A stretch of 35,362 bases of DNA. Origin: a virus. The translations under genes and the position numbers were made by a program. Position 1 is the first letter of the stretch; each line of letters begins with the position of its first letter. The DNA is taken from the IMG/VR virus record IMGVR_UViG_3300008110_000469, positions 1 to 35,362 of that record. One strand, written 5' to 3'. Below are positions 1 through 35,362 of the stretch, piece by piece. The notes under the pieces are model-generated. The model was given only the letters and a program-made list of their open reading frames with translations. It had not been told where the DNA came from and ran no database searches.

Positions 1-1047
1 CCTCAACCTCAACAAACAATAAGTCTTGCTAGTGATCCTAACACAAATATAGGCACAGAAGGACAAACAATTGAAAATGAATCACCGGCAACTATTAATG
101 CAGACGATGCAATTGAAAAAGCTAGATTAGAAGCTGAAGCAATAAATGATGAAATTCCCCCACGTACCGAACAAGACATTATTGGTGCATATGGTGGAAT
201 GCAAGGATTACAAGGGTCGGTTGATAGAGCTAGGGCACAAAAAATTACCCAAGATGCTGAAAATGCAAAAACACAGGGTGATTGGCGTGTTCGTTTAAGT
301 TTAGCACCAAGCGCAGGTTATTTGTATAAAGCACAAAATCCAGGTATATTAGGTCCATTACAAAAAACAGATGGGGTAATATTTCCATATATACCTCAAA
401 TACAAGTGACATATGCCGCACATTATGATCCAGCTGACTTAACTCATAGCAACTATAAAATATATCAATATAAAAATAGTAGTGTGGATCAACTTACTAT
501 TAGTTGTGATTTTACTGCACAAGATACTGAAGAAGCAAATTATATGTTAGCGGTTATACATTTCTTTAGATCAGTTACTAAAATGTTTTATGGACAAGAT
601 GAAATACCTAAACCAGGCACACCTCCTCCATTATGTTATCTATCTGGAATGGGTGATTTTCAGTTTGATAGGCATCCATTAGCAATATCTTCATTTAATT
701 ATAGTTTGCCTAATGATGTGGACTATATAAGAGCAAGTAGTCCAACATTATTGCCCGGTGTTGATTCATCTGCATACAATGATAATAGAAATAGTGATTT
801 AACGCCGCAACAAGTTAGAATGCAATCAGGGAGTACTCCATTAAATTCGGGCGCCACACAGTCTGCACCTAATTTTGGTAAAGCAACTAATACACAACCT
901 ACATATGTACCAACAAAAATATCAATATCATTGGTTGCATATCCAATTGTAACACGTAATGATATAAGCAATAATTTTAGTTTAAAGGAATATGCTACTG
1001 GCAAACTATTACAAGGTAGTAAACGTAGTGGCGGAGGAATTTGGTAA
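1..1047 (+). CDS. Baseplate tail-tube cap/initiator-like protein (gp48/gp54-like), 5' end missing
   Basis: The reading frame is open from base 1, so the N-terminus lies outside the window; the first internal ATG, at 199, is not a likely start. About 348 residues are visible. The first ~70 are polar and acidic. From about residue 95 comes DWRVRLSLAP, then a beta-rich body with SVDQLTISCDFTAQDTEEA and a helix (YMLAVIHFFRSVTKMFYG) followed by PPPLCYL. This layout resembles T4 gp48/gp54, which cap the baseplate hub and nucleate the tail tube, in the alternating pattern around the 'few-residue strand, helix, PP-L-YL' core and the C-terminal ITL-type strand. The protein ends in RSGGGIW. The Gly codons of that ending also supply the Shine-Dalgarno sequence of the next gene, which overlaps by one base. 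Position beside gp53-, hub- and gp5-like genes fits a hub/tube role. The assignment between gp48 and gp54 is uncertain. Confidence 0.62.
   Translation, partial: PQPQQTISLASDPNTNIGTEGQTIENESPATINADDAIEKARLEAEAINDEIPPRTEQDIIGAYGGMQGLQGSVDRARAQKITQDAENAKTQGDWRVRLSLAPSAGYLYKAQNPGILGPLQKTDGVIFPYIPQIQVTYAAHYDPADLTHSNYKIYQYKNSSVDQLTISCDFTAQDTEEANYMLAVIHFFRSVTKMFYGQDEIPKPGTPPPLCYLSGMGDFQFDRHPLAISSFNYSLPNDVDYIRASSPTLLPGVDSSAYNDNRNSDLTPQQVRMQSGSTPLNSGATQSAPNFGKATNTQPTYVPTKISISLVAYPIVTRNDISNNFSLKEYATGKLLQGSKRSGGGIW
1033..1038 (+). promoter_or_regulatory. Shine-Dalgarno GGAGGA that fixes the start of the gp53-like gene
   Basis: GGAGGA lies inside the last codons of the upstream gene, 8 bases before the ATG at 1047. 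The alternative TTG at 1041 would be only 2 bases away and is therefore unlikely. The motif is encoded by a Gly-rich C-terminus, so one stretch serves as both coding sequence and ribosome binding site. Confidence 0.7.
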
Positions 1048-1358
1048 TGGCAAACAACACACTTTATCCAGCAACAAGCCCATATTATTCAACAGATATA
1101 GTTAATGGCAAATTTTTAGATGTAATGATAGATAGACCTATCATTAAAGAACCTTCCGATATTTATTGGGAGATCACATTAGTATATGAATTTCGTCCTG
1201 ATATGTTAGCATATGACTTATATGCCGATAGTAGATTGTGGTGGGTATTTGCACAACGAAATCCAAATACATTAAAAGATCCCTATTTTGATTTTGTAGC
1301 AGGTGTAAGTATATACTTACCTAAAGCAGATTTGTTAAAACAATTGTTGGGACTATAA
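1047..1358 (+). CDS. gp53: Baseplate wedge protein gp53-like
   Basis: This is a 103-residue protein. The ATG at 1047 shares its A with the upstream TAA and has a strong GGAGGA at proper spacing. Residues 50-59 (RPDMLAYDLY), 64-68 (LWWVF) and an ND/NP-x-DPY segment match the T4 gp53 pattern RPEELANAIYG...LYWVL...DPYY. Residues 85-93 (AGVSIYLPK) look like the end of a LysM-type fold. In T4, gp53 (196 residues) clamps neighbouring wedges around the central hub. This protein is about half that length and keeps mainly the core. The next gene starts immediately after the stop, which suggests coupled translation with the hub-like gene. Confidence 0.75.
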   Translation: MANNTLYPATSPYYSTDIVNGKFLDVMIDRPIIKEPSDIYWEITLVYEFRPDMLAYDLYADSRLWWVFAQRNPNTLKDPYFDFVAGVSIYLPKADLLKQLLGL

Positions 1359-4235
1359 ATGGCAACAATTAGTTCGTCTAAAACTATCACATCTACCGAT
1401 GGTACCGGATTCACTATTACTACTGAACTAGATACCTCTACCGGCAAAAAATTCACAACAGTTGTGAATTTGCAAGGAGCGTTTGTTACGTCAGGAACTC
1501 CGGAGAAGGTAAATAATCTGATGGGTAGCATTGTTAATTCCAGTTCAACTAGTCCCGGAGCCAAAGCACTTGCTGCCGAAACTACCACTGTAGTTATTAG
1601 TCAATCAGAATCACTAACTTCACAATATCAACAGCTAGTTCCCCCACCCAAGACTGAACCAATACCTCCTACAACAGAAAATAAAACTAATTCAAATGAT
1701 TTGGGTGGTACACCCGGAGACGGTGAATATAGTTATGATAAAGCATATGCGGCTAAAGTTGATGCTACTAAAAATGTAACCAATCCAAATAATGAAATGG
1801 AAACGCAAAACGAAAGTTATGCGGGTACTACAGTTGCAGGACAAGGTGACAAAGGGTCAGCAAATAAAATACAATCAACTGAAATTTCTGCTGGACCAAA
1901 GCCAGGTGCACGTCCACAAAATCCATTAGGCAGTTTATCAAGTTATACTTACCAACTTACACTTTATATGATAACACCTGATGCTTATGATGCATTTATA
2001 CAATCAGGTAGAAATAATATTAATGCTATTAACAATGCGGCTAATCCACAAGTAGCAACTGAAATTGAAAACAATATGTCAGGTGCATATATTATAGCAC
2101 AAAGTGGTGGTATAAACAATAAAACAAGCAAACGTGCATTTAACTATGATTATTATATAGATGACTTAAAAATTCACACAACTACTAATGCTAAAGCAAA
2201 TAAAACGTCATCAAATGATACAGAAATGTCATTCAACATTTATGAACCATATGGATTTTCATTCATAACAAAATTAAATAATGCTGCCGATATATTAAAA
2301 AGAAAAAGCAAATTAAAAGACTATAAAGATTTATCTAATGCTAGTAAACAATTTTTTATAATAGGTATTAGATTTCAAGGATATGATGAAAACGGTAAAG
2401 AAATATCAGCAGCCAATACCTATAACCAAGATACATTTGATGTAACGGGTGATTCAGGTGGAGTATTTGAAAGATTTTTTGATATAAGAATTACTGATAT
2501 GAAATTTAAACTAGACGGTAAAATGACTGTCTATAATATTACTGCCGCAACCGTTGCTCCTAAGGCAGCTTTTGGAGTAAAATATGGTAGAATAGATAGA
2601 GGAGCTAGAGTAGAAGGAAGTACAGTAGAAGATGTGTTACGGGGAACTAAAGGTTTATTAACCACATTAAATGAACAACAGGTATTACAAGCTAATAAAA
2701 ATGGTGAAGGTAGTATACCAAATGTATATAAGCTTAGATATTTAGGTAGTGCTGAATCAGAAATAGGAAATGCATCTATTGTAAGTATTGCTGATTTGGA
2801 TAAATCTAAGTTACCAATGAGTGTGGCTGAAAATATTAAACAAGTAAATGAAGCAGTATCAGTATCAGCCGTACCTAATACTAATAGAAGAACTATTACA
2901 TTTGCAAACGATGTATCTATAATGCAAGCTATAGGATCAATTGTTTCTCAAAGTAGTTATTTAGAAAACGCATTGACTGAAGTAATAAAATCTGACACAG
3001 AGCCACCTCAACCAAATCAAGGTACTGCTACAGTTAAAGACCCTAACCCAAGAACCATTAAATGGTATAATTTAGGTGCAGAGATTAAATGTTTGGGTTT
3101 TGACAAGGTAGTAGGTGATTTTTCTTATGAAATCACTTATGTTATACAACCATATGAAACTCCAATGATTACTAGTCCATATGCAGGTAAAACATCAAAA
3201 TATTATGGTGCACATAAAAGATATGAATATTGGTTTACTGGAAAGAATTCAGAAATATTACATTATGAACAAAAAATGGACAACTCATATTTTTTACCAG
3301 CAATGAATCCAACTGGTTCTCCCGCTAGTCAAGGAGGCGGAGCAGATATTTCTACTGTTCCTGGTAAACGACAAAATGAAGATAGAACAGGTAAATTGGA
3401 TTTAGGTAAAGAAGCACAAAATTCTTACTTAACAAGTTTATATGATCCAGGTGCTTATGCTACAGCAAAGATTACTATATTAGGAGATCCTGATTATTTA
3501 ATGCAAGATAGTCCTAGTTCAATCAATCAAGTATATCGTCAATTTTATGGCAAAGGTTTTACTATTAATCCAAATGGTGGACAAGTTTTTATTGAAATTG
3601 ATTTTAAAGAAGCGGAAGATTATAGTAATGATACTGGTTTGTTAAGTATAAATGATTCTATATTATTTTGGAAATATCCTAAAGAAGTAGCATCTCAGGT
3701 TAAAGGTGTAAGTTATATGTTAACTGAAGTAATCAGTACTTTTTCAAAAGGTAAATTCACACAAGAATTAGATTGTGTTATAAATCAATTTCCTAATATT
3801 ACAAACAAATCTGATAAAATTGCGGCAGGCAGACCTAATGCAGGTATATCTAATGCAGGTATATCTAATGCATTAGATGCAAGCGGCCGAAGAACAAGTA
3901 GTACAGATACTAGGGTTGGACCAATTATTACAGAAAAAGACAATATTCAAGCCGCAAATGAAGTAAATAATTTACTAAGTAGATATCCGGCTTCAACTAA
4001 TAAAGCTCTTAATGCAGCCACTGAAGCTAATGATGATAATGTAGTAAATCCTACAAAACAACCTGCAAATCAAGGTGGTAGGGAAGATCCTAACGATCCT
4101 GCAAAACAAGATGTTAATACTAGATTGAGGACAGGGTTTGGACTACAAACTGGACAAGAAAGTCAATCATTGGTTAACCGAGCCCGTGCCGCTTTAGGTA
4201 TCCCCGTAGGAGGAACTAGATCAGGTGGCGGATAA
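1359..4235 (+). CDS. Large hub-like virion structural protein
   Basis: The protein has 958 residues, and its ATG follows the previous stop with no gap. Residues 1-180 are low-complexity and polar (Thr, Ser, Asn). A folded part begins near residue 190 (SSYTYQLTLYMITPDAYDAF). Near 522 comes a segment (IMQAIGSIVSQSSYLENAL), and near 565 a strand series (WYNLGAEIKCLGFDKVVGDF, then YEITYVIQPYE). That 'helix with S-x-Y, then W, then Y-x-I-x-Y-x-V/I-x-P-Y' pattern is what I expect from a gp27-type hub domain in large marine T4-like phages. Its position directly before gp5, the usual gp27 partner, supports this. The last ~130 residues are again disordered and end in RSGGG, like the first protein in the window. 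A 15-base tandem repeat lies near 3835. The structural role is well supported; hub identity is an inference. Confidence 0.55.
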   Translation: MATISSSKTITSTDGTGFTITTELDTSTGKKFTTVVNLQGAFVTSGTPEKVNNLMGSIVNSSSTSPGAKALAAETTTVVISQSESLTSQYQQLVPPPKTEPIPPTTENKTNSNDLGGTPGDGEYSYDKAYAAKVDATKNVTNPNNEMETQNESYAGTTVAGQGDKGSANKIQSTEISAGPKPGARPQNPLGSLSSYTYQLTLYMITPDAYDAFIQSGRNNINAINNAANPQVATEIENNMSGAYIIAQSGGINNKTSKRAFNYDYYIDDLKIHTTTNAKANKTSSNDTEMSFNIYEPYGFSFITKLNNAADILKRKSKLKDYKDLSNASKQFFIIGIRFQGYDENGKEISAANTYNQDTFDVTGDSGGVFERFFDIRITDMKFKLDGKMTVYNITAATVAPKAAFGVKYGRIDRGARVEGSTVEDVLRGTKGLLTTLNEQQVLQANKNGEGSIPNVYKLRYLGSAESEIGNASIVSIADLDKSKLPMSVAENIKQVNEAVSVSAVPNTNRRTITFANDVSIMQAIGSIVSQSSYLENALTEVIKSDTEPPQPNQGTATVKDPNPRTIKWYNLGAEIKCLGFDKVVGDFSYEITYVIQPYETPMITSPYAGKTSKYYGAHKRYEYWFTGKNSEILHYEQKMDNSYFLPAMNPTGSPASQGGGADISTVPGKRQNEDRTGKLDLGKEAQNSYLTSLYDPGAYATAKITILGDPDYLMQDSPSSINQVYRQFYGKGFTINPNGGQVFIEIDFKEAEDYSNDTGLLSINDSILFWKYPKEVASQVKGVSYMLTEVISTFSKGKFTQELDCVINQFPNITNKSDKIAAGRPNAGISNAGISNALDASGRRTSSTDTRVGPIITEKDNIQAANEVNNLLSRYPASTNKALNAATEANDDNVVNPTKQPANQGGREDPNDPAKQDVNTRLRTGFGLQTGQESQSLVNRARAALGIPVGGTRSGGG
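3835..3872 (+). repeat. Short 15-bp tandem repeat inside the hub-like gene
   Basis: The unit CTAATGCAGGTATAT occurs twice in a row, followed by a partial third copy (CTAATGCA). It encodes repeated NAGIS pentapeptides in the disordered C-terminal region. The copies are identical, which suggests a recent slippage duplication. Confidence 0.85.
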
Positions 4236-4256
4236 TAAACAGTAAAGAAATAATAT

Positions 4257-7200
4257 ATGGCATACGATGAAATAAAACCTAGAGGTAGTACCAAAGCAAG
4301 CCGACCGGATGCAGGAGGAGCTGTATTACGCAGTGTACCTTTATTTGGTATTGTTAAAGATAATATAGATCCAATTCGTTCTGGTAGACTACAAGTATAC
4401 ATTAGTGATTTGGGAGGATTAGATCCTGATGATAGTAATTCTTGGGTAACTGTTAGTTATATGACTCCTTTCTATGGAGTAACTACACCGTCTGGTGCGA
4501 ATACAGGTTGGGGAGAATATATAAAGAACCCTAACAGTTATGGTATGTGGAATAGTCAACCTGATATTGGTACAACGGTTATATGTATATTCATTAATGG
4601 CGATCCTAATTATGGATTTTGGATAGGTTGTGTACCACAACCGGAAGCATTGCACATGGTTCCTGCAATTGGTGGAACAGATAACATTGTAGCAAATGCA
4701 GGTGAAGCAAAAGGATTAGGCGGTGCTGTAAGATTACCAGTAGTTAATCTTAATACTAATAATGCAGGACTAGCGAACAGTAATCGATTTTTAACTGATG
4801 CTAAGCCTGTACATAGTTATGTTGCTAGTATATTAGCACAACAAGGTTTAATTAGAGATCCTATTAGAGGTGTTATTGGTTCAAGCGCACAACGTGAAGC
4901 ACCTAGTCGTGTTGGATGGGGTGTCAGTACACCAGGCAGACCTATATATGAAGGTGGCTTTACAGATGAAACAATTGCTGATGCCGCAACCAATGGTGGA
5001 CAAACCACTGGATTAAAAGTTGTTGCACGTAGAGGTGGACATACACTAGTAATGGATGACGGAGACATTCTAGGTAGAGACCAATTAGTAAGAATACGTA
5101 GTAGTTTAGGACACCAAATATTAATGAGTGATGATGGTCAAACACTATTCATCATTCACGCTAACGGACAAAGTTATGTTGAATTGGGTAAAGAAGGTAC
5201 AATTGATATGTACTCTACTAACTCATTTAATGTAAGAACACAAGGTGATTTGAATTTACACGCTGATAACAATATTAATATTAATGCGGGCAAAGCACTA
5301 AACATAAGTGCTGATACGATTGCAATTAATAGTGAAAAACAAACTACACAAAAAGTTGGAACAGATTTTAGTTTATATGCATCTGGTCAATATACAACCA
5401 AAATAGATGGTAAGATGAGTTTTGCTAGCGGTGCAGATGCTTCATTCTATAGTGATTCTATAACTTATTTTAATGGTAGTAAGATTAATTTAAATACAGG
5501 CGCATCAAGTTTAGTTCCACAAGAAGTTAAACCATTACCGGTAGTAGCACATACTGATACATTGAATGATGCTACTAAAGGTTGGCTGGCAGCACCGGGT
5601 AAATTATTAAGTATTGTAAGTAGAGCACCCGCACATGCGCCATGGTCTAGTGCTAATCAAGGTGTAGATGTTAAAGTTAACAATAATGCAAGTGCCGCAT
5701 TACCCTCTGCACCTAGCCCAGCAGTTGCGGCAGCAAATGCCAGCGCAGGAGCACCAACTAATCCAGTAACTGTTGCTGTAGCATCTACGGTTCCTCCATC
5801 ATCAGCAATTAGTGCGGCATTAGATAAAAATACTACAGGCACAATGGTTGGGCAAATATCAACATTAGCCGCAAATGGGCCAGCAGCCGCCGCAGTTAAA
5901 TTGGGCGCAGGTACAATAGAAACAGCAAATGGCGTTGTTGCGGCAGTGGGCGCTATGGCACAAAGTCCTGCTCAACTTGAAGCAGCCGGTGTAATTAAAC
6001 CAGGCTCAGCCGCATTAGTTGAAAAAAATATAAACAATGGAATGTCTATAGCAAAGGCGTTAACACCTAATTTGTTTACAGGTAAAGACGGCGCGGCAAA
6101 TTTAACTAGTTATGTAAATAATCCTGTAGCACAAGTAGCAACACAAGTTGCTACATTTACACAAGCACAAACAGCATTAACACAAACAGGGTTAATTACT
6201 GGTAAAGAATCAGGTACAGCTATAGCAGGTTTAGTAATGTCTGCGGCAACAGCCGGTATACAAAATACAGTTAATTTAGTTAGCAATGCAGCCGGTGTCA
6301 TAACAGGAGCAGTAAATGGAGCAATATCAAATGTAGTAGGTGCGGCTACCGGTGCATTAAACAGTGTATTAGGATCAGCCGCAAGTTTAGTATCAGCTGG
6401 TAATTTTGCTGGTAATTTAGCAAGTACGGTAACAGGTGGTTTAAGTAGTATTGCAGGCTCATTAGGTGGAATGGCTAAAGGAGCTGTTGCCGGTATAGCA
6501 GGATTATTAGATAATGCTAAAGGTGTGGCAGCTAGTGCGTTTGCGGCAATCAGCGGAGCATTACCTACATTAAAAGCAGGTGTACCTCAAAATATTAGAG
6601 AAATTACTGAAACAGCTCAAGCAGCCGCCCAAGCTCCTGCTTCTAATGCATTATCAGGTGCTTTAGGTGCAGTAACAGGTGGAATAACAGGTGCTTTAGG
6701 TGCAGTAACAGGTGGAATAACAGGTGCTTTAGGTGCAGTAACAGGTGGAATAACAGGTGCTTTAAGTGCAGTAACAGGTGGAATAACCGGAGCACTTGGT
6801 GCCGTTACCGGTGCAGTTAATACTACAATTGGTGCGGCTACTGGATTAATAAAAACAACATTGGGTGCAACAACAAATCTATCTACTGGTTTAGGTGCAT
6901 TACCCGGCGGTGCCAATGTAGTTTCTTCTGTAGTTAATAATGCTATTGGTGCAATTAATAGTGTGCCAGGCGTTAGCGCAGTAACAGGACTAATTGGTCA
7001 AGCATCTGCAATCACAAACGGGTTATCTAATTTGTCATCAATTAATCCATTAGCATCATCTGGTGCATTGAATGCAGTTACAGGAGCAGCCGGAGCATTA
7101 ACTAAAGGACTAGATGATTTAAAGAGTGGTAAATTATCATTGGCATCACTGGCATCTGCTGGGCTACCAACTGGTGCAGCCGCACAATTAAATGCGGCAA

Positions 7201-7625
7201 TTAGTTCAATGAGTTCAGGTGGTGCGGTACAAATCAAACTACCAACTGTAGCTATCAATACAAATGACCGTAGTGAGTTAACTTCACAAGTTACTAGTCT
7301 ATTGGGTGATGCAAAAATACCAGCACCAAACTTTGCAGGTGCTAGTGAAGATACATATAAAGCCGGACTATCTAAAATTGATGCAAAAAAAGAAAAGTAT
7401 AAAGAAATTGATGCAAAATTAGAGGCTTTAAACGAGGAAGCTAAGACAGTTAGAGCACAATATAATGCATCTGCTGAAACATATGAAAATGCAAATAATA
7501 ATTTACCTGCAGGTGATCCATCAGTTAGGGCAATATACGAAACAACACAACAATACAGATCACAGTTATTAGCACTTCAGAAAAAAGGATATGAACTGCT
7601 TAACGAGCGAAACAAGGTAGCATAA
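4257..7625 (+). CDS. gp5: gp5-like baseplate central spike with long Ala/Gly-rich C-terminus, no lysozyme domain
   Basis: The protein has 1122 residues. Residues ~25-140 look like the gp5 OB-fold (VKDNIDPIRSGRLQVYISDLGG, QPDIGTTVICIFINGDPNYG, then FWIGCVPQPEALHMVPAIG), a signature familiar from gp5 of marine T4-like phages. Residues ~255-415 are a strand-repeat region of VgrG/gp5 beta-helix type (RRGGHTLVMDDGD, SLGHQILMSDDGQTLFI, LNLHADNNININAGKALNIS). T4 gp5 has a lysozyme domain between these parts; here I see only a ~110-residue linker with no lysozyme-like motif. Residues ~478-1030 are strikingly rich in Ala, Gly, Val and Thr and include perfect 11-residue repeats (801-855). Residues ~1039-1122 are charged and helical, probably a coiled coil. 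The protein should form the trimeric membrane-piercing spike; the role of the Ala/Gly tail is unknown. Confidence 0.85.
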   Translation: MAYDEIKPRGSTKASRPDAGGAVLRSVPLFGIVKDNIDPIRSGRLQVYISDLGGLDPDDSNSWVTVSYMTPFYGVTTPSGANTGWGEYIKNPNSYGMWNSQPDIGTTVICIFINGDPNYGFWIGCVPQPEALHMVPAIGGTDNIVANAGEAKGLGGAVRLPVVNLNTNNAGLANSNRFLTDAKPVHSYVASILAQQGLIRDPIRGVIGSSAQREAPSRVGWGVSTPGRPIYEGGFTDETIADAATNGGQTTGLKVVARRGGHTLVMDDGDILGRDQLVRIRSSLGHQILMSDDGQTLFIIHANGQSYVELGKEGTIDMYSTNSFNVRTQGDLNLHADNNININAGKALNISADTIAINSEKQTTQKVGTDFSLYASGQYTTKIDGKMSFASGADASFYSDSITYFNGSKINLNTGASSLVPQEVKPLPVVAHTDTLNDATKGWLAAPGKLLSIVSRAPAHAPWSSANQGVDVKVNNNASAALPSAPSPAVAAANASAGAPTNPVTVAVASTVPPSSAISAALDKNTTGTMVGQISTLAANGPAAAAVKLGAGTIETANGVVAAVGAMAQSPAQLEAAGVIKPGSAALVEKNINNGMSIAKALTPNLFTGKDGAANLTSYVNNPVAQVATQVATFTQAQTALTQTGLITGKESGTAIAGLVMSAATAGIQNTVNLVSNAAGVITGAVNGAISNVVGAATGALNSVLGSAASLVSAGNFAGNLASTVTGGLSSIAGSLGGMAKGAVAGIAGLLDNAKGVAASAFAAISGALPTLKAGVPQNIREITETAQAAAQAPASNALSGALGAVTGGITGALGAVTGGITGALGAVTGGITGALSAVTGGITGALGAVTGAVNTTIGAATGLIKTTLGATTNLSTGLGALPGGANVVSSVVNNAIGAINSVPGVSAVTGLIGQASAITNGLSNLSSINPLASSGALNAVTGAAGALTKGLDDLKSGKLSLASLASAGLPTGAAAQLNAAISSMSSGGAVQIKLPTVAINTNDRSELTSQVTSLLGDAKIPAPNFAGASEDTYKAGLSKIDAKKEKYKEIDAKLEALNEEAKTVRAQYNASAETYENANNNLPAGDPSVRAIYETTQQYRSQLLALQKKGYELLNERNKVA
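6657..6821 (+). repeat. 33-bp tandem repeat (11-residue GALGAVTGGIT unit) in gp5
   Basis: There are five consecutive 33-base units. Units 1-3 (6657-6755) are identical in DNA. Unit 4 (6756-6788) has one amino-acid change (Gly to Ser) and a late synonymous change. Unit 5 (6789-6821) keeps the peptide pattern (GALGAVTG) but uses different codons throughout. The gradient implies recent expansion of an older hendecad-like protein repeat. Confidence 0.93.
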
Positions 7626-7628
7626 ATA
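7621..7628 (+). promoter_or_regulatory. Late-promoter-like octamer CATAAATA before gp25
   Basis: CATAAATA overlaps the gp5 stop codon and ends 17 bases before the gp25-like ATG. It matches the T4 late promoter TATAAATA at seven of eight positions. T4 late promoters need no -35 element. An AGGA Shine-Dalgarno at 7635-7638 lies between it and the start. Confidence 0.4.
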
Positions 7629-7645
7629 TACTATAGGACAACAAC

Positions 7646-8095
7646 ATGCCAACATATGTAGGTTTCAGTACAATTAACGCTAATAAGCCCCGCTCTACTA
7701 ATTTGCCAGCAGGTATTGCAGGTGGTGTAGGTTCTATGGTACAACCAGTCATTCCCGGCAAAAAGTACAGATTAGTTGATGCACAATTGGTTATACAAGA
7801 TTTCATTAACGCATTGAATATTCAACAGGGTCAAAAAGTAGGTAATCCGGGATATGGTACAACTCTTTGGAGTTTTGTTTTTGAACCAAATACATTTGAT
7901 GTACAAAATAAATTAGAAACAGAAATCAGACGAGTTGCTAATCAAGATCCAAGAATGATAGTCAATACAGTCAGCGCATATCCACAAGAAAATGGTATTT
8001 TAATAGAAGTTGAACTAGCAGTAGCACCGTTTAATAACGCACAAATTTTAAGTGTTTTCTTTAATAATAGTACCAATACAGCAGTAATTCAATAA
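7646..8095 (+). CDS. gp25: Baseplate wedge protein gp25-like
   Basis: This 149-residue protein has the gp25/lysozyme-like wedge fold signature: VDAQLVIQDFINALN (residues ~44-58), then NPGYGTTLWSFVFEP (67-81), then an I/V-x-x-x-x-x-DPRM segment (DPR at 101-103, equivalent to the EPR core motif of gp25), and closing strands GILIEVELAV. In T4, gp25 (132 residues) forms the sheath-initiator side of the wedge and is not an active lysozyme. The ATG at 7646 has AGGA seven bases upstream. It lies between gp5 and gp6, the usual neighbourhood in this phage group. Confidence 0.88.
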   Translation: MPTYVGFSTINANKPRSTNLPAGIAGGVGSMVQPVIPGKKYRLVDAQLVIQDFINALNIQQGQKVGNPGYGTTLWSFVFEPNTFDVQNKLETEIRRVANQDPRMIVNTVSAYPQENGILIEVELAVAPFNNAQILSVFFNNSTNTAVIQ

Positions 8096-8101
8096 TCTTC
8101 C

Positions 8102-8115
8102 AAAACCGGGGTTTT
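8102..8115 (+). terminator. Possible weak hairpin AAAACCGGGGTTTT after gp25
   Basis: A 5-bp stem (AAAAC/GTTTT) with a CGGG loop follows the gp25-like stop. It is symmetrical, ends in a short T run and sits just upstream of a late-promoter-like octamer. The stem is short and A/T-rich, so termination would be weak. It may be chance in an AT-rich genome. Confidence 0.3.
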
Positions 8116-8122
8116 CATTTAT

Positions 8123-8130
8123 GATAAATA
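8123..8130 (+). promoter_or_regulatory. Late-promoter-like octamer GATAAATA before gp6
   Basis: GATAAATA lies 19 bases before the gp6-like ATG at 8150, in the only real gap between gp25 and gp6. The same octamer recurs at 29045 and 29831, also before genes, which favours a phage late promoter over coincidence. Confidence 0.5.
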
Positions 8131-8149
8131 CTTAAAAGAGAATACCACT

Positions 8150-11100
8150 ATGGCTACAAGTTCACGACAATCAGCACTATTCGGCGTTAACGACTGGAAG
8201 GCAATCTATCAAACCTTCCGTGAAGCCGATTTCCGTTCATATGATTATGAAACATTGCGTAAAAGTTTCATAGATTATATACGTGTATACTATCCAGAAA
8301 CATTTAATGATTACATTGAATCAAGCGAATTTATTGCTTTAATGGACGTTATGGCATTCATGGGACAGGGTTTAGCGTTCCGTAGTGATTTAAATGCACG
8401 TGAAAACTTTATTGATACTGCTGAACGTAGAGATAGTGTTGTTAAATTAGCAAATTTAGTTAGTTATACTCCTAAACGTAATCTTGCCGGTCAAGGTTAT
8501 ATTAAAGTAGTTAGTATTCAAACTACTGAAAACATCACTGATTTAAATGGTTTTAATTTAAGTAATCAAACCGTGTTGTGGAATGATCCTGCAAATGTTA
8601 ATTGGCTAGAGCAGTTTAATACTATTATTAATGCAACATTGATTAATTCACAACGTATTGGTCGACCAGGCAATACAGCTCAAATTTCAGGCATTAAGAC
8701 AGATGAATATGCTATTAATATTCCACCAACTACATTACCTATTGTGCCATTTACTGCGGTAGTTGATAATCAATCAATGAATTTTGAATTGGTTAGTTCA
8801 ACTACCTTAAATGAAGATTATGTTTATGAGATTCCACCTGCACCTAGTGGCAGAATGAATATGGCTTATCGTAATGATAAGTTGGGATACGGAAGTCCAA
8901 ACACAGGTTTCTTCTTTTATTTTAAACAAGGAATATTACAGAATTTTGATTTTAATTTAGAACAACAAATTAGTAATCAAGTAGTTGATATTGATATTCA
9001 AGGTATTAACAATACAGATACATGGTTGTATCAATTAAGTACAGATAATAGTTCTACCACAACTAGAACATTATGGAATCAAGTAGAAAATGTTTATGCT
9101 GACGCCTATTTACAAACTGAAAATAGTGTTCGCAGAATATTTTCAGTTGGTTCTAGATTTAACGATCAAGTTAGTTACGTTTTTGGTGATGGAGTATTTT
9201 CCGAAATTCCAGTTGGAACATTTAGAGCATATGTACGTGCAGGTAATGCATTGACATATACTATTGATCCAACTGAAATGCAGAATCTATCAGTATCAAT
9301 AAGCTATATTAGTAGAGTAGGACGAACAGAAACACTTACATTAGGATTAGAATTACAGACACCAGTGTCAAACGCACAGGCAAGAGAAACATTAGCAAAC
9401 ATTAAACAACGTGCCCCTGCTCGCTACTACACCCAGAATAGAATGGTTAATGGTGAAGATTATAACAATTTCCCATATACATTATACAGTTCTATTATTA
9501 AAAGCAAAGCTATTAACCGTAGTTCTGTTGGTGTATCAAAAAGCTTAGATTTGTTAGATCCTACCGGGAAATACTCCAGTACTAATAGTTTTGCAAATGA
9601 CGGTGGTATATATCAAAATAGTACAAATGGTAGCACATTATTAACTATCACCACATCCGGTGATATTATTACTTTCTTAACAGATACTTTGGGCGCATTA
9701 CTTTCAGATAATCGTGCAAGACAATATTATATTCAAACTTATACTCGCTATCCTATTAATACAGCATCAGGTGATGGAACAGTATATTGGCAAGAACAAA
9801 CAGTTGATGCTAATAGTATTACTGGCTATTTCTTTAACATTAATGGTAGTGCAAACACACCAATACCGGTTGGTACATATTCTACTTACAATATGAAATA
9901 TGCTACTAAAGGAGCTATGATTAAATTTATTGCACCAAGTGGTTATTATTTTAGCGAAACAAATCGTTTAATAGCAGGTATTGCAAGTCCATCAGATAAA
10001 TCTTATGTATGGACTACAGTATTAAATGTTGTAGGTGATGGTTATAATAATGGTGAAGGTGCATTCAGTAACGGACTGGGCCCAATCACATTAAATGGTT
10101 ATATCCCTCAAGGAGCTATTGCATCTACAATATTACCTGTATTTGATAACTCATTGCCAAATATTGTAATACAAGAATGTATTGTTAGAATGGAACTAAA
10201 TCAAAATTTTAGTTTAATATTTGATAACAGTTTAACTATAGCACAAGATCGTTGGAGTATTGGAGCATATAATGCAAGTAACTATTTTGTAAACTTTCAA
10301 AGTTTAGGAAATAATCGTTATAGTATATCATATCGTTCATTAGCATATTATTTTGGTAGCGTAGCAGATACTCGTTTTACATATGAAACTGGTAAATTAG
10401 TATATGATCCTTTTAGTGGAAAAATATTACAAGACTTTGTTAAAGTGTTAGCAACTAACACACAACCGGGTAGTAATTATCCATTAGCAACTCCTGTACA
10501 GGCAAGCATCATTGGTCAAACAGTTGAGAGTGACGGATATGTCAATGACTTTCAAGTTGAAATAGCAAGTATTGATGTTAATGATAGAACCATTGTAAGT
10601 AACCCAGACTTTTTTACTGAAGTAACTGGCTACGTTAATGGTAATACCAATATTGGTATATATGCATTCTTTGAATTAATACAGGATGCTGTTAATCTTT
10701 CACGTGAACAATTAATACCTTCAAGTGATGTTGTTTATCAATATGCTACAAAAACTCAAATTGAAGTAGTTAAATATGAATATCCTGAAGGTCAGGTATT
10801 CTATGCATATACAGATAATTTATTTTATACAACAATTCAAGACCAAACAGTTAACACACTATTCTATATTGTAACACCGCAACCTCAATATAGTATGCAA
10901 CCCGGTCGTCAAGGATTACAATTCCAATATCGTCATAATAGTAATAATACTACACGTATAGATCCTGCTACAACAAACATTATTGATTTGTATGTAGTAA
11001 CTCAGGCTTATTATACTGCATATCAAAATTGGCTACAAGATACAACTGGTACAGTTCCCGAACCAGATAAACCCACTATTAATGAATTAACACAATCATA

Positions 11101-11530
11101 TGGATCACTAAATGATTACAAAATGTTAAGTGATAGTATTATACTTAACAGTGTAGTGTTTTTACCATTGTTTGGTCCTAAAGCACCTGTACAATTAAGA
11201 GGCACTGTTAAAGTTATTAAAGCAAGTAATACTAATGCAAGTGATAGTGAAATTCGTAGTGCAGTTCTCTCTGCTATGAATACCTATTTTAGTATTAACA
11301 ATTGGACATTTGGTGACACGTTTTACTTTAGCGAATTAAGTGCATATTTACATGCACAAGTAGGTGATTTAATTAGTTCTGCTGTGTTAGTTCCAAATGA
11401 CCCAACAATGAGTTTTGGTGATTTGTATGAAATTAAAGCGGCACCATATGAGATATTTGCTAATGGAGCAACAGCTAATGATGTTGTTGTGATAGCGGCA
11501 CTTACTCCAGCTCAATTACAGATAGCATAA
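8150..11530 (+). CDS. gp6: Baseplate wedge protein gp6-like
   Basis: The protein has 1126 residues. Its first ~130 residues are strongly typical of gp6 in marine T4-like phages: a DWKAIYQTFREADFRSYDYE stretch, then FIDYIRVYYPETFNDYIESS, an EFIALMDVMAFMGQGLAFRS helix, ENFIDTAERRDSVVKLANLV and YTPKRN. T4 gp6 (660 residues) forms the iris dimer that joins wedges to each other; this version is much longer. The added central part (nt ~9500-10900) is beta-rich and probably an insertion or expanded arm. The C-terminal segment near 11140-11530 (VFLPLFGPKAPVQLRGTVKV, then helices and LVPNDP) resembles the gpJ/gp6 core end. The start has only a weak AAGAGA-type ribosome site. Confidence 0.85.
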   Translation: MATSSRQSALFGVNDWKAIYQTFREADFRSYDYETLRKSFIDYIRVYYPETFNDYIESSEFIALMDVMAFMGQGLAFRSDLNARENFIDTAERRDSVVKLANLVSYTPKRNLAGQGYIKVVSIQTTENITDLNGFNLSNQTVLWNDPANVNWLEQFNTIINATLINSQRIGRPGNTAQISGIKTDEYAINIPPTTLPIVPFTAVVDNQSMNFELVSSTTLNEDYVYEIPPAPSGRMNMAYRNDKLGYGSPNTGFFFYFKQGILQNFDFNLEQQISNQVVDIDIQGINNTDTWLYQLSTDNSSTTTRTLWNQVENVYADAYLQTENSVRRIFSVGSRFNDQVSYVFGDGVFSEIPVGTFRAYVRAGNALTYTIDPTEMQNLSVSISYISRVGRTETLTLGLELQTPVSNAQARETLANIKQRAPARYYTQNRMVNGEDYNNFPYTLYSSIIKSKAINRSSVGVSKSLDLLDPTGKYSSTNSFANDGGIYQNSTNGSTLLTITTSGDIITFLTDTLGALLSDNRARQYYIQTYTRYPINTASGDGTVYWQEQTVDANSITGYFFNINGSANTPIPVGTYSTYNMKYATKGAMIKFIAPSGYYFSETNRLIAGIASPSDKSYVWTTVLNVVGDGYNNGEGAFSNGLGPITLNGYIPQGAIASTILPVFDNSLPNIVIQECIVRMELNQNFSLIFDNSLTIAQDRWSIGAYNASNYFVNFQSLGNNRYSISYRSLAYYFGSVADTRFTYETGKLVYDPFSGKILQDFVKVLATNTQPGSNYPLATPVQASIIGQTVESDGYVNDFQVEIASIDVNDRTIVSNPDFFTEVTGYVNGNTNIGIYAFFELIQDAVNLSREQLIPSSDVVYQYATKTQIEVVKYEYPEGQVFYAYTDNLFYTTIQDQTVNTLFYIVTPQPQYSMQPGRQGLQFQYRHNSNNTTRIDPATTNIIDLYVVTQAYYTAYQNWLQDTTGTVPEPDKPTINELTQSYGSLNDYKMLSDSIILNSVVFLPLFGPKAPVQLRGTVKVIKASNTNASDSEIRSAVLSAMNTYFSINNWTFGDTFYFSELSAYLHAQVGDLISSAVLVPNDPTMSFGDLYEIKAAPYEIFANGATANDVVVIAALTPAQLQIA

Positions 11531-11556
11531 GTACTATATAACCATAGAGAGAAACG

Positions 11557-14500
11557 ATGGCAACAAGAATAAGAACATTAAATTTTCTACCTGAAATATT
11601 TAAAACAACAACTAACAGTCAATTTTTAAATGCTACTTTGGATCAAATAGTAGATCAGCCTAATACCAAAAAGATTGAAGGTTACATAGGTAGTAGATTT
11701 GGATATGGAGTTAATGCTAAAAATTATTATGTTACTGAGCCTACAAAAGTTAGAACCGATTATCAACTTGATCCAGGAGTAACATTTCTTAAAAAAGACA
11801 CTAGCACAGCACAAGATTTTATAAGTTATCCGGGTATAATTGATGGTTTAAAATTAGAAGGTGCTGTAGTTAATGATAATAATAGATTGTTTACTAGTCA
11901 ATTTTATTCTTGGGATAGTTTTACTAACTTAGATAAGATTATTAACTTTAATCAATATTATTGGATTCCTGAAGGTCCTGAAGCAGTAACTGTTAGTACA
12001 GAAACTGTATATAATGCAACTGATTATATTGTTACTAGTACTTCAAATGGTTATCTTATAACCGCTGATGGTGCAAGCCAAGGCACTACTAACCCTTCAC
12101 TTATTTTATTACGTGGTGGTACATATCGATTTAACGTTGACCAAAATAGTCAATTTTGGATTCAAGGTGCACCAGGCGTAACTGGCGCAGATCCAACACA
12201 GCCTAACGTATCTACTAGAGATATATTAGGTGTTTCTAATAACGGTGCAGAAACTGGTGTTGTAGAATTTACTGTGCCTTATAAAAATGCACAAGACCAA
12301 TATAATTTCCCAGGGAATAATCGTGTAGATTTAGTTACAACGTTACCTTATGATTCAGTTAACGGAGTATTAGTTAGTGAATTAACAAACGGCATAGATG
12401 GTATTACCTCATTAAATGGTCTTACATTAATGTTTTATAATAACGGTAACATCTCTGTTATAGAAGCAGGTGACTTTGTAATTGGTAATACTTATAAAAT
12501 TAATACGATTGGTACTACTGATTTTACATTGATAGGTGCAACAACAAATACAGTTGGTGAATCTTTTATTGCTACTGGAGTAGGTACTGGCACTGGAACA
12601 GCAATTGGTTTAACTGGTTATGTGTCAAAATTTTATGATACTACATTATATGATGAAGAAACAAGCGCATCAGTTGCACCAGACGGCGGTGCTCCATACA
12701 CTCCTCCAGGAGATGATTTAAACTTTGCAAACTTTGAAGGTGGATATTACACAGATATTGCTTCAACATTTTATACAATTACATATGAAGGTGATCCAAC
12801 TGATCCTGTTATTAGATTAGTTGATTCTGGTACTATTCCATCAGAAGAAAGAATTACAGCTAATTTTGGTACTCAGTGGATTGGTAGATCATTTTATAGA
12901 AACACAAGTGATACTATATCTTTAATTCCATATCTAAGTGCTATACTTGATACCTTATACTATCAAGACGGAACATCAGGTAACAAACTTGGTACTATTA
13001 CTTTGATTTCAAGTAATACTACTAATCGTATTAATATCCTTACTGATATTATAGGTAAAGCAAATTACACTTCTCCAAACGGTGTTGTGTTTACTAATGG
13101 ATTAAAAGTAATATTCTCTGGAGACATATATCCATCTAGTTATGAAAATATTAGATACTATGTTGAAGGAGTAGGTACTGCTATTGAATTGATACCGGTT
13201 ACCACTTTAATTGCGCCAGAACCATTCACATCAGGCACATATATACCATTTGATACAACTCCGTATGATATAGGAAATTATGATAGTAACTTATATATTC
13301 CAGTTACTCCTGATTATATTACAATTTCTAGAAATAGTATTGATCAGAATGCATGGTCAAGAAGTAATCGTTGGTTTCACATTGATGTAATTAATGCTAC
13401 TGCTGAGTATAACAATAACCCTGCACTAGCTACTATTTACGCTACTGCCAATAATAAAGCCAAACGTCCTATCATTGAATTTTATCCTAATTTACAATTA
13501 TTTAACTCTGGTATAGCAGGCAAAGCGCCAATTGATTTTATTGATTTTAGAACATCAGATGCTTTTACCCAAGTAGTTGGACAAGAAAATTATTATCCTG
13601 ATGTTGAAGTATATACAGGTTATACAGCAACAGTCAATGCATTATTAGTTGCCGGCACTAGTACTACAATCACTGTTCCTGCATCTAGTGTTACCGGTGC
13701 ATTTCAAGTTGGACAATACGTAAACGATAGTACTAATGTTTTACCTAGAAATAGTCAAATTACTGCTATAACTGGTACAACTACATTAACACTAACAGTA
13801 ACTTGGATTGGATCACAAACAGTTGCTACTGGCACTAATGCATCATTAATTGCTAATGATACCAATAACGATAGTTTTGCATTATTTGATGGTGCAAGAA
13901 TTGTATTTGCTGCCGATACTAATTTACCAGTTCGAAATAAAATATATATTTCTCACTTCTCAATTACAGCCGACGGTAGCACTCCAGTATTGACTTTAAC
14001 TGAAGCAGAAGATGGACTTGTTTTACCAAATGAACAAACAGTAACGTTTAGAGGATATAACTATCAAGGCATGGACTTTTACTTTGATGGTATTGATTGG
14101 ATAGAAGGTCAACAAAAAACTACAGTAAATCAACCACCATTATTTGATATATTTGATGATAATGGAATTAGTTTTGGTAACAGTGATATATATTTGGGCA
14201 CTTCATTTGCGGGTAATAAATTATTCGCATATGGCATAGGTACTGGAAATGATGATGTTGTATTAGGATTCCCATTACTATATAGTTCAGTGGATAATGT
14301 AGGTGATATCAGTTTTGATGTAACATTAAATTCAGCATCATTTAACTATGTAAGTGGTACTACTCCAATAACTCAAAAAGTTAATACAGGATATGTTTAT
14401 AATTACAGTAATTTAGAAACACCAATTAGACAATTAGGATGGCAAACAGCTATTGCACCTAGTGTACAATATCAGATATTTGAATTTAATTATTACGCTA

Positions 14501-17500
14501 CTAATCCAACTACCACATATACTTGTGACATTGCTAAATTAGCGGATGCTAACAGCGCATGGCCTACTATACAATTATTTGTAAATAATGAAATTCAATA
14601 TGATACAGATTATACAGTAGTAACTACGGATACTCAAACAATAGTTACTTTTGCTGTACCTAATCCATTAATAGATACGGTAATTGAAATTTTATTATTA
14701 AGCGATCAAGTAAGCGAAACAGCGTATTATAGCATACCGATTAATTTAAATAATAATCCTTTAAATGCAGATGTTACTGTAGTTAATGTAGGTGATATTC
14801 GTGGCCAATATCAAAGTAGTTTTTATAATAATCCTAATACTACTGGTGAAGTATTTGGATCAAATAATTATCGTGATTTGGGTAATATGGTACCATATGG
14901 TAACAAGATTATTCAAAATAGTGCAAGTTTGGTATTACCGGGTGCGTTCTTGCGTAAACAAAATCATAATTTATTCAATGCATTATTGTATAATAGCAGA
15001 GAGTATATTACATTTAAAACTTTATTAGTAGATACAGTTAATACTAGTGATTATAATATTCGTTTGTCTCCTGCAACAATGTTAGATGATGCATTGGATA
15101 AAATAACTGACTCAAAAACAGATAGTAATAGTTTCTTTTGGAGTGATATGTTGCCTAGTAAAGCGGCATATATCACAAACACCTATAGTTTTGCTAATGA
15201 ATTAGATGTAAGTATATATCCATTAAGTAAAATATATAATTTTGCTACAGCTAATTATAATAGTGTATTAGTTTATTTGACTACATCAAATGGAATAGTT
15301 ACTCAATTAATTCGCAATGTTGATTATACAGTAAGTGCAGATAGCCCGTCATTGACGGTTACCTTAACATTAGCTCCAGGTGATCAAATTACAATTAAAG
15401 AATATAATCAAACATATGGTAGTTATGTTCCTAACACTCCTACTAAATTGGGATTATATCCATCAACAATACCTGATGTAGTATTAGATACTGCATATAA
15501 TCCACCTACATACTTTATTGTAGGTCATGATGGTTCATATAATAAATTATATGGCGATTATATTGACGGTAAATTAATTGATTTTAGAGACCAAGTTTTA
15601 TTAGAATATGAAAAACGCATATACAATAATTTAAAATTAAGTAATACTATTCCAATACAAGAATATGAAATATTACCCGGTTTCTTTAGAGATACTGATT
15701 ATAGTTATGATGAAATATTACAAATTTATTCAACTAGTTTCTTAAATTGGGTTGGTCAAAATAGAATTGATTATAAAAAACAATTCTATAATGCTACAAA
15801 TCAATATACATATAATTATAATCAAAGTGGTAATAAGATAAATCGACAAGTTATTCCTCAGGGCTATTGGAGAGGTATATACGAATATTTTTATGATACT
15901 AGTAATCCAGATACTAGTCCATGGGAAATGTTGGGATTTACTGATAAGCCTACGTGGTGGGAAACACGATATGGACCGGCACCATATACAAGCGATAACT
16001 TAGTATTATGGAATGATTTGGCACAGGGTATTGATTGGAATAACGGAATTCCAATTGTTATACCACAATCAATACGCCCGCAATTATTACAAGTATTGCC
16101 GGTAGATAGTGCCGGTAACTTAGTATCTCCTTTTGTTTCTATCGTAGGTAACTATAGTAATACATCATTTAACCGTGATTGGAAAGTAGGAGACGTTGGT
16201 CCTGCAGAATTTTCATATCGTAGAAGTAGCAGTTGGCCTTTTGATTTGATGCGTATACTAGCATTAACTAAACCTGCAGAATTTTTCAACTTAGGTGTTG
16301 ACATTGACAACTACAAATATAATGAAGAATTTAATCAATATTTGGTTAACAATCGTAGTCATTTAGTTATAAGTGATGTAGAAATTTACGGTAACGGTAC
16401 TGCTAAAACCAGTTATATCAATTGGATAGTTGACTTTGAAAAACAAGTTGGGGTTGATGCAACAACTAATATTACTGACTTGTTAGATAACATTGATGTT
16501 CGTTTAGTATATCGGTTAGCCGGCTTTAGTGATAAAAATTTATTAAATTTCTATGTAGAAAAATCTACAGCAAATAGTAATAATAGTAGTTTATTGATAC
16601 CTGATGAGAGTTATCAAGTATTGTTATACGATAATCAACCATTTGATAAAATTGTTTATAGTGGTGTTGTAATACAATTAACTAATACAGGATATAAAGT
16701 ATTTGGTAATAGTCAAACTAATGCATATTTTAACATATTGTTACCAAAAATTAACGGTAATTATGAAAGAGTATCTGTTCAAAGTCTAAGCGTTCAAGTA
16801 GCTAAAGATTATTATCCTACACCTACAGTTGTGGCATATGGTACTGAATTTGTTACTGTACAAGAAGTAGCACAATTCTTAGAAGGATATGGTAGATATT
16901 TAGCAAGCCAAGGAGTATTGTTTGATCAAATCGAATCTGGTTTAGAAGTAAGTTGGAGACAGATGGTTGCTGAATATTTATATTGGGCTCAATCTGGTTG
17001 GGAATCGGGCAGTATTGTTAATATTAATCCTGCATCTAACTTAATTTCTATTAATAAAGATAGTTACATTGTACAACCTTTAACATTACAAAGACAAAAT
17101 TTTATATTAAATCAAAATTTATATCCAATACAAAATGTTGATTTAAGTATTATACGTGATGGTACATTATTTACTGCACAACCATTAAATCAAGGTGATA
17201 CCGTTGCTTATGGTCAATTTAATATTAGTAATTTTGAACACGGTATTGTATTTGACAATGTTACATTGTTTAATGATATAATTTATAATTTAACAACTGG
17301 ATTGCGTCAAAATCGTATTACTGTTCGTGGTGCTAAAACAGCAGAATGGAATGGTACAGTTGATGCTCAGGGCTTTATTCTTAATCAAGATAATATTCTT
17401 GATTGGAATAAAACAGTAAAATATACAACTGGCAGTATTGTTAAGTATAAAAATAAATATTGGATTGCCCTCACTATCATTCAACCAAAAGAAATATTTG

Positions 17501-20500
17501 AAGAACGTGAATGGAAACAAACAGATTACAACGAAATACAAAAAGGATTATTACCTAATACAAGTACACGTTCTTATGAAAGCACAATTTACTATGATGT
17601 AAATCGTGCTAACTTAGAAAATGATGCTGACTTACTAAGTTTTAGCTTGATCGGATACCGTCCACGTGATTATTTGGCTCTTGCTGATTTAACAGATATT
17701 ACACAAATTAATGTTTACAAAAACTTCATTAAGAACAAAGGTACATTGAATGCAGTAAGTGCATTTAGAGGTGCAAACTTACCACAAGGTGGTATTGATT
17801 ATGAAGTATATGAAAACTGGGCTATCAAAGCTAGCGATTTTGGCGGTGTATTAAACAGTAATTTTATTGACTTTAAATTAAATCAAAATCTGTTAACCGG
17901 TAACCCAAGTATTGTTGGTTTAACTAATGGAGTATCAACTGTTGGGGTACAACAAGAAGTCCCATTATATAGCCTATATAACTATGGAAGACCAATAACA
18001 TCTACTGATGTATTACCTACATTACCCACAGATACTCCTACCCAATTGTTTCCTGATGCCGGATATGTTAACTTTAACGATATTCGTATTGCCGCATATT
18101 ATTATAATAATCTAACAACTAGTACATCACCACGTGGCGTTCTAACACCACTATCACAATTATATGTAGGACAATATATTTGGTTAGCTGATTATCAAGG
18201 CACCTGGCAAGTAATGACGCCGGTAAGTTTAGGTTCAATTATATTTGCTAAAAATAATTTGAATGGTACAGCAACTATAACATTTAGTAATTCACATGGA
18301 TTATCAAAATATCAACCGTTTGCTATTGTAAACTTCAATGATAGTTTAAATGGTTATTATATTGTTAATACTATATTAGACCTTAACAGTGTATTAGTTA
18401 ATGTCACATTGGATCCGGCAATCACCTCAGTTACAGGACAAGGGATTGGATTCAAATTTCAATCACAGCGTGTTGCTAACCCAAGCGATATTATTGATTT
18501 GCCATTGTTGAATACGGAATTTGTAAAAAATAAAGTATGGGTGGATACAAACAATGATGGAAGTTGGGCTGTATATCGTAAGAGTATTAACTATGGATAT
18601 GATTCTGAGTTAGTTAAAGATGGATCAGAAACATTTGGTAGTGCTGTAGCATATACTGACAATTTAGGATATTTAATAGGTGATGCTGATGCAGGTATTG
18701 TTTATAGATATTCTTTTAATGAATTGTTTAATAACTATGAATTAGTACAAACTATTACAGGTACTGCATCATTTGGTACAACAATTACATATACTGATGA
18801 CATATTTGTAGTTTCACAACCTACTGGAACTCCTCGAGTATACGTATATCAATTAGTTACTAATACTTTGATTAATCAATTAGTTCCACTAAGTTCAGCT
18901 ATCATTGATCCGATACCGCCGGAGCCATGGTCTCCTTATTATATAGCCGCACCAGGTGGGGTCACTAATTGGGGTAGTGCATTAGCAATATCCGGCGATC
19001 AAAATTGGTTATATATTTCTGATACCGTAAACAACAGTGTACATGCATATTTTAAATCACAAGTAACAGGAACATATCAAGCCAGTTATATCATTGACGG
19101 AGATGCATTAGGGTTGACCACAGCAGGTGATAACTTTGGTTATTCAATCTCAACTGATTATTACGGTGATACTGTTGTTATTGGAACCCCAAATAAAGAT
19201 TATAATATAAATGTTGATAATTGGGGCTATACTTATGTGTTTGATAGAACAGTTCAAAATTTTGAATCACAATATACAACTACTGCACTTATCCCGCAAT
19301 CTTTTACATTAGCGTGGACACCTACGACAGTAACACAAACTGCGACAGCAACAGACGGAACAACAGAAAGAATTACAGTAACTAGTTCTGCGGGTTTTAG
19401 TGTTGGTGATCCTGTTGTATTTTCTGGTACCTTATTATCTGCAGGAGCAATTGCAGCCGATACCGTGTATTATGTACTTGATAAACCAACAGGTACTACT
19501 TTTAGAATTGCTGCCACACGTGATTCAATAACTCCAATTAACTTAGTATCTGATACAGGTAGTATGACCTGTACAATACAAACTACTCCATTATTAATTA
19601 ATGTTAATGGCACTATAATTACTGATAATAATTATGCAGTTATTGGTTCAACATTGCGTGTATATCGTGCATTAAATGCAGGTGACATAATAAATGTGAG
19701 TGGTAATAATTTTGTATTATCTCAAACCCTTACTACAGAAACTACACCTAAAATTGGGGTACAGTTTGGTATAAGTGTAGACACCACTACGTATGCTACT
19801 GAATTATTAGTAGGTGCACCTTTTGAATTGAACAGTCAAAATCAAGAGGGTGCTGTTTATCGTTATACTAATGGTGGTGGAAAATATGGCATGGTTGTTG
19901 GCATTAACGATTGCAATTTAACAACTAATAGAACTATATTAATTAATGGTTATATGGTAGTATTGCCTGCAGGAAATGCAACATTAGTTGCCAATGCAAT
20001 TAATCAAGCAAATATAACTAATGTTCATGCAGCCGCAAGTTTTGGTAAATTAATTATTAGTTTAATAGATAGTTCGTTAGCATTAGTTAATGATAAACTA
20101 AATGTAACTGCATTGGCGACTGCTACGTGGGCAGAATTAGGATTTAATACTTATACTCAAACACAGGTCATTAATGATCCGCACGTACAAGGAACAACTC
20201 AGTTTGGTAATGTAGTTAAATTTAATGAATTCGACTCGTTTGTTGTTAGTGCACCAACCGCTACTCGATATGAAGCAACAACATTTGATTCTACGGATGA
20301 TGAAGATTATGACAATGACACTTTATTTGATAATAATGCAACTCAATGGATAGATTCGTATAATAATGCCGGTGCAGTATATATGTTTGATTACCTATCA
20401 GTTTATAATGAATCATTAGTAAATTGTGGTAATTTTGTATATGCACAAAGTGTTAATGATATTAATGAAACATATGGTAGTCAACCAATGTATGGACATG

Positions 20501-22347
20501 CAATAGAGTTTAATAACTCACATGTTGTTATTGGAACACCGGATTTCAAACCAGACACAATAGCAGGTCAAATTACAACTTATATTAATACTACCGGTGA
20601 AACTGATTGGAGTGTATATAGAAATTCAAATGCAATTGTTGACACTAGCAGGCTTCAAGGTATTCAGTTATATAGTGCTATAACTAATAACACATTAGAT
20701 AATTTAGATTATATTGATCCGTTACAGGGTAAAATATTAGGTTCAGTAAGACAAAATATTGATGTAGTATCTAATGTTGATCCAGCTGGATACAACTCTC
20801 CTAACACCAATAAAGGTGCAATGGTTTGGGGAGCAACACAGGTTGGCCAATTATGGTTTAATACAAGCACTACTAAATTTGTTAACTATCATCAAAATGA
20901 TGTTGTATATAACAGTAAGTGGTGGGGACAAGTATTCCCGGGTAGTGATGTAACTGTATATAGTTGGATAACAAGTGATGTTCCTCCAATATCATATGCT
21001 GGCCCTGGCACTGTGTTTGATTTTGATTCGTATGCAATTGAATATACATTAAATGCCAGTGGCGTATTAACTCCAATATATTTCTATTGGGTACGTAACA
21101 CAAATATAATATTCACTAAACGAGGGAAAACATTAGCTGATAGCATTATTCAATCTTATATTGCATCACCGATTAATTCAGGTATTAGTTACTTTGCACC
21201 AATTGAACAAGATATTTTTGCGTTATACAATTGTGGTAATAATATTAATGCAAACGATACTGTATTACATATTGGTTTTGGTACAGGCACAAATGATGAT
21301 GTTTCACATAGTTTGTATAATTTAATTCGCACTAACTATCCTGATGACTTCTTACCGGGATTGCCTACTACAAACAGTCTTGATTTACCGGAATCATTGT
21401 ATGATAGAATGTTAGATAGTTTGTGTGGTGTAGACGAATCTGGTGCAGTAGTCCCTGACCCATATTTACCTAAACCAGTTCAATATGGCATCTATGCACG
21501 TCCAAGACAAAGTTTCTTTGTTAATAGATTTTTAGCATTGAAAAATTATTTGACTTATGCTAATGAAATATTAGCACAATATCCTATAGCAGAAACACGT
21601 AGGTCATTATTCTTGTACACAGAAGGTGCAACAAATCTTTCAACTGACCCAGTATACAATACTGATCCAACAAGTCCGTATTATAGTGTTAACCCATGGA
21701 CAGGCCCAATTCTACCGTTCTATCAAACAACAGATTATTGGACATTTATTAATTGGTGGGCAACTGGATATGACGATAATACTAAATCAGCATTACAAGT
21801 TCCTGTATACGCTGATTTATCAACAATTAATGCTACAGCAGGATTGATTGTAACTGTTAACACTAACGGTGATGGCAAAACAGAAACTTATGTTTATACT
21901 AATTTGGATACATGGGAACGTATTGGTTTACAAGACGGTACTATTGCATTTAGTAGCAATTTATGGGATTATGCAACTGCTAGATTGGGATTTGGTGATA
22001 ATTTCTTTGATACTACACCGTATGATACATATCCATCACAAGAGACCCGTAGTATTGTAAGGGCGTTGAATGAAGAAATTTACACCAATGATTTATTAAT
22101 TTATAGAAATAAAAGTTTAATTTTATTATTTGAATTCATTCAAAGTGAAGCTATTGAATCTCAAAATTATTTGCCATGGTTAAATAAAACATCATTTATT
22201 GATGTAGCACATACTATTCGTGAATTGCGTCCAATACAGGTATTTCAATCAGATAATCAAGATTTCTTATCCGGTTATATTAATGAACAACAGATCCAAT
22301 CTGGCAAACAGCTCCATATACTGAATGGTTTAACAATTATGGATTGA
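11557..22347 (+). CDS. Giant gp7-like baseplate wedge/peripheral structural protein with FG-GAP propeller
   Basis: The protein has 3596 residues, an AGAGAGAAA ribosome site and its ATG at 11557. The N-terminus (RTLNFLPEIFKT, then TLDQIVDQPNTKKIEGYIG, then LFTSQFYSWDSF and NFNQYYWIPEGP) matches large structural proteins that follow gp6 in marine T4-like phages. Those are often treated as gp7 equivalents, though T4 gp7 has 1032 residues. Conserved-looking blocks follow: SRSNRWFH near 13360, WWETRYGPAPYT near 15955 and SSWPFDLMRILALTKPAEFF near 16228. Modules include a tDFTLIGA...GTGTA unit (~12500-12605), a carbohydrate-binding-like segment (~17400-17560), FCCH-like modules (~18240-18470 and 19360-19585), an FG-GAP propeller (~18540-20620) and a QLWFNT motif near 20846. 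The C-terminal ~200 residues (FIQSEAIES, then KTSFIDVAHTIRELRP) look like a conserved wedge-binding end. Its stop overlaps the TTG start of the next gene. Confidence 0.68.
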   Translation: MATRIRTLNFLPEIFKTTTNSQFLNATLDQIVDQPNTKKIEGYIGSRFGYGVNAKNYYVTEPTKVRTDYQLDPGVTFLKKDTSTAQDFISYPGIIDGLKLEGAVVNDNNRLFTSQFYSWDSFTNLDKIINFNQYYWIPEGPEAVTVSTETVYNATDYIVTSTSNGYLITADGASQGTTNPSLILLRGGTYRFNVDQNSQFWIQGAPGVTGADPTQPNVSTRDILGVSNNGAETGVVEFTVPYKNAQDQYNFPGNNRVDLVTTLPYDSVNGVLVSELTNGIDGITSLNGLTLMFYNNGNISVIEAGDFVIGNTYKINTIGTTDFTLIGATTNTVGESFIATGVGTGTGTAIGLTGYVSKFYDTTLYDEETSASVAPDGGAPYTPPGDDLNFANFEGGYYTDIASTFYTITYEGDPTDPVIRLVDSGTIPSEERITANFGTQWIGRSFYRNTSDTISLIPYLSAILDTLYYQDGTSGNKLGTITLISSNTTNRINILTDIIGKANYTSPNGVVFTNGLKVIFSGDIYPSSYENIRYYVEGVGTAIELIPVTTLIAPEPFTSGTYIPFDTTPYDIGNYDSNLYIPVTPDYITISRNSIDQNAWSRSNRWFHIDVINATAEYNNNPALATIYATANNKAKRPIIEFYPNLQLFNSGIAGKAPIDFIDFRTSDAFTQVVGQENYYPDVEVYTGYTATVNALLVAGTSTTITVPASSVTGAFQVGQYVNDSTNVLPRNSQITAITGTTTLTLTVTWIGSQTVATGTNASLIANDTNNDSFALFDGARIVFAADTNLPVRNKIYISHFSITADGSTPVLTLTEAEDGLVLPNEQTVTFRGYNYQGMDFYFDGIDWIEGQQKTTVNQPPLFDIFDDNGISFGNSDIYLGTSFAGNKLFAYGIGTGNDDVVLGFPLLYSSVDNVGDISFDVTLNSASFNYVSGTTPITQKVNTGYVYNYSNLETPIRQLGWQTAIAPSVQYQIFEFNYYATNPTTTYTCDIAKLADANSAWPTIQLFVNNEIQYDTDYTVVTTDTQTIVTFAVPNPLIDTVIEILLLSDQVSETAYYSIPINLNNNPLNADVTVVNVGDIRGQYQSSFYNNPNTTGEVFGSNNYRDLGNMVPYGNKIIQNSASLVLPGAFLRKQNHNLFNALLYNSREYITFKTLLVDTVNTSDYNIRLSPATMLDDALDKITDSKTDSNSFFWSDMLPSKAAYITNTYSFANELDVSIYPLSKIYNFATANYNSVLVYLTTSNGIVTQLIRNVDYTVSADSPSLTVTLTLAPGDQITIKEYNQTYGSYVPNTPTKLGLYPSTIPDVVLDTAYNPPTYFIVGHDGSYNKLYGDYIDGKLIDFRDQVLLEYEKRIYNNLKLSNTIPIQEYEILPGFFRDTDYSYDEILQIYSTSFLNWVGQNRIDYKKQFYNATNQYTYNYNQSGNKINRQVIPQGYWRGIYEYFYDTSNPDTSPWEMLGFTDKPTWWETRYGPAPYTSDNLVLWNDLAQGIDWNNGIPIVIPQSIRPQLLQVLPVDSAGNLVSPFVSIVGNYSNTSFNRDWKVGDVGPAEFSYRRSSSWPFDLMRILALTKPAEFFNLGVDIDNYKYNEEFNQYLVNNRSHLVISDVEIYGNGTAKTSYINWIVDFEKQVGVDATTNITDLLDNIDVRLVYRLAGFSDKNLLNFYVEKSTANSNNSSLLIPDESYQVLLYDNQPFDKIVYSGVVIQLTNTGYKVFGNSQTNAYFNILLPKINGNYERVSVQSLSVQVAKDYYPTPTVVAYGTEFVTVQEVAQFLEGYGRYLASQGVLFDQIESGLEVSWRQMVAEYLYWAQSGWESGSIVNINPASNLISINKDSYIVQPLTLQRQNFILNQNLYPIQNVDLSIIRDGTLFTAQPLNQGDTVAYGQFNISNFEHGIVFDNVTLFNDIIYNLTTGLRQNRITVRGAKTAEWNGTVDAQGFILNQDNILDWNKTVKYTTGSIVKYKNKYWIALTIIQPKEIFEEREWKQTDYNEIQKGLLPNTSTRSYESTIYYDVNRANLENDADLLSFSLIGYRPRDYLALADLTDITQINVYKNFIKNKGTLNAVSAFRGANLPQGGIDYEVYENWAIKASDFGGVLNSNFIDFKLNQNLLTGNPSIVGLTNGVSTVGVQQEVPLYSLYNYGRPITSTDVLPTLPTDTPTQLFPDAGYVNFNDIRIAAYYYNNLTTSTSPRGVLTPLSQLYVGQYIWLADYQGTWQVMTPVSLGSIIFAKNNLNGTATITFSNSHGLSKYQPFAIVNFNDSLNGYYIVNTILDLNSVLVNVTLDPAITSVTGQGIGFKFQSQRVANPSDIIDLPLLNTEFVKNKVWVDTNNDGSWAVYRKSINYGYDSELVKDGSETFGSAVAYTDNLGYLIGDADAGIVYRYSFNELFNNYELVQTITGTASFGTTITYTDDIFVVSQPTGTPRVYVYQLVTNTLINQLVPLSSAIIDPIPPEPWSPYYIAAPGGVTNWGSALAISGDQNWLYISDTVNNSVHAYFKSQVTGTYQASYIIDGDALGLTTAGDNFGYSISTDYYGDTVVIGTPNKDYNINVDNWGYTYVFDRTVQNFESQYTTTALIPQSFTLAWTPTTVTQTATATDGTTERITVTSSAGFSVGDPVVFSGTLLSAGAIAADTVYYVLDKPTGTTFRIAATRDSITPINLVSDTGSMTCTIQTTPLLINVNGTIITDNNYAVIGSTLRVYRALNAGDIINVSGNNFVLSQTLTTETTPKIGVQFGISVDTTTYATELLVGAPFELNSQNQEGAVYRYTNGGGKYGMVVGINDCNLTTNRTILINGYMVVLPAGNATLVANAINQANITNVHAAASFGKLIISLIDSSLALVNDKLNVTALATATWAELGFNTYTQTQVINDPHVQGTTQFGNVVKFNEFDSFVVSAPTATRYEATTFDSTDDEDYDNDTLFDNNATQWIDSYNNAGAVYMFDYLSVYNESLVNCGNFVYAQSVNDINETYGSQPMYGHAIEFNNSHVVIGTPDFKPDTIAGQITTYINTTGETDWSVYRNSNAIVDTSRLQGIQLYSAITNNTLDNLDYIDPLQGKILGSVRQNIDVVSNVDPAGYNSPNTNKGAMVWGATQVGQLWFNTSTTKFVNYHQNDVVYNSKWWGQVFPGSDVTVYSWITSDVPPISYAGPGTVFDFDSYAIEYTLNASGVLTPIYFYWVRNTNIIFTKRGKTLADSIIQSYIASPINSGISYFAPIEQDIFALYNCGNNINANDTVLHIGFGTGTNDDVSHSLYNLIRTNYPDDFLPGLPTTNSLDLPESLYDRMLDSLCGVDESGAVVPDPYLPKPVQYGIYARPRQSFFVNRFLALKNYLTYANEILAQYPIAETRRSLFLYTEGATNLSTDPVYNTDPTSPYYSVNPWTGPILPFYQTTDYWTFINWWATGYDDNTKSALQVPVYADLSTINATAGLIVTVNTNGDGKTETYVYTNLDTWERIGLQDGTIAFSSNLWDYATARLGFGDNFFDTTPYDTYPSQETRSIVRALNEEIYTNDLLIYRNKSLILLFEFIQSEAIESQNYLPWLNKTSFIDVAHTIRELRPIQVFQSDNQDFLSGYINEQQIQSGKQLHILNGLTIMD
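18540..20620 (+). other. Candidate seven-bladed FG-GAP (integrin-type) beta-propeller domain in the gp7-like protein
   Basis: Seven blade-like segments follow the FG-x-S-V/I...V-G/S-x-P...G-x-V-Y-x-Y/F pattern: FGSAVAYTD near 18634, FGTTITYTDD near 18772, WGSALAISGD near 18970, FGYSISTDYYGD near 19135, FGISVDTTTYATELLVGAPF near 19768, FGNVVKFNE near 20206 and YGHAIEFNNSHVVIGTPDF near 20491. Two insertions interrupt it. One of about 140 residues after blade 4 contains an FCCH-like module; one of about 100 residues after blade 5 is unidentified. Similar W-x-V-Y-R strands flank the array (SWAVYRKS before, DWSVYRNS after), which would fit velcro closure. Such propellers usually bind proteins or glycans. 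Confidence 0.6.
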
Positions 22348-25300
22348 GCATTACCGGTGTTAATGATTATCAAATTACCGTATTAGCTTCTTATGTTGCC
22401 TTAAACACTAGTGAGTTTGCAGTAGATAATGCATTTGGTTTCCCTATCAATGGAACAATATTAATAGGTGATGAATTAATAGGATACTCAAATGTAAATA
22501 GAGCAACAAATACACTTAGTGGGTTGACAAGAGGGGTAAATGGCACACCAATCACAGTACACATTCCTGGTGAAATTATTACAATTAATTTGCCGGCTGT
22601 TTTGTTATTAAATGGTGGTAGAGGCTATATTGAACCCCCTAGAGTAACTGCGTATATTGACACAAGTATATATCCAGAACCAAGAACACCTGCTGTATTC
22701 CAAGCAGTAATGAATTTAGATTCAATATTACGAATAGATGTTATTAATCCTGGATCTGGTTATGCAGTTTTACCAGAAATTATAATTGATTCATCAATCT
22801 CAATATCTTTTGCTTCAACAGAAGTAAGCACATTGACCAATACCATTGTGTTATATTCACCGTTTTTACAAACAGGTGATTTAATAAAATATACAGTGGG
22901 AGCCAACACTACACCAGTTGGTGGGTTAGACATAGATCAATATTATTATGTAAACGTATTAGAAACTTCACCGGCATTTGTTGTAGCATTGTATACTAAT
23001 TATGGTGATGCAATTAATGACAATGATAGAGTAGTATTTTACAATACAGGATCTGGTGCTAATAACACATTAAATGTTAGTGCTAGAGCAAGTTGTGTTT
23101 CAACTTCTACTCCAATAAGAGAAAATCAAATTACATTACGTTTTGATAGAACAACTTATACATCACAAGTTACTGATTGGCAAAGTGGAGCTTTTTATGG
23201 TAGTTACTATGCCGGTACTTATAACAATAGCGAAAGAGTATCTAGTTCTAGTATTACTATTGCACCACCTGAATTTGGATATAATCCACCAATTGATTCT
23301 ATATTAGCAAGTGCGCAGGGTGCAACTTTTGAAGTAGAAGGTGTTACTAATGATGAAGTGTTGACATGGAGTTCTTTAACAAGAAATGTCTCTGCTATTA
23401 GTACCATTAATAACCAATTAACCATTACAGCAGTAGATGGTGGCGCATCAATTATTAATAGTGATGACCCGGCAATAACTAATCCTACTATTGGTTTTTA
23501 TATTGGCATGCCAGTCAAGTTTTCTGGATCAATATCTGGTGGTAGCCCTAGTATTACCGTAGGCACTACATATTATATTAAAACACTAGTTGATGGAAAT
23601 AAGTTTACTATATCAGCTACTATTACTAGTGGAGTACCCGGAGCTGTTGTTTCAATGTCTGGCACAGCCGTTGGATCTGCTGGATTAACGTGCTATGTAG
23701 GTGAAGTTACTAATACAGCAGTAGTCACACTTTTCTATCCAGGCATATTAGATACAACTGCAACTACCAGTACAATTAATACATTAACTATTCCATTAAA
23801 TCCTAGCAATTTGGGCGGAACATCTGGATTCTATACTGGATTGCCAATATTCTTTACTGGTAATGTATTTGGTGGAGTTATTGAAAATGAAGAATATTAC
23901 ATTACCACTGTAATAAATTCAACAACATTTACTATGTCAACATCTGCTGATCCAATAACAGTAGATGTAACTGCAACTGTTTCTACCGGTAATTTAATTA
24001 CATGTACAAATACAGCATTACTTTCTATTAATGATCCAATTATATTTACTGATATTGTTGTAGCTAGTGGTGCAACTAATATTGTTAGCGGAACAACATA
24101 TTATATCAGTCAAATAGTTAATAGTACTCAATTTACTATTTCTATAGTAACTAATGGTGGACCATTTAATCCAGGTACATCTACCTTGACAATGCTTGGT
24201 ACAAATCAAAAAGGTACTGTTCAATTAACAACTGCAACAGGTAATATGACATGTAATGTTGGATTACCGGTAAGCCCAGGACAAATAACTGGACAACAGT
24301 TTACATTTTATCCAACTAATAGTTTAGAAGACACACCTTACATAGAATTATCAGGTACTAACGGTAATCTTATACAACGTAATATTGTAAGTGCATTAGC
24401 ATCAAGTGATTATTTTGGTATAACAAGTGCTAGTGGTGGATTAACAAACATTTATGTTGGCATGCCAATAAGAGTGAATATTGCATATGGTCCTTTAAAT
24501 ACTACTACTACCTATACCATATCAGATTACGGAACAGTATCTACTGAAGTAACAGGAACGTCATCTAGCACTAATCTACTAACATGTGATGATACTACGG
24601 GATTTTATGTTAATATGCCTATTGAATTCACAGGCTCTGCAATAGGCGGCACAGTTTTAAATACAGTATATTATATAAAAACCGTTAACAGTTCAACAAC
24701 ATTTAGTATAACAGAATCATTAGGAGGAAGTGTACTAACTTTATCAACTGATAACGGTTCTATGACCTTAACCGGTGAACCGTTTATTAAGTTAACAGGT
24801 GTAAATGTAGCAACAGATGTTTCTACCGCTTGTGTTATGACACAATATCCAAATCCATCTATTCCTCCTACATTTACAATAGGATGGAAATTAGGTGGAT
24901 ATAATGTAGAAATTGTTGATACAGGTGAAGGATATGCAATTAACAATACTATAACTATATCGGGTAATTTATTAGGTGGAACAACTCCTGCAAATAATTT
25001 GGTTATGACAGTTAATACAATTGGATCTACTGGTAATATTCAATCTGTGATAGTATCAGGTAATCCTTCAGAAACGGTACAACAATATTACTTAAAAGTT
25101 ATTAGTGCATCTGAATGTGAAGTATATAGTGATTCATTATTGCAAATTCCAGTTACTGGTATTGGCTTTCCGTACAGTGCAGGATCTTATGCATTCTTAC
25201 CAGAACCTTTCTACTTCAATCAAAGTATTGTTAAGTATAACAACAGAGTTTATGAATGTATTATTAGTAACAATGATACAGAGTTTATATTTGGTAAATG

Positions 25301-28300
25301 GGAATTATTGCAAAGTGATAGTAGAAAATTAAATGCATTAGATAGAATTATTGGTTATTATCAACCAACTGTCAATATGCCCGGGGTAGATTTAACACAA
25401 TTAGTTGATGGCATCACATATCCAAATAGTACATATTTGGGTAATGCATTTGCTCCAGCTGATACGTTTACTTTAGATACAGATTTGCAAGATACTCCGT
25501 TTAGTCCTATACAACTAAATACTACCTCAATAGTATGGAATGGTGTAAATTATTTTGCACCTGCAAATACACCAACATACTCTGATATAACTAGTAGTAT
25601 TAATGGAGTTACATGGTTATCTAATAAATTAGCAAATCAACCATTAGCATTAACTGACATTGTATATGCTGATTCAAAATATGTAATGACCAGTCAAAAT
25701 CAAGCAACTCCTATCTTTGTAAGTAATGATGCTATCGTTTGGACTACTACTGGATTAACAACCGGTACTGTTAATATACAAAACACTAGTTTAAATAGTA
25801 TTGCATATTTTAATGGGATATACGTTGCAGTTGGTGATGTGATTGTATCAAGTGCTAATGCATATGACTGGGTTCAGCGATACAATTTTACTAGTGTAGA
25901 ATTATATGGAATATCTGCTATATCTATTAACAATTTTGATGGCTTTATTGCTGTAGGTACAGGTCCTGATTATACAGTTATTCCTACTGCATCGCAAAGT
26001 GTTATATTAAAGAGTTTAGATGGAATAACTTGGACAAACATAACACCATCTGCGTCAGCAGAAACATTATACGGTGTATCTAGTGGTAACAACACCATTG
26101 TTGTAATAGGTAATAATGGAACAATCTTTACAAGTATTAACGGTAGTAACTGGTCTGATATCAGCACCGGTTCTGCTAACTTAAGAGACGTAGTGTATTC
26201 AACTAGTCTTGGATTATTTGTTGTTGTAGGTGAAACAGGTTTTATTGCAACAACGGACGGCAGCACCTGGAATGTAAGAACATCAGGTACTAGTCAAAAT
26301 CTAAACAGTGTAATTTGGAATGATGATGACGGTGAATTTATAATAACCGGTAATAATAATATTATACTTAAGAGTACTGACGGTACAACTTGGACTAGTA
26401 GTAATATCTTTATCACAGATCCTACAGTATATGATGTGCAAGGTGATGCATTTACAGCAGGTTACGGCCCAGAAGAACTGGTGCCAGGTGTAGTATCTGA
26501 TAATTTAACAATGATCGTAACCACACGTCCTGGCACAAACTGGGATGCTGACGTATATGCACACGTGGGTTATAATGTAGTTAGTTATGAAATTGCTCCT
26601 GTAGGATCGCAAGTAACGTTTAGTTTTGATGGATTTGCTCAAACTCCAGCACAAATAGCAGTATATCAAATAAATGGAACTACTAATTTGGGTACGTTAT
26701 TGATTGGACCTAATATTGATAGTATAACACCAGAATATACAGTTGATTGGATTAATAAAACAATTACATTGGCATCAATATTGCCAGCTAGCGATTCTGT
26801 AAACATATACATATACGAAGTAGGTAACGGTGATCAATTGGAAAAATCTAATTCACAAACTGATCCTATCAGAAATAATGATGTAACTGGCTTCAATGAG
26901 ATTTATTTAAATTGTAATTATTCTGATACTATAACTAGTGGTTCTGGTGTAATTAGACCAGGAACAGAACCTATTAATGTTATAGTAACTGAGACGGAAA
27001 GCATATCTGATACAATATTATGTGATGATGTTAGTAACTTCACACTAAATGACCAAATAATATTTGAAGGTGATGTGTTTGGTAATATTGTTGCTGGAAC
27101 TCATTATTATGTTAAAACCATAAGTACTATAACAAAGAAAATTACTATATCTGATAGTATTGTACTTGGTGTGGCAGGTCCTGCATTCCAATTAACCACT
27201 GACACTGGATTAATGGATATCATTATACAAACCGGTAGTGGCGCAATATGGTCGGATCCTATAGTGTATCATAATGGTACTAAACTTATATTAGGACATA
27301 CTAATCGTGTAACACAAACTAATAGTGGCACAAACACTATTGTATGTAATACTACTAATGGCATGGCAGTCAATGAACCAATTGTGTTTAGTGATACTAT
27401 GTTTGGTAATGATATTACACCTCAAACAGTATATTATATTAAAACAATTGTTGATATAAATGAATTTACCATCAGCACGACCCCAGGAGGATCAGTTTTA
27501 ACATTAGGTGATGCAGTAGGTGGTGCAATAGCAATTGCTAATGATTATGCATTTGGTATAGCGGATAATGGCATTTCAGCAAAAATGATTTTTGCGGCAC
27601 AATATGATGAAACAACCGATTATTTAACTTATACAGTGTTTGGAGAAACATATCCAATTCAATATGGTTATACTATTCCTGAAACACAGTTATTTGAAGG
27701 AGACGGCACAACAAATACATTTGTATTAGACAATTATGTAGGTGGTGATAATCCGTTAAATGCAGTAGTAGTAATTAACGGATTGCGAGTAGATACATCT
27801 ACCTATACTATATCATTTGGACCGGACACAATTGTATTTGGAACAGCACCAAGTAACGGTGATATTATTTCGGTAACTAGTTATAATTTAACAGACCGTC
27901 AGTATTTCAACACACAATATGATTTAACAGGGGCAACCGTATCTGCAATTAGTTATATTAATAATGCTACTACACCAGTACAAGTTACTACTGCAACTGT
28001 ACATGGATTAACTACAGGTGATCTTGTAAGAATAGACGGTGTTTTAGGATCAATACAATTAAACAACAATACATATTACGTTGATGTTATAAGCACTACT
28101 GTATTAGATTTGTATTATGATGACACATTGCTTGATCCTGTTATTTCAGTATCATCATATACCGGTGGCGGATATATTTGGTTAGATGAAACATTTACAG
28201 TAGATAGTGATTGGGAACAAGATAATGTTGATAGATTATGGGTAACAATTAATGGTTATCGTGTACCATCAAGTTTATTGTATTTAAATGCTAATAATAA

Positions 28301-29042
28301 TTTAAGTATTCTTGCGCCAATCGATCCAATTACGGATAGTATAACTATTACAAGTATGATGCCAAGTGCTACTCCAAATCAACAGGTATATTTACAAAAT
28401 GTTAATAAGAGTAATACTCCTTCTGTATTCAGAGCAAATACCAATACTAGAACATGGTTAGTTGCGCCGTTATATGATACTGATGTAACAATTTATGTTT
28501 CAGATGTTACTAAAATAACGGACACAATTGTACAAGATACGACGGCACCTAGTCCGTCTATCGACGGTTTATATTATATTGGATTGAATGCTGATAAAAA
28601 TATCATTTCTCAAGTGATAGTGTATAATGAAACAACAAGTAGTTATATAGATCCTGCAAATTATACTGTTGTAATACAAGATATTGCGCCAACATTGGCC
28701 ATATCTAATCCTACAACTCCTGTAATTACAGCAGGGGACAATTTAATAATTACTACAATTGAGGGCAATTTGGTATATATTAACGGTGAACAAATCAAAT
28801 TTACTACAGTTGATTTGTCTGCTAATACTTTATCTGGATTACAACGAGGAACTAATGGAACAGGTGTACAGACGTATATTCCACTATATTCTGAGGTATT
28901 TGGAATATTGTCCAATAATTTACAGCCTCCGACAGACTATACACAAACATGGAATAGCTATGTTTATAATGTAGTAGACGGAGATCCATTACAAATTAGT
29001 GATACAGATCCTGCAATTTTCTTAAATACAGACGTATCTTAA
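22344..29042 (+). CDS. Giant modular structural protein with BNR/Asp-box propeller, TTG start
   Basis: The protein has 2232 residues and starts at a TTG inside TTGA, overlapping the previous stop by four bases. No closer in-frame ATG exists (the first is ~120 codons in), so coupled reinitiation at TTG is the best call. Residues ~20-70 and ~2135-2185 are two copies of a module ending LSGLTRGVNGT / LSGLQRGTNGT with an IGDEL / INGEQ core, common in phage tail proteins. Between them lie repeated GxGY-type strands (GGRGYIEPP, GSGYAVLPE), seven or more FCCH-like modules, a carbohydrate-binding-like segment (SIVKYNNRVYEC...GKWELL) near 25216, and a GYGPEELVPG block near 26461 typical of marine phage structural proteins. 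A BNR-type propeller is inserted before that block. It ends in GDPLQIS-type sequence. It occupies the gp8 position but shows no gp8 likeness I can see; probably baseplate periphery. Confidence 0.6.
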   Translation: MSITGVNDYQITVLASYVALNTSEFAVDNAFGFPINGTILIGDELIGYSNVNRATNTLSGLTRGVNGTPITVHIPGEIITINLPAVLLLNGGRGYIEPPRVTAYIDTSIYPEPRTPAVFQAVMNLDSILRIDVINPGSGYAVLPEIIIDSSISISFASTEVSTLTNTIVLYSPFLQTGDLIKYTVGANTTPVGGLDIDQYYYVNVLETSPAFVVALYTNYGDAINDNDRVVFYNTGSGANNTLNVSARASCVSTSTPIRENQITLRFDRTTYTSQVTDWQSGAFYGSYYAGTYNNSERVSSSSITIAPPEFGYNPPIDSILASAQGATFEVEGVTNDEVLTWSSLTRNVSAISTINNQLTITAVDGGASIINSDDPAITNPTIGFYIGMPVKFSGSISGGSPSITVGTTYYIKTLVDGNKFTISATITSGVPGAVVSMSGTAVGSAGLTCYVGEVTNTAVVTLFYPGILDTTATTSTINTLTIPLNPSNLGGTSGFYTGLPIFFTGNVFGGVIENEEYYITTVINSTTFTMSTSADPITVDVTATVSTGNLITCTNTALLSINDPIIFTDIVVASGATNIVSGTTYYISQIVNSTQFTISIVTNGGPFNPGTSTLTMLGTNQKGTVQLTTATGNMTCNVGLPVSPGQITGQQFTFYPTNSLEDTPYIELSGTNGNLIQRNIVSALASSDYFGITSASGGLTNIYVGMPIRVNIAYGPLNTTTTYTISDYGTVSTEVTGTSSSTNLLTCDDTTGFYVNMPIEFTGSAIGGTVLNTVYYIKTVNSSTTFSITESLGGSVLTLSTDNGSMTLTGEPFIKLTGVNVATDVSTACVMTQYPNPSIPPTFTIGWKLGGYNVEIVDTGEGYAINNTITISGNLLGGTTPANNLVMTVNTIGSTGNIQSVIVSGNPSETVQQYYLKVISASECEVYSDSLLQIPVTGIGFPYSAGSYAFLPEPFYFNQSIVKYNNRVYECIISNNDTEFIFGKWELLQSDSRKLNALDRIIGYYQPTVNMPGVDLTQLVDGITYPNSTYLGNAFAPADTFTLDTDLQDTPFSPIQLNTTSIVWNGVNYFAPANTPTYSDITSSINGVTWLSNKLANQPLALTDIVYADSKYVMTSQNQATPIFVSNDAIVWTTTGLTTGTVNIQNTSLNSIAYFNGIYVAVGDVIVSSANAYDWVQRYNFTSVELYGISAISINNFDGFIAVGTGPDYTVIPTASQSVILKSLDGITWTNITPSASAETLYGVSSGNNTIVVIGNNGTIFTSINGSNWSDISTGSANLRDVVYSTSLGLFVVVGETGFIATTDGSTWNVRTSGTSQNLNSVIWNDDDGEFIITGNNNIILKSTDGTTWTSSNIFITDPTVYDVQGDAFTAGYGPEELVPGVVSDNLTMIVTTRPGTNWDADVYAHVGYNVVSYEIAPVGSQVTFSFDGFAQTPAQIAVYQINGTTNLGTLLIGPNIDSITPEYTVDWINKTITLASILPASDSVNIYIYEVGNGDQLEKSNSQTDPIRNNDVTGFNEIYLNCNYSDTITSGSGVIRPGTEPINVIVTETESISDTILCDDVSNFTLNDQIIFEGDVFGNIVAGTHYYVKTISTITKKITISDSIVLGVAGPAFQLTTDTGLMDIIIQTGSGAIWSDPIVYHNGTKLILGHTNRVTQTNSGTNTIVCNTTNGMAVNEPIVFSDTMFGNDITPQTVYYIKTIVDINEFTISTTPGGSVLTLGDAVGGAIAIANDYAFGIADNGISAKMIFAAQYDETTDYLTYTVFGETYPIQYGYTIPETQLFEGDGTTNTFVLDNYVGGDNPLNAVVVINGLRVDTSTYTISFGPDTIVFGTAPSNGDIISVTSYNLTDRQYFNTQYDLTGATVSAISYINNATTPVQVTTATVHGLTTGDLVRIDGVLGSIQLNNNTYYVDVISTTVLDLYYDDTLLDPVISVSSYTGGGYIWLDETFTVDSDWEQDNVDRLWVTINGYRVPSSLLYLNANNNLSILAPIDPITDSITITSMMPSATPNQQVYLQNVNKSNTPSVFRANTNTRTWLVAPLYDTDVTIYVSDVTKITDTIVQDTTAPSPSIDGLYYIGLNADKNIISQVIVYNETTSSYIDPANYTVVIQDIAPTLAISNPTTPVITAGDNLIITTIEGNLVYINGEQIKFTTVDLSANTLSGLQRGTNGTGVQTYIPLYSEVFGILSNNLQPPTDYTQTWNSYVYNVVDGDPLQISDTDPAIFLNTDVS
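22836..28180 (+). repeat. Repeated FCCH-like beta modules in the 2232-residue protein
   Basis: At least seven protein-level copies of a ~65-residue module occur, near 22836, 23411, 23776, 23991, 24570, 27010, 27333 and, more divergent, 27995. Shared pattern: G-F/L-x-V/I-x-x-P-I/V-x-F-x-G, a short loop with GG, YY-I/V-K-T, then F-T-I-S and a hydrophobic strand ending M-x-C/L. The copy near 27995 (HGLTTGDLVRIDG...NNNTYYV) best matches the E1 ubiquitin-activating enzyme FCCH domain pattern seen in phage tail proteins. The copies differ strongly in DNA, so this is an old expansion. Confidence 0.65.
25521..26403 (+). other. Candidate BNR/Asp-box (Ycf48/sialidase-like) beta-propeller domain
   Basis: About seven repeats of roughly 40 residues carry the Asp-box pattern S-x-D/N-G-x-T-W: SINGVTW, SNDAIVW (degenerate), SANAYDW (degenerate), SLDGITW, SINGSNW, TTDGSTW and STDGTTW. 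Each is preceded by a strand such as GLFVVVGETG or TIVVIGNNG. It lies between a DTDLQDTPF segment and a TVYDVQGDAFTAGYGPEELV segment that I expect to be contiguous in related phages, so it looks inserted. No catalytic sialidase residues can be claimed. Confidence 0.7.
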
Positions 29043-29210
29043 ATGATAAATAAATATATGAATAATAATACAGAAGAAAATAAGACTAAACCTGTACAGG
29101 AATATGGTCCTAAACCTGACGAACATGGAGGGTTTTACTTTTCATCTCATGTAAAAATAACCGATCCAAATACAAAAGAAGTATTGGTTCAAAAACGGGG
29201 CGATAACTAA
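29043..29210 (+). CDS. Small 55-residue protein, fragment-like paralogue of the next gene's N-terminus
   Basis: ATG at 29043 directly follows the upstream stop; a second in-frame ATG at 29058 would give 50 residues. The TAA shares a base with the next gene's ATG. The C-terminal half (VKITDPNTKEVLVQKRGDN) aligns with residues ~14-33 of the next protein (LKIYDPNSGEVLVDKHNAIN), with about half the positions identical. So this is a real coding sequence and probably a duplicated N-terminal domain. No function is known to me; a small virion or assembly protein is possible. A late-promoter-like octamer covers codons 1-4, so if that promoter is used the 29043 start would not be transcribed from it. 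Confidence 0.7.
   Translation: MINKYMNNNTEENKTKPVQEYGPKPDEHGGFYFSSHVKITDPNTKEVLVQKRGDN
29045..29052 (+). promoter_or_regulatory. Late-promoter-like octamer GATAAATA before the fibre region
   Basis: This is the same octamer as at 8123 and 29831, placed at the junction between the giant structural genes and the small structural and fibre genes. It overlaps the first codons of the 55-residue gene, so transcripts would serve mainly the gene at 29210 and those beyond. Confidence 0.42.
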
Positions 29211-29830
29211 TGTCAGTAATAACACTATCATATAAAGTAGAGGGGTTTTTAAAGATTTATGACCCTAATAGCGGAGAAGTTTTAGTAGATAAGCATAATG
29301 CTATCAACTATGAAAACATGAGTGAAGCTATTGCTGATACTCTTAGTAGTCGAGGGTATGGGGAAATATATCAGATGGCATTTGGGAACGGTGGTGCAAG
29401 CGTAGATGAAACAGGTGTAATCACATATCTACCCCCAAATACTACTGGTCAAAATGCGGCTCTATATAATCAAACATATGCTAAGATTGTTGACGATACT
29501 AGTGTTTTCAACTTAGATCCCACACGTAACAAAATGACAGTTTCACACACTACCGGTCGTGTTTATACTGACATTTTGGTTCAATGCTTGTTAGATTACG
29601 GTGAGCCTGCAGGACAAAATGCATTTGATAACAGTACACAAACCGATTCAGCATATATTTTTGATGAATTAGGTCTATTAGCAAATTACGGTACAGATAG
29701 TAACGGAAATGTGCTGACACGCCTTTTAACTCACGTGATTTTTCACCCAGTTCAAAAGAGTTTGAATAGACAAATTCAAATAGATTATACAGTCAGAATT
29801 CAAAGTCTGACAAATTTAGTGACAATTTAA
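29210..29830 (+). CDS. Virion structural protein (206 aa), conserved in marine T4-like phages
   Basis: The ATG shares its A with the preceding TAA. The N-terminus holds a VEGFLKIYDPNSGEVLVDKH strand pair shared with the small upstream protein, then NAINYENMSEAIADTLS and a QMAFGNGG loop. The C-terminal half has YIFDELGL, LLTHVIFHPVQKSLNRQIQI and a final DYTVRIQS strand. I associate this pattern with virion structural proteins next to fibre genes in marine T4-like phages, and it is probably a baseplate-to-fibre or baseplate-periphery component. The exact function is unknown. The ATG has no clear Shine-Dalgarno sequence, so coupling to the upstream small gene is likely. Confidence 0.65.
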   Translation: MSVITLSYKVEGFLKIYDPNSGEVLVDKHNAINYENMSEAIADTLSSRGYGEIYQMAFGNGGASVDETGVITYLPPNTTGQNAALYNQTYAKIVDDTSVFNLDPTRNKMTVSHTTGRVYTDILVQCLLDYGEPAGQNAFDNSTQTDSAYIFDELGLLANYGTDSNGNVLTRLLTHVIFHPVQKSLNRQIQIDYTVRIQSLTNLVTI

Positions 29831-29838
29831 GATAAATA
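29831..29838 (+). promoter_or_regulatory. Late-promoter-like octamer GATAAATA before the tail fibre gene
   Basis: GATAAATA starts immediately after the stop of the 206-residue gene and ends 23 bases before the fibre ATG. The leader also holds a GGGG Shine-Dalgarno at 29849-29852. This is the best-placed of the late-promoter-like sites. Confidence 0.55.
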
Positions 29839-29861
29839 ACAGAATATTGGGGTAATTTAAT

Positions 29862-31070
29862 ATGGCATATACGATTGTAAAAAGTGATGGAACAGTACTA
29901 ACTACCATTGCTGACGGTACTATCAATACAACAAGTACAGCATTGGGCCTACCGGGCAGAAACTATGCAGGATATGGTCAGTCACTTGATACTAACTTTG
30001 TCCATCAGCTAGAAAACTTTGCAGATTCTTCTCCTCCTTCTAACCCTATTAGGGGACAGTTGTGGTTTAATACTAACACTAGTACATTATTAGTTTGTCC
30101 AGCAGATAATACTACTAATGCAAATGCATGGTTAACATTAGCACAATCAGGTGGATCAGGAAATACAACATTTGGTTCAGTAATTATAACTGGTAACTTA
30201 CAAGCAAATAATGCAAATATTCAAAATGCCATTAATGGAGATACAATTACAGTTCGTCTAGCAACTGTTACTGCTAATGCTACTATTGCAAATGCTTTCA
30301 TTACAACTGGCAATATTATAACAGTAAACACAGCAAATGTAACAACCGGAGCTGCAGGAACAACTGGGGCAATTACTGGTACTTGGACATTGTCAGGTGG
30401 TTCAGGTGGAACATCAAATGCATTTATAGTAACAGGCGGTGTCATTAATGCAGTTAATGGTATTAAAACAGACAATTACTATTACGCTAACGGTGCAAAC
30501 TTTAATCCATCAGGATCATACAACAACGGTAATGTATTTGACTATTTGACAGGGTCTAATTCAATAGCACAGTTTACAGGAAATATTGCCCCTACAAAGA
30601 TTACAACAAGTAATATTGCAGGTGGTGGTACAATTTTTGGTATTTGGACATTGGGTGCAAGTGCTAGATTAAACGCTACATACGCTGACTTGGCAGAACG
30701 ATTTGAATCAGATGCATATTATGATGCAGGTACAGTTGTTGAGCTTGGTGGAGATGCTGAAATTACAGCAGTAGTAAATGAATTAAGTGAAGATGTATTT
30801 GGTGTTGTATCAAATACAGCGGCTTATCTGATGAATGCAACTGCAGGAGATGACACTACTCACCCAGCAGTAGCTGTAGGTGGTCGTGTACAAGTTAAAG
30901 TTACTGGCAAAGTTCGTAAAGGACAACGTTTGGTAAGTGCAGGCAATGGTATTGCACGTGCAGCCAATACAGGCGAAGCTACATCATTTAACACAATTGG
31001 TCGTGCATTAGCTAATAAAACTACTGATGATGTTGGAACGATAGAAGCATTTGTTTCAATTAAAGGATAA
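29862..31070 (+). CDS. Tail fibre-like protein with C-terminal IMC/peptidase-G2-like domain
   Basis: The protein has 402 residues. Residues 1-75 form a probable attachment domain (GLPGRNYAGYGQSLDTNF, then IRGQLWFNT at 63-71), familiar from marine phage fibres. Residues ~95-265 are a repetitive strand region rich in Ala, Asn, Thr and Gly (ITGNLQANNANIQNA, VNTANVTTG), as in a trimeric fibre shaft. From residue ~268 (NATYADLAERFESDAYY, GTVVELGG, DVFGVVSNTAAYLMNA, GGRVQVKVTGKVRKGQRLVS) the sequence resembles the peptidase G2 / intramolecular-chaperone domain that folds and sometimes self-cleaves from phage fibres. Whether cleavage happens cannot be seen. It should be the host-contacting fibre or its short form. 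Confidence 0.8.
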   Translation: MAYTIVKSDGTVLTTIADGTINTTSTALGLPGRNYAGYGQSLDTNFVHQLENFADSSPPSNPIRGQLWFNTNTSTLLVCPADNTTNANAWLTLAQSGGSGNTTFGSVIITGNLQANNANIQNAINGDTITVRLATVTANATIANAFITTGNIITVNTANVTTGAAGTTGAITGTWTLSGGSGGTSNAFIVTGGVINAVNGIKTDNYYYANGANFNPSGSYNNGNVFDYLTGSNSIAQFTGNIAPTKITTSNIAGGGTIFGIWTLGASARLNATYADLAERFESDAYYDAGTVVELGGDAEITAVVNELSEDVFGVVSNTAAYLMNATAGDDTTHPAVAVGGRVQVKVTGKVRKGQRLVSAGNGIARAANTGEATSFNTIGRALANKTTDDVGTIEAFVSIKG

Positions 31071-31073
31071 TAA

Positions 31074-32027
31074 ATGACTTACGCATCAAATGGATTAATA
31101 TCTGCATCTGACTACAATACACTTGTAGGTGGTAACCCGACAACAACAACTAATACTCTTAATGCAGTATGGGCTACTGGCGGCGCCGCTGCCGGTTATG
31201 GTCAAACGGCAGAAGCAAATGTAGCAGTGGCAGATACTGTTGCGGCAACTAGTTGGGCAAACCTTGTTAATAAAACATCAAATTCCGCATCACATCAGGG
31301 TACTAGTATTACTAGCGTTACTGCACCGGTAGTCGGAGGCACAGTCACATATCTATCTGCTATACCTAGTAATTTAACATCAATTTATGCTAGTAGAGGA
31401 AATGCAGCCACACAAGGTAGTACAACCGCTAACACTATTGCTTATGGTAGTACATGGGCTGCCGCATTGACATTTACACATACTGTTACATTTGCTAATG
31501 GTGATGCCGCAAGATATTTCTTTAATTCAGGTGGACAACTAAAATTAACATGCTCACATGCTAATAGCACAGCGGGTATTAATTTATTATTCAATAATTT
31601 AACAAGCAATGTTGGAACAGTTGTTATGTCAGCTCCAACATCAGGAGCAGTAACAATTTCAGGTACATCATTTAATGGTATTACTAAAATTGGTGGAGGC
31701 GGTTCAACACCAACAATCAGTACTAATTCTGGATATTATGCAATGACTACAAGTAATGCTAATGTGTTTACTCAAACTGCATCAACTGGTCCGACAGGTT
31801 ATCTAAGTACGTTTATTCGTGTTGTTGCTAAATCAAATGGTACACAAGGCTCAAATGGTGATACAGGTAGTGTCGTAACATTATATACAATTTGGGATGA
31901 AGTTCCAGATGGACTTACTGTAGGTACAGGATCTACTGTAACTGTTACAGCACAAGCCCCGGAAACAACATATTTGGCTAATAGTTGGGGTACAATCACT
32001 GTTGCAGGATCCGCATCAGGTTCATAA
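31074..32027 (+). CDS. Fibre-like virion structural protein (317 aa)
   Basis: The ATG has AAGGA six bases upstream, inside the end of the fibre gene. The N-terminus (YASNGLISASDYNTLVGG, later GYGQTAEANVAVADTVAATSW) is a pattern I know from marine phage structural proteins next to tail fibres. The body is rich in Thr, Ser, Gly and Ala, with many short strands (TFTHTVTFANGDAARYFFNS, KLTCSHANS). The C-terminus has DGLTVGTGSTVTVTAQAPET. No enzyme motif is visible. Likely a second fibre, fibre tip or peripheral decoration protein. It differs from the upstream fibre in lacking the G2-like end. Confidence 0.65.
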   Translation: MTYASNGLISASDYNTLVGGNPTTTTNTLNAVWATGGAAAGYGQTAEANVAVADTVAATSWANLVNKTSNSASHQGTSITSVTAPVVGGTVTYLSAIPSNLTSIYASRGNAATQGSTTANTIAYGSTWAAALTFTHTVTFANGDAARYFFNSGGQLKLTCSHANSTAGINLLFNNLTSNVGTVVMSAPTSGAVTISGTSFNGITKIGGGGSTPTISTNSGYYAMTTSNANVFTQTASTGPTGYLSTFIRVVAKSNGTQGSNGDTGSVVTLYTIWDEVPDGLTVGTGSTVTVTAQAPETTYLANSWGTITVAGSASGS

Positions 32028-32052
32028 TTTTTTAACGTCATCGTCGTATCCA

Positions 32053-32060
32053 TCTAAATA
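32053..32060 (+). promoter_or_regulatory. Weak late-promoter-like site TCTAAATA before the modification cassette
   Basis: TCTAAATA matches TATAAATA at six of eight positions. It lies in the 48-base gap after the fibre genes, 15 bases before the next ATG. It is the weakest of the series but in the right place to start a separate transcript. Confidence 0.25.
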
Positions 32061-32064
32061 CTCG

Positions 32065-32070
32065 TAGGAG
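32065..32070 (+). promoter_or_regulatory. Strong Shine-Dalgarno TAGGAG
   Basis: TAGGAG lies five bases before the ATG at 32076. It is one of the strongest ribosome sites in the window and sits at the head of a chain of five overlapping gene junctions. Confidence 0.7.
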
Positions 32071-32075
32071 CCTAT

Positions 32076-32384
32076 ATGGATACAACGACATTAATAGCAG
32101 AAGCCAAAGCCCGCTTCTCGCACAACTCAGCCAAAGCATATCTAAAAGACAAATACGACAGTAAATTAATTATTGCTGAACAAGGTGGCCTTTGGCGTGC
32201 AAATCAACAAACCATTTCTTTTTTAAATTCAATGAGTAGTGATAATTTTGTCATTCTAATAGATACATTTGACAACCCAGTACAAGTTGACCGTGAAAAA
32301 TTACTGACTATATTAAAAGATACATATAACACAGTAATGCTTGAATGGTACAAAGAATGGAAAGAACTTGAAGGAAAAAGATGA
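32076..32384 (+). CDS. Conserved hypothetical protein (102 aa) after the fibre genes
   Basis: The protein is small, charged and largely helical at both ends: TTLIAEAKARFSHNSAKAYL at the start, then KLIIAEQGGLWRANQQTISF, a VILIDTFDNPVQVDREKLL core and a VMLEWYKEWKELEGKR end. I recognise the general pattern from proteins beside fibre genes in marine T4-like phages, where no function is established to my knowledge. A fibre-assembly chaperone is a reasonable guess from position and size only. It overlaps the next gene by ATGA. Confidence 0.7.
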   Translation: MDTTTLIAEAKARFSHNSAKAYLKDKYDSKLIIAEQGGLWRANQQTISFLNSMSSDNFVILIDTFDNPVQVDREKLLTILKDTYNTVMLEWYKEWKELEGKR

Positions 32385-33184
32385 GCAAAGGCGCATTATT
32401 ATTTGCGTTTAATTCACCTAAGTACAACTACTATGAAATGGCAGTTGCTACCGCTAAACGTATTAATCATTTTTTAGATTTACCTGTTACTGTTATAACA
32501 GATGATAATTCTATTCCTAATAATATTGATTACACCTTTGATAATACTATAACAATAACTCCTGATAAAAGTAACAGGCGTGATTGGGGAGTGTGGATTA
32601 ATAAGGGAAGATATCAAGCATTTGAACTAAGTCCATATGATGAAACATTATTGTTAGACACAGACTATATGGTAAACTCAAATAAATTATTAAAAACATT
32701 TGACTTACCTACTGATTTTTGTTGTCACGATACTACCAGCTTTTTGATGCATCCCGGTGTTCCTCAAGAAATGTTAAGCGTATATAGTTTTAACACACTA
32801 TGGGCAACAGTAGTTAATTTTAAAAGAACCAAACGTGCAGAACAAATATTCGACTGTTTAAAATTAATTCAAAATAATTTTGAACATTATGCTAATATAC
32901 ATGGATTCATTTCAGTTACTTTTAGAAATGACTATGCATTAACGTTAGCTACACGAATTGCAAATGGACATATTATGCCAATTGAAGATATAATACCCTG
33001 GAATTTAGTTCATGTAGGTAAAAATACTAGCGTACACAGAAATAATGACGATGAGTTCAATACGGAATATACTGTTATGTTTGACAATTGGCAACGTGGC
33101 AAAATTCGTAAAGAATACAATACTATTAAAGATACTGACTTTCATGTTATGAATAAAGAAAACTTTATGGAGTTAATAGCATGA
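32381..33184 (+). CDS. GT-A-like glycosyltransferase (267 aa) with DTD motif
   Basis: The ATGA overlap and a GAAGGA upstream suggest coupling to the preceding gene. The N-terminus alternates strands and helices (GALLFAF, then a helix, then LPVTVITDD), as in a nucleotide-sugar-binding GT-A fold. SPYDETLLLDTDYMV follows at ~84-98, with DTD (93-95) placed where GT-A enzymes carry the metal-binding DxD. The rest (STTLW-like segment, VNFKRTKRAEQIFDCLKLI, later LVHVGKN) resembles GT8-type or related phage glycosyltransferases. Substrate and acceptor cannot be inferred. The next gene is a paralogue, so the two may act in sequence or together, on the virion or the host envelope. Confidence 0.68.
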   Translation: MSKGALLFAFNSPKYNYYEMAVATAKRINHFLDLPVTVITDDNSIPNNIDYTFDNTITITPDKSNRRDWGVWINKGRYQAFELSPYDETLLLDTDYMVNSNKLLKTFDLPTDFCCHDTTSFLMHPGVPQEMLSVYSFNTLWATVVNFKRTKRAEQIFDCLKLIQNNFEHYANIHGFISVTFRNDYALTLATRIANGHIMPIEDIIPWNLVHVGKNTSVHRNNDDEFNTEYTVMFDNWQRGKIRKEYNTIKDTDFHVMNKENFMELIA

Positions 33185-33945
33185 CTAGAGGATTTGTAAT
33201 AATGGCACAGGATACTGCTACAACAAGTTATACTAAATGCGCTGAAACATTAGAAAAAAGTATAAAGCGTGTTATGCCCAATGCCAGTGTCACTATAATT
33301 ACTACTGATATGTTACCATATGGTGATTTAGCTCCAAAAGAAAATTGGAAATTAATCAATGATTGGCAAGTATATGAAGCAAGCCCGTATGATGAAACAA
33401 TTAAGTTAGAAGCAGATATGTACATTCCACGTAACATTGAGCACTGGTGGGATGTTTTATCCACACAAGACGTAGTAGTATCAAGTTCTATTAGAAATTA
33501 TAAACAAGAAATATCTGATATTAGATTATATCGTAGATTTATTGATGATAACAACTTACCTGATGCGTATAATGCTATAACATATTTTAAGAAATCAAAT
33601 ACTGCAAAACAGTTTTTTGATATAGTAAGAAATGTGTTTGAAAATTGGGATGAATATAAAAATATATTAAAATGTAATCCTGAAGAAGTAGCTACTACCG
33701 ATTGGGTATATGCTATAGCATGCCACATCATAGGTGTAGAAAAAACGATGATTCCATCCTTCACAGAAATGTCAATGATTCATATGAAACAATATATTAA
33801 TGGTACACCAACAGAAAACTGGACTGATACTTTTATATATGAATGTTTACCTAATCAGATTAGAATTCAAACTATCCCGCAACAATATCCATTTCACTAT
33901 CATATAAAAAATTTTAGTGATAAAATATTAGAAAGTATGAAATGA
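33181..33945 (+). CDS. Second GT-A-like glycosyltransferase (254 aa), paralogue of the upstream gene
   Basis: ATGA overlap with the upstream gene and TGGAG eight bases before the ATG. The layout repeats the upstream protein: RGFVIMA strand, helix, ASVTIITTD, and SPYDETIKLEADMYI at ~68-82. The DxD position is E-A-D (77-79), so the first acidic residue is Glu. That may keep metal binding or mark altered or lost activity. The C-terminal part has ATTDWVYAIACHIIGV and a SMIHMKQYINGTP segment, with a HYHIKNF end. It is probably a glycosyltransferase by similarity to its neighbour; catalytic competence is uncertain. Confidence 0.62.
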   Translation: MTRGFVIMAQDTATTSYTKCAETLEKSIKRVMPNASVTIITTDMLPYGDLAPKENWKLINDWQVYEASPYDETIKLEADMYIPRNIEHWWDVLSTQDVVVSSSIRNYKQEISDIRLYRRFIDDNNLPDAYNAITYFKKSNTAKQFFDIVRNVFENWDEYKNILKCNPEEVATTDWVYAIACHIIGVEKTMIPSFTEMSMIHMKQYINGTPTENWTDTFIYECLPNQIRIQTIPQQYPFHYHIKNFSDKILESMK

Positions 33946-34298
33946 CCGCCGAAGATAATGAAAAAGATTACGTTATATTATGGGAACAACCTAAATTAAA
34001 GCCACCGGAATTTAGACTATATTATGATGATAACGGTAATGTATTATCATATAGCGGAGACAAAACCGGTGTAGGGAATTATATAGTTATTGATGCAATT
34101 ACATTTGCAGCCGCACGACCTGATATTAGAGTTATTGACCATAAGATATCTACAGTTGCATCCAATGCAGTTGTGCATAAATTAATGCCAAATGATAGTG
34201 AAGGTATAGATTGTCATCCCGAAGATGTAAGTTTAGTAATTGATAGCACATATACTGATAAAAAACAAAAATGGAAATTAACAACATATGAACTCTAA
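33942..34298 (+). CDS. Hypothetical protein (118 aa) within the glycosyltransferase cassette
   Basis: ATGA overlap with the upstream gene; its end overlaps the next gene by 11 bases. It is acidic and strand-rich: KDYVILWEQPKLKPPEFRLY, YDDNGNVLSYSGDK, YIVIDAITFAAARPDIRVID, and a C-terminal CHPEDVSLVIDS then WKLTTYEL. No signal peptide, membrane segment or known catalytic motif is seen. I do not recognise the family with confidence. Its fixed place between two glycosyltransferase-like genes suggests an accessory or acceptor role, as an inference only. Confidence 0.72.
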   Translation: MTAEDNEKDYVILWEQPKLKPPEFRLYYDDNGNVLSYSGDKTGVGNYIVIDAITFAAARPDIRVIDHKISTVASNAVVHKLMPNDSEGIDCHPEDVSLVIDSTYTDKKQKWKLTTYEL

Positions 34299-35241
34299 TG
34301 ATATTATAGATGTAGCAGATTTAGATTGCATCTATTTAAGTTATGATGAACCTCAGAAAGAAGAATTTTGGCTTAAGATTAAGAATATGGTACCTTGGGC
34401 TAAACGAGTAGACGGAGTTAAAGGAAGTGATGCGGCACACAAAGCAGCCGCCCTTGCTAGTGATACTGAACGTTTTATTCTAATTGACGGGGACAATATG
34501 CCTGAAGAAAGTTTCTTCAATATGCAATTAGACTTTACTGATAAAGATCCAATCTACAAAGTAGCACAATATCGTTGGAAAGCAATTAACAACATTAATG
34601 GATTGCGTTATGGTAATGGCGGTATGAGTTCATGGACTAAAGATTATGTAATGAATATGAAAACTCATGAAAATCAAAAAGAAGGTGACGTATCACGTAT
34701 TGCTGATTTTTGTTTAGATAGTAAAGATAATATCTATTGGGCTATGTATGATTGCTATAGCACTACATATCCTAACCATACACCCTTTCAAGCTTGGCGC
34801 GCAGGCTTTCGTGAAGGCGTAAAGATGGTACTTGATCGTGGATCAAAACCTACAGTTGATGCATTAAAAGAAACTGTTGCATCACGAAACTTAAACAACT
34901 TAACTATTTGGCACAACATTGGTCGTGATGTAGAGAACGGTGAATGGGCTATATATGGTGCACGACTTGGAACATATATGACTATGCTTACTGAGTGGGA
35001 TCCGATTAACGTACAATGGTTTGATAATTATACAGTACTATGGGAAGAACATGAGAACCGAGATCCAGATCGTGAATCAGCATTGATTGGAGCCGCACTG
35101 TATGACAAATTAGGACTACCTATGCATCATTTTGATGGAGGACAAAGCAAGTTCTTCAAGCGTCACTATAGCTCCGATAAATATAATCTCGGACCATTAG
35201 TTAAAGAGATGGACGTTATTAGAAAAATAGAAGGATGGTAA
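34288..35241 (+). CDS. Third glycosyltransferase-like protein (317 aa) with DGD motif
   Basis: The start at 34288 overlaps the previous gene by 11 bases. It is preferred because the next Met is ~34 residues in and would remove the conserved IYLSYDEP strand. The N-terminus (LDCIYLSYDEPQKEEFW, then VPWAKRVDGVKGSDAAHKAA, then ERFILIDGDNMP) is a GT-A-type pattern. DGD at 67-69 is the likely metal/nucleotide-sugar motif. I associate YLSYDEP...RVDGVKG with phage glycosyltransferase-family proteins. Later segments include YGNGGMSSWTKDYV, FQAWRAGFREGVKM and a C-terminal YDKLGLPMHHF. It is not an obvious close relative of the two upstream paralogues. Its stop shares a base with the start of the radical SAM gene. 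Confidence 0.7.
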   Translation: MNSNDIIDVADLDCIYLSYDEPQKEEFWLKIKNMVPWAKRVDGVKGSDAAHKAAALASDTERFILIDGDNMPEESFFNMQLDFTDKDPIYKVAQYRWKAINNINGLRYGNGGMSSWTKDYVMNMKTHENQKEGDVSRIADFCLDSKDNIYWAMYDCYSTTYPNHTPFQAWRAGFREGVKMVLDRGSKPTVDALKETVASRNLNNLTIWHNIGRDVENGEWAIYGARLGTYMTMLTEWDPINVQWFDNYTVLWEEHENRDPDRESALIGAALYDKLGLPMHHFDGGQSKFFKRHYSSDKYNLGPLVKEMDVIRKIEGW

Positions 35242-35362
35242 TGGAACATAATTATATTAAGTTAGTACACAGCAACCCTGTACATGAAGAATGGTTTGTA
35301 GTTAACTGGTGTATGGGCAATACGTGTAACTTTGAATGTAGTTATTGTCCAGAGAATCTTCA
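35241..35362 (+). CDS. Radical SAM enzyme, N-terminal fragment (cut by window end)
   Basis: The ATG at 35241 shares its A with the preceding TAA. Forty codons are visible and the frame is open to the end. Residues 22-38 (NWCMGNTCNFECSYCPE) contain C29-x3-C33-x2-C36, the cluster-binding signature of the radical SAM superfamily, with an aromatic residue before the last Cys as is usual, and one extra Cys at 24. The class (peptide, sugar or tRNA modifying) cannot be decided without the rest. The one-base overlap suggests it belongs to the same coupled cassette as the glycosyltransferases. Confidence 0.85.
   Translation, partial: MEHNYIKLVHSNPVHEEWFVVNWCMGNTCNFECSYCPENL

Follow-up and report, generated by a model that had tools for sequence, protein, structure and literature searches.

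FG-GAP propellers are already known, as are other kinds of propeller in phages. In the integrin alpha chains, calcium-binding DxDxDG loops lie in the A-B loops of the later blades, the alpha-I domain is placed between blades 2 and 3, and the C-D loops are found on the face opposite to that of the D-A and B-C loops. In contractile-tailed phages, host specificity is usually sought in the tail fibres. Other phage beta-propellers include the T7/SU10 nozzle, the K1F endosialidase, phAss-1 and the Kelch proteins of CBB (PMC10607447, PMC5259590). Like the propeller analysed here, these are beta-propellers in virion proteins; however, they belong to other propeller families or occupy other virion sites, and none is an FG-GAP propeller in a baseplate protein. 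Our literature search, made in a library that includes a minority of the subscription papers, retrieved no paper that links phage tails or baseplates to a propeller of the FG-GAP or integrin-like type.

The window, that is, the whole stretch of DNA analysed (35,362 nucleotides of the IMG/VR virus record IMGVR_UViG_3300008110_000469), encodes a giant protein, ORF1, in which a propeller occupies the turn of a scaffold hairpin. The integrin-type fold and this insertion site, taken jointly, appear almost certain. The features concerned are the following:

7646–8095, + strand: gp25-like baseplate wedge gene
8150–11530, + strand: gp6-like baseplate wedge gene, directly upstream of ORF1 (phrog_10646, 4.5e-258)
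11557–22347, + strand: ORF1, giant baseplate-region virion protein of 3596 aa (phrog_10938 family), carrying the propeller
18532–18585, + strand: hairpin of the scaffold, KVWVDTNNDGSWAVYRKS; its last strand, b, precedes the insertion and is kept in propeller-less relatives
18586–20604, + strand: seven-bladed propeller of the FG-GAP_2/integrin-alpha type, both inserts included (residues 2344–3016)
18589–18621, + strand: strand at the N terminus that would close blade 7 as its outer strand D (DSSP of the model, topology inferred)
18634–18759, + strand: blade 1
18772–18888, + strand: blade 2
18970–19098, + strand: blade 3, the C-D loop of which holds an extra module in L018, L024 and L026–L029
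19135–19266, + strand: blade 4, strands A–C
19282–19683, + strand: insert 1, a fast-evolving and probably cassette-swapped domain within the C-D loop of blade 4
19687–19731, + strand: blade 4, strand D (from the model)
19765–19872, + strand: blade 5, strands A–C
19873–20151, + strand: insert 2, a moderately conserved single-copy domain within the C-D loop of blade 5
20152–20175, + strand: blade 5, strand D (from the model)
20203–20451, + strand: blade 6, low model confidence
20257–20370, + strand: conserved acidic motif TTFD..DD...NDT.FDNN.T...D in the B-C loop of blade 6
20491–20589, + strand: blade 7, strands A–C
20605–20643, + strand: scaffold strand c DWSVYRNSNAIVD, after the insertion
22344–29042, + strand: ORF2 (2232 aa), the next ORF after ORF1

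The genes upstream of ORF1 match families of gp53-, gp25- and gp6-type baseplate wedge proteins and a hub/lysozyme family, the gp numbers being our reading of PHROG labels and gene order. ORF1 itself is matched by the profile of phrog_10938, a virion structural protein, at 3.1e-254, with the best stretch at residues 1004–1948. Its homologue in PA5oct, gp355, is marked in its record as a virion protein confirmed by mass spectrometry. This profile match, together with the gp25- and gp6-like genes preceding ORF1, bears out the preliminary description of the locus, which had placed the propeller in a baseplate protein. Cultured jumbo phages encode a homologous giant protein at the same place, after gp6, and ORF1 follows the gp6-like gene as T4 gp7 follows gene 6. 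Homology to T4 gp7 gave no detectable signal, with hhalign aligning 19 columns at an E value of 0.11 and 39 columns at 0.52, and with no match of the ORF1 core profile in the PDB; the 'gp7 position' of ORF1 is therefore a matter of synteny only. The phrog_10938 proteins of RaK2, PA5oct, GAP32, SCTP-2 and Atu_ph07 share the scaffold and the place after gp6 but, unlike that of the window, lack the propeller, and the giant proteins of SCTP-2, Phosso and Atu_ph07 carry other long inserts near the site. In SCTP-2 gp140 (L037), residues about 2120–2350, upstream of the same strands, have a LamG/concanavalin-like look by eye, and Pfam matched no such domain there.

In relatives with contigs covering the region, ORF1 and ORF2 form one ORF of 5.8–6.5 thousand residues, of which ORF2 is the C-terminal half. 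At the junction (22285–22350), the window lacks about 60 codons relative to these contigs and shifts frame; the break may be a natural split or an assembly error. Residues about 1270–1409 of ORF2 (window 26151–26570) have a weak YCF48/BNR-type match (PSII_BNR, 0.035; Ycf48, 0.019), possibly a second, different propeller in the same polypeptide.

Seven blade starts of the FG/WG/YG type are found at ORF1 residues 2360, 2406, 2472, 2527, 2737, 2883 and 2979. In the region under study (ORF1 residues about 2328–3021, 694 aa), the short FG-type motif occurs 9 times versus 1.06 ± 1.01 in shuffled sequences, and the long FG...GAP motif 5 times versus 0.03, with none of 5000 shuffles reaching either count; ten control windows elsewhere in ORF1/ORF2 contain 0–3 short and 0 long motifs. 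The FG and GAP positions are nearly constant in A1, an alignment of 22 rows. Pfam FG-GAP_2 (PF14312), the sequence family of such blades and here found inside a phage baseplate-region protein, scores 25.0 bits against a cut-off of 23 when the region is scanned alone and 20.8 bits, just under the cut-off, in the whole of ORF1, and it matches all 22 aligned relatives (best, 3.6e-11).

The AlphaFold2 model built on A1 (mean pLDDT 77.6, pTM 0.82) adopts a propeller fold with seven blades, with fair to high confidence for blades 1–5 and 7, poor confidence for the long loop of blade 6 and its surroundings (model residues about 590–660) and low confidence for the strands flanking the propeller; a larger model including the scaffold reached a pTM of 0.48 and was set aside. 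Foldseek against the PDB ranked integrin alphaV first (5.1e-8), and all 50 PDB rows listed by VIA-align were integrin alpha chains, the best with a Z of 36.5 and an rmsd of 2.6 Å over 336 aligned residues (model 30–700). Thus, the seven-bladed FG-GAP propeller of the preliminary description is recovered by the motif starts, the family profile and the predicted structure alike. In the model, the first strand (model 32–41) closes blade 7; strands C and D are separated by insert 1 in blade 4 and by insert 2 in blade 5. Hence, the two inserted domains announced earlier are real, but they sit within blades, in C-D loops, in agreement with the heading of that description and not between blades, where its reasoning put them. 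If the integrin topology applies, the chain ends and both inserts would leave the propeller from one face.

The strands WAVYR (18565–18579) and WSVYR (20608–20622) bracket the blade array, as the preliminary description had it for a near-identical W-x-V-Y-R pair, and both are conserved. Across 18 metagenomic relatives that lack the propeller, the site has the form ...YVD...WTVY-turn-W..xRxQ...VD..., and because these relatives join the same two strands by a short turn, the propeller is regarded as an insertion into an existing hairpin. On this alignment evidence, the two strands are neighbouring strands of the pre-existing hairpin, outside the blade array, with the propeller replacing the short b-c turn, so that the comparison with relatives lacking the region, proposed at the outset, has located the insertion. 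A duplication arising from the insertion event, considered as the origin of the strand pair, was dropped since propeller-less relatives already have both strands. When aligned by blastp with five cultured homologues, the window protein shows collinear matches before and after the propeller and none within it. The anchors are spaced by about 1070 residues in the window; among 12 records, nine have a spacing of 327–446 residues, SCTP-2 has one of 630, and Phosso and Atu_ph07 each have one of about 1650. Long GSGY-type repeats are present between the first scaffold hairpin and the hairpin of the propeller in L204, L206, L209, L295 and L040, a place that reads as a second insertion-tolerant loop. 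It follows from the hairpin comparison that a large domain can slot into a tight turn of a baseplate protein, leaving the scaffold undisturbed.

The domain family of insert 1 is not confined to the propeller: six more copies are present in ORF2, at residues 371–811 and 1545–1743, and L016 encodes 14 copies besides the one in the propeller at the thresholds used. The FCCH-like identity first suggested for insert 1 is unsupported, as Pfam returned no E1_FCCH at E ≤ 1 and matched no known binding domain in the insert; the single E1_FCCH match lies elsewhere, at ORF2 residues 1879–1944 (6.4e-5, under the cut-off). Flagellin_IN, considered for insert 2, is likewise unsupported in the window, where it has no Pfam match; it was found in 1 of 50 distant linkers, at 0.0011. 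The insert-1 allele of L003 carries an extra nested module. A small module, TYxIxxxGTTDF...GxxFxATGxGxGTG, turns up at several positions in the giant proteins, namely, at ORF1 residue 312, nested in insert 1 of L003 and in the blade 3 C-D loop of the six contigs listed above.

The tblastn search of the propeller against 50,697 phage records yielded no match, and none of the 54 pattern matches in bacterial and archaeal genome contigs was a relative. The sites compared derive from 243 loci with both anchors, of which 205 were distinct and 202 remained at 95%. On these 202 sites, the A1 profile scored at least 400 bits in 56 and 100–400 bits in 54. An iterated profile divided them into 163 propeller-like, 21 short and empty, and 18 with something else, and the fraction of 163/202 is not a natural frequency because the IMG/VR sites were drawn from the best 80 matches per query. 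The propeller-like call required a match of the iterated profile spanning at least 300 residues, since this profile also matched 12 of the 21 short sites via scaffold columns. Of the 71 long linkers lacking an A1 match, 50 were scanned with Pfam, which detected FG-GAP_2 in 34, CBM_5_12, by its name a carbohydrate-binding family, in 7 and YHYH in 2. One distant propeller (L246:13415-15952; FG-GAP_2, 3.9e-19) lies in a linker that also has a CBM_5_12 match (6e-7).

On a core tree of 199 of the 203 sites (202 and the window; four with short flanks were left out), built with FastTree and containing several long branches, the propeller label changes 3 times versus a mean of 35.2 for shuffled labels. 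One branch (SH-like 99) sets apart 36 propeller-less rows, including all six cultured ones of the set (L037–L041, L275), from the rest. There are two exceptions on the propeller side: L318, with an empty site, and L358, with another domain, by eye the YHYH one, between the two strands. As judged from the sequences compared, the propeller is clade-bound in a large uncultured group of jumbo-phage-like viruses; on this tree, taken without a root, the label changes may be gains or losses of the propeller. A separate 393-aa protein of Atu_ph07 annotated as hemagglutinin (A0A2L0UZX4) matches the propeller model in BFVD at 1.7e-11, which indicates that the fold also occurs stand-alone in this relative lacking the propeller at the site.

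Blades and inserts differ in how they evolve. Across 18 relatives, mean identity to the window is 0.84 for the hairpin, 0.77 for the core, 0.73 for the right flank, 0.64 for the blades, 0.62 for insert 2 and 0.49 for insert 1. Pairwise identities of the blades correlate with those of the core (Spearman 0.877, 56 rows) in the range seen for scaffold segments among themselves (0.856–0.887); the corresponding values for insert 1 and insert 2 are 0.664 and 0.647, to which the noise of shorter segments contributes. Blades and scaffold are inherited as a unit, and the blades behave as a fixed virion part would. Such tracking speaks for the alternative that the propeller is a constant structural part which docks another virion protein, for example a fibre or the neighbouring wedge, the inserts being passive spacers that diverge neutrally. 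Retention of the propeller in all rows but two on one side of the core tree points the same way, as does the acidic loop of blade 6, which at 0.78 versus 0.64 for the blades is among the best conserved parts, although this conservation is partly ascertained, given that KFNEFDSF, DDEDYDND and DT[LVI]FDNN served as search patterns. A conserved contact or a metal site would most plausibly be sought in this poorly modelled loop. However, the empty site of L318 and the replaced domain of L358 imply that the propeller is dispensable or replaceable, and drift alone would hardly account for the exchange of insert 1 between flanks that stay unchanged. We consider a purely structural role possible but somewhat doubtful.

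The exchange is clearest between L010 and L003, which on either side of insert 1 share 99.8% identity across 10,744 bases and 98.9% across 2,796 bases; strong differences are limited to one block, of 333 versus 498 bases, with the same extent as the insert. More generally, in 53 close pairs, the median identity of insert 1 is 0.60 versus 0.83–0.94 for equally long scaffold windows. Two allele types, A (window, L001, L003, L004) and B, can be told apart; in a set of 14 rows, 12 of which could be scored, the insert-1 tree needs one change between them, the blade tree three and the scaffold tree, which has some weak branches, four. In L014, blades 1–4 are sharply divergent and blades 5–7 are ordinary, and exchange is hence not strictly confined to insert 1. 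Altogether, insert 1 is probably a cassette exchanged between close relatives with its surroundings unchanged.

The same pattern could, in principle, stem from misassembly around a domain that is simply variable, and it is true that the L010 arrangement comes from one 15-kb metagenome contig, and that no other contig among those fetched shows its allele, L050 being identical with this contig. Nonetheless, both junctions lie within that contig, at domain borders; the alternative L003 form is present in four contigs (L003, L031–L033); and the incongruence holds without the L010/L003 pair, as L004 and the more distant L013 carry window-type alleles (A-like in L013, 0.62–0.68). This makes an artefact improbable.

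Returning to insert 1 as an exchanged cassette, its swapping between near-identical phages makes it a candidate host-recognition part and favours an outward-facing, recognition-type role. The explanation that fits best overall, and which we hold to be modestly probable, is that of a conserved propeller platform with an exchangeable, probably surface-recognizing module. The shared exit face of chain ends and inserts suggests that, by analogy with integrin topology, blade 7 would be the tether point of the propeller, which would carry the inserts on its far side. It might then project from the baseplate as a rigid, non-enzymatic platform displaying insert 1 as an exchangeable module that touches the host surface or the surrounding matrix, whereas conserved loops, such as the acidic loop of blade 6, would hold a constant virion partner or stabilize the wheel. 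The chances of this division of labour, with the blades as platform and insert 1 as variable tip, seem about even. That the tip recognizes the host surface is plausible yet more tentative: the CBM_5_12 matches in distant linkers and the replacement in L358 are compatible with a surface role, whereas the faster change of insert 1 could reflect relaxed constraint and, given the six family members elsewhere in the polypeptide, the insert may be a generic stalk or spacer.

Compared with the integrin alpha propellers of alphaL, alphaM and alphaV, the propeller of the window shares seven FG-GAP blades, closure by an N-terminal strand and the presence of domains inserted in the wheel, at about 16% identity. 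The phage inserts occupy the C-D loops of blades 4 and 5, unlike the alpha-I domain of integrins. The calcium-binding DxDxDG loops that the preliminary description proposed to look for are absent, unlike in integrins, from the blade A-B loops in every one of the 22 members, and the sole DxNxDG common among these lies in the scaffold hairpin before the propeller. Consequently, the likeness to the integrin head is one of shape only. An integrin-like calcium-dependent adhesin, with the propeller itself binding the host via its upper face, would agree with the integrin-alpha fold and the acidic loop conserved on the B-C side of blade 6, but is very unlikely considering the lack of calcium loops in the blades and that in most relatives the blades are not exchanged alone and evolve at a rate close to that of the scaffold. 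Nor is the protein a membrane receptor, as integrins are, and in view of its baseplate gene context it is not classed as an integrin.

A widespread, clade-bound propeller with a cassette that changes alone between near-identical phages would suggest a second, overlooked place for host specificity in jumbo phages. A conserved integrin-like wheel that acts as the socket for an exchangeable recognition module, fitted into one of its blades, would be a host-range determinant new to phages, a tentative proposal that we regard as possible but less likely than not. If true, specificity would be changed not at the tip of the tail fibre but in the baseplate, by the swap of a cassette of ~110–165 codons.
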